A stretch of DNA of 47,760 nucleotides from Alphaproteobacteria bacterium (GTDB taxonomy: Bacteria > Pseudomonadota > Alphaproteobacteria > CADEGL01). The notes under the pieces were generated by a model. It did no database searches, was not told the origin of the DNA, and was given only the letters and a program-made list of their open reading frames with translations. Each line of letters starts with the position of its first letter. Position 1 is the first letter of the stretch. A program made the position numbers and the translations under genes. The stretch is taken from contig JAPLOM010000003.1 in NCBI GenBank assembly GCA_026400755.1, positions 61,562-109,321 on the forward strand, in the 5' to 3' direction. Shown here piece after piece: positions 1-47,760 of this stretch.

Positions 1-1464
1 ACCGACCGCAAGGGCGCGCCCGTCTATTACGAAGACCACCCGAACCATCCCAACCTGTTCGGCAAGATCGAGTTCCGCGCCGTGTTCGGCGCGTTGGTGA
101 CCGATTTTTCCATGATCCTGCCTGGCGCCCTGCATAAGGCCAACGGCGGCTATCTGGTCGTGGACGCGCGCAAGCTCCTGGTGCAGCCCTATGGCTGGGA
201 AGAGCTGAAGCACGCACTGCGCAGCCGCGAGATCCGCATCGAGCCCTTGGGCTACGCCTTCGGCGGCGCGGGCGCCATGATGATGGAGCCTGAGCCCATT
301 CCGCTGAACATCAAGGTCGTCCTCTTGGGCGACCGGCAGCTTTACTACGCGCTGGCCTCGGGCGACCCCGAGTTCGGCGAGCTGTTCAAGGTGCCGGTCG
401 ACTTCGAGGAATCGGTCGAGCGCGAGCCCAAGAACGGCAAGCTCTACGCCCGCTTCTTGGCCAGCCTGATCGACGGCGACAAGCTGCGCCCCTTCACCGC
501 GGCTGCGATCGCCAAGGTGATGGACCGCGCCGCGCGCCTGGTCGAAGACAGCGAACGCCTGTCCATGGAGCTGCGCCGGGTCGGTGGCCTGTTGCGCGAG
601 GCCGATTACTGGGCCGGCCAGCGCAAAGCCAATCTGGTGGACGCCAAGGACGTGGACCAGGCCATCACCGCGCAGATCCGCCGCTCCGACCGCATGCGCG
701 AGCGCATGGAAGAACAGACGGTGCGCGGCATCATCCATATCGACACCACCGGCGAGAAGGTCGGCCAGCTGAATGGCCTGTCCGTGCTCTCGCTCGGCGA
801 CTATTCCTTCGGCAAACCCAGCCGCATCACGGCTTCGGTGGGTTTGGGCAAGGGCGAGGTGGTGGACATCGAGCGCGAGGTCGCACTGGGCGGCCCCCTG
901 CACTCAAAAGGCGTCCTGATCCTCCAAGGCTTTCTTGCCGAACGCTACGGCGCCGAGCAGCCGCTTTCACTCAAGGCCAGCCTGGTGTTCGAACAATCCT
1001 ATGGCGGCGTCGACGGCGACAGCGCCTCGTCCGCCGAGCTCTACACGCTGCTCTCCGCGCTGTCCGAAGCGCCGATCAAACAAAGCTTCGCGGTCACGGG
1101 CTCGGTCGACCAGCACGGCAACGTGCAGGCCATCGGCGGCGTGAACGAGAAGATCGAGGGCTTCTTCGACCTGTGCAAGGCGCGCGGCCTGACCGGGCGG
1201 CAGGGCGTGATGATCCCCGCGACCAACGTGGCGCACCTGATGCTGCGCGAAGACATCGTGGCCGCTGCGAAGGCAGGCAAGTTCCGCGTCTTCCCGATCG
1301 AGACCATCGATCAGGGCATCGAGGTCCTGACCGGCGTACCCGCCGGCGTGCAAGGCAAGAACGGACGCTATCCCGCGGACACGATCAACGGCCGCGTCCA
1401 GGCGCGCCTCGACGAATTCGCCGCGACCGCGCGCCACTTCGCCCACAGGGGCCACGCGTCGTGA
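1..1464 (+). CDS. LonB-type ATP-dependent protease, C-terminal part (5' end outside window)
   Basis: The reading frame is open from the first base, so this is the C-terminal 487 residues of a larger protein (family members are about 800 aa). The GTG at 82 is internal. The visible part has the AAA-lid region, with conserved text around NLFGKIEFR and GALHKANGGYLVVDA, followed by a Lon S16 protease domain. The serine of the Lon Ser-Lys dyad lies in a DGDSAS motif (Ser codon 1021-1023) and the lysine in NEK (codon 1150-1152). The family degrades damaged or regulatory proteins in the cytoplasm using ATP. The P-loop lies upstream of the window and cannot be checked. Its stop overlaps the start of the next gene by 4 bases (GTGA), indicating translational coupling. 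Family assignment is secure; which LonB/LonC subgroup it belongs to is less so. Confidence 0.93.
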   Translation, partial: TDRKGAPVYYEDHPNHPNLFGKIEFRAVFGALVTDFSMILPGALHKANGGYLVVDARKLLVQPYGWEELKHALRSREIRIEPLGYAFGGAGAMMMEPEPIPLNIKVVLLGDRQLYYALASGDPEFGELFKVPVDFEESVEREPKNGKLYARFLASLIDGDKLRPFTAAAIAKVMDRAARLVEDSERLSMELRRVGGLLREADYWAGQRKANLVDAKDVDQAITAQIRRSDRMRERMEEQTVRGIIHIDTTGEKVGQLNGLSVLSLGDYSFGKPSRITASVGLGKGEVVDIEREVALGGPLHSKGVLILQGFLAERYGAEQPLSLKASLVFEQSYGGVDGDSASSAELYTLLSALSEAPIKQSFAVTGSVDQHGNVQAIGGVNEKIEGFFDLCKARGLTGRQGVMIPATNVAHLMLREDIVAAAKAGKFRVFPIETIDQGIEVLTGVPAGVQGKNGRYPADTINGRVQARLDEFAATARHFAHRGHAS

Positions 1465-2306
1465 CCAGCCCGGCCGACATCGTCATCCGTCGCATCATCT
1501 TCGCGCTCGACGCTGCGACGGAGTCGCCCGATTCGCTTGAGGCCGCGGCCGAACTGGCCGAGCGGCTTCATGCCGAATTGGTTGGACTCTTCGTCGAGGA
1601 CGCCAATCTTCTGCGCTCAGCGGCGTTGCCTTTCGTGCGCGAGATCAATTTGTCCTCCGGGCAATGGCAGGCGTTCGAGCCGGCCGCGGTCGAGCGCGAC
1701 ATGCGCGCCCGCGCGGCGCGCGCGCGTCAACTGGTCGAAGCCGTGGCGCGCCGTCACCGCCTGGGCTTCTCCTTCCATGTGGCGCGGGGCGATGTGGGGC
1801 GCGAGGTTGCGGCCGCGGCGGGTGAAACCGACCTGATCGTGCTGGAAGGCCTGACCGAGATCCTGCGCGGGCGCGTCCAGATGGGCTCCGGCACCCGCGC
1901 CGTCGCGCGCCAGACCGCGCGCACGGTCATGATCCTGCGCCGCGGCGCACTCGATGCGCGCAATTTCCTGGTCGCTTACGAGGACACGCCAGAGGCCGAT
2001 CGCGCCCTGGTCATCGCCGCGCGGCTGGCCGCGGCCAATCGCGCCACGCTCGCGGTCCTGGTGATCGCCGCCGATTCGCCCAAGGCCGAGGAGTTGCGCG
2101 CGCGCGCGGCCAAGGTTCTGGAGCGGCTCGGTGTCGAGGGCACGGTCGAGATCCTGGGCGAGCCCAGCCTGATCGACCTGTGCGGGTTCGCGCGCCGCAT
2201 CCAGCACGCCGTCCTGGTGGTGGGCGCCAACGGCACCTTCGCCAAGGGCGATGCCGCCGACCGGCTCATGGACCGGATTTCCTGTCCCTTGGTCCTGGTG
2301 CGCTGA
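1461..2306 (+). CDS. Universal stress protein, tandem UspA-like domains
   Basis: This 281-residue protein starts at GTG 1461, overlapping the Lon stop by four bases. That start is preferred because upstream in-frame codons lie inside the protease gene. It begins with the Usp hallmark beta-strand (IIFALDAATES) and a helix ending in ELAERLHAELVGLFVEDANLL. A second Usp-like half (FLVAYEDTPEADRALVIAARLAA) starts near residue 165 and ends with VLVVGANG...CPLVLVR, the usual nucleotide-binding loop area. Two-domain Usp proteins are cytoplasmic stress proteins, often ATP-binding. Coupling to a Lon-family protease suggests a shared protein-quality or stress role; this is inference. Its 3' end overlaps the convergent glycosylase gene by 41 bases. 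Confidence 0.82.
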   Translation: MTSPADIVIRRIIFALDAATESPDSLEAAAELAERLHAELVGLFVEDANLLRSAALPFVREINLSSGQWQAFEPAAVERDMRARAARARQLVEAVARRHRLGFSFHVARGDVGREVAAAAGETDLIVLEGLTEILRGRVQMGSGTRAVARQTARTVMILRRGALDARNFLVAYEDTPEADRALVIAARLAAANRATLAVLVIAADSPKAEELRARAAKVLERLGVEGTVEILGEPSLIDLCGFARRIQHAVLVVGANGTFAKGDAADRLMDRISCPLVLVR

Positions 2307-2895
2307 CCAGCGCAGCCACGCGCTCGCGCAAGACCGGCAGAATCTCGGTCTCGAACCACGGGTTGCGCTTGAGCCAGCCGTTCGACCGCCAGCTCGGATG
2401 CGGCGTCGGGATGAACTCTGGCAGGAATTCACGCCAGGCACGCACCGTCTCCGTCGCGCTCTCTTTCGCGCGCGTGCCGAGATAATAGGTCTGGGCGTAA
2501 CGGCCCACGAGCAAGGTCAGCTCAATCTTGGGCAGCAAGGGCCGCACGCGCGGGTGCCACAGCGGCGCACATTCCGACCGAGGCGGCTTGTCGCCGCCCT
2601 TCGCGTCGCGTCCCGGATAGCAAAGCCCCATGGGCACGATGGCGATGCGCGATTCGTCATAGAACGTCTCGCGCCCGAGGCCGAGCCAAACGCGCAGCCG
2701 ATCGCCCGACGGGTCGTTCCAGGGCACGCCCGATTCATGCACGCGCGTGCCGGGCGCCTGACCGACGATGAGAAGGCGGGCCGCGGGCGCGCCCCGCAGC
2801 ACCGGCCGGGGGCCGAGCAGCAGATGCGGCGCGCACAGCGTGCAGGCGCGCGCGGCCTTCATCGCCTGCGCCAGGGTTTCGGGGCTATCGGTCAT
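2266..2895 (-). CDS. Uracil-DNA glycosylase family protein (family 4-like, Fe-S type)
   Basis: The 209-residue product, reading from ATG 2895 (MTDSPETL), has the UDG superfamily motif GQAPGxxxxxxGxPW near residues 45-60 and the HPS motif (PTPHPSW) near the C-terminal third. Cysteines are spaced as CxxC near the N-terminus, then LCYPG and SEC, the pattern that holds a [4Fe-4S] cluster in family 4 enzymes. It is expected to remove uracil from DNA in base excision repair. A longer in-frame start at 2931 exists but would run into the promoter region of the divergent phosphatase gene, so the shorter form is preferred. It converges on and overlaps the Usp gene by 41 bases. Confidence 0.87.
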   Translation of the reverse strand: MTDSPETLAQAMKAARACTLCAPHLLLGPRPVLRGAPAARLLIVGQAPGTRVHESGVPWNDPSGDRLRVWLGLGRETFYDESRIAIVPMGLCYPGRDAKGGDKPPRSECAPLWHPRVRPLLPKIELTLLVGRYAQTYYLGTRAKESATETVRAWREFLPEFIPTPHPSWRSNGWLKRNPWFETEILPVLRERVAALVSAPGPRDRKSGP

Positions 2896-2942
2896 GCCGG
2901 TTCGATATGATAGCGTGCGGTGCTCCAACAAGCCGCCCCGAG

Positions 2943-3428
2943 ATGTCCGAAACGCCGATCAAACTCCTGTTCGTCTGCACCGGGAACATCTGCCGTTCGC
3001 CGACGGCCGAAGGCATCTTCCGCCATCTGGCCGAGGAGGCAGGTCTGGGCGACCGGTTCGTGGTCGATTCCGCGGGCACCCATGATTATCACGTGGGTTC
3101 GCCGCCCGACGTGCGCGCCACGCGCATCGCGCTCTGCCACGGCGTCGATATCTCGAACCAGCGCGCGCGCCGGGTGGTTCCGAAGGACTTCGAGCGCTTC
3201 GACTATGTCATCGCGATGGACCAGAGCCACAAGCGCTTCATGGCCGAAAGCTTCGCCGAGGGCGCCGCGGCGGAAATCTACCTCTTGATGGAATTCGCGC
3301 CCGACACGAGATACCTGGATGTGCCCGATCCGTACGATGGGGACGAAGAGGGTTTCGAGCGCACCTATGGGCTGATCGAGACCGCCACCAGCAATCTTTT
3401 CGCGAAGCTCCGCGAAACGCTCGACTGA
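2943..3428 (+). CDS. Low-molecular-weight protein-tyrosine-phosphatase
   Basis: The 161-residue product has the P-loop CTGNICRS at residues 12-19, right after the N-terminal beta-strand LLFV, which is the CX5R active site of this family. The general-acid aspartate sits in the DPYDG motif near residue 128. Length and layout fit the LMW-PTP family (about 150-160 aa). ATG 2943 is chosen because the strand and P-loop begin immediately after it; the in-frame ATG at 2907 would add 12 residues unlike the family. Such enzymes dephosphorylate tyrosine-phosphorylated proteins, often in exopolysaccharide control, or act on arsenate. No kinase or polysaccharide genes are nearby, so the substrate is unknown. 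Confidence 0.93.
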   Translation: MSETPIKLLFVCTGNICRSPTAEGIFRHLAEEAGLGDRFVVDSAGTHDYHVGSPPDVRATRIALCHGVDISNQRARRVVPKDFERFDYVIAMDQSHKRFMAESFAEGAAAEIYLLMEFAPDTRYLDVPDPYDGDEEGFERTYGLIETATSNLFAKLRETLD

Positions 3429-3429
3429 G

Positions 3430-3999
3430 CTATTCGCCCTCGCCCCAAGCCTCGGCGAAGGCGCCCTCCAGCGGAAACACCTCTTCGACCGCATAGCTGG
3501 CACCGTTACGCGACAAGTGACTGGAAAACAGCGCGAAACGGCCGACGGGAATCGGATCCATCCGGAACGGCGAGTTGGCGGCGATGAACTCGGCCACCCG
3601 GTGTTCGGGCGCGACCTTGAGCCGCGCCAGGGTGACGTGCGGGGTATAGCGCCGCCGCTCGTGCTCCAACCCCGCGCCCGTCAAGGCGCGCTCGATCTTG
3701 GCCTGCATGTTCATCAGCGCCTCGGTGCGCTCCACACCCAGCCACAGCGTGTGCACGATACGACCCTGCTCGAAGATGCCGAAGTCTCGCAGCACCAGGT
3801 CGAAGGCATGCGCGCGCACGTCGAGCAGCGCGTCGACGACCTCGTCGCAGACCGGCTCCTCGACATCGCCGATGAAGCGCAGCGTCATGTGCATGTTCTC
3901 GGGCGCGACCCAACGCGCGCCCGGTACGCCCGCGCATAGGAAGGACAATCGCGTGCGAACGGTCTCGGGCAGTTCCAGGGCGACAAACAAGCGGATCAT
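3430..3999 (-). CDS. thpR: RNA 2',3'-cyclic phosphodiesterase (2H superfamily)
   Basis: The 189-residue protein carries the two HxTL motifs that define the 2H phosphoesterase fold: HMTL at residues 37-40 and HVTL at 121-124. The start MIRLFVALELP is the typical ThpR/LigT N-terminus. The family hydrolyses 2',3'-cyclic phosphates at RNA ends and can show RNA ligase-like activity in vitro. It lies 18 bases downstream of the FIST gene on the same strand and is probably co-transcribed with it. Its stop is one base from the convergent phosphatase stop. Confidence 0.92.
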   Translation of the reverse strand: MIRLFVALELPETVRTRLSFLCAGVPGARWVAPENMHMTLRFIGDVEEPVCDEVVDALLDVRAHAFDLVLRDFGIFEQGRIVHTLWLGVERTEALMNMQAKIERALTGAGLEHERRRYTPHVTLARLKVAPEHRVAEFIAANSPFRMDPIPVGRFALFSSHLSRNGASYAVEEVFPLEGAFAEAWGEGE

Positions 4000-4017
4000 G
4001 GCGGCCAGCGGACCACG

Positions 4018-5130
4018 TCACAGGAACAGCGCAAGCACTCCGGTATAACCGTAAAGCCGGTCGTTCGAAATCTCGCCGTTGCAGAAAAATCCCACCAGTG
4101 GGAAGTCGCCCAGTTCGTCACGGATGGCCGCCAATTCGACCGAGCCGGGGCCGAACAGGTTGGGTCCACGCGCAACACAGGTGTAATAAACGCCGGCCTT
4201 GGGCACGCCGCCCGCCCGGCGCTTCAGCGCCTTGAGCATGCGCGACAGATCCTCGCGCGCGGCATCCTTGTCGCGGCGGCAAAACATGATGCGATCGCCC
4301 GGCGAAACGCGTTCGCCGATGGCCACAAGATCCTTATCCGGATCGATGCCGACCAGATTGCGCACCATGTAGTCGCCCGTGTCGGAGCCTGAGACCGGCA
4401 GCGCGACATGAATGTTGGCCGCGCGGCGCGACAGTTCCTCGATCGAGGATGCGCCGATATCTTTCATCAGCGCATCCAGCGCCGGCATGTCGTCCAACTG
4501 CGACAGCACGTTCTCCTGGCACGCCGTGATGCGGCGCACGGGGCCGACCGGCGAGCAGCCCTGGGTCAGTCCGGTCGCGACCGGCACCGAGCCGGAGAAG
4601 AGAGCGCCCGACAGGCCGCCATCCATCAGCTTGTCGGCCACCTGCGCCAGCCCGCCGCGCGAGGAGGACAGACCGCCCACGAAGAAGATGCCGCACTCCT
4701 TGGCGACCGCCGCCAAAAGCTCAGGCGCGGCGGGGTTGCGCGGGTCGCCGTGGACGATGCCGAAGGTGGCCTGACCGGCCTCCTTCCAGTCCGCGGTGGC
4801 CGCGCGAAGCTCGCTGGCCTTCTTTGCCACGGTCGGGAAGACCCGGAACGAACCGGACGGCAGACCGCACAGCATCACGGCCATGGCGGGCTCGTCGAAA
4901 TATTCGCGGCCCGTGGCCACCACGCCCAAGCCGACAGTGCCGATCCAGTGCGGCACACTCGTCATCTCGCGCAGGACGGTCAGAATGCCGTCCAGGTCCG
5001 CGGAAAGCCGGTCGGTGACGTAGACGAAACCCAGCGTGGCGCCGTCGGCGGGACCCAATTGGTCGACGCAGGATTTGGCGGCGCGGCCCCAATTCTCCGC
5101 GGATGCGTGGGCCAGGCGAAACGCGCTCAT
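4018..5130 (-). CDS. FIST domain-containing sensory protein
   Basis: The 370-residue protein has no transmembrane segments. The N-terminal half (about 30-190) resembles FIST_N (LGFVYVTD...; WIGTVGLGVVATG). The C-terminal half (about 200-365) resembles FIST_C and ends with PLVGFFCNGEISN...YGYTGVLALFL, a very typical ending for the family. FIST proteins are proposed to bind small ligands such as amino acids and often pair with signal transduction domains; here FIST stands alone. The gene is divergent from the O-GlcNAc-transferase-like gene across an 80-base gap that must contain both promoters. I see no clear -35/-10 pair there. Confidence 0.87.
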   Translation of the reverse strand: MSAFRLAHASAENWGRAAKSCVDQLGPADGATLGFVYVTDRLSADLDGILTVLREMTSVPHWIGTVGLGVVATGREYFDEPAMAVMLCGLPSGSFRVFPTVAKKASELRAATADWKEAGQATFGIVHGDPRNPAAPELLAAVAKECGIFFVGGLSSSRGGLAQVADKLMDGGLSGALFSGSVPVATGLTQGCSPVGPVRRITACQENVLSQLDDMPALDALMKDIGASSIEELSRRAANIHVALPVSGSDTGDYMVRNLVGIDPDKDLVAIGERVSPGDRIMFCRRDKDAAREDLSRMLKALKRRAGGVPKAGVYYTCVARGPNLFGPGSVELAAIRDELGDFPLVGFFCNGEISNDRLYGYTGVLALFL

Positions 5131-5210
5131 CGCGACTCCATTGCTGCCATTCTAATGCGGATACAGCCGTCGCGCTTCTCCCGCGTGCGCCCATCCGATA
5201 GAAATCGGCC

Positions 5211-7277
5211 ATGGCGACGGTCGCGGATGCGTTGAAGGACGGGTTGGCCCACCACAACGCGGGCCGCCTCAAGGAGGCCGAGGCGGAATACCGCCGCATC
5301 CTGGCAGCAAGCCCGGATCATGCCGACGCCAATCACCTGTTAGGTGTGATCGCGCACCAGCGCGGCGACCACCGCGTGGGCATCGCGCTGATCGAAAAAG
5401 CGCTGGCCCATCGGCCGAAGGTCGCCGTGTTCCACCGCAACCTGGGCACGGCGCTCTTGGCCGCGGGCGAGGCCATACGCGCGGCGGAGGCGCACCGTAC
5501 CGCGCTAGCACTTCAGCCCGATTTCGCCGAGGCGCATCACAGCCTGGCCGAGGCGTTGCGCGTCCTGGAAAAGCCGCAAGAAGCTGAGGCGCATTACCGA
5601 CGGGCGCTGGTGCTGAAACCTGGCTTCGCCTTCGCACGCAACGGCCTTGGCTTGGCGCTGGCCGCCCAAGGCCGCTACGCCGAAGCCGAGGCCGAGTATC
5701 GCGCGGCGTTGGCGGAGACGCCGGCTTTCGCCCAGGCCGTGATCAATCTGGCCCAGGCGCTGGAGTTGCGGAACCGGCCGCGGGAGGCCGAAACGGAATA
5801 CCGCAAGGCCCTGAAGCTCGACCCAACCTCGCTCGCGGCACTCGTGAACTGGGGCAATCTCTGCAAAGAGGGCGGACGCACGACCGAGGCCATGGACCTT
5901 TACCGCCGCGCGCTCCAGCACCATCCCAACGCGGCGCCCGCGCTGAACAACCTGGCCAACCTCCTCAAGGACCAAGGCATGGTCGAGGAAGCACTGGCCC
6001 TGTTCCGCCGCGCCATCGCGATCGAACCCAAGTTCGGCCACGCGCACAGCAATCTTCTTCTCACCATGCACTATGTGCCTGGACCCTCGCCGGAGGAGAT
6101 CGTCGCCGCGCATCGCGAATGGGCCGCGCGCTTTCCGACGCCCGATGCCGCGCATGCCAACAGCCGCGATCCGGAACGCCGTTTGCGCGTGGGCTATGTC
6201 TCGCCCGACTTCCGCCGCCATCCGGTCGCGTCCTTCATCGAGCCGATCCTGGCCGCGCACGACCGCCACCGCGTCGAAGTGTTCTGTTACGCCGTTCACC
6301 TGAAGCCCGATGCGGTGACCGCACGACTGAAAGCGTTGGCGGACCATTGGCGCGAGATCGGTCCACTCGACACCGAGGCCGCGGCGAACCTGATCCGCGC
6401 CGACGGCATCGATGTGCTGGTCGACCTGGCCGGCCACACGGCCAACAACCGCCTCGCGGTCTTCGCGCGCAAACCCGCGCCGGTGCAGGCGACCTATCTG
6501 GGCTATCCGGGCACGACGGGTCTGCCGGCGATGGACTGGCGCATCACCGACGCCGTCGCCGACCCGCCGGGCGACGCGGAGATGCTGCACACCGAAGCGC
6601 TGATGCGCCTGCCCGAAACGTTCCAATGTTTCGGCAAGCCGCCGGATGCGCCCGCCGTGGAACCCGTTCCGATGATCAAGACGGGCCACGTCACCTTCGC
6701 CTCGTTCAACATGCTGGCCAAGGTCCACCCCGCGCTGATCTCGCGCTGGGCGAAGATCTTGCGCGGCATCGAAGGCGCGCGTCTGGTGCTCAAGTCCGCG
6801 CCGTTCCGCGATGCGGGCACGCGCGCGCATTATCACGCGATGTTCGCCGCGCACGGCATCGCGGCGGAGCGGGTGGATTTACTCGGTTACATCCCGTCGG
6901 CTGCCGCGCATTTCACGCTCTACAACAGGATCGACGTGGCGCTGGACACCGACCCTTACAACGGCGCCACGACGACCTGTGAGGCGTTGTGGATGGGCGT
7001 GCCGGTGGTGACGCTGGCGGGCCGCAGCCATGTCGGGCGCGTGGGCGCCGCGATCCTGACCCATCTGGGCCTGGAGGAGCTGATCGCCGCCTCGCCCGAG
7101 GATTATGTCGCGCGCGCCGTGACGCTGGCGCGCGATCCGGCGCGGCTTTCCGCTTTGCGCACGAGCTTACGCCCGCGCATGGAAACCTCGTCCCTGACCA
7201 ATCCCGCACGCTTCACGGCCGCGCTGGAAGACGCCTACGGCGTCATGTGGCGGCAATGGTGTGCGAAGACTGCCTAA
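5211..7277 (+). CDS. TPR-repeat O-GlcNAc transferase-like protein (SPINDLY/GT41 family)
   Basis: The 688-residue protein has about eight tetratricopeptide repeats over residues 1-290 (repeated A-x-x-x-x-x-x-A-L and EAEAxYRxAL patterns) and then a GT41 catalytic domain (about 325-680). Recognisable catalytic text includes GYVSPDFRRHPVASF, DLAGHTANNRL, PVQATYLGYPGTTG, SFNMLAKVHP (its Lys aligns with the UDP-contacting Lys of human OGT) and DPYNGATTTCEALWMGVPVV. The human enzyme has His in the last motif where this one has Ala, as I recall is usual in bacterial members. It probably glycosylates proteins using UDP-GlcNAc or another nucleotide sugar; acceptors are unknown. The stop overlaps that of the convergent arylesterase by a few bases. 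Confidence 0.9.
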   Translation: MATVADALKDGLAHHNAGRLKEAEAEYRRILAASPDHADANHLLGVIAHQRGDHRVGIALIEKALAHRPKVAVFHRNLGTALLAAGEAIRAAEAHRTALALQPDFAEAHHSLAEALRVLEKPQEAEAHYRRALVLKPGFAFARNGLGLALAAQGRYAEAEAEYRAALAETPAFAQAVINLAQALELRNRPREAETEYRKALKLDPTSLAALVNWGNLCKEGGRTTEAMDLYRRALQHHPNAAPALNNLANLLKDQGMVEEALALFRRAIAIEPKFGHAHSNLLLTMHYVPGPSPEEIVAAHREWAARFPTPDAAHANSRDPERRLRVGYVSPDFRRHPVASFIEPILAAHDRHRVEVFCYAVHLKPDAVTARLKALADHWREIGPLDTEAAANLIRADGIDVLVDLAGHTANNRLAVFARKPAPVQATYLGYPGTTGLPAMDWRITDAVADPPGDAEMLHTEALMRLPETFQCFGKPPDAPAVEPVPMIKTGHVTFASFNMLAKVHPALISRWAKILRGIEGARLVLKSAPFRDAGTRAHYHAMFAAHGIAAERVDLLGYIPSAAAHFTLYNRIDVALDTDPYNGATTTCEALWMGVPVVTLAGRSHVGRVGAAILTHLGLEELIAASPEDYVARAVTLARDPARLSALRTSLRPRMETSSLTNPARFTAALEDAYGVMWRQWCAKTA

Positions 7278-7906
7278 CTTCTGCCAAGAAGTTTAAGCAC
7301 GTAGGGGAGGATGCGCTCGACGATCACGTCGACGCCCTTGGCGTTGGGATGGATGCCGTCAGCCTGGTTCAACTCCGGCACGCCGGCCACCCCGTCGAGG
7401 AAAAAGGGATAGAGAGGGATACTGTGAACCTTGGCAAGGCGCGGATAGACCGCGTTGAAAGCCTGGCCGTAGTCGCGCCCGAGATTGGGCGGCGCATACA
7501 TGCCGGCCAACAGGATCTTGATGCGTTGGCGGCGCAGCTCGCCAATGATGGCGTCCAGATTTTCTTCCGTCGCGGTCGGCTTCAAGCCGCGCAATCCGTC
7601 GTTGGCGCCCAGCTCCAGGATCACGGCGCGCGGCGGTTCGGCCAGGACAAGGTTGAGCCGCGCACGGCCGCCGGCGCTGGTGTCGCCCGAGATGCCGGAG
7701 TCGACCACATCGATATCGATGCCGCGCGCTTCGAGCGCGGCCTGCAATTTCGCTGGGAAAGCTTCCTTGATCGGCAATCCATAGCCTGCAACCAAGCTGT
7801 CGCCCAGAACCACGATGCGCGGCCGCAGATCAGCGGCCAGGACGGGTGCTGTGCCGAGCCACACGAGCGCGAGCATCGCCGCGCCGAATCGGCGTAGGAT
7901 CGCCAT
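7274..7906 (-). CDS. Periplasmic GDSL-family arylesterase/thioesterase (TesA-like)
   Basis: The 210-residue form begins MAILRRFGAAML with a signal peptide (hydrophobic core about residues 8-20, cleavage expected near VLAAD). An in-frame ATG at 7927 would add seven residues. The GDSL block is VVLGDSLVAGYG with the catalytic Ser. Block III is ELGANDGLRG, and block V is DGIHPNAKG with the catalytic Asp and His. These enzymes hydrolyse aryl esters or acyl thioesters in the periplasm. Divergent pairing with an ABC ATPase and a large FtsX-type permease matches the E. coli tesA-ybbA-ybbP arrangement, suggesting a role linked to lipid or acyl export. The starts of the two divergent genes overlap or lie within about 20 bases. 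Confidence 0.92.
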   Translation of the reverse strand: MAILRRFGAAMLALVWLGTAPVLAADLRPRIVVLGDSLVAGYGLPIKEAFPAKLQAALEARGIDIDVVDSGISGDTSAGGRARLNLVLAEPPRAVILELGANDGLRGLKPTATEENLDAIIGELRRQRIKILLAGMYAPPNLGRDYGQAFNAVYPRLAKVHSIPLYPFFLDGVAGVPELNQADGIHPNAKGVDVIVERILPYVLKLLGRS

Positions 7907-7925
7907 GGCAGACAACCGAGGTTTC

Positions 7926-8636
7926 ATGACCGACGCGACCGCGAAACGGACGGCGCCCGAGGGCGCTTTGATTGAGCTGGAGGACATCCACCTCACCCTG
8001 GCGAGCGCGGCCGGTCCGGTCAACATCCTGCGCGGCGTGAATCTCAGGATCGGGCGTGGCGAGCGCGTGGGCGTGGTCGGTCCCTCCGGTTCCGGCAAGA
8101 CCACCATGTTGATGGTCATGGCAGGGCTGGAACGTCCGACCGCCGGCCGCGTCCACCTGGCGGGCCAGGAGCTGGGGCCGCTCGATGAGGATGCGCTGGC
8201 GCGCCTGCGCCGCGCGCATGTCGGCATCGTGTTCCAATCCTTCCATCTGATTCCGACCATGACGGCCTTGGAGAACGCGGCCATTCCGCTGGAGCTGGCG
8301 GGTCGCGACGACGCGCTCGAGGTCGCGGCGGAAAGCCTGGCCGCGGTCGGCCTCGCGCGCCGCACCACCCATTACCCCGGCCAGCTTTCGGGCGGCGAGC
8401 AGCAGCGCGTTGCGCTGGCGCGCGCCTTCGTGACGCGGCCCACCGTGCTGTTGGCCGACGAGCCCACCGGCAATCTGGATGGCGAGACGGGCCATGCCGT
8501 GATGGAGCTTTTGTTCGGGCTGCAGGCGCGTCACGGCACGACGCTGGTCCTCATCAGCCATGACCGCGAGATCGTGCGCCAGTGCGAACGCGTCGTCCGC
8601 ATGGCCGATGGGCGGCTCGACGGTAGCGGCGCATGA
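7926..8636 (+). CDS. ybbA: ABC transporter ATP-binding protein (YbbA/LolD-like)
   Basis: The 236-residue ATPase has Walker [10 protein letters not shown] (52-60), signature LSGGEQQ (154-160), Walker B VLLADE (174-179) followed by PTGNLD, and an H-loop in LISHD. It belongs to the MacB/LolD/YbbA group that powers FtsX-type permeases. ATG 7926 has GAGG four bases upstream; an alternative in-frame ATG at 7905 with AGGA five bases upstream is equally credible and would overlap the divergent arylesterase start. The gene overlaps its permease gene by four bases (ATGA at 8633-8636), so the two are translationally coupled. Confidence 0.93.
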
Positions 8637-11167
8637 AGCTGGCCTTCCGTCTGGCGCGGCGCGAGTTGCGCGGCGGCATCCGCGGCCTGCCCGTGGTGCT
8701 CTTGTCGCTGGCGCTGGGCGTCGGCGCGATCGCGGGCGTCGGTTCGCTGGCGCGCTCGATCGAGGCCAGCCTGGCCGCCGACGCACGCACCATCCTAGGC
8801 GGCGATCTGGAAATCACCTTACGCAACCGTGCGGCCAGCGCGGCCGAGCGCGACGCGCTGCACACAGCGGGCGCCGTCAGCGAGACGCGCGAGATGCGTT
8901 CGATGGCCCATGCGGGCGAACGCGTGCTGCTGGTGGAATTGAAGACCGTGGACCGGCCCTATCCGCTATACGGCACCGTGCGCCTCGAGCCGCCCAGCGC
9001 CGTGCCCGACGCACTGGCCAAGCGCGGCGGCAAATATGGCGCGGCGGTCGAACCCAACGTGCTGGCGCGTCTCGATATCGCTGTCGGCGACGAGATCCGC
9101 ATTGGCGAGGCCACGTTCGAAGTCCGCGCGGCCATCGAGCGGGAGCCCGACCGCAGTGGCTCTTTGATCACGCTCGGCCCGCGCGTCCTGATCGCGGCCG
9201 AGGCGCTGGCGGGGACGGAACTGCTGCAACCCGGCAGCATCTATGAAGCGGCTTACCGCATCCGCTTCGCGCCGAACGTCGACCCCGCGCGCTGGCTCGC
9301 ACGGCTCAAGAGCGAATTCCCCGACGCAGGCTGGCGCATTCGCGATCCCTCGGAGGCCGCGCCGCGGGTGCGCCAGACGGTCGATCGCCTGGGCATCTAT
9401 CTGACGCTCGTGGGGTTGTCCACGCTTCTGATCGGCGGGGTCGGCGTGGCCAACGCGATCAAGAGCTATCTCGACCGGCGCGTCGCCACCATCGCCACGC
9501 TCAAGTGCGTGGGCGCCTCGAACGGCTTCGTTCTGAGCGTCTACATGATTCAGGTCCTGGCGCTGGCAGCTGTCGGCATCGGCGCGGGCCTCGTCCTCGG
9601 CGCGTTGTTTCCCTTCGCCGCCGCGCCCTTGCTAGCCGCATTCATGCCGACCGAAATCCAGGTCGGACTGCATGGCGGCGCACTTCTGGTGGCCGCCGCC
9701 TTCGGGCTTCTGACCACGCTGGTCTTTGCCGCGTGGCCACTTCTGTCCGCCGCCGCCATTCCGCCGCGCGTCCTGTTCCGTGCCGTGGTGGCGCCGGTCG
9801 ACGCGCGCATGAGATGGCCCGATCGCGCGATCATCGCGGGCCTCGCGCTGGCGCTCACGGCATTGGCCGTGCTCGCGGTTGGCGACATGCGGCTCGGGTT
9901 CTGGTTCGCGCTGGGCGCCCTGGTTTCCTTCGGCGCCTTCCGCCTGGCCGGCGCGGGGCTGGCGCGCCTGGCCCGCGCCGTCAGCCACCGCCGGCATCTG
10001 ACCGCCGGCCGCCCCGCGCTACGCCTCGGCCTCGGCAACATGCACCGGCCCGGCGCCGCCTTGCCCAGCGTCGTGCTCTCGCTCGGCATCGGCTTGACCG
10101 TCCTGGTCGCGGTTTCGTTGGTCGAGGTCAACATGGCGCGGCAGGTGAAGGAGACGATGCCGGCCAACGCGCCGGCCTTCTTCTTCATCGACATCCAGCC
10201 GAATCAGGTTGCGCCGTTCGAGGAGGCGGTGCGCGCGGTGCCAGGCGCGGGTGCGATCGAGCGCGTGCCCCATTTGCGCGGGCGCATCGTCAAGCTGAAC
10301 GGCGTCTCGCCGGAGGACATGACGATCGCGCGCGAGTCGGAATGGGTCGTGCGCGGCGATCGCGGCGTGACCTATTCCGCGACGCCACCCGAGGGCGCCA
10401 CCATCGTGGCCGGCGAATGGTGGCCCGCCGATTACAAGGGACCACCTTTGGTCTCTTTCGACGCCGACGCGGCGGCGGGGCTCGGCCTCAAGGTCGGCGA
10501 CACGCTGACCATCAACGTCTTGGGCCGCGAGATCGAGGCGCGTATCGCCAACCTGCGCCGCATCGAGTGGACCACGCTCGGTCTCAACTTCACCGTCATC
10601 CTTTCGCCCGGCGTGTTGGAGAAGGCGCCCCAGACCCACGTGGCGGCCGTGATGGCCGCGCCATCCGCCGAGCTTCAGATCGAGCGGGCGGTCGCCGACC
10701 GCTTCGCCAACATCTCCGCCATCCGCGTGAAGGCCGCGCTCGAAGCCCTGACCGACATTCTGAACCGGGTCGCGACGGCGCTGGACGCCGCCGCCGCCGT
10801 GACCCTGGCGGCCGGCCTTCTGGTCCTGGCCAGCGCGGTCGCCGCCGGACAGGAACGGCGCATCTATGATGCGGTCGTGCTCAAGGTGCTGGGCGCCACG
10901 AGGCGCGACGTGCTGACCGCCTATGCGGTCGAGTTCGGCCTGGTCGGGCTGGCCACGGCTGTGGTCGCGGCCGTCCTGGGCAGCCTGGCGGCCTATGGCG
11001 TCTTGAGCCGGGTGATGCGGGCGGAGTGGATTTTGACCCCCGGAACCCTCATTCTGGCCCTGCTTCCGGCCCTGGTGCCGGCCCTTGTGGCCACGCTCGT
11101 GGCCGGGGCCGCCGGCAGCGTCCTGGCACTCCGGCGCAAGCCCGCACCCCTTCTGCGCAACGAATGA
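8633..11167 (+). CDS. ybbP: ABC transporter permease, two FtsX domains (YbbP-like)
   Basis: The 844-residue membrane protein has an N-terminal transmembrane segment (about 18-38) and a large periplasmic domain (about 40-250). A first FtsX block of helices follows (about 255-430). A second periplasmic domain (about 480-715) and three C-terminal helices (about 725-835) complete it. The text YLTLVGLSTLLIGGVGVANAIKSYLDRR...ATLKCVGAS is a typical FtsX domain start. The size matches E. coli YbbP (about 800 aa). With YbbA it should form a complex that acts on lipids or proteins at the outer face of the inner membrane rather than a classical import channel. The gene is last in the pair and is followed by a 130-base gap. 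Confidence 0.9.
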   Translation: MKLAFRLARRELRGGIRGLPVVLLSLALGVGAIAGVGSLARSIEASLAADARTILGGDLEITLRNRAASAAERDALHTAGAVSETREMRSMAHAGERVLLVELKTVDRPYPLYGTVRLEPPSAVPDALAKRGGKYGAAVEPNVLARLDIAVGDEIRIGEATFEVRAAIEREPDRSGSLITLGPRVLIAAEALAGTELLQPGSIYEAAYRIRFAPNVDPARWLARLKSEFPDAGWRIRDPSEAAPRVRQTVDRLGIYLTLVGLSTLLIGGVGVANAIKSYLDRRVATIATLKCVGASNGFVLSVYMIQVLALAAVGIGAGLVLGALFPFAAAPLLAAFMPTEIQVGLHGGALLVAAAFGLLTTLVFAAWPLLSAAAIPPRVLFRAVVAPVDARMRWPDRAIIAGLALALTALAVLAVGDMRLGFWFALGALVSFGAFRLAGAGLARLARAVSHRRHLTAGRPALRLGLGNMHRPGAALPSVVLSLGIGLTVLVAVSLVEVNMARQVKETMPANAPAFFFIDIQPNQVAPFEEAVRAVPGAGAIERVPHLRGRIVKLNGVSPEDMTIARESEWVVRGDRGVTYSATPPEGATIVAGEWWPADYKGPPLVSFDADAAAGLGLKVGDTLTINVLGREIEARIANLRRIEWTTLGLNFTVILSPGVLEKAPQTHVAAVMAAPSAELQIERAVADRFANISAIRVKAALEALTDILNRVATALDAAAAVTLAAGLLVLASAVAAGQERRIYDAVVLKVLGATRRDVLTAYAVEFGLVGLATAVVAAVLGSLAAYGVLSRVMRAEWILTPGTLILALLPALVPALVATLVAGAAGSVLALRRKPAPLLRNE

Positions 11168-11297
11168 CGGATTCGTGAACTAGTTGATTTTACGCAATTT
11201 TTACTGGAGCCGCCGTCAGGACCCCTATTGATTCTTGTCGGCGCATGGCAACATTAACACGGCATAACCGGCGAGCTGTCCGGTAGGAGGAGTAAGT

Positions 11298-12029
11298 ATG
11301 GCCATCGGTCCGCAGAATCGGGCGCAGCAGCGCCCCTACGCGCACACCATCGAGCAGGTAGCGATCGACGCCGGCCTGCGCGCCTACATGCTGCGCGTCT
11401 ACAACTACATGGCGTCCGGCTTGGCGCTGACCGGCATCGTCGCCGCCGTGGTCGCCAGCACACCGGCGCTCTACACGGCGATTTTCGGCAACCCGATCAT
11501 CATGTGGACGGTGATCCTGGCGCCCATCGGCTTCGTGCTGTTCCTATCGATGCGCATCCACAAGATGAGCGCGGCGACTGCCCAAGGCACATTCTGGCTC
11601 TATGCCGCCCTCATGGGCTTGTCGATGGCGTCCATCTTCCTGGTCTACACGGGCGCCAGCGTGGCGCGTGTGTTCTTCATCACCGCCGGCACCTTCGCGG
11701 CCATGAGCATTTTCGGCTATACGACCAAGCGCGACCTGTCGCGCATGGGCTCGTTCCTGATCATGGGCGTGTTCGGCATCATTATCGCCAGCATCGCGAA
11801 CATCTTCATCGCCAGTACGGTGCTGCAGTTCGCGATCTCGGTGATCGGCGTTCTGATCTTCACCGGCCTGACCGCCTACGACACCCAGCGGATCAAGGAA
11901 CTGTATCTTGCATCCGACGACGGCGACTCCATGACCAAGAAGGCAATCATGGGCGCCCTGACGCTCTACCTCGACTTCATCAACCTCTTCGTGATGCTGA
12001 TGCAGTTGCTGGGCGTCCGCCGCGACTAG
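11298..12029 (+). CDS. Bax inhibitor-1/YccA family membrane protein
   Basis: The 243-residue integral membrane protein has about seven hydrophobic helices starting near residue 38. Recognisable family text includes the first-helix region YMASGLALTGIVA, the loop ...GYTTKRDLSRMGSFLIMGVFGII, and the C-terminal FTGLTAYDTQRIKELY and LYLDFINLFVMLMQLLG. The two Asp residues that act as the pH sensor in BsYetJ-type proteins lie in these last helices (TAYDTQ and LYLDFINLF). The family mediates pH-dependent Ca2+ leak or stress tolerance. Translation starts behind a strong AGGAGG (11285-11290), seven bases from the ATG. The 130-base upstream gap has AT-rich patches but no promoter I would commit to. A clear terminator follows. 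Confidence 0.93.
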   Translation: MAIGPQNRAQQRPYAHTIEQVAIDAGLRAYMLRVYNYMASGLALTGIVAAVVASTPALYTAIFGNPIIMWTVILAPIGFVLFLSMRIHKMSAATAQGTFWLYAALMGLSMASIFLVYTGASVARVFFITAGTFAAMSIFGYTTKRDLSRMGSFLIMGVFGIIIASIANIFIASTVLQFAISVIGVLIFTGLTAYDTQRIKELYLASDDGDSMTKKAIMGALTLYLDFINLFVMLMQLLGVRRD

Positions 12030-12054
12030 ACGCGACGCAAGCCTCACTTCGATG

Positions 12055-12082
12055 CGCCCGGGACCCTAGTCCCGGGCGTTTT
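12055..12082 (+). terminator. Rho-independent terminator after Bax-inhibitor gene
   Basis: A perfect 10-bp stem CGCCCGGGAC / GTCCCGGGCG (12055-12064 and 12069-12078) with a CCTA loop is followed by TTTTCGTTT. It lies 26 bases after the stop of the membrane protein gene and ends that transcript before the EamA gene. Confidence 0.9.
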
Positions 12083-12146
12083 CGTTTGGGGTTCGGGCGC
12101 AAGGAGCGGATAGCGCCTCCGCCGCCGCCCGCCCTAACCTCGCCGC

Positions 12147-13064
12147 ATGACGAAAAACATGACGATGGGCGCGGCCGAATGGGCGTTGCTCGCGGCGCTG
12201 GCGCTCCTGTGGAGCGGCTCGTTCTTCTTCGCGAAGATCGCGCTGGCGGAGCTACCGCCCATCACGCTGGTACTGGCGCGCGTCGGCCTGGCCGCGGCCG
12301 TGCTTCTCGTCATCGCCGGCCTATGGCGCATCGAAGTGCCGTGGTCCTGGGGCTTGATCGGGCAGTTCCTCGTCATGGGGGCGCTCAACAATGTCGTGCC
12401 CTTCGCGCTGATCTTTTGGGGCCAACGCACGATCGACACCGGCCTGGCGGCGATCCTCAACGCGACCACGCCGATCTTCACCTTCCTGTTGGCGCATGTG
12501 CTGACGCGGGATGAGCGGCTGACGCGCAACCGGGCGGCGGGCGTCCTGTTCGGTCTTCTGGGCGTCACGGTGCTGATCGGCCCGCACGCGCTCGCGGGTT
12601 TCGACCTCGCAGCCGTCAGTCAGCTGGCCATCATCGCGGCCGCCCTGTCCTACGGCTTCGCCGGGATCTACGGCCGCCGCTTCCGCGGTCTGCCGCCCAT
12701 CGTGCCGGCGGCGGGGATGCTGACGGCGTCGACGGTGATGATTCTGCCCGTCGCACTTCTGTTCGACCGGCCATGGACGCTGCACGTCGGCGGCGACACC
12801 TGGGCCGCGCTGGCCGGTCTGGCGCTGCTCTCAACCGCCCTCGGCTATGTCGTCTATTTCCGCATTCTGGCGGCGGCGGGCGCCACCAACCTGCTGCTGG
12901 TCACGCTCTTGATTCCCGTCGGCGCGCTGACGCTCGGCGCGTTCGCGTTGGGCGAACGCCTGGCGTGGAACGCCTCCGCGGGCATGGCCCTGATCTTCGT
13001 GGGCTTGACGGCCATCGACGGCAGGGTGTGGCGGAGCTTGCGCCGGATCAGCGGCGGCGCGTAG
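12147..13064 (+). CDS. EamA/DMT-family transporter
   Basis: The 305-residue protein contains ten hydrophobic segments organised as two EamA repeats (about 12-145 and 160-295). It opens with WALLAALALLWSGSFFFAKIAL and has the family's NNVVPFALIFWGQR and TTPIFTFLLA segments. Drug/metabolite transporters of this kind export amino acids or small metabolites across the inner membrane; the substrate cannot be read from sequence. Three closely spaced in-frame Met codons occur at the start and the first is used. The 3' end overlaps the convergent RidA gene by 17 bases. Confidence 0.9.
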   Translation: MTKNMTMGAAEWALLAALALLWSGSFFFAKIALAELPPITLVLARVGLAAAVLLVIAGLWRIEVPWSWGLIGQFLVMGALNNVVPFALIFWGQRTIDTGLAAILNATTPIFTFLLAHVLTRDERLTRNRAAGVLFGLLGVTVLIGPHALAGFDLAAVSQLAIIAAALSYGFAGIYGRRFRGLPPIVPAAGMLTASTVMILPVALLFDRPWTLHVGGDTWAALAGLALLSTALGYVVYFRILAAAGATNLLLVTLLIPVGALTLGAFALGERLAWNASAGMALIFVGLTAIDGRVWRSLRRISGGA

Positions 13065-13491
13065 CGCGTTTCGCCGCCTTGCGTTTGGCCGTCGCCGGAC
13101 GCTTGCAGATGAAATCGATCTCGAGCTTGCCGCCACGCGCCAACGCGGTCACGCCGATGCAGGTGCGCGCGGGCAGATGGCCCGGCTTAAAGTAGCTGCG
13201 ATAGGTCGCATTCATCTTTTCGTAATCGCGCTCGAAGTCGGTCAGGAACACGCGCGACGTCACCACGTCGGCCAGCGTAAGTCCCGCGTCCTTCAGAATG
13301 ATGATCAGATTGTCCATGGTCCGGCGCGTTTCGGCCGCCATGTCCTTGGGGATCGGCGCGTTGTCCTTGCCCGGCGTCATGCCGATCTGGCCGGTGATGA
13401 AGACATACCCATCGCCGCCGTCGACATAATGGCTGTAGGGGGCCACAGCCAATGCCGCGCCCTTGACCATGTGGTAGCTGTGCTTCGCCAT
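13048..13491 (-). CDS. RidA family protein with a basic C-terminal tail
   Basis: The 147-residue protein has the YjgF/YER057c/UK114 fold. Signature features are YVFITGQIGMTPG, the helix with MDNLIIILKDAG, VTSRVFLTD, and the conserved Arg in PARTCIGV near residue 112. RidA deaminates reactive enamines/imines released by PLP enzymes such as threonine dehydratase, which fits the PLP enzymes encoded further along. ATG 13491 is supported by GAGGAG upstream. The core ends near residue 127 and is followed by about 18 residues almost entirely Lys, Arg and Ala, not part of the family fold. That tail is encoded partly in the 17-base overlap with the convergent EamA gene. Confidence 0.9.
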   Translation of the reverse strand: MAKHSYHMVKGAALAVAPYSHYVDGGDGYVFITGQIGMTPGKDNAPIPKDMAAETRRTMDNLIIILKDAGLTLADVVTSRVFLTDFERDYEKMNATYRSYFKPGHLPARTCIGVTALARGGKLEIDFICKRPATAKRKAAKRATRRR

Positions 13492-13514
13492 CTTCGTGCT
13501 CCTCGTTGTTTTTT

Positions 13515-14186
13515 CTAGCCGACCGACAGCGCGAGGATGCGGCTGAGTTGGCTTTGCGACCGCCCAGTCTCCTCGCTCCACTGGTTGAAGGCATCTTGTG
13601 TGAGCTTCAAGTCGGCTTGCGCCGTCGGTTTCTTCGCGACCACCTTGGCCGCGACCAGCGCCGCCGTCACATCGTCGGTCAGGATGAAGGTGTCCCGCTC
13701 CGCCATACGCAAAAAATAAGGGCCGGAGTTGCCACCCATCTGCTGAAAGCGCTTGGCGATGTCGGCCCACAACCCGACCGTATCCGTTGCAGGCCAACCG
13801 GCCAGATAGGCGCCGAAGCCGCCATGTTCCTTGGACACAGCCAGCAGCGCCGCCGCGTTGGCCAGGATCGATTTCAGCTTGGCCCAATGGCGGATCAGCG
13901 CTTCGTTCTTCATGCACGCCTCCAGCGCCTCGTCCGGCATGGCCAGGATGCGGCGCGGCTCGAAGCGGTGGAACGCCTTCTCGAAGGCCGGCCATTTGGC
14001 GTCGACCAACGAGTGCTTCAGCCCCGCGCGAAAAATGCGCAGCGACATGAGCGACAGATAACGGTCATCGCCGACGGCTTTCAACACCTTGGCCGATTTC
14101 GGCTTGGGCAGTTTCTTGTCCAATTCCTTCGCGCCGCCCGCGCGCTTGGTTGCACGCGCCAAGATGGGGGCGAAGGAGGATGCCAA
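13515..14186 (-). CDS. tag: DNA-3-methyladenine glycosylase I (Tag) family protein, divergent
   Basis: The 223-residue protein aligns by eye with E. coli Tag across YLSLMSLRIFRAGLKHS...WPAFEKAFHRFEPRRILAMPDEALEACMKNEALIRHWAKLKSILANAAALL, equivalent to the Tag core helices (about 43-115). Tag excises 3-methyladenine. Several hallmark residues appear changed. The catalytic-pocket Glu and Trp (E38 and W46 of E. coli, recalled) correspond to Arg and His here. The four zinc ligands (two Cys, two His) have no counterparts, as only one Cys is present. It may belong to a separate Tag subfamily with altered specificity. It lies 7 bases downstream of the Rieske gene and 23 bases upstream of ridA on the same strand. 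Confidence 0.75.
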   Translation of the reverse strand: MASSFAPILARATKRAGGAKELDKKLPKPKSAKVLKAVGDDRYLSLMSLRIFRAGLKHSLVDAKWPAFEKAFHRFEPRRILAMPDEALEACMKNEALIRHWAKLKSILANAAALLAVSKEHGGFGAYLAGWPATDTVGLWADIAKRFQQMGGNSGPYFLRMAERDTFILTDDVTAALVAAKVVAKKPTAQADLKLTQDAFNQWSEETGRSQSQLSRILALSVG

Positions 14187-14193
14187 GACGGAA

Positions 14194-15588
14194 TCAGCCT
14201 TTTGCCGGGAAGACGAAATCGCCCGCCATCTCGGCGCCGACGTTCCGCTTGGACAGTGAGCCGTCCAGCATCTGCTTCAGGATCGCGCGGCCGAAGGCGA
14301 TGGACTGCGCGTGGTCGGCCTCCGGCGTCGCGGCCTTGGGCACGGGTTTCACCGTGTTGTGGCAATAGGTCATGATCGGCGCGTTGGTTCCCTCGCGCAG
14401 CAGGCCCTTGGGGTCGCGCCCCTCCGCCACCGCGCGAATGCCGTCGCGCACCAGCTTGCGGTACATGACGACACCCTGGTCGGTGAAACCCAGATGCTCG
14501 CGCCCGTGCTTGGTGATTTCGCCCTGGCTGACCCAGGCGTCCCAGTCGCCTGGTGCGCGCTGGCGCTGTTCGTAGGTGGGCTCGCCCGTCTGGCCCACAT
14601 CGCCCGCGCCGACGGCATACTGCCCCGCGCGGTTCATGCGGTCCGTGTAGGCGTCGCGCCCATCCAGCAGCAGGTTTTTATCGATGTCGCCGAAACCGAT
14701 GTTGAGGGTGTTGGTGTCATCCACCGGCACGACCCAATTCATCGCGGCGCCACGGCGGTCGAACACCACATCGCCTTCGCCGTCGTCGATGCCAGCGATG
14801 CGGCAGATGTTCGGCGCGATGGCGTCGTTGACGCGTAAATAGAGATTCTCACCCCAGCGCCGCACGGTCAGATAACACATGCCGATGGGTGTCTCATACC
14901 ACTCCATGCTGGGCAGTTTGCCATAGACGGGCTGAAACTGCACGCCGAACAGGCGCGTGTGCAGGAAGCTCAGATGGACCGGGTCCATCTCGTTCTCGCG
15001 CACCTGCAGCCAGTTGCACGGCAAGAAGCGATAGCGGTGGAGGAACTCGGCCTCGGGGCGTTCGAACGCATCATAGACCGGGAAGGCGGGCTTCTTGTCC
15101 GGTGGCCCCATATAGATGAACACGAGGCCCATCCATTCATGGGTGGGATAGGCGCCGTGACAGATGCGGTCCTTGATCGGGCTGCCCGCCGGCTCGCCCG
15201 GCGTGTCGAGGATCGTGCCGTCCACATCGAACTGCCAGCCGTGATAGCAGCAGCTGATGCCGCGCTGCTGGACTTTGCCGTATTCGAGCGACGTGCCCCG
15301 GTGGCTGCAATGCAGCTCCAACACGCCAACGCGCCCGCTTCCGTCGCGAAAGGCGACCAGGTCTTCGCCCAGGATGCGGATGCGCTTGGGCAAATCCTTC
15401 AGATGTTCGGACAGGCAAACCGGTTGCCAGAAGCGGCGGAAATATTCGCCGCAAGGCGTGCCGCGGCCGACGCGCGACAACTCCTCGTCCACGCCGATCT
15501 CGCGCGTCGAGTTGTAAGCCCCATAAGCTTCGCGCAGCGGCTTCGCGCGCGCATTCACCTTGCTACCCAGATCCATCGCTGTCCCCAT
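14194..15588 (-). CDS. Rieske 2Fe-2S aromatic ring-hydroxylating oxygenase, alpha subunit (copy 1)
   Basis: The 464-residue protein has a Rieske domain in its first third: CSH (C-x-H) and CCYHGW (C-x2-H), ligands for the [2Fe-2S] cluster, separated by about 17 residues. The mononuclear iron site is in the C-terminal catalytic domain: NEMDPVHLSFLH provides D-x2-H-x4-H, with the Asp bridging to the neighbouring Rieske centre. The family inserts oxygen into aromatic or N-methyl/quaternary ammonium substrates and needs a separate reductase, none of which is encoded here. Met codons at 15588 and 15576 are both possible starts. It is clearly a tandem duplicate of the next gene (long stretches near-identical, e.g. 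DTPGEPAGSPIKDR and VGQTGEPTYEQRQRAPGD). Confidence 0.93.
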   Translation of the reverse strand: MGTAMDLGSKVNARAKPLREAYGAYNSTREIGVDEELSRVGRGTPCGEYFRRFWQPVCLSEHLKDLPKRIRILGEDLVAFRDGSGRVGVLELHCSHRGTSLEYGKVQQRGISCCYHGWQFDVDGTILDTPGEPAGSPIKDRICHGAYPTHEWMGLVFIYMGPPDKKPAFPVYDAFERPEAEFLHRYRFLPCNWLQVRENEMDPVHLSFLHTRLFGVQFQPVYGKLPSMEWYETPIGMCYLTVRRWGENLYLRVNDAIAPNICRIAGIDDGEGDVVFDRRGAAMNWVVPVDDTNTLNIGFGDIDKNLLLDGRDAYTDRMNRAGQYAVGAGDVGQTGEPTYEQRQRAPGDWDAWVSQGEITKHGREHLGFTDQGVVMYRKLVRDGIRAVAEGRDPKGLLREGTNAPIMTYCHNTVKPVPKAATPEADHAQSIAFGRAILKQMLDGSLSKRNVGAEMAGDFVFPAKG

Positions 15589-15666
15589 CGCTCCGTGTGC
15601 CGGAACTCTGCCGCCCGTCCCTATATCAGGAAAATATAATCTTTTTTTCTATTGAATCGTTTTTTC
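15589..15666. promoter_or_regulatory. AT-rich gap with inverted repeat between the two Rieske genes
   Basis: This 78-base gap contains a strikingly AT-rich core (about 15621-15666) in otherwise GC-rich DNA. It holds an inverted repeat AGGAAAA (15628-15634) / TTTTCCT (15662-15668), whose right arm runs into the stop codon of the upstream gene. TATA-like hexamers lie about 35-45 bases before the copy 1 start on the minus strand. It is a plausible internal promoter or regulator site that would let copy 1 be expressed separately. No precise -35/-10 pair can be named. Confidence 0.35.
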
Positions 15667-17016
15667 CTATGGCTTGGGCAGCGGGAACGCGGCATTCCGC
15701 CAGCCCTCGCCGCGCAAGGCGCCGGAAAGGACCTGTTCGTTCACGGCCCGGCCGAAGGCCAGGCTCAACGCACGGTCGGCCTCGTCCGTGGCACCCCGCG
15801 CCACGCGCTTCACCGTGTTGTTGGAATAGGTCGCGAGCGGCGCCGTCTGTCCGCGCACGAGGCCCGGCGGATCGTCGCCACGCCGCACGGCAAGGATGCC
15901 GCGGCGCAGAAGCTTCCGGTACATGGACACGCCGCGATCGGTTTCGCCCAGATTCTCCCAGCCATGGCGCGCGACCAGCCCTTGGCTGACCCACGCGTCC
16001 CAATCGCCCGGCGCGCGCTGCCGCTGCTCGTAGGTGGGCTCGCCCGTCTGGCCCACGTCGAAGGGGCCGATGAAATTCTTTCCCGCGCGCGTCATGCGGT
16101 CCATATAACCGTCGCGACCATCGCCGGGCAGATGTTCCTCCACATCGTCCCAGCCGATGGTCAGGCTGTTCGTGTCGTCAACCGGCACGACCCAGTTGGT
16201 GGTTCCGCCGCGCCGGTCGAACACGGTCTCGCCCTCGCCGTCCTCGATGCCCGCGACGCGCGCGATGTTGGGCAGGATCATGTCGTTCGAGCGCAGATAG
16301 AGGAACTCGCTCCAGCGGCGCACCATGACGTACATCATGCCCACGGGCGTCTCGCACCATTCCATCGTCGGCAGCGCGCCATAGACGGGCTGGAACTGCA
16401 CGCCGAACAGGCGCGTGTGCAGGAAGGTGATGTGCACCGGATCCATCTCGTTCTCGCGAATCTGCAGCCAGTTGCAGGGCGAGTGGACCTTGGCCGGGAT
16501 CAGGCGTTTCCCCGGGCGCACGAACAGATCGTAGATGGGAAAGTCGGGCTTCTGATCCGCCGGCCCCAGATAGGCGAACACGATGCCTTCGTATTCGTGG
16601 GTCGGATAGGCGCCGTGGCAGAAGCGGTCCTTGATCGGGCTGCCCGCAGGCTCGCCCGGCGTGTCCAGGATCGTGCCGTCCACGTCGAAGTGCCAGCCGT
16701 GATAGCAGCAGCGAATGCCGCGCTCTTGCACCTTGCCGTATTCGAGCGACGTGCCGCGATGGGGGCACGCGCGCTCCAACAGGCCCAGCTGCCCTCGTCC
16801 ATCGCGAAAAAGGACAAGATCCTCGCCCATGATGCGGATTGCGACCGGCAGGTCCTTGATCTCGGAGGACAGCGCGACGGGCTGCCAGAAGCAGCGCAGA
16901 TATTCGCCGCAAGGACTGCCGCGGCCGACGCGCGCCAGCTCCTCGTCGAAGCCGCCACGTTCGACGCGGTCATAGGCACGGTAAGGCTGGGTGAGAGCCG
17001 TCGCCCGCTGAGCCAT
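15667..17016 (-). CDS. Rieske 2Fe-2S aromatic ring-hydroxylating oxygenase, alpha subunit (copy 2)
   Basis: The 449-residue paralogue of the adjacent oxygenase (roughly 60% identical by eye) has an intact Rieske centre (CPHRG ... CCYHGW) and an intact iron site (NEMDPVHITFLH). It starts at ATG 17016, nine bases after the MFS gene stop, so it is co-transcribed with the transporter and acyl-CoA dehydrogenase upstream. The most visible differences between the copies lie after the IYD/VYD block (about residues 150-170) and at the C-terminus, suggesting altered substrate range rather than loss of function. The likely substrate is an aromatic acid or an N-substituted compound imported by the neighbouring carrier. 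No ferredoxin or reductase gene accompanies it. Confidence 0.93.
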   Translation of the reverse strand: MAQRATALTQPYRAYDRVERGGFDEELARVGRGSPCGEYLRCFWQPVALSSEIKDLPVAIRIMGEDLVLFRDGRGQLGLLERACPHRGTSLEYGKVQERGIRCCYHGWHFDVDGTILDTPGEPAGSPIKDRFCHGAYPTHEYEGIVFAYLGPADQKPDFPIYDLFVRPGKRLIPAKVHSPCNWLQIRENEMDPVHITFLHTRLFGVQFQPVYGALPTMEWCETPVGMMYVMVRRWSEFLYLRSNDMILPNIARVAGIEDGEGETVFDRRGGTTNWVVPVDDTNSLTIGWDDVEEHLPGDGRDGYMDRMTRAGKNFIGPFDVGQTGEPTYEQRQRAPGDWDAWVSQGLVARHGWENLGETDRGVSMYRKLLRRGILAVRRGDDPPGLVRGQTAPLATYSNNTVKRVARGATDEADRALSLAFGRAVNEQVLSGALRGEGWRNAAFPLPKP

Positions 17017-17025
17017 GGCGGAAGA

Positions 17026-18267
17026 CTAGACCCGGCGCAGGGCCTCTCTCAAGTCGCCGCCATGGGCGCCCAGCCAGCGCCACAGCAGGAAGCCGCCAAG
17101 GGCGATATTGGCCAGGTTGAAGACCAGGCCGAGGTAAAAGGCCATATGGTAGTGGCCCATGTCGTCGAAGATGCGCCCGGCCAGCCAACCGCCCAGCGCC
17201 ATGCCCAGCGTACCGCCCATGAAGGTGCTGGCGATGCGCCAGCCCACCTGGTGCGCGGGGAACAGCTCGCGGATGACGATGGCGTAGCTGGGCACGAGCC
17301 CGCCGAAGCCCAAGCCGAACACGACGGCCGTGGCATACAGCATCGGCAGGCTTTCGAAGTTGGCATAGAGCACCAGCGCCATGGCCTGGGCGCACGAGGC
17401 GATGACCAAGGTGCGCAATCCGCCGATGCGGTCGGCGATATGACCGAGGGTGAGAAGACTGACCAGGCTGACCGTGAGGATGACGGTGAGCATGGTCGCG
17501 GCCAGCGCCGTGGAATGACCCAGGTCACTGACATGGGCCGGACCGTGGACGAAGGGCGCCGCCATGGCCACGCAGCACAACACCTGCATGAGAAACAGGA
17601 TGGCGTGAACCAGATTCGCCGGCAGACCCAGCACCTGCCCCGCCACGCCGCCATGCGTATGGGTCGTGGCGGGCGACACGGGCGCGCGCTGGCGCAGAAA
17701 CAAGGTGAGCGGCAGCACGGTCACAAAGGTGAACAGGCCGAAGAACATAAACGAGGTACGCCAGCCACCAGTCTCGCCAATCACACCAAAAGCGGGCGGC
17801 CAGAGCGCGCCCGCCAGATTCTGGCCCGCCGCGACGAAGGCGACCGCCAGGCCGCGCCGCCGCGCGAACCAGCGCGTGGCGTTGGCGATCAACACGGCGA
17901 AGAAGGCCGACGTGCCGCAGCCGCCGATCAAGAACATGCCGGCCAGCGCCATCTGCCACGCCTCGGTCGCTTGCGATGCGAGGATGGAGCCGAGCCCGAT
18001 GCCGAAGGCGCCGAGCGTGACCGGCCAGCGCACGCCCTTCCTGTCGGACCACCAGCCCATGACGATGCCGCCGATGCCGGTGCCCGTGATGCTGGCGGCA
18101 TAGACGAGCGAGAGCGCCTCGCGCGGCCAGCCCTCGCTGATCGCAATCTCCTTGAGCGACACGATGATCAGGATCGTGGCGCCCAACGCGATGGCGTTCA
18201 GCACGAAGGAAACCGCCGCGACGATCCAGGCCTCGCGGCTGTCGATCCGCGGCGATACGACGCTCAC
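17026..18267 (-). CDS. MFS transporter
   Basis: The 413-residue protein has twelve predicted hydrophobic helices in two six-helix halves and a central loop near residues 200-215. The loop between helices 2 and 3 reads GWWSDRKGVR, the MFS signature (GxxxDRxGxR). The general look fits the oxalate/formate antiporter-like and monocarboxylate groups that import organic acids. It is sandwiched between the acyl-CoA dehydrogenase gene (4-base overlap at 18264-18267) and a Rieske oxygenase (9-base gap), so it probably imports the compound this cluster oxidises. It is the only obvious uptake carrier in the catabolic part of the window. Confidence 0.93.
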   Translation of the reverse strand: MSVVSPRIDSREAWIVAAVSFVLNAIALGATILIIVSLKEIAISEGWPREALSLVYAASITGTGIGGIVMGWWSDRKGVRWPVTLGAFGIGLGSILASQATEAWQMALAGMFLIGGCGTSAFFAVLIANATRWFARRRGLAVAFVAAGQNLAGALWPPAFGVIGETGGWRTSFMFFGLFTFVTVLPLTLFLRQRAPVSPATTHTHGGVAGQVLGLPANLVHAILFLMQVLCCVAMAAPFVHGPAHVSDLGHSTALAATMLTVILTVSLVSLLTLGHIADRIGGLRTLVIASCAQAMALVLYANFESLPMLYATAVVFGLGFGGLVPSYAIVIRELFPAHQVGWRIASTFMGGTLGMALGGWLAGRIFDDMGHYHMAFYLGLVFNLANIALGGFLLWRWLGAHGGDLREALRRV

Positions 18268-19412
18268 GGCGCCATGCGCTTGGCGACTTCTTCCAGCATC
18301 ACCTCGGTGGCGCCGCCGCCGAAGGTATGCACGCGCGCGTCGCGCGCCATCCGCTCGATCACGCTTTCGCGCATGAAGCCCATGCCGCCATGAAGCTGCA
18401 GGCAGCCATGCACCACCTCGTGCACCAACTCGCCGCCGACGGATTTGGCCATGGAGACTTCTTTCACGCAGTCGATGCCCTGCGTGTCGAGCCAGGCCGC
18501 GTGATAGACGAGCTGGCGCAGCATCTCGACGCGCGCGGCATAGTCAGCCAAGCGCAGGCGCACGGCCTGCTTGTCCCACAACGTGCCGCCAAAGGCCTTG
18601 CGCGTCTTCACATAATCCAGCGCGATCTCGATGGCCTTGGCCGCCTCGCCCGCATAGATCGCGGTCGCGACCAGACGCTCGTTCTGGAAGCTCTGCATGA
18701 CGGCATAGAAGCCCTTGTTCTCCTCGCCCAGCAAAGCCTCGGCCGGCAGGCGCACCTCGTCGAAGACGATCTCCGCCGTGTCCGAGCAAAGCCAGCCCAT
18801 CTTCTCGAGCTTCTTCGCGACGGTGACGCCCGGCGTGGTCCGCTCCACCAGGAACATGGACATGCCGCGCGACGCCTTGACCTTGGGATCGGTCGTGGCG
18901 GCCAGGACATAAAGGTCGCCATAGACGCCGTTGGTGATGAAACGCTTGGTGCCGTTTACCACCCAGCCGTTGCCTTCACGCCGCGCACTGGTGCGGATGC
19001 TCTGCACGTCCGAACCCGCATCGGGTTCCGTCACCGTGATCGCGGCCACCATCTCGCCCTTGGCGATGGGGGTGAGGTAGCGCTTCTTCTGCTCATCTGT
19101 CCCTGCGCGGATGATGTGGGGCGCCGCCATCTCGGTGTCGGCCAAGACGGTCATGGTGAAGCCGGTATAGGTGCAGCGCGCCAGTTCCTCCGCGAAGACG
19201 GCGGACGCCAGGGCGTCCATGCCCGTACCGCCATAGGCCTCGGGAATGCGAACGCCGAGGAAGCCCAGCGCGCCCATGCGCCGCAGCACGTCGCGCGGCA
19301 CCTTGCCGTCCCTTTCCCATTGCGCCCCGTGGGGCAGCACCTCGTCCTCGACGAAGCGCCGCACCTGCCGCTGCAACTCGCGGTGTTCGTCCTTCCAATG
19401 AATCGGATCCAA
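18264..19412 (-). CDS. Acyl-CoA dehydrogenase
   Basis: The 382-residue protein starts at TTG 19412, chosen because GGAGGGG lies about seven bases upstream and the sequence (LDPIHWKDEHRELQRQVRRF) then begins like the family. Longer in-frame starts add a basic, non-homologous N-terminus. It has the three-domain acyl-CoA dehydrogenase layout: an N-terminal helical domain, the FAD-binding TVTEPDAGSDVQSI and FITNG strands, and a C-terminal helical bundle. The usual C-terminal YEGT-type base is replaced by FGGGATEVM. A Glu in FQNERL (helix G) occupies the position used as catalytic base in isovaleryl- and long-chain-type enzymes. It heads a minus-strand operon with the MFS carrier and both oxygenases. 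Confidence 0.92.
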   Translation of the reverse strand: MDPIHWKDEHRELQRQVRRFVEDEVLPHGAQWERDGKVPRDVLRRMGALGFLGVRIPEAYGGTGMDALASAVFAEELARCTYTGFTMTVLADTEMAAPHIIRAGTDEQKKRYLTPIAKGEMVAAITVTEPDAGSDVQSIRTSARREGNGWVVNGTKRFITNGVYGDLYVLAATTDPKVKASRGMSMFLVERTTPGVTVAKKLEKMGWLCSDTAEIVFDEVRLPAEALLGEENKGFYAVMQSFQNERLVATAIYAGEAAKAIEIALDYVKTRKAFGGTLWDKQAVRLRLADYAARVEMLRQLVYHAAWLDTQGIDCVKEVSMAKSVGGELVHEVVHGCLQLHGGMGFMRESVIERMARDARVHTFGGGATEVMLEEVAKRMAP

Positions 19413-19472
19413 CGGCCCCTCCCTGCCCGGCTGTTTTATAGCGCGCCGCCGGACCCTGCGCGACCGCCCCCC

Positions 19473-19502
19473 TTGGCCGGACGCGGGCGTGCGGCCCATA
19501 AT
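19473..19502 (+). promoter_or_regulatory. Candidate sigma70-type promoter for the D-amino-acid dehydrogenase gene
   Basis: TTGGCC (19473-19478) and CATAAT (19497-19502) are separated by 18 bases and end 35 bases before ATG 19538. Hexamer matches are moderate, so this is tentative. Confidence 0.3.
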
Positions 19503-19537
19503 GCGCGCCTTCGAAGGACACGAGAGGGAATGCCGTC

Positions 19538-20665
19538 ATGCGCGAATGCGATTTTCTGATTGTCGGGGCCGGCATCGCCGGCGCGTCGGCGGCCTATCAC
19601 CTGGTCAAGAAGAACAAGAAGGTCGTCATCCTCGAACGCGAGGCCCAGCCCGGCTATCACTCCACCGGCCGTTCCGCCGCCATCTTCACTGAGAATTACG
19701 GCCCACGTCTGATGCGCGCCATGACGGTGGTCAGCGGCCCGTTCCTGAAGAAACCGCCCGAGGGCTATGCCGACGTTCCGCTGATGCACGCGCGGGGCGT
19801 GGCCTTCATCGCGCGCAAGGACCAGGTCGAGACGCTGAAGGGCGCGGTCAAGGAACTGTCCGAGCTGTCCAAGACCCTGCGCATGATCGATGCCAAGGAT
19901 GCGATCCGCATGTGCCCGGTGCTGCGGCCCGATTATGTCGCCGCCGCGGCCTATGACGATTCGACCATGGACATGGACGTGAACGCGATCCACCAGGGCT
20001 ATCTGCGCGGCGCGAAGAAGGGCGGCACTGAGGTCGTCTGCGACGCCGAGGTGCTGGGCCTCGAACGCAGGGGCGGCAAGTGGCACGTGAAGACGAAGGC
20101 CGGCGATTTCGCAACACCCGTCGTGATCAACGCGGCGGGTGCCTGGGCCGACGTGCTGGGCGGCATGGCCGGCGCGCGCAAGATCGGGCTGCAGCCCAAG
20201 CGGCGCACGGCCATGATCTTCGACGGCCCGCAGGGCGTGGACGTGAACGAATGGATCATCATCGGCGACATCGACGAGAAGTTCTATTTCAAGCCGGAGA
20301 CGGGAAAGCTTCTGGGCTCGCCCGCCGACGAGACGCCGGTTGATCCCCAGGACATCCAGCCCGACGACGAGGACGTGGCCATCGCGGCCGACCGGATCGA
20401 GAAGGCGACGACGCTCGAGATCCGCCGCATCCAGCGCAAATGGGCGGGCCTGCGTAGCTTCGTGAAGGACAAGTGCCCGGTGGTGGGCTTCGCGCCCGAC
20501 GCCGAAGGCTTCTTCTGGCTGGCCGGCCAGGGCGGCTACGGCATCCAGACCTCCTACGCCATGGGCATGACGGCGGCGTCCCTGGCCGACGGCGGCGGCC
20601 TGCCCGATGCGGTGAAGGCGTTCAACGTCTCCGAGGCCGATATCGGGCCCAAGCGTTTGTGGTGA
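19538..20665 (+). CDS. FAD-dependent D-amino-acid dehydrogenase, D-arginine dehydrogenase-like
   Basis: The 375-residue DAO-fold flavoprotein has the Rossmann motif VGAGIAGASAAYHL (about 9-22) and Glu34 ending the second strand. It resembles Pseudomonas aeruginosa D-arginine dehydrogenase (DauA) closely from memory: EREAQPGYHSTGRSAA, VINAAGAWAD, LQPKRRTAMIF, FYFKPETGKLLGSPA, WAGLRSFV and GQGGYGIQTS are all shared in order. Arg and Tyr residues that hold the substrate carboxylate in DauA (in KRR, FYxKP and GLRS) are kept. The side-chain pocket is changed: the DauA Glu87 that binds guanidinium is Val here and His48 is Ile. It should oxidise a D-amino acid to the 2-oxo acid, probably not D-Arg. 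A GGGAA-like site precedes ATG 19538. Confidence 0.88.
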   Translation: MRECDFLIVGAGIAGASAAYHLVKKNKKVVILEREAQPGYHSTGRSAAIFTENYGPRLMRAMTVVSGPFLKKPPEGYADVPLMHARGVAFIARKDQVETLKGAVKELSELSKTLRMIDAKDAIRMCPVLRPDYVAAAAYDDSTMDMDVNAIHQGYLRGAKKGGTEVVCDAEVLGLERRGGKWHVKTKAGDFATPVVINAAGAWADVLGGMAGARKIGLQPKRRTAMIFDGPQGVDVNEWIIIGDIDEKFYFKPETGKLLGSPADETPVDPQDIQPDDEDVAIAADRIEKATTLEIRRIQRKWAGLRSFVKDKCPVVGFAPDAEGFFWLAGQGGYGIQTSYAMGMTAASLADGGGLPDAVKAFNVSEADIGPKRLW

Positions 20666-20672
20666 AGTGTAG

Positions 20673-21473
20673 CTAAGGCTCCTTTAATCCAAGTTGCTTG
20701 AGAATAGCCCGCCCGCCCAAAGTTTTGGGTCCCAGGCTAGCGCCACGCGTTAATCCTCCGCGATAGCAAACTACACCTCGGCGCTTTCTCATCGCCGCAA
20801 GCCCCCAATCGCGCGTGCGGCGCGTGGCAATAATTGTAACTTCTCCCGCAGCAGCGCGCGGGAAAAGGCTGCTTTTCACAAAGCTTTGAGCGGCGACACT
20901 AGACGGCAGGCCCTGCTCAACTAGCTTATGGGCAGCAAAAGACGTCGAGTGATAAGGAACCAGTTCGATCGCCGCGACGCGCCGAGAAAGCTCTTTGAGT
21001 GCAGCGAGATACGATCCTTCATATCTCTGTTCCGCTAAAAGCTTTCCTACTTCGCGAAATTTTCCTTCCCACCATGCAAAGCCCGAATGCCAGCAGAAGC
21101 TAGGGTCAAGGTACAGAAACGGGAATTTAGCCTCATGATTTTTCTGACGTAAATTTTGCAGGAGCCGAGAACGAAACCGACGCGATTCATATTCGGCGTA
21201 GTAGTCGACGAAATTAAAACCAGGGTTCAATAGCAAGATAAAGATATCTGCCCTTCTAAGATCTCCGGCATACGGCACAGGCAAAAGAGAAAGATGAAAC
21301 TGGTTGTCCGAGAAATTTCCGAATCGTTCACTCCGAACGAATTGTCGAAAATTGGCACATGGTAAATCTAGGATGCCGCGGCCTTTTTTCAGGAAAAGAT
21401 CGGTATCGTCAGGATGAACGTGAGGCGATCCGTTCCTTGGGGCGAAGTCGCGCCAAAATCGAATCAGGCTCAT
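20673..21473 (-). CDS. Conserved hypothetical protein of lower G+C, likely horizontally acquired
   Basis: The 266-residue soluble protein cannot be assigned a function. It has a hydrophobic strand followed by LLLNPGF (ADIFILLLNPGFNF, about 77-90), then FLYLDPSFCWHSG (about 118-130), ELVPYHSTSF (about 175) and a C-terminal strand VTIIATRR. This set of blocks (LLP-P-G, LNPG, LDP, PYHS) recalls a widespread family of uncharacterised proteins. The order is loosely reminiscent of the uracil-DNA-glycosylase fold, but I would not claim that. Base composition is near 50% G+C on lines counted by hand, versus about two thirds in its neighbours, with codons ending in A/T. It sits alone between two catabolic genes and has the look of a recent insertion. 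Confidence 0.8.
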   Translation of the reverse strand: MSLIRFWRDFAPRNGSPHVHPDDTDLFLKKGRGILDLPCANFRQFVRSERFGNFSDNQFHLSLLPVPYAGDLRRADIFILLLNPGFNFVDYYAEYESRRFRSRLLQNLRQKNHEAKFPFLYLDPSFCWHSGFAWWEGKFREVGKLLAEQRYEGSYLAALKELSRRVAAIELVPYHSTSFAAHKLVEQGLPSSVAAQSFVKSSLFPRAAAGEVTIIATRRTRDWGLAAMRKRRGVVCYRGGLTRGASLGPKTLGGRAILKQLGLKEP

Positions 21474-21497
21474 CGTTTTATCGGGCTAGCCATAATA

Positions 21498-22670
21498 TCA
21501 AAGCGATCGCACCACTTCGCAGAAGCGCAGGATCTCCTGCTCGGTGTTGTAGTAGTGCACCGAGGAGCGGACGAGCATGGGGATCTGGCGGTCCTCCATG
21601 TCGAGGCGCGTGGATGACGGACCCGAGATCCACGCGTTGATGCGCTTCGCGCGCAGTTGTGTGCGCATCTTCTCCGGCTCGCGCCCTTCGTAGGTAAAGG
21701 TGACGATGCCGCATTTCTCGGCGCCCAGATCCTTGACCGAGACGCCGGGAATGTCGGCCAGGCGCCGCCGCAGGCTGCCGGCCAAACTGACGACGCGCGA
21801 GCGAATATCGCCCAAGCCCAACGCGAGCGCGTAATCGACGGCTGTGCCCAGGCCCAGCTTGGCCGCGATGTTGGTTTCCCAGTTCTCGAAGCGGCGTGCA
21901 TCGGGACGCAACTTGTAGCTGTCTTTCGACGTCCAGGTCGCCGCGTGCAGATCAAGAAAGGCAGGCTCCAGCTTCTCCAGTATGGACTTGCGCACGTAAA
22001 GGAAGCCCGTGCCGCGCGGCCCGCGCAGGAATTTGCGGCCCGTGGCCGAAAGCATGTCGCAGCCGATAACCTCGACGTCGAGCGGCATTTGCCCCGCCGA
22101 TTGACACGCATCGAGCAGGAACGGCACGCCCGCGCGCCTCGCCACGCGGCCCACCGCCGCGGCCGGATTGACCAAGCCGCCGTTGGTCGGCACATGGGTG
22201 ATGGCGATCAGCTTGGTGCGTTCGTCGATCATGCGCGACAGCGCGGCCACGTCGATCTGACCGTGATTGTCGTTGGGCACCACGACGATCTCGACGCCCT
22301 TGGTCTTGGCTGCCTGAAGGAACGCGATGTAATTGCTGGCGTACTCCGCCATCGCGGTCAGGATGCGGTCGCCCTTGCGCAAGGGCAGCGAATAGAACGC
22401 CATGTCCCACGCGCGCGTGGCGTTCTCGATCACCGCCACTTCGGACGCATCGCAATTGAGCAGCCGGGCGATCGAGGCATAGACGGCTTCGAGCCGCCCA
22501 TGCGCCTCTTGCTCGGCCTCGTAGCCGCCGATCTCGGCCTCGCGCTCCAGGTGCCGCACCGCCGTCGATACCACCGAACGGGGCGGCAGGGCGGCGCCGG
22601 CATTGTTGAAGTGCAGGATGTTTCCGACGCCGGGCGTATCCGCCCGCACCTTGGCGACGTCTATGGGCAC
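21498..22670 (-). CDS. Class V aminotransferase-fold PLP enzyme (epimerase-like, not a desulfurase)
   Basis: The 390-residue PLP protein has the class V signature: the PLP-binding Lys213 in SATGRKFLRG, Asp188 in LLDACQSAGQ, and the ENATRAWDMAF cofactor-phosphate loop (about 82-92). Cysteine desulfurases have an active-site Cys loop near the C-terminus; this protein instead reads VRSSVHYYNTEQEI. That loop is typical of the isopenicillin-N-epimerase-like branch, so sulfur mobilisation is unlikely. It may racemise, lyse or transaminate an amino-acid-like substrate. Translation starts at GTG 22670 behind GGGAGGG. It is the last gene of a minus-strand cluster (aminotransferase, EutB-like, EutC-like, GST), separated from the GST by a strong hairpin. 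Confidence 0.85.
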   Translation of the reverse strand: MPIDVAKVRADTPGVGNILHFNNAGAALPPRSVVSTAVRHLEREAEIGGYEAEQEAHGRLEAVYASIARLLNCDASEVAVIENATRAWDMAFYSLPLRKGDRILTAMAEYASNYIAFLQAAKTKGVEIVVVPNDNHGQIDVAALSRMIDERTKLIAITHVPTNGGLVNPAAAVGRVARRAGVPFLLDACQSAGQMPLDVEVIGCDMLSATGRKFLRGPRGTGFLYVRKSILEKLEPAFLDLHAATWTSKDSYKLRPDARRFENWETNIAAKLGLGTAVDYALALGLGDIRSRVVSLAGSLRRRLADIPGVSVKDLGAEKCGIVTFTYEGREPEKMRTQLRAKRINAWISGPSSTRLDMEDRQIPMLVRSSVHYYNTEQEILRFCEVVRSL

Positions 22671-22690
22671 GGCATTCCCTCCCCCGAGGA

Positions 22691-22714
22691 GGCGGCCGGC
22701 AGATGCCGGCCGCC
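22691..22714. other. Perfect intercistronic hairpin between GST and class V enzyme genes
   Basis: GGCGGCCGGC (22691-22700) and GCCGGCCGCC (22705-22714) form a perfect 10-bp stem with an AGAT loop inside a 55-base gap. No T-tract follows on either strand, so it is more likely an mRNA-stability or processing element, or a weak terminator, than a standard terminator. Confidence 0.65.
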
Positions 22715-22725
22715 GGTCTTTCGGC

Positions 22726-23334
22726 TTAAACGCTCAACGCCTTGGCGGTGGCCGGGCGCGCCTTCATGGTGGCCGTCCATTTTTTCAGATTCTCGAGGCC
22801 TGGCGTTTTGTCGATCAACTCTTGCCGCCCCGCGACGATGGGGATGAGGGCGAAGTCGGCCACCGTCGCCTCGCTGCCCACGAGATACGGGCTCTTGGCC
22901 AGCTGCTGATCGAACACCTTCATCAGGTTGGCGAAGCGGCCTTCGAAGAACTGCGTGTTGCCCGGCGTCTTGTCGGGCAAGGGACCGGAGGAGAGGAAGA
23001 TCGCGGTCGAGGCCGGCGCGGCATCGGTCAAGGCCGTCATCATCCAACGAAAGGTTTCCGCGCGTTGGGCGGCATCCTTCGGCAGGAACTTGCCGGTCTT
23101 CTCGGCCAGATGCATCAGAATGGCGCCCGACTGGGCCAGCGCCGTTTTCTTGCCGCCCACCTCCTCGACCAATACGGGGATCGAGCCTTGCGGGTTCATG
23201 GCCAGGAACTCCGGCGTCTTCTGCTCGCCCTTGGCCAGATCGACCTTATGCACCGTGTAGGGCAGCCCGCATTCCTCCAGCATCACGGCCGGGCGGCGGC
23301 CGTTGCCCGTGGGCGCCATATAAAGGTGATACAT
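22726..23334 (-). CDS. Glutathione S-transferase family protein
   Basis: The 202-residue protein starts at ATG 23334 behind GAGGAG. The N-terminal thioredoxin-like domain (about 1-80) includes the cis-Pro context NPQGSIPVLVEE and the glutathione-contacting LAQSGAILMHLAE. An all-helical C-terminal domain follows with the N-capping-box-like SEATVADFALIPIV. The composition resembles bacterial YghU/Nu-class and related GSTs. It could open, isomerise or detoxify intermediates of the cluster's pathway, or act in general detoxification. It lies 74 bases downstream of the EutC-like gene on the same strand. Confidence 0.9.
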   Translation of the reverse strand: MYHLYMAPTGNGRRPAVMLEECGLPYTVHKVDLAKGEQKTPEFLAMNPQGSIPVLVEEVGGKKTALAQSGAILMHLAEKTGKFLPKDAAQRAETFRWMMTALTDAAPASTAIFLSSGPLPDKTPGNTQFFEGRFANLMKVFDQQLAKSPYLVGSEATVADFALIPIVAGRQELIDKTPGLENLKKWTATMKARPATAKALSV

Positions 23335-23408
23335 CCCGCGTCTCCTCGGTTGGACGATGAAATCTGTGGGGTAAGTCTGGCGAAGCGGCGCGGTCGCCGC
23401 AATCGGGG

Positions 23409-24401
23409 CTAATTGCGGACGATGGTGCCCAGCCCTTTCGCTTTCGCGCGGCGAAAGGCCAGGACGCCGATGGCCGTGTCCTGCACGCCCGTGCCGGTCA
23501 GATCGCAGACGGTGATCTGGGAATCCGAGGTGCGGCCCGGCGCGCGGCCCGCGGCCACCTCGCCCAACTCGGCCACGCTCGACGACGACTTGATCGCGCC
23601 GGACGCCAGCGCATGCTGCAGCTCGCCCATCTTCTCGCACTGCGTGCGACGATCGCAGACCACGCGGTCGGCGCGGCCGAGAATGGCGGGGTCCAACTCC
23701 TGCTTGCCCGCCAGGTCGGCGCCCATGGCGGTGATGTGCAGACCGGGCTTCAGCCATTCGGCGCGCACCAGCGGTAACTTGGCATTGGTCGTGGTGACCA
23801 GCACGTCGCAGACGCGCACGGCCTCCTCCGCGCTGGAGGCGGCGGCAACCTCGATGCCGAGCTTCTTCGTCATTTCCTCGGCATAGGCCTTGGCCTTCGC
23901 GCCATCACGGCCCCAGACGACCGCACGCTTCACCTCGCGCACGACCTTAAGCGCTTCGAGTTGATAGCGCGCCTGCACGCCCGTGCCGAGGATGCCAGCG
24001 ATCAGCGGACCTTGCTTCGCCAGATGCTTGGCGGCGACCGCGCCGGCCGCACCCGTGCGCACGTCGGTGAGATAGGCGTTGTCCAACAGCACGGCCTCGA
24101 CCACACCGGTCTTGGATGAGACCAGCACCACGCTGGCCGGCGAGTTGGGCAATCCCAGCTTGTGGTTGTTGAAGAAGCCCGCGCCGATCTTGACCGCGAA
24201 CTGATCGACGCCGCGCACATAGGCGCTCTTGATGTCGACGTCGCCCGCATTCTCCTTCACGTCGATATGCATGATGGGCGGCATCTCGACCTTGCCGTCG
24301 GCCAGCCGCACGAAGGCGTCCTCGATCGCGTCCACAACCTCGCGGTCCAGCCCCACGATGCCGCGCAACTCGCGCTCGGTCAGGATCGTCACCTCGGTCA
24401 T
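23409..24401 (-). CDS. eutC: Ornithine cyclodeaminase/mu-crystallin family protein, EutC-like
   Basis: The 330-residue protein has the family layout: an N-terminal substrate domain (VDAIEDAFVRLADG, the Lys-containing DIKSAYV and FAVKIGAGFF segments) and a central NAD-binding Rossmann domain with GILGTGVQARYQLEAL (about 137-152). VTTTNAKLPLV and HITAMGADLAGKQELDP follow. The best recalled resemblance is to EutC of ectoine utilisation; the same family includes DauB (arginine dehydrogenase partner of DauA) and alanine dehydrogenases. It should reduce or oxidise an imine or cyclise/deaminate an amino acid with NAD(P). The gene follows the EutB-like gene after a 22-base gap, the same order as in eut clusters. 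Confidence 0.8.
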   Translation of the reverse strand: MTEVTILTERELRGIVGLDREVVDAIEDAFVRLADGKVEMPPIMHIDVKENAGDVDIKSAYVRGVDQFAVKIGAGFFNNHKLGLPNSPASVVLVSSKTGVVEAVLLDNAYLTDVRTGAAGAVAAKHLAKQGPLIAGILGTGVQARYQLEALKVVREVKRAVVWGRDGAKAKAYAEEMTKKLGIEVAAASSAEEAVRVCDVLVTTTNAKLPLVRAEWLKPGLHITAMGADLAGKQELDPAILGRADRVVCDRRTQCEKMGELQHALASGAIKSSSSVAELGEVAAGRAPGRTSDSQITVCDLTGTGVQDTAIGVLAFRRAKAKGLGTIVRN

Positions 24402-24423
24402 GCCGCGATCTCCACGAAAGACG

Positions 24424-25437
24424 TCAGGGCCGCTTCAACTGCGTCAGACCGTCGAGCCAGTCGCGGTGGGCGTTGACGATCTCGACCACGCGCGGGCTGG
24501 CCACGTTGGTGCCCGTCAGCACCATGGCCGTGGGGCCGGCCAGACGCCCCGCCTTGTCGGCCAGGACGGCCGCGATGCCGACAGCGCCGCCGCCCTCGAT
24601 CACCAGATGCTCGCGGTCGAAGGCGTATGCCATGGCCGCGGCGATTTCGTCTTCCGACACCAGGATCAGATCGTCCACCAGTTCACGCACCAGGCGGAAC
24701 GTGTAGGCGTTGTCGAGGAAGATGCCGCCTTGCAGGCTGTCGGCCAGCGAATCCACATCTGGGATCTGCACAGGCCGCCCGGCCTTGAGGCTCTGGTACA
24801 TGGCCGCGCCGTTCTCCATCGACACGCCAATGACGCGGCATTGCGGCCGCGCGGTCTTGACCGCCAGCGCGATGCCGCCAATGAGGCCGCCGCCCGAGAC
24901 GGGTACGAGGACGTTCGAAACGTCGGGCAGATCTTCCAGGATTTCGAGGCCGATGGTGCCCTGGCCCGCGATCACGAACGGATCATCGAAGGGATTGACC
25001 ATGGTCATGCCCTTGGTCTCGACCAGTTCGAAGGCAACCTCGGCCGCCTCGTCCTGGCTGCGCCCCTGCACCACCAGCTCGGCGCCCGTGGCGCGGATGG
25101 CGGCGCGCTTGTTCTCCGGCACCAGGTTCGAGACGCAGACCGTGGCCTTCACGCCCGAGCGGCCCGCCATGTGAGCGACCGCGCGGCCGTGGTTTCCGGT
25201 CGAGACGGTGACGACGCCGCGTGTGCGCTGACCTTCGGTCAGTCCCAGGATTTTGTTGGCCGCGCCTCGCACCTTGAACGAGCCCGTGTCCTGCAGCGTC
25301 TCGAGCTTCAGGTGGACGGGCGCGCTCGCGAACTGGGCAAGCCAAGGCGATGGGATCAGCGGCGTGCGCCGCACCGCGCCCGCGATGCGGCCGCGGGCGG
25401 CATAGATATCTCCGAGCGTGACGGGACCGGCGCTCAT
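24424..25437 (-). CDS. eutB: Threonine-dehydratase-like PLP enzyme, EutB-like
   Basis: The 337-residue fold-type II PLP enzyme has its cofactor lysine in TGSFKVRGAANK (Lys55), the STGNHGRAVA substrate loop (about 79-88) and a phosphate-binding glycine loop SGGGLIGG (about 173-180). It is catalytic-domain only, without the regulatory ACT domain of IlvA. Blocks such as PVHLKLETLQDTGSFK, VSNLVPENKRAAIRA, GRSQDEA, GQGTIGLEILEDLP and GVSMENGAAMYQSL closely match hydroxyectoine-utilisation dehydratase EutB as I recall it. EutB is thought to dehydrate a hydroxylated intermediate to give a 2-oxo product. It is adjacent to the EutC-like gene and downstream of a class III aminotransferase. Confidence 0.8.
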   Translation of the reverse strand: MSAGPVTLGDIYAARGRIAGAVRRTPLIPSPWLAQFASAPVHLKLETLQDTGSFKVRGAANKILGLTEGQRTRGVVTVSTGNHGRAVAHMAGRSGVKATVCVSNLVPENKRAAIRATGAELVVQGRSQDEAAEVAFELVETKGMTMVNPFDDPFVIAGQGTIGLEILEDLPDVSNVLVPVSGGGLIGGIALAVKTARPQCRVIGVSMENGAAMYQSLKAGRPVQIPDVDSLADSLQGGIFLDNAYTFRLVRELVDDLILVSEDEIAAAMAYAFDREHLVIEGGGAVGIAAVLADKAGRLAGPTAMVLTGTNVASPRVVEIVNAHRDWLDGLTQLKRP

Positions 25438-25460
25438 GGCGCCGCCATCATGCCGGAAGA

Positions 25461-25489
25461 CGCGGGGAACGGCACCCCCGTTCCCCGCG
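25461..25489. other. Perfect GC-rich hairpin between aminotransferase and EutB-like genes
   Basis: CGCGGGGAACGG (25461-25472) and CCGTTCCCCGCG (25478-25489) make a perfect 12-bp stem with a 5-base loop in the 58-base gap. It starts 6 bases after the aminotransferase stop on the minus strand and lacks a U-tract, so partial termination or mRNA end protection is more likely than full termination. Confidence 0.65.
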
Positions 25490-25495
25490 CGATCC

Positions 25496-26902
25496 TTAGC
25501 CCTTGAACAGGCCTTCGCGGACCAGCTCGTCGGTCACTTTGTCGAGGCCACGGCGGCAACGCGCCACCATGTCGTCCACCTCGGCCGGGGTGATGCAGAG
25601 CGGCGGGGCGAAACCCAGGCAGTCGCTGTGCGGCATGGCGCGGGCGATGACGCCCTCGGCCAGGACCGCGCCGGAGACGCGCGCACCGATCTTCAGCTTC
25701 GTGTCGAAGCGCGTCTTCTTCTCGCGATCAGCCACGAACTCGACCGCGCCGAGCAACGCATAGCCACGCACCTCGCCCACCATCGGATGATCGGCGAAGG
25801 TTTTCTTCAGCACGGCTTGGAAATGCGCGCCCGTGCGCTTGGCGTTGCCGGCCATGTCTTCCTTTTCCAGCACGTCCAGATTGGCCAGGCCCGCGGCGCA
25901 AGCGACCGGATGACCCGAGTAGGTGTAGCCATGGCCCATGGGTCCGATCTCCGCCGATTTCTCCTGGATCACGGCGCAGATCTTGTCGGAGACGATGGAA
26001 CCGGACAGCGGCTGATAGGCGCTGGTCAGGCCCTTGGCGATGGTCATGAGGTCCGGCTCCATGCCGAGCGGATAGCAACCGAACGCCTCGCCCAGGCGGC
26101 CGAACCCGCAAATGACCTCGTCGTCGATCAGAAGCACATCGTACTTCTTCAGCACCTTCTGAATCGCGGGCCAATAGCCTTCGGGCGGCACGATGATGCC
26201 GCCGGTGCCCATGATCGGCTCGCCGATGAAGGCGGCGACCGTCTCGGGTCCCTCCTTCACGATCATGGCTTCCAGATCGTCGACCAGCTTCTGGGTGAAC
26301 TGGGCCTCGCTCATGCCGGGCTCGGCGTACCAATAATGGTGCGGCGTCGTGGTGTGCAGGATGGGACCCACGGGAAGATCGAAGTAGGTGTGGAACAGCG
26401 GCAGGCCCGTGAGGCTACCCGCGATCACGGTCGAGCCGTGATAGCCGCGATGGCGCGAGATGATCTTCTTCTTCTTCGGCTGGCCGCGCAGGTTGTTGTA
26501 GTACCAGACCAGCTTCACGTTGGTTTCGTTGGCGTCCGACCCCGATAGGCCGAAATAGACCTTGGCCATGTTGGCGGGCGCCATGCGCACGACGCGATCG
26601 GCCAAGCGGATGGCCGGCTCGTTCGAGTGCGAGGCATAGACGTGATAGTAGGCCAGCTTCCGCGCCTGCTCGGCGATCGCGTCGGCGACCTCCATGCGGC
26701 CGTAGCCGATGTTGACGCAGTAGAGCCCGCCGAAGCCGTCGATCAGCTGCTTGCCCGCCTTGTCGGTGATGGTGACGCCCTTGGCCGTCTCGATGATGCG
26801 TGGCGTGCCCTTGGCGTGGTCCGCCATGGAGGTGGAGGGATGCATCAAGCTCTGCTTGTCCATCTCCTCGAGCGACAGGTTGCGCGTTGCCTGCTGGGCC
26901 AT
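25496..26902 (-). CDS. Class III PLP-dependent aminotransferase (omega-amino acid:pyruvate type)
   Basis: The 468-residue protein has the PLP lysine at Lys290 in TIAKGLTSAYQPLSG, the LIDDEVICGFGRLG cofactor-Asp motif (258-271), YFGLSGSDANETNVK (115-129) and HRGYHGSTVIAGSLTG (151-165). It belongs to the family with putrescine- and omega-amino-acid-pyruvate transaminases and the DoeD-type diaminobutyrate transaminase. It moves an amino group from a terminal or beta amine to pyruvate. A strong AAGGAG lies just before ATG 26902. It is the first gene of the minus-strand cluster running through EutB-like, EutC-like, GST and class V genes. A 236-base gap upstream should contain the promoter, though no convincing hexamer pair was seen. 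Confidence 0.9.
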   Translation of the reverse strand: MAQQATRNLSLEEMDKQSLMHPSTSMADHAKGTPRIIETAKGVTITDKAGKQLIDGFGGLYCVNIGYGRMEVADAIAEQARKLAYYHVYASHSNEPAIRLADRVVRMAPANMAKVYFGLSGSDANETNVKLVWYYNNLRGQPKKKKIISRHRGYHGSTVIAGSLTGLPLFHTYFDLPVGPILHTTTPHHYWYAEPGMSEAQFTQKLVDDLEAMIVKEGPETVAAFIGEPIMGTGGIIVPPEGYWPAIQKVLKKYDVLLIDDEVICGFGRLGEAFGCYPLGMEPDLMTIAKGLTSAYQPLSGSIVSDKICAVIQEKSAEIGPMGHGYTYSGHPVACAAGLANLDVLEKEDMAGNAKRTGAHFQAVLKKTFADHPMVGEVRGYALLGAVEFVADREKKTRFDTKLKIGARVSGAVLAEGVIARAMPHSDCLGFAPPLCITPAEVDDMVARCRRGLDKVTDELVREGLFKG

Positions 26903-27138
26903 GACGAATCTCCTTAAAACAAAATCTTGCCGTTGCGGCCGCGCCGGATGGCGGACCGAAAATCCTTCGCCGACATAAAGAAAGCGAGGTGCGGAGCCTA
27001 GCCTTGGCCCCGTGCGCCCGCAACGCCGGCCACCGCATCGGAATAGCAGGGCGCGCGCCGAATTAGGCTTCGAAGGCGCGCAAATGTCGGCAAGAACTTC
27101 GGGGAAGGTCGCGCGGCGCGGCGATTCCCGCTGCGCGT

Positions 27139-27891
27139 TCAGCCGCCGTGGCGCATGAACAGACTATGGCTCGTCGCGCCAGGCTTCAGCTGTCCGTTCT
27201 CGTCCCAATCGTCCCACCCGTTGAACTTGAGCGGCGCCAGCCGGTCGAGCGCGGCCAGATGATCGCGCAAGCCCGCCTTGTAGCCTTCCATCATCGCACG
27301 ATAGGCATCGTTCTCCGGCCCCACGCCGACGGCGAAGCTACGGAACGGCGGCAGGACGGTGAAGCCGACATAGTGCAAGGCAAAGTGGAGCGGCCACAAT
27401 TCCATGTCCATGTCGCCCTGGCGTCCGTTGGGGCCGTGCGTGGACGGCGGCCCGCCGGTCGTGATCGAGACCAGCGCGCGCTTGCCTCGGAAGTAGCCCG
27501 TGTCGTAGCGCATCTTGCTGGTATAGACGCGGCCCCAGACGAAGACCCTGTCCATCCACCCCTTCAACATGCCGGGGATGGAGAACCACCAGAGCGGGAA
27601 CTGGAACACCACCACGTCGGCGCGCTCGAGCCGCTTGATCTCGCGCTCCACATCGGCCGGCAGCGCGGCCGTGTCGACCGCGTGGCGCTGCTCGGTCATG
27701 GCGCTGAAATACTCCGGCGCCTTGGGTGCCGGGAAATGCATCAGCGCCTCGCGCGCGTCGAACCCCTCCCGATACAGGTCGCTGATCTCGGCCGTGTGGC
27801 CCTGGGCCTCGAAGGAGGCCTTGGCGGCCTCGGCCATCTGGCCGTTGAAGGATTTGGCCTCGGGATGGGCCAAGACGATCAGAGCATGCAT
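27139..27891 (-). CDS. NAD(P)H:quinone oxidoreductase-type flavodoxin-fold protein
   Basis: The 250-residue protein begins MHALIVLAHPEAKSFNGQMA, the flavodoxin-like phosphate-binding loop typical of NQO1/KefF/YwrO proteins. It continues with ADVVVFQFPLWWFSIPGMLKGWMDRVF (about 92-118, the FMN/FAD ring loop) and ALVSITTGGPP (about 138-148). It probably reduces quinones with NAD(P)H in the cytoplasm, a frequent companion of aromatic or amine oxidation. It is divergent from the racemase pair across a 249-base region and 236 bases upstream of the aminotransferase gene, so its membership in that operon is uncertain. Confidence 0.9.
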   Translation of the reverse strand: MHALIVLAHPEAKSFNGQMAEAAKASFEAQGHTAEISDLYREGFDAREALMHFPAPKAPEYFSAMTEQRHAVDTAALPADVEREIKRLERADVVVFQFPLWWFSIPGMLKGWMDRVFVWGRVYTSKMRYDTGYFRGKRALVSITTGGPPSTHGPNGRQGDMDMELWPLHFALHYVGFTVLPPFRSFAVGVGPENDAYRAMMEGYKAGLRDHLAALDRLAPLKFNGWDDWDENGQLKPGATSHSLFMRHGG

Positions 27892-28051
27892 GGCTAGGAA
27901 CCCTCGGGGATCGCTGGGACGGAAGGACGTAGCAGGTCGGGCACGAAATTATGGCCCGAAGCCGGTGCACGCGGCGGCAGGATTTCGCACCCACCCCCGC
28001 CCAAACCGTGATTTCTTCGTATCCATGCTGGATTTTGGCCGGACGGCCCAT

Positions 28052-28080
28052 TTGAAACGGTTCCGGGCCTGGGCTAGACT
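28052..28080 (+). promoter_or_regulatory. Sigma70-type promoter for the racemase pair
   Basis: TTGAAA (28052-28057) and TAGACT (28075-28080) are separated by exactly 17 bases. The expected start point near 28087 gives a leader of about 55 bases before ATG 28141, which has GGGAGG just upstream. This is the best promoter-like match I found in the window. Confidence 0.55.
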
Positions 28081-28140
28081 TCCCTTAGGTTTCCGGGCCG
28101 CCGCGAAACGCGGGCGGCCGACCCCCCATGGGAGGCGAGC

Positions 28141-28875
28141 ATGACGATCTACAAAACGCGGCGCGCGGCTGAAAGCTACGGCCAGGCCATCGGCATCCTG
28201 CTGCTCGATGCGAAGGCGCCCTTCATTCCCGGCGACGTCGCGAACGCCAGCACCTACGCCTATCCCGTCATCTTCAAGACGATCGAAGGCCTCTCGACCC
28301 CGGTGTGCCTGAACGGCGCGCCCGAGTTCAACGCCAAGCTGGCCGCAGGCGCCAAGGAGCTGGAAGCGGCGGGCGTGCGCGGCATCTCCTCCGACTGCGG
28401 CTTCATGTTGCAGTTCCAGGACGCGGTGCGCGAGGCCGTCAAGGTCCCCGTCGCCATGTCGAGCCTGCTGCAGATTCCGATGATCGCCCAGACGCTCGAC
28501 AAGTCGCGCTCGATCGGCGTGATCACCGCCGATTCGACCAACCTGACGCCCGACTTCCTGACGCGCGGCGGCATCAGCGTGCCGCACAAGATCGTCATCC
28601 GCGGCATGCAGGACGAGCCGGAGTTCAAGACCGCCGTGCTAGAGGAAAAAGGCACGCTGGATTCGGACCTGATCACCGAGGAAGCGATCCGCATCGCCAA
28701 GGACATGGTGAAGAAGGACCCGACCATGGGCGCGATCCTGCTCGAATGCTCGATGCTGCCGCCCTATGCCAAGGCCGTGCAGGCGGCGGTCGATCTGCCC
28801 GTTTACGACTTCGTCAGCATGATCGACTACATGGAATCGGGCCTGCACCAGCGCGCCTATTCCGGCCAATACTGA
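28141..28875 (+). CDS. Aspartate/glutamate racemase-family protein (copy 1)
   Basis: The 244-residue protein has the two active-site cysteines of the Asp/Glu racemase superfamily in equivalent places: SSDCGF (Cys about 83) and LECSMLPPYA (Cys about 201). Related enzymes include maleate isomerase, arylmalonate decarboxylase, hydantoin racemase and EutA of ectoine utilisation. The two-cysteine arrangement argues for racemisation or isomerisation rather than decarboxylation. The likely job is to invert an alpha-carbon so that the D-amino-acid dehydrogenase or PLP enzymes of the island can act; this is inference. A GGGAGG ribosome site and a clear promoter precede it, and the second copy follows after 19 bases. 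Confidence 0.85.
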   Translation: MTIYKTRRAAESYGQAIGILLLDAKAPFIPGDVANASTYAYPVIFKTIEGLSTPVCLNGAPEFNAKLAAGAKELEAAGVRGISSDCGFMLQFQDAVREAVKVPVAMSSLLQIPMIAQTLDKSRSIGVITADSTNLTPDFLTRGGISVPHKIVIRGMQDEPEFKTAVLEEKGTLDSDLITEEAIRIAKDMVKKDPTMGAILLECSMLPPYAKAVQAAVDLPVYDFVSMIDYMESGLHQRAYSGQY

Positions 28876-28894
28876 GTTCGGGGGAAAAAACGCC

Positions 28895-29632
28895 ATGCCG
28901 CTCTATAAAACCCGGCCCAAGGCCGAAGCCTACGGCTACTGCGTGGGCATCCTGCTCCTCGACTACAAAGGCCCGTTCGTTCCCGGCGATGTCGGCAACG
29001 CGACGACCTACAAGTATCCGGTCCTCTACAAGACCGTGCCGGGGGCCACGACCGCGCGCGTCTTCGCGGCCGACCCCGAGTTGGAAAAAGCCGTGATCAA
29101 GGCCGCGCAGGAGTTGGAGGCCCAAGGTGTGAAGGCCATCTCCTCCGACTGCGGCTTCTTCGTGAACTACCAGAACGTCGTGGCCAAGTCGGTCAACATT
29201 CCGGTGGCCATGTCGAGCCTGCTGCAGATTCCCTTCGTCGCGCAGTTCATCGGCAAGAAGCGCTCGATCGGCGTCATCACGGCGTCCCAGAAGGCGCTGG
29301 GCAACCGCGCGCTGGAATTGGCGGGCGTGAAGGCCGAGACCCAGGTCGTCGTGCGCGGCATGGACGACCAGCCGAACTTCGACCAGATGGTGATGAAGGA
29401 AGGCGACTATCTCGACACCGACAAGATCGAGGCCGAGACCGTGGCCGTCGCCAAGAAGATGGTGAAGGAAAATCCGAACATGGGTGCCATCATCATGGAA
29501 TGCTCCATGCTGCCGCCCTATTCCAAGGCCGTGCAGGAAGCCACCGGGCTTCCCGTCTACGACTTCATCAACATGATCGATTACGTCCAGCGCGGCACGC
29601 ACGCGCGCGGATACGAGAACCGCTACTACTGA
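28895..29632 (+). CDS. Aspartate/glutamate racemase-family protein (copy 2)
   Basis: The 245-residue tandem paralogue of the preceding gene (about half the residues identical by eye) keeps both cysteines (SSDCGFFV and MECSMLPPYS) and the SMSSLLQIP / RSIGVIT / DFxxMIDY blocks. Divergence is greatest over residues 45-70 and 130-170, which could tune substrate specificity. Some superfamily members are hetero-oligomers, so the two copies might also form a mixed enzyme. The gap of 19 bases holds a GGGGGA ribosome site. A strong terminator closes the two-gene operon right after this gene. Confidence 0.85.
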   Translation: MPLYKTRPKAEAYGYCVGILLLDYKGPFVPGDVGNATTYKYPVLYKTVPGATTARVFAADPELEKAVIKAAQELEAQGVKAISSDCGFFVNYQNVVAKSVNIPVAMSSLLQIPFVAQFIGKKRSIGVITASQKALGNRALELAGVKAETQVVVRGMDDQPNFDQMVMKEGDYLDTDKIEAETVAVAKKMVKENPNMGAIIMECSMLPPYSKAVQEATGLPVYDFINMIDYVQRGTHARGYENRYY

Positions 29633-29653
29633 AGCAGCGGTTCTTCCGAAATC

Positions 29654-29682
29654 AGGGCGCCGGAGCGATACGGCGCCCTTTT
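29654..29682 (+). terminator. Terminator after the racemase operon
   Basis: AGGGCGCCG (29654-29662) pairs perfectly with CGGCGCCCT (29671-29679) around an 8-base loop, then TTTT. It starts 22 bases after the stop of copy 2 and abuts the stop codon of the convergent reductase gene. Confidence 0.85.
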
Positions 29683-30242
29683 CATGCGCGGGTCCAGTGC
29701 TCGACGACGGAGCCGCTGGCCTGATCCAACACACGCGTCTCCTTGAGCGTCATGCCGCTGCGCTTCAGCGCCTCCTCGGGCGCAAGCCCGCCAGGGAAGA
29801 CGGGGCGGCCGTCCGGCACATTGGCCTCTGCGCGCGAGAGGAAGAAATCGTCGTAGCCCCATTCCAGGAACAGGCCGAACACTTCGGTCCCGCCCACGAT
29901 GGCCAGCACCGCGCCCTTAGCACCAAGACGCGCCCATGCCTCCTCCAGCGACGCGCCCTTGGGATTCCACAAGAGCGCCTTCGGATTGCGTGGAGCGGGC
30001 GCAAGCGAATCGATCTTGCTGGTCAGGATCAGGCGCGGGCGCGCAGCGGATTCGGGACCACCTTCGTTCGAGTGCTTGCCGTTGGCGACCGCCGACGCCT
30101 TGCGCAACGAGTCATGAAAGAATTTTTGATCGGCGTCGATCTTGATCGCATCGGGGAATGAGCCGTCCGCGTTGGCGATCATGCCTTCGCGCGAAACGAT
30201 GGCGTAGCCCGCCACCCTTGGCCGCTTCGAAACTCCGTCCAT
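29682..30242 (-). CDS. Dihydrofolate reductase/RibD-family protein
   Basis: The 186-residue protein has the DHFR-like fold pattern: a first strand with AIVSREGMIA, an acidic/aromatic helix (DQKFFHDSLRKASAVANGKHS), and the nucleotide-binding GGTEVFGLFLE near residue 118 (GG-x-x-x-x-F). The length fits DHFR-superfamily reductases rather than the longer RibD. True FolA signature residues around the folate site are not obvious, so it may reduce another pteridine or flavin precursor. AGGAAGGA lies upstream of ATG 30242. It is divergent from the cold-shock gene. Confidence 0.8.
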   Translation of the reverse strand: MDGVSKRPRVAGYAIVSREGMIANADGSFPDAIKIDADQKFFHDSLRKASAVANGKHSNEGGPESAARPRLILTSKIDSLAPAPRNPKALLWNPKGASLEEAWARLGAKGAVLAIVGGTEVFGLFLEWGYDDFFLSRAEANVPDGRPVFPGGLAPEEALKRSGMTLKETRVLDQASGSVVEHWTRA

Positions 30243-30337
30243 GGCGTATTCCTTCCTATCGTTCCGTTCGAAAAACGGCGAATGGGACGATTTGTTCGCG
30301 ATTCACCGTAAACGGGCGGTTATTTCGCCCGCGCGCC

Positions 30338-30366
30338 TTGAACCCATGCGCGCGATGCACTACATG
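30338..30366 (+). promoter_or_regulatory. Candidate promoter of the cold-shock gene
   Basis: TTGAAC (30338-30343) and TACATG (30361-30366) are 17 bases apart, giving a leader of about 135 bases before TTG 30506. Long structured leaders are typical of cspA-type genes. A GACGCG/CGCGTC hairpin lies at 30459-30474 in that leader. The -10 match is weak. Confidence 0.3.
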
Positions 30367-30505
30367 GTCAAGCACAGTCATTGCCGCGGCGCATTTCGCC
30401 AACGTCCGCCTTAGGGCGCCCGAACAGCAAATCCCCCAAAAGCTTCGATTGTCGACCCGACGCGATTTCGCGTCAGGGGCGCTTTCATCTACGTAGGAGG
30501 CCAAA

Positions 30506-30709
30506 TTGGCTAACGGTACAGTTAAGTGGTTCAGCGCGCAGCGCGGCTTCGGTTTCATCACACCGAGCGACGGTGCGTCGGACGTTTTCGTCCACATCAG
30601 CGCGTTGGAAAACGCCGGTCTCAGCTCGCTCAACGAAGGGCAGAAGGTCAGCTTTGACCTCGCCCAAGAGCGCGGCAAGACAAAGGCCGTGAATATCGCC
30701 GTCGTCTAA
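30506..30709 (+). CDS. Cold-shock domain protein (CspA family)
   Basis: The 67-residue protein is a single cold-shock domain: [15 protein letters not shown] with RNP1 and VFVHIS with RNP2, ending just after the fifth strand. It binds single-stranded RNA/DNA and acts as an RNA chaperone. The start is TTG 30506, chosen because TAGGAGG ends five bases upstream and translation then begins with the canonical M-A-N-G-T-V-K. A 263-base region separates it from the divergent reductase gene and probably contains a regulatory 5' leader. A strong terminator follows 23 bases after the stop. Confidence 0.95.
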
Positions 30710-30732
30710 ATCGGACCACGCCGAACGAACGA

Positions 30733-30761
30733 AGCGCCGGACGCAAGTCCGGCGCTTTTTT
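30733..30761 (+). terminator. Rho-independent terminator of the cold-shock gene
   Basis: AGCGCCGGAC (30733-30742) and GTCCGGCGCT (30747-30756) form a perfect 10-bp stem with a GCAA tetraloop, followed by six T residues. It sits between the cold-shock stop and the end of the convergent M24 array. It has no matching T-tract on the minus strand. Confidence 0.92.
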
Positions 30762-30765
30762 GTTG

Positions 30766-31923
30766 TCAGTTCACCACCAGTTCGCGCGGCGCGTGGGTTG
30801 CGCGCTCGAAACCGGTCTTGGTGATGATCGCCGTCTCGCCGATCGAGACCGCGCGGCCGCTTTTTTCGTCCACCGCGATCATGTGGGTGAACAGAGTCAT
30901 GCCGGGGCGCAGCACTTCCGGATTGCCGCTCCAGCACATCGGCCATTCCATCCAGGACGGCGGGAACGTGGCGCCGACCGAATAGCCGCAGGCGTTCAGG
31001 ATGCGGCCCTTGAAGCCCGAGCGCTGGAACGCGCGGGCATGGGCGTCGTAGACCTCGCCGCACGTGCGCCCGGGTTTCAGGAAGCTTTGCGTTCCTTCCA
31101 GCGCCTCGCGGCAGAAGCGGAAATTGTCGTGCTGACGCTTGTCGGCCTTGCCCGTCAGCGCGACGTTCATGACCACGGCGTGATAGTGGCGATAGGGCGC
31201 GGCCAGCTCGTAGGTGACCTGGTCGTTCTTGCCCACCACGCCATGCTTGGTGTGATAGCGCACGAGATCCGCGTTGGCGCCGCAGGTCATCGGCCAGCGA
31301 TCGCTCGACGGATCGCCGCCGCCCGCCATGATCAGCGTGTTGACCTCACCATAGATGCGCCCGATATCGGCGCCAGGCACCGTCATCCGGTTTCCCAATT
31401 CCAGCGCGGCGTCAGCCAGCTTGCCCGCGCGGCGGACATAGGCCAGCTCGGCCGGGCTTTTCACCACGCGGATCAGGCGCACGATGTCCGAGCCGTCCTC
31501 GACCCGGCAGAAACCCTCCAGCGCCGCGTCCACCATCTTCGCGCGTTGCCCTGTCAGGCCATAGGCGTGGTACTCGACGCCGATGCGTTTTCCCTGGCAG
31601 CCGTAGTCGGCCAGCATGGCGCGTACGTCCTTGCCCGGCTCCGCTCCCTGCCGGTCGACCCACATGCGCACGTCCTGGATCGTCGAAGTGACCTCGGCCT
31701 GGCGCACGTCGGGCGAGCGCGTCAGCAAAGCCGTGCGTCCGTCCTGGCCAAAGTAAAGCGCCTGGAACATGACGTAGCCGCTCGTGTCATAGCCGGTCAG
31801 CCAGTACATGCTCTCCTGCTTGAAGATCAGGAGCCCGTCCAGGCCGAGCCGGGCCAGCGCGGCGCGGACGGCTTTCTGCCGCCGCGCGAACTCGGCCTTG
31901 CCGAAGTGCAGGTGCAGCGCCAC
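30766..31923 (-). CDS. M24 'pita-bread' hydrolase without metal ligands, EutD/DoeA-like (paralogue a)
   Basis: The 385-residue protein has an N-terminal creatinase-type domain (1-160, with ESMYWLTGYDTSGY) and a C-terminal pita-bread domain. Metallo-M24 enzymes use Asp, Asp, His, Glu, Glu; here the aligned positions appear to be Glu239, His248, Tyr314, His347 and Glu363, so a two-metal site is not possible. Similar changes mark the metal-free creatinase and ectoine hydrolase branches. It probably opens a C-N bond in a small, perhaps cyclic, compound rather than cutting Xaa-Pro peptides. It starts at GTG 31923, six bases after paralogue b, with no clear ribosome site, implying coupling. It is the last gene of the minus-strand operon. 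Confidence 0.85.
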   Translation of the reverse strand: MALHLHFGKAEFARRQKAVRAALARLGLDGLLIFKQESMYWLTGYDTSGYVMFQALYFGQDGRTALLTRSPDVRQAEVTSTIQDVRMWVDRQGAEPGKDVRAMLADYGCQGKRIGVEYHAYGLTGQRAKMVDAALEGFCRVEDGSDIVRLIRVVKSPAELAYVRRAGKLADAALELGNRMTVPGADIGRIYGEVNTLIMAGGGDPSSDRWPMTCGANADLVRYHTKHGVVGKNDQVTYELAAPYRHYHAVVMNVALTGKADKRQHDNFRFCREALEGTQSFLKPGRTCGEVYDAHARAFQRSGFKGRILNACGYSVGATFPPSWMEWPMCWSGNPEVLRPGMTLFTHMIAVDEKSGRAVSIGETAIITKTGFERATHAPRELVVN

Positions 31924-31929
31924 GGCGCG

Positions 31930-33213
31930 TTACCGCCGGCGGGCCTTGGTCTTCGAACGCGCCGTTCGCTTGGCAGCCGGCTTGCGTTTCGCCGCGGCCT
32001 TGCGCACCGGCTTCGCCGCTTTCTTCGCCGCGGGCTTCGCGCTCTTCCGGGCAACGCCCGATCCGCTCAGCACCGGCTCGCGCGGGGCGTGGTTCACCAG
32101 ATCGGCCGCGCGCGGCGTGACGATGGCCGTCTCGCCGAGCGACATAGACAGGCCCGTGCGGCCATCCAACAGGATCATGTGCAGGAAGAACACCATGCCT
32201 GGCTCCAGCACCTGGGGATTGCCGTGCCAGCACATGGGCCAGTCCATCCAGTTGGGCGGATAGGTCACGCCCAGCGTGTAGCCGCAGGCGTTGAGGTAAC
32301 AGCCGTCATAGCCCGCCTTGGACAGCGAGCGCGCATGGGTGTCGAAGATATGACCCACCGTGTTGCCGGGCCGCACGACCTCCCAGCACGCGTCCAGCGC
32401 CTCGCGCCCGGCCTTGAACATGTCGAGGTGGCGCGGATCGGGCTTGCCCGTCAGCACCACGTTCATCAGCGCGGTGTGATAGTGGCGGTAGGCCGAGGCG
32501 AATTCGAACATCACCTGGTCCTGCGCGCCGACCTTGCCGTGGCCCGTGTGGTAGCGCACCAGCATGGCGTCCTGGCCGCCGCCCATGGGCCAGCGCATGG
32601 CCGAGGGATCGCCGTCGCCGCGCATGATGACGTTCATCATCTCGCCGTAGATGGCGCCGATGCTCTCGCCCGGCACGCACATGCGGTTGGCCACCGCCAG
32701 CGCATCGTCCGCCAGCTCGCCCGCGCGCCGCACATAGGCCAACTCGGCCGGGCTTTTCACCAAGCGCAGGAGGCGCACCAGGTCGGAGGCGTCGCTGAGT
32801 TTGGCGAAGTTGTCGAAGGCCGCGTCCACCAACTTGGCGCGCTGCCCGGTCAGACCATAGGCATGGTATTCGACGCCGATCTTCTTTCCGCGCCCGCCCA
32901 AATCCTGAACCATGCTGCGCAGGTCGATAGCCGGATTGGCGCCTTCCACATCGCGCCAGATGCGAATGTCCTCGAGCGTCGAGGTCATGCGCGATTGCAG
33001 ATCGTCGGCCGAGCGCGTGCACAACGCGATGCGCCCATCGACCGAGAGATACATGCCCTGGAACAGCACGAAGCCTTCGGTGTCGTAGCCGGTCAGCCAA
33101 TACATGGTTTCCTGGCGGAAGATCAGGAGCCCGTCGAGCCCCTGGCGCGTCATCTCCGCCCTTGTCTTGCGCTGTCGTTCGGCGAACTCCGCGCGGGTGA
33201 AGTGCAGGGCCAT
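31930..33213 (-). CDS. M24 'pita-bread' hydrolase with a basic C-terminal tail (paralogue b)
   Basis: The 427-residue protein has the same two-domain architecture as its neighbours (ETMYWLTGYDTEGF; FEFASAYRHYH; ACGYTLGVTYPP; PGMVFFLHMI; SLGETAIVT), again with Glu/His/Tyr/His/Glu at the former metal positions. The enzyme core ends near residue 382 (NHAPREPVL). About 42 extra residues follow, composed almost only of Ala, Lys, Arg and Pro, resembling histone-H1-like tails. The other three paralogues stop at the equivalent of residue 383. A good AAGGAG lies five bases before ATG 33213. The tail could bind nucleic acid or polyphosphate, or tether the enzyme; its function is unknown. Confidence 0.85.
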   Translation of the reverse strand: MALHFTRAEFAERQRKTRAEMTRQGLDGLLIFRQETMYWLTGYDTEGFVLFQGMYLSVDGRIALCTRSADDLQSRMTSTLEDIRIWRDVEGANPAIDLRSMVQDLGGRGKKIGVEYHAYGLTGQRAKLVDAAFDNFAKLSDASDLVRLLRLVKSPAELAYVRRAGELADDALAVANRMCVPGESIGAIYGEMMNVIMRGDGDPSAMRWPMGGGQDAMLVRYHTGHGKVGAQDQVMFEFASAYRHYHTALMNVVLTGKPDPRHLDMFKAGREALDACWEVVRPGNTVGHIFDTHARSLSKAGYDGCYLNACGYTLGVTYPPNWMDWPMCWHGNPQVLEPGMVFFLHMILLDGRTGLSMSLGETAIVTPRAADLVNHAPREPVLSGSGVARKSAKPAAKKAAKPVRKAAAKRKPAAKRTARSKTKARRR

Positions 33214-33233
33214 GTCGTTCTCCTTCGCGGGTT

Positions 33234-34388
33234 CTAGTTGGTCACGAGATAACGCGGCGCGTGGCAGACTTGTTCGGAGCCCTTGCGCGTCACCACGGAA
33301 CTTTCACCGATCGACATGGACAGGCCCGTGCGGTCGTCCAGCAGCATCATCTGCTTGAAGAACAGCATGCCGGGCTTCAGCACCGTGGGGTTGCCCGCAT
33401 GAATGAAGCAACCCTCCATCCAGGTCGGCGGGAATTGCGCGCCCGTGGTGTAACCGCAGGCCGGCAGGGTGGTCTTCGCGAACTTGGAGCGCTTGATGAC
33501 CTTGGACTGGGCGTTGAACACGTCGGCCACCACGTTGCCGGGCCGGAATGCCTCCTCCGCCGCATCCAGCGCCTCGCGCACCACCTTGAACATCTCGCGG
33601 TGGGCCGGATGGATTTTGCCGGTCAGCACCACGAACATCATCACCGTGTGGTAGTGGCGATAGCAGGAGCCGAACTCGAACGTCGACTGGTCGTTCTTCT
33701 TGGACACGGGGCGGTGCCCCGTGTGGTAGCGCACGAACAGCGCCTCTTGGCCGGCGCCGATGGGCCAGCGCGAAGCCGGCGGGTCGCCATCGCCCGCCAC
33801 CATCACCTGCAGCATGTCGGCATAGATCTTGGCGATGGAGGCGCCGGGCACGCAGTCGCGCACGGCGATGTCGCGCGCGGCGTCGGCCAGTTCACCCGCA
33901 CGCCGGATGTATGTCAGCTCGGCAGGGCTCTTGAACATGCGCAGCGCGCTGACGAGGTCGGTCGCGTCCTCCGAACGGCAGAAGCCTTCCAGTGCCGAAT
34001 CCACCATCTTGGCGCGCTGGCCGGTCAGCCCGTAGGCGCCGTATTCCACGCCGATGCGCTTACCGCGCACGTTGTAGGATTCCAGCATATCGCGCAGGTC
34101 GAGGGCGGGTGTCGCCCCCTCACGGTCGATCCAGATGCGGACATCCTTGATGACCGAGGTGTATTTGGACTGCAGGCGGTCCGCCCCGCGCGTGACCAGC
34201 GCCAGGCTGCCATCGACGCCCAGCCACATGCCCTGGAACAAGGCGAAACCGTTGGTGTCGTAGCCGGTCAGGTAATACATGGTCTCCTGCCGGAAGCAGA
34301 GCAGACCATCCAACCCGCGCGCGGCGATCGCGCGCCGCGCGGCCATCTGGCGCCGTGCGAACTCCGCACGGCTGAAATGCAAGGCCAT
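33234..34388 (-). CDS. M24 'pita-bread' hydrolase, most divergent copy (paralogue c)
   Basis: The 384-residue paralogue has ETMYYLTGYDTNGF in the N-domain and FEFGSCYRHYH, ACGYTTGAQFPP, PGMLFFKQMM and SIGESSVVT in the C-domain. The position that is His in the other three copies (first former Glu ligand) is Gln here. The segment after the PP-x-WM motif reads GCFIHAGNP rather than WPMxWxxNP, so its pocket differs most and a different substrate is likely. GGGGGAG precedes ATG 34388. It lies 20 bases upstream of paralogue b and 77 bases downstream of the lipoprotein pair, on the same strand. Confidence 0.85.
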   Translation of the reverse strand: MALHFSRAEFARRQMAARRAIAARGLDGLLCFRQETMYYLTGYDTNGFALFQGMWLGVDGSLALVTRGADRLQSKYTSVIKDVRIWIDREGATPALDLRDMLESYNVRGKRIGVEYGAYGLTGQRAKMVDSALEGFCRSEDATDLVSALRMFKSPAELTYIRRAGELADAARDIAVRDCVPGASIAKIYADMLQVMVAGDGDPPASRWPIGAGQEALFVRYHTGHRPVSKKNDQSTFEFGSCYRHYHTVMMFVVLTGKIHPAHREMFKVVREALDAAEEAFRPGNVVADVFNAQSKVIKRSKFAKTTLPACGYTTGAQFPPTWMEGCFIHAGNPTVLKPGMLFFKQMMLLDDRTGLSMSIGESSVVTRKGSEQVCHAPRYLVTN

Positions 34389-34465
34389 CCGACGTCTCCC
34401 CCTTAGCTACGACGATCCACAAAAAGCCTAGGGAGTTTGCGCGGGCGCGGCAACGGGAAGCGGAC

Positions 34466-34885
34466 TTATGGAGGAGGAAGAGCCGGCAAGCCGAGCACCG
34501 TGCTGAGGCGGTCATAGAAGGTCTTTTGGTAAAATTCCGGAGCATCCACTTGCTGGCTTGCAAACTGACTACCGACGAAGACATCGAGTTGGACGGCGGT
34601 GCTTGCTCCATACGGCGTTACGCGTGCCTCGGCCATCAACCAGCCCTTTATCGCGGTCACCAAGCTATAAGAAAGATCGGCGCGCTTGACGATATAGCCC
34701 CCGTCGGAAAAGGAAGCGACCACTCCGCGCAAGACAGCCCGTGTGTCGTTGGTCGCGAAATGACGGGTTTGCATCGCCACGACTTCGCGTTCCGGCTTTT
34801 CGCTGATTTGGCGCGGCGATTTCTCCTCGCACCCCAACAGCGCAAGGGCCGCACAGACCGTCCACGCAAAGGCATAACGGATCAT
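34466..34885 (-). CDS. Small putative lipoprotein (distal member of a pair)
   Basis: The 139-residue protein starts at ATG 34885, overlapping the previous gene by four bases. It has a short signal sequence with lipobox ALLGC (Cys19). The mature part has a helix with RAVLRGVVASFSDGGYIV, a strand pair containing EARVTPYGASTAVQLDVFV, and a C-terminal amphipathic helix FYQKTFYDRLSTVLGL. I do not recognise the family. The same order of elements (R-x-x-L helix, G-aromatic-x-V, strand, T-x-[VI]QL strand, aromatic-rich C-terminal helix) occurs in the upstream lipoprotein, so the two look like diverged duplicates. G+C appears lower than in the flanking enzyme genes. Confidence 0.78.
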   Translation of the reverse strand: MIRYAFAWTVCAALALLGCEEKSPRQISEKPEREVVAMQTRHFATNDTRAVLRGVVASFSDGGYIVKRADLSYSLVTAIKGWLMAEARVTPYGASTAVQLDVFVGSQFASQQVDAPEFYQKTFYDRLSTVLGLPALPPP

Positions 34886-35466
34886 GGTCGGGGCTGGTGT
34901 CCGAATTTGTCGCTGAGATTGATGAAAAACTGTGTGTAAGGCTGGGGGTTCTCGACGCGTCCATAAAACCCGGTCAGCCAAAGCTGGATTCGCGTGGTGC
35001 CGGCCAGCGAATCCACGTCCGCGACGATGGCCGCATAGCCCGCCTGAGGCACATGGGTTCCTACCCCGGGTCCCTCCTTGATTTTCACCCCGGTAAGCAT
35101 CGCGATGGGTAAGGCAACGACCAGACCGAAAATGATTTGGTTGGCAGTTATGTCTTGAGGCTGTGCGCGGAAATCGCCGAGCAAAATCCCTGCCGGCATC
35201 GCGATCGGATTAACCACAAAGCCTTGGGCTTCGAGCACGTCTTTCGCAGCCGCCAAAAGCGCTTCGCGATCGACGCCGTCGTAGACGCGGGTTTGTGCCT
35301 TGAGAAGAACAGGCAACGAGTCCACAGAAGGCTGTGCGTTAGCCACTTCCAGCGCATAGTCGTTGTGGTCGCGAGACCGGCAGCCGTCTAGCAGCAGGAC
35401 AAAGCCCAGCGCGAAGAAAAGCGCGCGCGCAAGCGCACGCCCACGAAGACCAGCCCAGGCTCCCAT
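34882..35466 (-). CDS. Putative lipoprotein with an internal hydrophobic hairpin (proximal member of a pair)
   Basis: The 194-residue protein has a basic N-terminus, a hydrophobic stretch and lipobox LLLDGC (Cys29), predicting a lipid-anchored envelope protein. The mature part contains the helix DREALLAAAKDVLEAQGFVV (about 71-90) and a hydrophobic segment QIIFGLVVALPIAMLTGV (about 113-130). It also contains the strand pair AAIVADVDSLAGTTRIQLWL and a C-terminal YTQFFINLSDKF. The function is unknown. It lies 12 bases after the fourth M24 gene and overlaps the next lipoprotein gene by ATGA, so it is part of the M24 operon. Envelope anchoring in an otherwise cytoplasmic catabolic operon is unusual. 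Confidence 0.78.
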   Translation of the reverse strand: MGAWAGLRGRALARALFFALGFVLLLDGCRSRDHNDYALEVANAQPSVDSLPVLLKAQTRVYDGVDREALLAAAKDVLEAQGFVVNPIAMPAGILLGDFRAQPQDITANQIIFGLVVALPIAMLTGVKIKEGPGVGTHVPQAGYAAIVADVDSLAGTTRIQLWLTGFYGRVENPQPYTQFFINLSDKFGHQPRP

Positions 35467-35478
35467 ACCGCGGTATCG

Positions 35479-36630
35479 CTAGTTCACTACCAGCCGCCGG
35501 GGCGCGTGGTTGACGAGCTCACACTTGCCCTTGGTGACGATGGCCGTCTCACCCAGCGACATCGAAACGCCGGTGCGATCGTCGAGCAGGATCATGTGCA
35601 TGAAGAAGACCATGCCCGACTCGATCACCTGCGGGTTGTCCGCCCACATCATGGGCCAGTCCATCCACGAGGGCGGATAGGTGGCACCCAACGTGTAGCC
35701 GCAGGCCGCCAGCATCTGTTTCTTGAAGCCGGACTTCGTCATCGACTTGGCGTGGGCCGCATAAATATCGCCCACGGTCTTGCCCGCGCGCAGCGTCTCC
35801 TCGCACGCGGCCAACGCCATGCGGCATGCCTCGTACATATCCTTCTGCCGCTGGGTCGGCTTGCCCGTGATGACGTTGTGCATCAACGCGGCGTGGTAGT
35901 GGCGGTAGGAGGCTGCGAACTCGAACACCGCATTGTCCTGCTTGCCCACTTTGCCGTGGCCCGTGTGGTAACGGACCATGAGCGCGTCCTTGCCCGCACC
36001 CATGGGCCAACGCGAAGCGGTGGGATCGCCGTCGCCCCGCATGATGACGTTCATCATCTCGCCGTAGATGGCACCGATATGCTCGCCCGGCACGCACATG
36101 GCGTTGGCCACCGCCAGCGCCTCATCCGAGAGTTGACCCGCGCGGCGGACGTATTTCAACTCCGCCGGGCTCTTCACCAGGCGCAAGAGGCGTACCAGGT
36201 CGGTCGCATCCTCCGTGCGGCAGAAGCCTTCCAACGCCGCGTCGACCATGCGGCCGCGCTGCGCCGTGAAGCCGTAGGCGTGGTACTCGATGCCCACGCG
36301 TCCGCCCTTCGCACCCAGATCCTGCATCATGTCACGCAGGTCCATGGCGGGGTTGGCGCCGTCGCGGTCGTACCAGATGCGGATGTCCTTCAGCACCGAG
36401 GTCAGGCGCGACTGGATGCGGTCGGCCGTGCGGGTGAGCAGCGCGATGCGCCCGTTCTGGGCCAGATACATGCCCTGGAACATGCTGTAGCCGCCGGTGT
36501 CATAACCGGTCAGGTAATACATGCTCTCTTGACGGAAAATCAGAAGTCCATCCAAGCCCTGGCGCGCCATCTCGCGGCACGCGGCCGCCTGGCGGCGCTT
36601 GAACTCGTCTCGGCTGAAATGCAGTGCCAT
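35479..36630 (-). CDS. M24 'pita-bread' hydrolase without metal ligands (paralogue d)
   Basis: The 383-residue paralogue is most like copy b without its tail. The N-domain has ESMYYLTGYDTGGY and the C-domain has FEFAASYRHYH, ACGYTLGATYPP, SGMVFFMHMI (the usual PGM is SGM) and SLGETAIVTKG. The five former metal positions read Glu, His, Tyr, His, Glu as in copies a and b. GGGAGGG lies just before ATG 36630. It follows the large acyl-CoA dehydrogenase gene by 60 bases and precedes the lipoprotein pair, so the order acyl-CoA dehydrogenase, M24d, lipoproteins, M24c, M24b, M24a probably forms one transcript. Confidence 0.85.
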   Translation of the reverse strand: MALHFSRDEFKRRQAAACREMARQGLDGLLIFRQESMYYLTGYDTGGYSMFQGMYLAQNGRIALLTRTADRIQSRLTSVLKDIRIWYDRDGANPAMDLRDMMQDLGAKGGRVGIEYHAYGFTAQRGRMVDAALEGFCRTEDATDLVRLLRLVKSPAELKYVRRAGQLSDEALAVANAMCVPGEHIGAIYGEMMNVIMRGDGDPTASRWPMGAGKDALMVRYHTGHGKVGKQDNAVFEFAASYRHYHAALMHNVITGKPTQRQKDMYEACRMALAACEETLRAGKTVGDIYAAHAKSMTKSGFKKQMLAACGYTLGATYPPSWMDWPMMWADNPQVIESGMVFFMHMILLDDRTGVSMSLGETAIVTKGKCELVNHAPRRLVVN

Positions 36631-36690
36631 TCATCCCTCCCCTGCCGCGCGCGGATTGGCGCGGGGGAAGAATAAGCCCAGGACGCGGAC

Positions 36691-38484
36691 TTAGAAAAGC
36701 GCGGACGTGGCGTCGAGGCAGGTCGAATCGAGGCTGCGCAGCAACTCGCCCTGCGCACGCGTCTTCGGCAGCTCCCAATGGAAGAAGTAACGGCAGGCCG
36801 CAAGCTTGCCCCGGTAGAAATCGGCCTCAGGCCCGTCCGCGTGCGGCGCCGCGGCGATCGCTTGCTTCAACCATATCCATGCGATCACCAAGTGGCCGAT
36901 CATGTCGAGATAGACCGACGCATTGGCCAGGAACAGGTTGATCTGGCCTTTGTCCTTGGCGGCATGGAGCGCATCGGTCGTGGCCTTGGCGTCGGCGACC
37001 GCGGCCAAGAGCGCATCGGCCCACGCACGCAACGTAGCGTCTTTCTTCGCCGCCTCGGCGGTCTTGGTCATTTCCGCCGTCAACAACGCGAAGGCCGCGC
37101 CGTTTTCGAAGCTGACCTTGCGGCCGAGCAGGTCCAGCGCCTGGATGCCGTTGGTGCCTTCGTGGATCGGGTTCAGGCGGTTGTCGCGGTAATGCTGCTC
37201 GACCGTGAAGTCGCGCGTGTAGCCATAGCCGCCGTGGATCTGGATCGCCAACTCGTTGGCCTTGAGGCACCAGTCGGACGGCCAGGCCTTGATCACCGGC
37301 GTCAGGATCTCGAGCAGCAGATGGGCCTCGCGCTTGGCGACTTCGTCGGGCGCGGTCGCCTTCTCGTCCACCAGGCGGCAGCAGAACAGGCCGAGGGCGA
37401 AGGCGCCCTCCACATACGCCTTCTGCGCGAGCAGCATGCGGCGGATATCGGCGTGCTCGATCAGCGCCACTTGCGGCTTGGTCGGGTCCTTCTCCTGGGG
37501 CGGGCGGCCTTGCGGGCGGTTGCGCGCGTAATCCAGCGAGGCCAGATAGCCGGCATAGCCCAGCATGACGGCGCCCATGCCGACGCCGATGCGCGCCTCG
37601 TTCATCATGTGGAACATGCAGGCCAAGCCTTGGTTCGGCTGGCCGACCAGATAAGCCGTGCAGTCGTTGTTCTCGCCGAACTTGATCATGGTCGAGACGG
37701 TGCCGCGATAGCCCATCTTCTCGATCAGGCCGGCCAGCGCCACGTCGTTGCGTTTGCCGCGCGAGCCGTCGGCGTTGACGAGATAGCGCGGCACCAGGAA
37801 CAGCGACAGGCCCTTCACGCCCGGCGGCGCGCCCGCGATGCGCCCGAGGGCCAGATGCACGATGTTCTCCGACAATTCGTGATCGCCGCCGGAGATGAAG
37901 ATCTTCGTGCCCTTGAGCTTGTAGTGACCTTCCGGTTGCGGCTCCGCGCGCGTGGCGACGTCCGAGAGCGACGAACCCGCCTGCGGCTCGGTCAGCATCA
38001 TGGTGCCGAAATAGCGGCCTTCCAGCATGGGCTTGAGATAAAGCGCCTTCTGCTCCTGCGTGCCGAAGGCGCGCAGCAGATTGGCGTTCGCCATGGTCAG
38101 GAACGGATAGGCGATGGTGCCGACATTGGCGCCCTGGAAGAACGCCATGCAGGCCTGCGCCACGGTCCAGGGCAGTTGCAGCCCGCCCTCTTCCTCATCC
38201 ATGTGGGCGGACAGGAAGCCCGCTTCGCTGAACGCCGCGAGCGCCGGCTTCACCTCGGGGATGATCTTGACCTTGCCATCCACGAGATGCGGCTCGTTCA
38301 GGTCGGCCTTGCGGTTGTGCGGCTGGAACTTGTCGCGCGCGATGGCATGGGCCGTGTCCAGCACGGCGTCGAACGTCTCGCGGCCATGATCCTTGAAGCG
38401 CGGGCGGGCGCTGAGCGCCTCCACATCCAGAAGCTCATAAAGGACGAACTGGACATCGCGCGGATTGATGAACGGCAGGCTCAT
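36691..38484 (-). CDS. Large acyl-CoA dehydrogenase (about 600 aa, DmdC-like)
   Basis: The 597-residue protein has the acyl-CoA dehydrogenase core (about 40-440) with an extra C-terminal helical domain, the layout of the approximately 600-aa group that includes 3-methylmercaptopropionyl-CoA dehydrogenase DmdC. FAD-binding text MLTEPQAGSSLSDVATRAE and TKIFISGGDHE are present. The catalytic Glu is in NPIHEGTNGIQALDLLGRK. The N-terminal PFINPRDVQFVLYELLDVEAL is characteristic of this group. It introduces a double bond into an acyl-CoA of unusual structure. It heads the minus-strand operon with the M24 and lipoprotein genes, suggesting their product is finally handled as a CoA thioester. Confidence 0.92.
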   Translation of the reverse strand: MSLPFINPRDVQFVLYELLDVEALSARPRFKDHGRETFDAVLDTAHAIARDKFQPHNRKADLNEPHLVDGKVKIIPEVKPALAAFSEAGFLSAHMDEEEGGLQLPWTVAQACMAFFQGANVGTIAYPFLTMANANLLRAFGTQEQKALYLKPMLEGRYFGTMMLTEPQAGSSLSDVATRAEPQPEGHYKLKGTKIFISGGDHELSENIVHLALGRIAGAPPGVKGLSLFLVPRYLVNADGSRGKRNDVALAGLIEKMGYRGTVSTMIKFGENNDCTAYLVGQPNQGLACMFHMMNEARIGVGMGAVMLGYAGYLASLDYARNRPQGRPPQEKDPTKPQVALIEHADIRRMLLAQKAYVEGAFALGLFCCRLVDEKATAPDEVAKREAHLLLEILTPVIKAWPSDWCLKANELAIQIHGGYGYTRDFTVEQHYRDNRLNPIHEGTNGIQALDLLGRKVSFENGAAFALLTAEMTKTAEAAKKDATLRAWADALLAAVADAKATTDALHAAKDKGQINLFLANASVYLDMIGHLVIAWIWLKQAIAAAPHADGPEADFYRGKLAACRYFFHWELPKTRAQGELLRSLDSTCLDATSALF

Positions 38485-38580
38485 GGCGGGCTCGCGAAAC
38501 TGTAGGAAAGCCGTCGCTTATCTAGCATGAGCCGAACTGGGCCACCACCGGCCGGGGCCGCTTCCCGCGCCCCTGCCTGT

Positions 38581-38589
38581 TGCTATACT
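38581..38589 (+). promoter_or_regulatory. Candidate extended -10 promoter for the aldolase-GGT operon
   Basis: TGCTATACT is an extended -10 element (TGn plus TATACT at 38584-38589) located 63 bases before ATG 38653. The region 17 bases further upstream (CTTCCC) is a poor -35, as expected for an extended -10 promoter. Confidence 0.42.
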
Positions 38590-38652
38590 TGCCGCTGGCC
38601 TCCCCGGCCATGCCGCATAACAACCAAGCCATTTCAAACGAAAGGACTGTCG

Positions 38653-39435
38653 ATGCGCGAGAACAACGTGAAGAAGATCGTCGCCGCGGGCGGCAACGTG
38701 GTGAACGGCTGGCTGGGCGTGCCTTCGGGCGTCACCGCCGAGGCCATGGCGCACGTGGGCTGGGACAGCCTGTGCATCGACATGCAGCACGGCCTGGTGG
38801 ACTACCAAGCTTCCGTCTCCATGCTGCAGGCCATCTCGACCACCGACGTGACACCGCTGGTGCGCGTGCCGTGGAACGAGCCCGGCATCATCATGAAGTC
38901 TCTGGATGCGGGCGCCTACGGCATCATCTGCCCGATGATCAACAGCAAGGAAGAATGCGAGCGCTTCGTCGGCGCGACGCGTTATGCGCCCCAGGGCTAC
39001 CGCAGCTGGGGACCCGTGCGCGGCATGATCTATGGCGGCGCGGACTATGCGACCGGCGCCAACACTACGCTTCTGGCCATCGCCATGATCGAGACGGCCG
39101 AGGCGGTCGAGAACGTGGATGCCATCATGAGCGTGAAGGGGCTGGACGGCGTCTATGTCGGCCCGTCGGACATGGGCATCAGCATGGGCTTCGGCCCCGG
39201 CTTCGATCCGACCGAGCCCAAGCTGATCGAGAACTTCAAGAAGATCGCGGCGGCGGCCAAGCGCCACAAGATCTTCGCCGGCATCCACTGCGGCTCGTCC
39301 GCCTATGCGCTGAAGATGATCGAGCTGGGCTATCAGTTCGTCACCATCCTGGGCGAGACGCGCCTGATGACCTGGGCGGCGAAGAATGCGGTGACGGCGG
39401 TCAAGACCGGCAAGCCCAACCCCAACGCGCCGTAA
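38653..39435 (+). CDS. HpcH/HpaI-family class II aldolase
   Basis: The 260-residue TIM-barrel protein has the family's opening NGWLGVPSGVTAEAMAHVGWDSLCIDMQHG. The metal ligands are Glu in MIETAEAVENV and Asp in GVYVGPSDM, and the barrel ends with HCGSSAYAL and LGETRLMTWAAK. The family makes reversible aldol cleavages releasing pyruvate or a 2-oxo acid plus an aldehyde, normally with Mg2+ or Mn2+. ATG 38653 with AAAGGA upstream is chosen because the fold begins here; the in-frame codons before it lie in the promoter region. It is followed after 37 bases by the GGT homologue on the same strand. Confidence 0.9.
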   Translation: MRENNVKKIVAAGGNVVNGWLGVPSGVTAEAMAHVGWDSLCIDMQHGLVDYQASVSMLQAISTTDVTPLVRVPWNEPGIIMKSLDAGAYGIICPMINSKEECERFVGATRYAPQGYRSWGPVRGMIYGGADYATGANTTLLAIAMIETAEAVENVDAIMSVKGLDGVYVGPSDMGISMGFGPGFDPTEPKLIENFKKIAAAAKRHKIFAGIHCGSSAYALKMIELGYQFVTILGETRLMTWAAKNAVTAVKTGKPNPNAP

Positions 39436-39472
39436 TGCGAACCGGCCGGGTCTTTCGACACGCGGGAGAAGA

Positions 39473-41086
39473 ATGATGCGCGACTTCGAACTGCCCGGCC
39501 GCTCCGCCGTCCATGCCGCGAACGGCATGGCGGCGACGCCGCACCCCTTGGCCACCCGCACGGCGATCGACGTGCTGCAGGCGGGCGGCAACGCCATGGA
39601 TGCGGCCTTGGCCGCGAACGCCGTTCTGGGCGTGGTCGAGCCGGCCATGACCGGCGTCGGCGGCGACTGCGTCATTCTTTATGCGCCCAAGGGCGGTGCG
39701 GACATCACCGCCTTCATGGGCATCGGCCGCGCGCCGCAAGCCGCCACGCTGGAGTGGTACAAGCAAAAAGGCATCAATCACGCGCCGACCCTGTCGCCCC
39801 ACATGGTGGCCGTGCCGGGATTGGTCGATGCCTGGCATCAATTGTCGCGCGACCACGGCACTTGGCCGCTGGCGAAGCTTCTGGCCCAGGCCATCGCGTA
39901 TGCCGAGGACGGCCACCCCGTCCACGAGCGCGTGGCGCGGGATTGGACCAGCCTGTCGCCGATCCTGGCGCGCGATCCGGGCAGCAAGGGCGAGTTCCTG
40001 GCATCCGGCGCACCGCCCAAGCCCGGCACGATCCACCGCCGCCCCGCCCTGGCCGCGACCTTGAAGCGCATCGCGGCCGAAGGGCGCGACGGGTTCTATC
40101 GCGGCCCCGTGGCCGAGGACATCGTGGCCACGCTGCGGGCCCTGGGCGGGTTGCACACGCTGGAGGATTTCGCCGCGTTCCAGGGCGAATACGTCGCAAC
40201 CGTCGCCACCACCTATCGCGGCGTCGATCTTCTGATGTGCCCGCCGCCCTCGCTGGGCCTGGTCACGCAGGCCGCGCTCAACATCCTGTCGCACTTCGAC
40301 CTCGCCGGGCTCGAGCCGCTGTCGGCCGCGCGCCTGCACTTGGCCGTGGAATCCGCGCGCCTGGCCTATGCGGAACGGTCGCGCCTGCCGGCCGACGGCG
40401 TGGACGCCACAGCAGTCACCGCCGACATCCTGTCGGCCGCGCGCGCGAAGACACTGGCCGGACGCATCGATCCCAACCGCGCGATGGACAAGGTGGCAAG
40501 CCCGCCCAAGGGCGGCCCGGCCGAGACGACCTATCTGTGCGTCGTCGACCGCGAGCGCAACGCGGTCAGTTTCATGAGCACGATCGTGGATTTCTTCGGC
40601 AGCCGCGTGACCGCGCCGAAATCGGGCGTGATCCTGAACAGCCGCGGCGAGTACTACAATTCCGACGCGGCCGATCCCAATTGCTGGGCGCCGCGCAAAC
40701 GCCCCTTGTCGTATTCGCTGCCCGCCATGGCGCGGAAGGATGGGCGCACGGTGATGCCGTTCGGTCTCGTGGGCGGCTCGTTCCAGCCCATGGGCATGGC
40801 GCTGGTCTTCTCCAACATGGTCGATTTCGGCATGGACGTGCAGGAGGCGCTGACCGCGCCGCGCGTCTTCTCGCAGGATGGCGTGCTGGACTATGAGCGC
40901 GGCTTGCCGGACCACACGGCGCTGGATCTGGCCGCGCGCGGACACAAGGTGGTGCGCCGCTCGGAAGGGCCGCGTCGCGCCAACGGACCGCTCGGCGGCG
41001 GGCAGGCCATCTGGATCGATGGGAAGGAAGGCGTGCTCACCGGCGGGGCCGACCCGCGCAATGACGGCGCCGCCCTCGGCTACTGA
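39473..41086 (+). CDS. Gamma-glutamyltransferase-family Ntn-hydrolase, apparently cytoplasmic
   Basis: The 537-residue protein has the GGT precursor layout: large-subunit start ANGMAATPHPLATRTAIDVLQAGGNAMDAALAAN, MTGVGGDCVILY, and the autoprocessing site before Thr352 in ETTYLCVVDRERNAVSFMS, where Thr352 would be the new N-terminal nucleophile. Two things differ from periplasmic GGT. There is no signal peptide. The MDDF-type glutamate-binding segment of the small subunit is replaced by SRGEYYNSDAADPN, with SYSLPAM in place of the usual SSMTP. It may therefore be an acylase or amidase for another amide. Paired Met codons occur at 39473/39476 with GGGAGAAG upstream. It is coupled with a 63-aa protein gene downstream. 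Confidence 0.9.
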   Translation: MMRDFELPGRSAVHAANGMAATPHPLATRTAIDVLQAGGNAMDAALAANAVLGVVEPAMTGVGGDCVILYAPKGGADITAFMGIGRAPQAATLEWYKQKGINHAPTLSPHMVAVPGLVDAWHQLSRDHGTWPLAKLLAQAIAYAEDGHPVHERVARDWTSLSPILARDPGSKGEFLASGAPPKPGTIHRRPALAATLKRIAAEGRDGFYRGPVAEDIVATLRALGGLHTLEDFAAFQGEYVATVATTYRGVDLLMCPPPSLGLVTQAALNILSHFDLAGLEPLSAARLHLAVESARLAYAERSRLPADGVDATAVTADILSAARAKTLAGRIDPNRAMDKVASPPKGGPAETTYLCVVDRERNAVSFMSTIVDFFGSRVTAPKSGVILNSRGEYYNSDAADPNCWAPRKRPLSYSLPAMARKDGRTVMPFGLVGGSFQPMGMALVFSNMVDFGMDVQEALTAPRVFSQDGVLDYERGLPDHTALDLAARGHKVVRRSEGPRRANGPLGGGQAIWIDGKEGVLTGGADPRNDGAALGY

Positions 41087-41088
41087 CC

Positions 41089-41280
41089 ATGATCCGCATC
41101 GTCATCGAACGCTGGAAGCATTTGGACGGCAGCACCCAGCATCTCTGGTCCGTCTGGCGCGACGGCAAGCGCGTGGCCATGGGCAAGCCGCGCGCGACGG
41201 TGGAAGAGGCCGAAGCCGAGGCACAAGCGGCCTGCCAGAACGGGCTGGGCCGGCCGGCGGATACGGTGGAGCGGCTGTAG
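41089..41280 (+). CDS. Small conserved-looking hypothetical protein
   Basis: The 63-residue protein begins two bases after the GGT stop, on the same strand, and codon usage matches its neighbours. It has an N-terminal beta-strand pair (IRIVIERW...LWSVWRDGKRVAMG) and a C-terminal helix rich in Ala and Glu (TVEEAEAEAQAACQNGL). This looks like a small beta-beta-alpha domain. I do not recognise a family. No ribosome site is visible; translation probably relies on coupling to the GGT stop. Expression is plausible but unproven. Confidence 0.55.
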   Translation: MIRIVIERWKHLDGSTQHLWSVWRDGKRVAMGKPRATVEEAEAEAQAACQNGLGRPADTVERL

Positions 41281-41321
41281 CCGGAAAAGCTTCCGGCGGC
41301 CGAGATGGTCTCGGCCGCCGG
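41281..41321 (+). other. Two overlapping, mutually exclusive hairpins after the small gene
   Basis: Hairpin 1 is CCGGAA (41281-41286) with TTCCGG (41291-41296). Hairpin 2 is a perfect 13-bp stem CCGGCGGCCGAGA (41293-41305) with TCTCGGCCGCCGG (41309-41321). They share CCGG at 41293-41296, so only one can form. No T-tract follows, so hairpin 2 may act as a transcript end barrier or attenuator. Confidence 0.6.
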
Positions 41322-41424
41322 TGATCGCGCCGCCCGGTATGCGGGGGGATTTCCGAAGCGGTACGGCCTATAAGCTCGCACGGCCCTACCGGGTGGGCAG
41401 TGACCGGCATCACAGGCCCGTGAT

Positions 41425-41453
41425 TTCAGGCTCCGCGGGAGCCCTGCTATTCT
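41425..41453 (+). promoter_or_regulatory. Candidate promoter of the lectin-like gene
   Basis: An extended -10 (TGC followed by TATTCT, 41448-41453) has a weak -35 TTCAGG (41425-41430) 17 bases upstream. The transcript would start near 41460, just ahead of the leader hairpin, about 58 bases before ATG 41518. Confidence 0.33.
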
Positions 41454-41469
41454 TTTCCCCTGGGGACTG

Positions 41470-41494
41470 GCCCATCTGCCTCGGGCGGATGGGC
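41470..41494 (+). other. Leader hairpin upstream of the lectin-like gene
   Basis: GCCCATCTGCC (41470-41480) pairs with GGCGGATGGGC (41484-41494), an 11-bp stem with one T-G pair and a TCG loop. It lies 23 bases before ATG 41518 and 9 bases before the ribosome site AAGGGGA (41504-41510), so it could influence mRNA stability or translation. Confidence 0.5.
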
Positions 41495-41517
41495 GTTTCA
41501 ACCAAGGGGAAGAAACC

Positions 41518-42205
41518 ATGAAGAAAGCATTTCGTCTTTCGCTCGTCGCCGGCGCCGCGCTGGCGGCCGCCGTGGCGGTCGGCGTATCCGCACAGCAGAA
41601 CAATCGGCGTATCCGCACAGCAGAACAACATGAGCTTCTTCGTCACCAGCACCAATCTCGGCAAGGGCGGTGATCTGGGCGGGATCACCGGCGCCGACCA
41701 GTTCTGCCAGACGCTGGCGGCCCGCGCTGGCGCGGGCAACAAGACCTGGCGCGCTTACCTGAGCACCCAGGGCGCGGGTGCGGTGAACGCGCGCGACCGC
41801 ATCGGCAAAGGCCCGTGGCAGAACGCCAAGGGTGACGTCATCGCCAAGGACGTGAACGAGCTGCATGCAGCCAACAACATCACCAAGCAGACCGCGCTCT
41901 CCGAGACGGGAGCGGTCATCAACGGGCGCGGCGACACGCCCAACATGCACGACATCCTGACCGGCTCGCAGGCCGACGGGCGCGCCTTCCCGGACGGGGA
42001 TGACCGCACCTGCGGCAACTGGACGGTTAACGGCGCGGGCGCGGCCATGGTCGGCCATTCCGACCGCACGGGTTTGGACGACAGCGCGGGCGCCCGGTCC
42101 TGGAACGCCTCACACCCTTCGCGCGGCCCGGGCGGCGGTTGCAGCCAGGACGACTTCAAAAGCACTGGCGGGTCGGGCTTGCTCTATTGCTTCGCGGCCA
42201 ACTGA
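41518..42205 (+). pseudogene. Secreted lectin-like protein gene, frameshifted by a 25-bp duplication
   Basis: ATG 41518 (AAGGGGA upstream) begins a classic signal peptide, MKKAFRLSLVAGAALAAAVA...VSAQQNN. The mature protein, 41630-42205, is in another frame (191 residues from MSFFVTSTNLG). A perfect 25-bp tandem duplication (41579-41628) lies exactly between them. Removing one copy joins ...SAQQNN directly to MSFFVTSTNLG in frame and gives about 220 residues. As written, the signal-peptide frame stops at 41671-41673 after 51 residues. The mature part (GADQFCQTLA, TWRAYLST, NARDRIGKGPW, NMHDILTGS, DRTCGNWT, GCSQ...LLYCFAAN) resembles bacterial secreted lectin-like proteins with paired cysteines. 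It may be a pseudogene, a phase-variable switch, or a sequencing error. Confidence 0.8.
41579..41628 (+). repeat. Perfect 25-bp tandem duplication
   Basis: Bases 41579-41603 and 41604-41628 are identical and directly adjacent. The length is not a multiple of three, so copy number sets the frame: one copy joins the signal peptide and mature lectin-like protein, two copies break them. Confidence 0.95.
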
Positions 42206-42223
42206 CGCGCGTCCCTGAACGGC

Positions 42224-42254
42224 AAAAGGGCCGCCCCATCGGGCGGCCCTTTTT
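42224..42254. terminator. Bidirectional terminator between lectin-like and RTX genes
   Basis: AAAAGGGCCGCCC (42224-42236) and GGGCGGCCCTTTTT (42241-42254) form a 13-bp stem including A-T pairs, with a CATC loop. A-tract and T-tract flank the stem symmetrically, so it can stop transcripts from both convergent genes. Confidence 0.9.
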
Positions 42255-42274
42255 ATTGGCTTTACGCCACAGCG

Positions 42275-45200
42275 TTATGTTTCGAGGACAGGCGAGCCGT
42301 AGCTGGTGCCGTTCCAGGTATAGTCATAGGCCTGGTTCGTTCCCAGCACGACGATGTCTTGGATTTCGTTCGAGCTGAACGTCACCGTGTCGTTTGTTGC
42401 GGTGATCGTGATGGTCCATGAGCCGCCGCCGTTGTTGGTGAAGCTGATGTCCGACGGCGTGATGTTGGTCGGCGCTCCGTTAAAGCCGTAGAAGACCTCC
42501 AACATGTTGGTGCCGGAGGTTCCGCCATCCTGAATGGTGTCGTTGCCGTCGCCACGGCCAAAGAAATAGATGTCGTAGCCTTCGCCACCGATCAACAAGT
42601 CGTTGCCCGTGCCGCCGTACAATTCGTCGTCGCCCGCGCCGCCCGTGATGGTGTCGACGCCGCCCTGACCCCACAGCGTGTCTGTGTTGTCGCCGCCGGA
42701 AAGCTGGTCGGTGTTCGTTCCGCCGATCAAAAGGTCGTTGCCCGAGCCGCCCCAGACCGTGTTGAAGCCGGTACCACCGAAGATCAGGTCGTCGCCCAGG
42801 CCGCCGATGAGGCTGGCATTACCGGTGTTGCCCGTCAGCGTGTCGTTGTAGTCGGAACCGATGATGTTCGTGAAACCGGTGGCCAAATCACTTCCGCCGC
42901 CGCCCGTAACCGCGCCGCTTGAAAGATTCGCGGTAACCCCCGCGATGGCGTCGAAATAGGTGACCGTGTCGGTGCCGCCGCCGCCCACGAGCGTGTCGTT
43001 GCCGAGGCCGCCCGCGATCACGTCGTTGCCGGTCGAGCCTGTGATGGTATCCGCGCCCAAACCACCGTTGATGAGGGCGATGTTGCTGAGCGCCGTGGCG
43101 CTGAAGTCGAGGATGTTGGCGTTGCCATCGCCCGCGATGGTGTTCGAGCCGGCGGCACCGTCGATCGATTCGACCGCGTCGGCCGCCACGAAGCGCACGA
43201 AGCCGATGACATCATCGAAACCCGAACCCAGGATCTTGTCGACGCCGGCGCCGCCCAGGATCGAATCGAAGCCCGTGTCGGTGCCGATGAAGAGGAAGAC
43301 ATCGGCGAAGCTTCCCGTGCCGCCATCGAGCACGTCGTTGCCTTCGCTGCCCTCGATGGTGTCGCCGGAGGTGTTCGAGCCGGTGATGGTGTCGTTGCCC
43401 GCGCCGCCGTCGATCAGCTCGATGCTGGCCATGGTCGCGACGGCGAAATTCAGCACGTTGTTCGCGGTCGAGCCCAGGATCGTGTCGTTGCCGAGACCGC
43501 CGTTGACGCTTTCGATATCGGTGGCGACCCCGATTAGCCCGATGACGTCGTCGTTGCCGGAACCCAGAATGAGATCGGTGTTGGTGCCGCCGACGATCGA
43601 GTCGAACCCGCTGTCGGTGCCGGAATAGAGGAACGTGTCGTTGCCCTGTCCGCCGTTCATCACGTCGTTGCCGGCGCCGCCCGTGATGGCGTTGGCCGAG
43701 GCGGAACCCGTGATGGTGTCGTTGTAGGCCGAGCCGATCACGTTCTCGAAGCCGCCCAGCGAGTCGGTGCCCGCGCTGCTGCCGGACGCCGAGCCGGTCG
43801 AGAGGTCCACCGCGACCAGCGCCGTCTCGTTCGCGTAGGTAACCGTGTCGGCGGTGCCCGTGTTGCCGTTCAGCACGTCATTGCCGGCGCCGCCCGAGAT
43901 CGTGTCGTTGCCGGTCGAGCCCGTGATCGTGTCCGCGCCGCCGCCGCCGTCGATCAGCGAAATGCCGGTCATGCTGGTCGCGGTCTGGAGAGTGAAGTCC
44001 AGGAAGTTGCCGCTGCCGTTGCCCAGGATCGTGTCAGAGCCGCCGCCACCCACGATGGAATCGATCGAATCCGACTGGGAGAAGTTCCGCAACCCGATGA
44101 CGTCGTTGCTAGCCGTGCCGTTGATCGTGTCGTTGCCCGTGCCGCCGATGACGCTGTCGAAGCCGTTGTCGGTGCCGGCATACATGAAGTCGTTAGTGCC
44201 GTTGCCGGAATTCAGCAGGTCGTCGCCCGCGCCGCCAATGATCGATTCGTTGGCTGACGTGCCGGTCAGCGTGTCGTTGCCGGCCCCCATATCGATCAGC
44301 TCGATGGACGAAAGAACCGTCGACGTGAAATTGAATACGTTGACGTTGCCGTCACCCAGGATCGTGTCCGTTCCGGACTGGCCCGCGATGGTCTCCGCGT
44401 CGCCATCCGCGTAATTCTTGAGGCCGATGATGTCGTTGCTGCCAGAGCCGGACAGCACGTTCGTGCCACCGTTGGCGACGATCGTATCGAAGCCGTTATC
44501 TGAACCGGAGTATGAATAGGTGTTGGTGCCAAGCCCGCCATCCAGCGTGTCATCACCCTGGCCGCCCATGAGCACGTCGTCGCCGCCAGAGCCGGTGATC
44601 GTGTCGTTGCCGGCGCCGCCCGAGATCAAGTCGATATTGGCGACGGTGGTCGAGCTGAAATTCAGGATGTTGGCGTTGCCGTCGCCCAGGATCGTGTCGA
44701 CGCCGCTGACGCCATCGATGTTCTCCACATCGTTGACGTAGCGGCTGAGGCCGATGATATCGCCGCTGGAGGTGCCGAGGATCGTGTCGAGTTCCGTGCC
44801 GCCGCTAACCGTATCGAAGCCGGTATTGGTACCGGAGTAGAAAAAGATATCGGCGCCGGCGCCGCCGACCAGGATGTCATTGTCGGCTGCGCCGCTGATG
44901 CGATCCGCCGCAGCCGAACCGGTGATCGTGTCGTCGCCCGCTCCGCCATCGATGCTCTCGACACCGAGCATCGTCGTAGAGCTGAAATTCAGGACGTTGG
45001 CGCTGGTGTCGCCCAGGATCGTATCGGTTCCGGTGCCGGCGTCGATGCTTTCGACATCGTTGACATAGTCCGACAGGCCGATGATGTCGTTGACGCCCGC
45101 GGTGCCCAGGATCGTATCGGTGCTACCGCCGCCATCGACCGTGTCGAAGCCGCTGTTGGTGCCGTTGTAAGCGAAGATGTCGGCGCCCGCGCCGCCGGCC

Positions 45201-45679
45201 AGCGTGTCGTCGCCCAAGCCGCCTATGATCCGGTCGGCGGCACTGGAGCCGGTGATCGTGTCGTTGCCCGCGCCGCCGTCGATCGAAGCGATGTTGGTCA
45301 GCGTGATGCCGCTGAAGTCCAAGATGTTTGCGTTACCGTCGCCGAGGATCGTGTCGGTACCGCCTGCGCCGCCGTTGATGACATCGGCCCGGAATTCGTC
45401 GGTGAACGTGCCCAGGCCGAACACGTCGTTGCCGGACGAACCCAGCATCGTGTCCGTGCCGCCGCCGCCGTTGACCGTATCGAAGCCGTTGTTGGTACCG
45501 GAGTAGAGGAACGTATCGCCGCCGTTCCACCCGTACATGATGTCGTTGCCGGCGCCGCCGTTGATCGTGTCGACACCCGTCGTGACGCCGGTGATGTTCG
45601 TATAGCCACCCGGCACGGTCAGGCCGTCGCCTGACATGTGGATGAAATCGTTGCCGCCGGTGCCGCCTACGCTCGCCAT
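42275..45679 (-). CDS. Large RTX calcium-binding repeat protein, probably secreted by a type I system
   Basis: The 1134-residue, acidic, Gly/Asp/Asn-rich protein has dozens of nonapeptide repeats of the GGxGNDx(I/L)xG type, each expected to bind Ca2+ and fold into a parallel beta-roll on export. It has no N-terminal signal peptide and starts almost at once with GGTGGNDFIHMSGDG. It ends with FGRGDGNDTIQDGG, the usual final RTX block, and a C-terminal region of about 80 residues (YGFNGAPTNITPSD...IQDIVVL) that would carry the type I secretion signal. No protease, lipase or other enzymatic domain is visible, suggesting an adhesin or surface-layer role. No HlyB/HlyD/TolC-like genes are in the window. 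The start at ATG 45679 lies downstream of an AT-rich region. Confidence 0.93.
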   Translation of the reverse strand: MASVGGTGGNDFIHMSGDGLTVPGGYTNITGVTTGVDTINGGAGNDIMYGWNGGDTFLYSGTNNGFDTVNGGGGTDTMLGSSGNDVFGLGTFTDEFRADVINGGAGGTDTILGDGNANILDFSGITLTNIASIDGGAGNDTITGSSAADRIIGGLGDDTLAGGAGADIFAYNGTNSGFDTVDGGGSTDTILGTAGVNDIIGLSDYVNDVESIDAGTGTDTILGDTSANVLNFSSTTMLGVESIDGGAGDDTITGSAAADRISGAADNDILVGGAGADIFFYSGTNTGFDTVSGGTELDTILGTSSGDIIGLSRYVNDVENIDGVSGVDTILGDGNANILNFSSTTVANIDLISGGAGNDTITGSGGDDVLMGGQGDDTLDGGLGTNTYSYSGSDNGFDTIVANGGTNVLSGSGSNDIIGLKNYADGDAETIAGQSGTDTILGDGNVNVFNFTSTVLSSIELIDMGAGNDTLTGTSANESIIGGAGDDLLNSGNGTNDFMYAGTDNGFDSVIGGTGNDTINGTASNDVIGLRNFSQSDSIDSIVGGGGSDTILGNGSGNFLDFTLQTATSMTGISLIDGGGGADTITGSTGNDTISGGAGNDVLNGNTGTADTVTYANETALVAVDLSTGSASGSSAGTDSLGGFENVIGSAYNDTITGSASANAITGGAGNDVMNGGQGNDTFLYSGTDSGFDSIVGGTNTDLILGSGNDDVIGLIGVATDIESVNGGLGNDTILGSTANNVLNFAVATMASIELIDGGAGNDTITGSNTSGDTIEGSEGNDVLDGGTGSFADVFLFIGTDTGFDSILGGAGVDKILGSGFDDVIGFVRFVAADAVESIDGAAGSNTIAGDGNANILDFSATALSNIALINGGLGADTITGSTGNDVIAGGLGNDTLVGGGGTDTVTYFDAIAGVTANLSSGAVTGGGGSDLATGFTNIIGSDYNDTLTGNTGNASLIGGLGDDLIFGGTGFNTVWGGSGNDLLIGGTNTDQLSGGDNTDTLWGQGGVDTITGGAGDDELYGGTGNDLLIGGEGYDIYFFGRGDGNDTIQDGGTSGTNMLEVFYGFNGAPTNITPSDISFTNNGGGSWTITITATNDTVTFSSNEIQDIVVLGTNQAYDYTWNGTSYGSPVLET
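43267..45500 (-). repeat. Seven long supramodules within the RTX gene
   Basis: A motif (F/Y)xYxGTxxGFDxxxGG recurs seven times. Its GFD anchor codons lie at about 45481, 45145, 44815, 44488, 44158, 43603 and 43267, i.e. spacings of 112, 110, 109, 110, 185 and 112 codons. Each module also contains DxIGL, a DTIxGDxxANxLxF segment and IDGGAGNDTITGS. The single long spacing contains an extra block of about 75 residues. Copies are diverged, not identical, at the DNA level. Confidence 0.88.
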
Positions 45680-45978
45680 GACAGAGCGATGGCATGCAAA
45701 AAATGTGCGTAGTCACAATACTTTAGCCCCGAGCTCTCGGAGCTTTGATCGACGTTTAGGTACCGGGCGCCGGTCGTGATTACATAAATTTAACCAATTG
45801 AAATAATGGGTGAATTTACCAATGGAAGAATTGCCTACCCCAACCGCCTGCCAGAGCGAGGGGTGAGTGTGGCAAATTGACTAGGAAAATTAGCCTGCAC
45901 AATACTCTCGGTTGGCGAATCGCGGCTGCGGTTTGCACAACCGTGGCGATTCAGCCGGGCAGGAAAGGGCGGGAAAGA
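45680..45978. other. Intergenic region upstream of the RTX gene
   Basis: This 299-base stretch between the RTX start and the tRNA 3' end contains no convincing gene. Its core (about 45775-45840) is unusually AT-rich for the window and carries loosely inverted CCAATTG / CCAATGG-type words, as expected for a regulated promoter of the minus-strand RTX gene. The part nearer the tRNA is GC-rich with no clear terminator. Confidence 0.5.
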
Positions 45979-46053
45979 TGGTGCCGCAGGAGGGAATTGA
46001 ACCCCCGACCCACGCATTACGAATGCGTTGCTCTACCCCTGAGCTACTGCGGC
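45979..46053 (-). tRNA. tRNA-Thr (anticodon CGU)
   Basis: Read on the minus strand, the 7-bp acceptor stem GCCGCAG pairs with CTGCGGC, followed by discriminator A and an encoded CCA. The D-arm is TAGCTCAGGGGTAGAGCA. The anticodon stem ACGCA/TGCGT encloses the loop TTCGTAA (anticodon CGT), and the T-arm contains GGTTCAATTCC. It reads ACG (Thr). Confidence 0.96.
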
Positions 46054-46091
46054 ACGGGCCGGGAACATACGGCCATGGGTTTTGAGAGGCA

Positions 46092-46116
46092 AGGCGCGGA
46101 CCATGAATCCGCGCCT
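46092..46116 (-). terminator. Stem-loop after the hydroxybutyrate dehydrogenase gene
   Basis: AGGCGCGGA (46092-46100) and TCCGCGCCT (46108-46116) form a perfect 9-bp stem with a 7-base loop, beginning 8 bases past the stop codon on the minus strand. It lacks a clean U-tract, so it is a weak terminator or mRNA-end hairpin. Confidence 0.4.
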
Positions 46117-46124
46117 CGCATCCG

Positions 46125-46907
46125 TCACTGGATGAACCAGCCGTGGCTGACGACCAGCGACTGGCCGGTCAGCGCGTTGGAGGGGAAACCGGCGAAGAAC
46201 ACGGCGGCCTCGGCCACGTCTTCGGTCGTGGTGAATTCGCCGTCCACCGTCTCCTTCAACATGATCTTCTTGATCACGTCGTCTTCGCTCATCTTGTTTT
46301 CGGCGGCCAGTTCGGGAATCTGCTTTTCCACCAGCGGCGTGCGCACGAAGCCCGGGCAGATCACGTTGGCGCGCACGCCATACTCGGCGCCTTCCTTCGC
46401 CACCACCTTGCACAGGCCGATCAGCCCGTGCTTGGCCGAGACGTAGGGCGCCTTGAGCGGGGAGCCTTCCTTCGAATGCACCGAACCCATGTAGATGATG
46501 CTGCCGCCGCGGCCTTGCTTGTACATGTGCTTCAGGCAGGCGCGGGTGGTCAGGAACGCGCCGTCCAGATGGATGGCGATCAGCTTCTTCCACTCGGCGT
46601 AGGGAAACTCCACGATCGGCTTGACGATCTGGATGCCGGCGTTGCTGACCAGAATGTCGACGCCGCCCAACGCCTTGGCGGTCGCCTCGACGCCCGCGTC
46701 CACTTGCGCCTCGTTAGTCACGTCCATCACGACGCCGAGCGCCACACCACCCTTGGACTTGATCTCCGACGCCGTCTTGTCGGCAGCCGCTTGATTCAAA
46801 TCGGCGATGACGACCTTGGCGCCCTCGCGCGCATAGGCGAGCGCGATCTCGCGTCCGATGCCGCTGGCCGCTCCGGTGACGATGGCGACCTTGTCCTTCA
46901 AGCGCAT
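46125..46907 (-). CDS. bdhA: D-3-hydroxybutyrate dehydrogenase (SDR family)
   Basis: The 260-residue classical short-chain dehydrogenase has the NAD-binding TGAASGIG (11-18) and NAG (89-91), and the catalytic Ser142, Tyr155 and Lys159 (YVSAKHG). Asp36 ends the second strand (VIADLN), indicating NAD preference. Features typical of BdhA are [41 protein letters not shown] and the C-terminal [15 protein letters not shown]. It interconverts 3-hydroxybutyrate and acetoacetate in polyhydroxybutyrate turnover. AGGAGAA lies upstream of ATG 46907. Confidence 0.9.
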
Positions 46908-46980
46908 GACGCGTTCTCCTTTGTTTTCACAAATACCGTTGCTGCGCAGCCATCATGGCACGCGCCGCGTTACGGAAATA

Positions 46981-47760
46981 TCACGAGCCCGCGGCCGATG
47001 CCGGGCGCGGCGCGCCGAGCGAAACCGGCCGGGCAGCGCCGGGCGCGGGCGGCAATTCACCCGCTTGCGGCACGGCCACGCGCTGTTCGAGCGGCACATG
47101 CCACGTCATGGAATCGAAATTTCCGCAGCGCGGGCAAAGCGGCGCCCAGCCATCGGGGACGGCACCGCAGCCGGTGCATTGCCAGACCGGATCGGCTGTC
47201 TTGGCCGCCTCCGCGCGCCAATGACGGGCCGATGCCATGTCGGCGTTCTCGCCTTCTTCCAGTGCCGCGCGCAAGGCACAGGCACGGCCATAGGCCTGAT
47301 CGCGCGGGGCATCCACGGCCAGAAGCGGCGCCAGATTTTCGCGCGCGACGCCCCACAGATGGGCCTCCAACGCCGCGCCCGCGAGCGCCAACCGCGATTC
47401 GGGTTGGCCCGGCGCCAGCGACGCCAGCATCTGCACGGCCTGCACCCAGGCCAAGGCACCGTCGGCGCGGTTCGCCGCGCGGTAAGGCGGCAGAAGATCC
47501 GGATGGGGCGTGCGGGACCAGGTTTCCTCCACGGTGCGGCGCGCCCGGCGCGCCTTGTCCGCGGCGATCAAAAGCGTGGCCAGATGCGCGGCGATGGCGG
47601 GATGGCCCGGCGCCGCCTCGTGCGCGCGGCGCGCGAAAGCCAGCGCGCTTTCGGTGTCGCCCGAAGTTTGCGCCTCGGTGCGGCGCGCATCGAACACGGC
47701 GGCCTTGAGCCGCGCCCCCGCGTCGCCCTCCACCTGATGGCGGCGGATGCGCTCCTCGAG
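46981..47760 (-). CDS. hemY: Haem biosynthesis HemY family protein, C-terminal part (5' end outside window)
   Basis: The frame is open to the right edge of the window, so only the last 259 residues are seen; the GTG at 47733 is internal. The visible part is TPR-like alpha-helical repeats (ALAFARRAHEAAPGHPAIAAHLATLL...), followed by a zinc-knuckle-like CTGC...CPRC motif in WQCTGCG..WAPLCPRCGNFDSMTW and a Pro/Ala-rich tail. This combination is typical of the alphaproteobacterial HemY family, membrane-anchored TPR proteins encoded near haem genes (not the HemY protoporphyrinogen oxidase). The N-terminal membrane helices would lie outside the window. The gene is separated from bdhA by 73 bases on the same strand. 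Confidence 0.85.
   Translation of the reverse strand, partial: LEERIRRHQVEGDAGARLKAAVFDARRTEAQTSGDTESALAFARRAHEAAPGHPAIAAHLATLLIAADKARRARRTVEETWSRTPHPDLLPPYRAANRADGALAWVQAVQMLASLAPGQPESRLALAGAALEAHLWGVARENLAPLLAVDAPRDQAYGRACALRAALEEGENADMASARHWRAEAAKTADPVWQCTGCGAVPDGWAPLCPRCGNFDSMTWHVPLEQRVAVPQAGELPPAPGAARPVSLGAPRPASAAGS

Follow-up and report, generated by a model that had tools for sequence, protein, structure and literature searches.

The window analysed here, a DNA stretch of 47,760 nucleotides from the genome of an uncultured alphaproteobacterium, carries an array of four paralogous M24 genes (copies A to D) in which all five metal ligands of M24 peptidases (Asp, Asp, His, Glu, Glu) are replaced. 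What is new, against the literature searched, is that a distinct subfamily related to the ectoine hydrolase EutD/DoeA has been amplified into an array. On balance, we favour the reading that the array encodes four metal-independent hydrolases of this subfamily that open small nitrogenous, ectoine-like compounds.

Organization and maintenance of the array

Each of the four copies has a Creatinase_N and a Peptidase_M24 domain, far above the Pfam cut-offs, and pairwise identity among them is 53-69% (Table 1). The initial annotation described four tandem M24 paralogues in a single apparent operon. Their number, sizes, place and single strand are as described, but the arrangement is not strictly tandem, as two lipoprotein-like genes separate A and B and break the array once. 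The gaps on this strand are short: 60 bp between the acyl-CoA dehydrogenase gene and A, 12 bp between A and lipoprotein 1, 77 bp between lipoprotein 2 and B, 20 bp between B and C, and 6 bp between C and D. It is therefore plausible, judging from the spacing, that the acyl-CoA dehydrogenase gene, A, the two lipoprotein-like genes, B, C and D form one operon, in agreement with the earlier proposal.

Table 1. Genes of the M24 array and its neighbourhood (positions in the window). G001 is a genome of the same genus and G002 a genome of the same family but another genus.
Feature	Position	Strand	Remarks
EutC-like protein, cyclodeaminase family	23409..24401	-	passes PRK08291; below TIGR02992 (418.6 vs 471.65 bits)
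EutB-like PLP dehydratase	24424..25437	-	passes PRK07476 (448 vs 413 bits) and TIGR02991 (418 vs 413.35 bits)
Class III aminotransferase	25496..26902	-	PRK07482 family; conserved in cluster
Asp/Glu/hydantoin-racemase-like protein 1	28141..28875	+	PRK07475 family
Asp/Glu/hydantoin-racemase-like protein 2	28895..29632	+	PRK07475 family
M24 copy D, 385 aa, GTG start	30766..31923	-	no orthologue found in the arrays of G002-G004; its place lies beyond the end of the G001 contig
M24 copy C, 427 aa	31930..33213	-	about 45 additional residues form a C-terminal tail rich in Lys, Ala and Arg
M24 copy B, 384 aa	33234..34388	-	Gln at 345; 326-327 loop PM changed to CF in all 3 orthologues examined
Lipoprotein-like protein 2, start MIRYAFAW	34466..34885	-	4 bp overlap with lipoprotein 1; no family match
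Lipoprotein-like protein 1, 194 aa	34882..35466	-	between A and B; no family match
M24 copy A, 383 aa, EutD-like hydrolase (predicted) without metal ligands	35479..36630	-	orthologues in G001 and G002
Acyl-CoA dehydrogenase (Acyl-CoA_dh_C type)	36691..38484	-	upstream of A; near the array in G001-G004 too
HpcH/HpaI-type aldolase	38527..39435	+	divergent from the array; conserved in cluster
Gamma-glutamyltransferase-like protein	39473..41086	+	conserved in cluster (G001, G002)

An assembly duplication was ruled out as the source of the copies by their divergence from one another and by the recurrence of the array in other genomes. In a tree of 83 proteins, A, B and C each form a group of their own together with orthologues from G001 and G002. 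The arrays of two further genomes, G003 and G004, have three copies each, one of which groups with a dispersed copy on contig C55. The dN/dS between orthologues of A, B and C ranges from 0.05 to 0.25 (D lacks an orthologue for this comparison). A, B and C are under strong purifying selection, and for these three copies the ratios reject the possibility that they are pseudogenes. Separate orthologous groups in two genera and low dN/dS support the view that they are distinct copies that have been maintained for a long time. Copy B departs from the rest of the subfamily at positions 293, 301, 326, 327, 345 and 347, and the fact that all six differ in all three orthologues suggests that its pocket is changed.

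Metal site and relationship to known M24 enzymes

The ligand columns were set by aligning the copies with a Pyrococcus prolidase and with EutD. The column of the first Asp is occupied by Glu237, that of the second Asp by Ala or Val248, that of the metal-binding His by Tyr312, that of the first Glu by His345 (Gln in copy B), and that of the second Glu by Gly360, where the register was placed from the distance to the next strand motif and from an equal shift in EutD. The initial annotation had read the five positions as Glu, His, Tyr, His or Gln, and Glu. The first, third and fourth assignments stand, including the Gln in copy B, while the other two are displaced: His246 precedes the second Asp column by two residues, and Glu361 follows the second Glu column by one. 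Since these two columns are also replaced, the loss of the metal site is, in this alignment, more complete than had been claimed. A canonical ligand set elsewhere in the fold was considered and rejected; the full-length model matches single M24 enzymes from end to end and the five columns are replaced.

The pattern is common to about 100 homologues, none of which retains a canonical ligand, and so it cannot be attributed to chance or sequencing error. Glu237 is kept in 100 of 101 relatives, His246 in all 101, and Tyr312 in 100, the sole exception being a stretch of assembly Ns. Position 361 varies among the same proteins (Glu in 60, Arg in 28, Gln in 11 and Asp in 2). Arg220 is invariant in the subfamily; the prolidase and EutD (His238) have His at this column, as do most other metal-free M24 paralogues of the same genome.

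Several lines of comparison point to EutD/DoeA of Halomonas elongata (PDB 6twj, 6twk and 6yo9) as the nearest solved enzyme. It is the top solved match by sequence (E 5e-40 with a profile of the four copies) and also the best structural match of copy A as modelled by AlphaFold2 (pLDDT 95.6), with Z 47.9 and rmsd 1.6 over 379 aligned residues. The best prolidase gave Z 40.7 and creatinase Z 39.7, and Spt16 domains were also among the structural matches of this model. EutD shares with the array the two-domain fold over the whole length, a Glu at the first metal position, a Tyr at the His position, a His two residues ahead of the second Asp position, and the lack of canonical ligands; Glu237 aligns with Glu255 of EutD, His246 with His264 and Tyr312 with Tyr329. 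However, identity is only 26-28%, and the copies score 117-157 bits against cut-offs of 575-613 for the EutD equivalog models (TIGR02993 and NF038259), which they fail. In EutD and its closer paralogues the second active-site His lies two residues earlier, whereas His345 of the array stands at the canonical position of the first Glu. EutD is paired with EutE, while the genome of the array has no EutE above the cut-off (best 298 vs 402.7 bits, on another contig). Because three of the features tested (the cut-off scores, His238 and the EutE partner) fail, the array copies are not classed as EutD. By sequence they are a distinct EutD-related M24 subfamily, since their scores lie far under the EutD cut-offs and Arg220 is invariant where EutD has His.

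The remaining M24 enzymes are less similar. The Xaa-Pro dipeptidases and aminopeptidase P (M24B) have the fold and the Pfam domains in common with the array, but none of their five ligands is found in any copy; the Xaa-Pro peptidase label is therefore unfit, as the initial annotation had argued. Many M24 genes receive this label by default, and it is probably wrong for the whole subfamily, from soil bacteria to SAR11, because the metal-binding residues are absent. Creatinase (PDB 1chm and 7yto), which hydrolyzes a C-N bond without metal, shares the pita-bread fold at 16-18% identity. Its general base, which we take to be His232, would fall in a column that is an invariant Arg in the subfamily, this column having been placed through the prolidase His and EutD His238. 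Of the two models suggested for a metal-free hydrolase, ectoine hydrolase is supported as the nearest enzyme by sequence and by predicted fold, but a creatinase-like mechanism is not.

Gene neighbourhood, proposed function and alternatives

The genes around the array form a recurrent set. G002 repeats the gamma-glutamyltransferase, the aldolase, the acyl-CoA dehydrogenase, three M24 genes, two racemase-like genes, the aminotransferase, and the EutB-like and EutC-like genes. Neither racemase-like protein matched the NCBIfam model for EutA up to E 0.001, and the cluster genes examined included no dedicated uptake system. Of the seven places with racemase genes in the genome, three have a racemase-like gene less than 3 kb from an M24 gene; a rough binomial calculation, set up once the data had been seen, puts the probability of this at about 0.004. 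This proximity hints, by analogy, at a working partnership of racemase-like and M24 proteins like that proposed for EutA and EutD.

A 2026 report describes clusters in Thermodesulfobacteriota and Bacillota that have two eutD homologues but lack eutE (PMC13188858). By their description, they resemble the array in having more than one EutD-like gene together with eutB, eutC and an aminotransferase, and no eutE, but with two copies instead of the three or four found here (PMC13188858). No four-copy M24 array was found in the literature searched, as the initial annotation had supposed, even though multiple EutD homologues in one cluster are known from these reports.

In the function we favour, the chemistry, the metal-free state of the proteins, the parts played by single residues and the pathway are all inferred. 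Each copy would bind a small nitrogenous carboxylate in the pita-bread pocket, probably an ectoine-related lactam or cyclic amidine. Glu237, at the position of Glu255 of EutD, may act as a nucleophile or base on the ring carbon of the C-N bond, assisted perhaps by Tyr312, His246 and His345 (Gln in copy B). Arg220 might hold the carboxylate of the substrate, polarise the substrate, or replace the usual His. EutD itself reportedly acts through a covalent intermediate. From there the opened products could go to the racemase-like, EutB-like, EutC-like and aminotransferase proteins encoded nearby, with racemase, dehydratase, reductase and aminotransferase steps modelled on the proposed hydroxyectoine route (PMC5924519). 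The exact activities of EutABC are described as unknown in PMC8739950. If the copies open different small nitrogen compounds, the array is a natural set in which to look for new reactions of the ectoine-hydrolase type, and for new bacterial routes for recycling dissolved organic nitrogen.

Other explanations were considered. The loss of the whole metal site, and the presence of Spt16 domains among the structural matches, would fit non-catalytic binding or regulatory proteins like the N-terminal domain of Spt16. We regard this as unlikely, given that Glu237, His246, Tyr312 and Arg220 show little or no variation across phyla, that the setting is catabolic, and that the nearest relative, EutD, is an active hydrolase that opens the ectoine ring, with EutE needed for efficient turnover (PMC8739950). 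The proteins might instead still be metalloenzymes, with Glu237, His246, His345 and Glu361 as a new single-metal site on the strands that bear the canonical ligands. This is rather unlikely: 39 of 101 relatives have Arg or Gln at position 361, and the orthologues of copy B have Gln at position 345, so the Glu/His/His/Glu set varies even among the copies of the array.

The described M24 enzymes of this class are dimeric, and the paralogues could form mixed dimers in which only some subunits are catalytic, copy B with its Gln345 being the odd one. The spacing of the genes, compatible with co-transcription, and the fact that two genera have kept A, B and C together agree with such a heteromeric enzyme, but many other genomes have a lone copy of the same subfamily, and the three copies of G003 and G004 make up another set, which leaves the heteromer with a rather low probability as well. 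Finally, the EutB-like protein scores above curated cut-offs, EutC-like and aminotransferase genes are neighbours, and clusters with two eutD genes and no eutE have been reported (PMC13188858), as would be expected if the copies simply did the work of EutD, hydrolysing ectoine or hydroxyectoine, in a divergent ectoine cluster that lacks eutE. We consider this very unlikely in view of Arg220 and the shifted His, and of other M24 proteins of the same genome that are much nearer EutD (557 bits on contig C50, 473 and 461 bits).

Expansion of M24 genes and single-copy relatives

At E 1e-10, 33 M24 genes are found in the genome of the window and 34-39 in each of four relatives from its family. In 55 other genomes of the class the number is 0-12, and among 150 genomes across the phylum it is mostly 1-6, with a few at 7-12 and one of at least 19; the phylum-wide scoring was limited by a cap for the two highest genomes, this last one and the genome of the window. 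Of the 33 genes, 24 have the Glu/Tyr pattern and no metal ligands (counting one with internal stops, and another that contains assembly Ns and has Gln at the first position), 2 are mixed and 7 look canonical. A general inflation of paralogues in the lineage was rejected for one control family, CoA_transf_3, which is not expanded (6-10 copies, like many other genomes of the class). The Asp/Glu racemases are modestly expanded (7-10 vs 0-4). Nothing was found in the literature searched on a lineage with more than 30 M24 genes, or on M24 expansions in bacteria. Tentatively, the array may belong to a wider radiation of metal-free M24 hydrolases within this lineage, of which it is the visible part, the enzymes acting on nitrogenous compounds and the array's subfamily using a new catalytic set. 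We know of no described M24 enzyme with a Glu, Arg, His, Tyr, His catalytic set. In this reading, the gene that SAR11 and many other Alphaproteobacteria keep singly would encode an overlooked conserved enzyme.

Many Alphaproteobacteria, among them SAR11, have one gene of the wider subfamily. It occurs with pgeF in 17 of 80 loci, often also with lgt, NDUFAF7 and prs; these four genes were named by reading the protein sequences and not by family search. The single-copy protein of this region has 43-53% identity to the array copies and the same Glu/Arg/His/Tyr/His set, but, unlike them, stands alone in a housekeeping neighbourhood. One lipoprotein family common to the array and the single-copy locus was rejected, as the lipoprotein-like genes of the array have no sequence match to the lipoprotein of that locus. 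The genome of the window has its own orthologue of the single-copy gene on contig C85, beside lgt, NDUFAF7 and pgeF, and thus the array is, on its sequences, a separate branch and not the housekeeping gene.

M24 genes across genomes

The genome that carries the array (G000) and its four relatives (G001-G004), with genome sizes of 3.1-3.9 Mb, each harbor 33-39 M24 genes, whereas 0-12 were found in each of 55 other genomes of the same class. The metal ligands are missing from the majority of the M24 genes in the window's genome. One gene on contig C53 contains three in-frame stop codons and is apparently a copy in decay.

Neighbors and relatives of the array genes

A tandem pair of Asp/Glu-racemase-like genes immediately adjoins an M24 gene on contig C10, the second such place in this genome, and contig C17 of the same-genus genome G001 has the same layout. 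In a Hyphomicrobiales MAG (locus L032), a DDAH/arginine-deiminase-like gene immediately adjoins an array-type M24 gene, which could point to amidino compounds as substrates. Outside the array, a single-copy relative is flanked by pgeF and NDUFAF7/lgt (locus L108), a placement that recurs in many Alphaproteobacteria. In SAR11 (Pelagibacteraceae) a relative with 43-49% identity is encoded at more than 20 loci (within L072-L105), apparently retained in spite of small genomes.

Copy C tail and other window genes

The C-terminal tail of copy C is about 45 residues long and rich in Lys, Ala and Arg; the orthologue in the same-family genome G002 also has a basic tail, but a shorter one. Further window genes are listed below.

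Coordinates of the features discussed
Feature	Location	Position
M24 gene with stop codons	G000:C53	9106-10239
Racemase-like pair	G000:C10	125588-128125
DDAH-like gene	L032	8882-9874
Single-copy relative	L108 (G000:C85)	47-3918
Copy C C-terminal tail	window	31930-32070
Two neighboring proteins, each weakly similar to a 4beta-methylsterol monooxygenase model	window	14194-17016
Protein whose DUF1554 and endostatin-like matches are both weak, adjoining the array cluster	window	41630-42205
Large protein of 1134 aa, containing numerous RTX calcium-binding repeats	window	42275-45679
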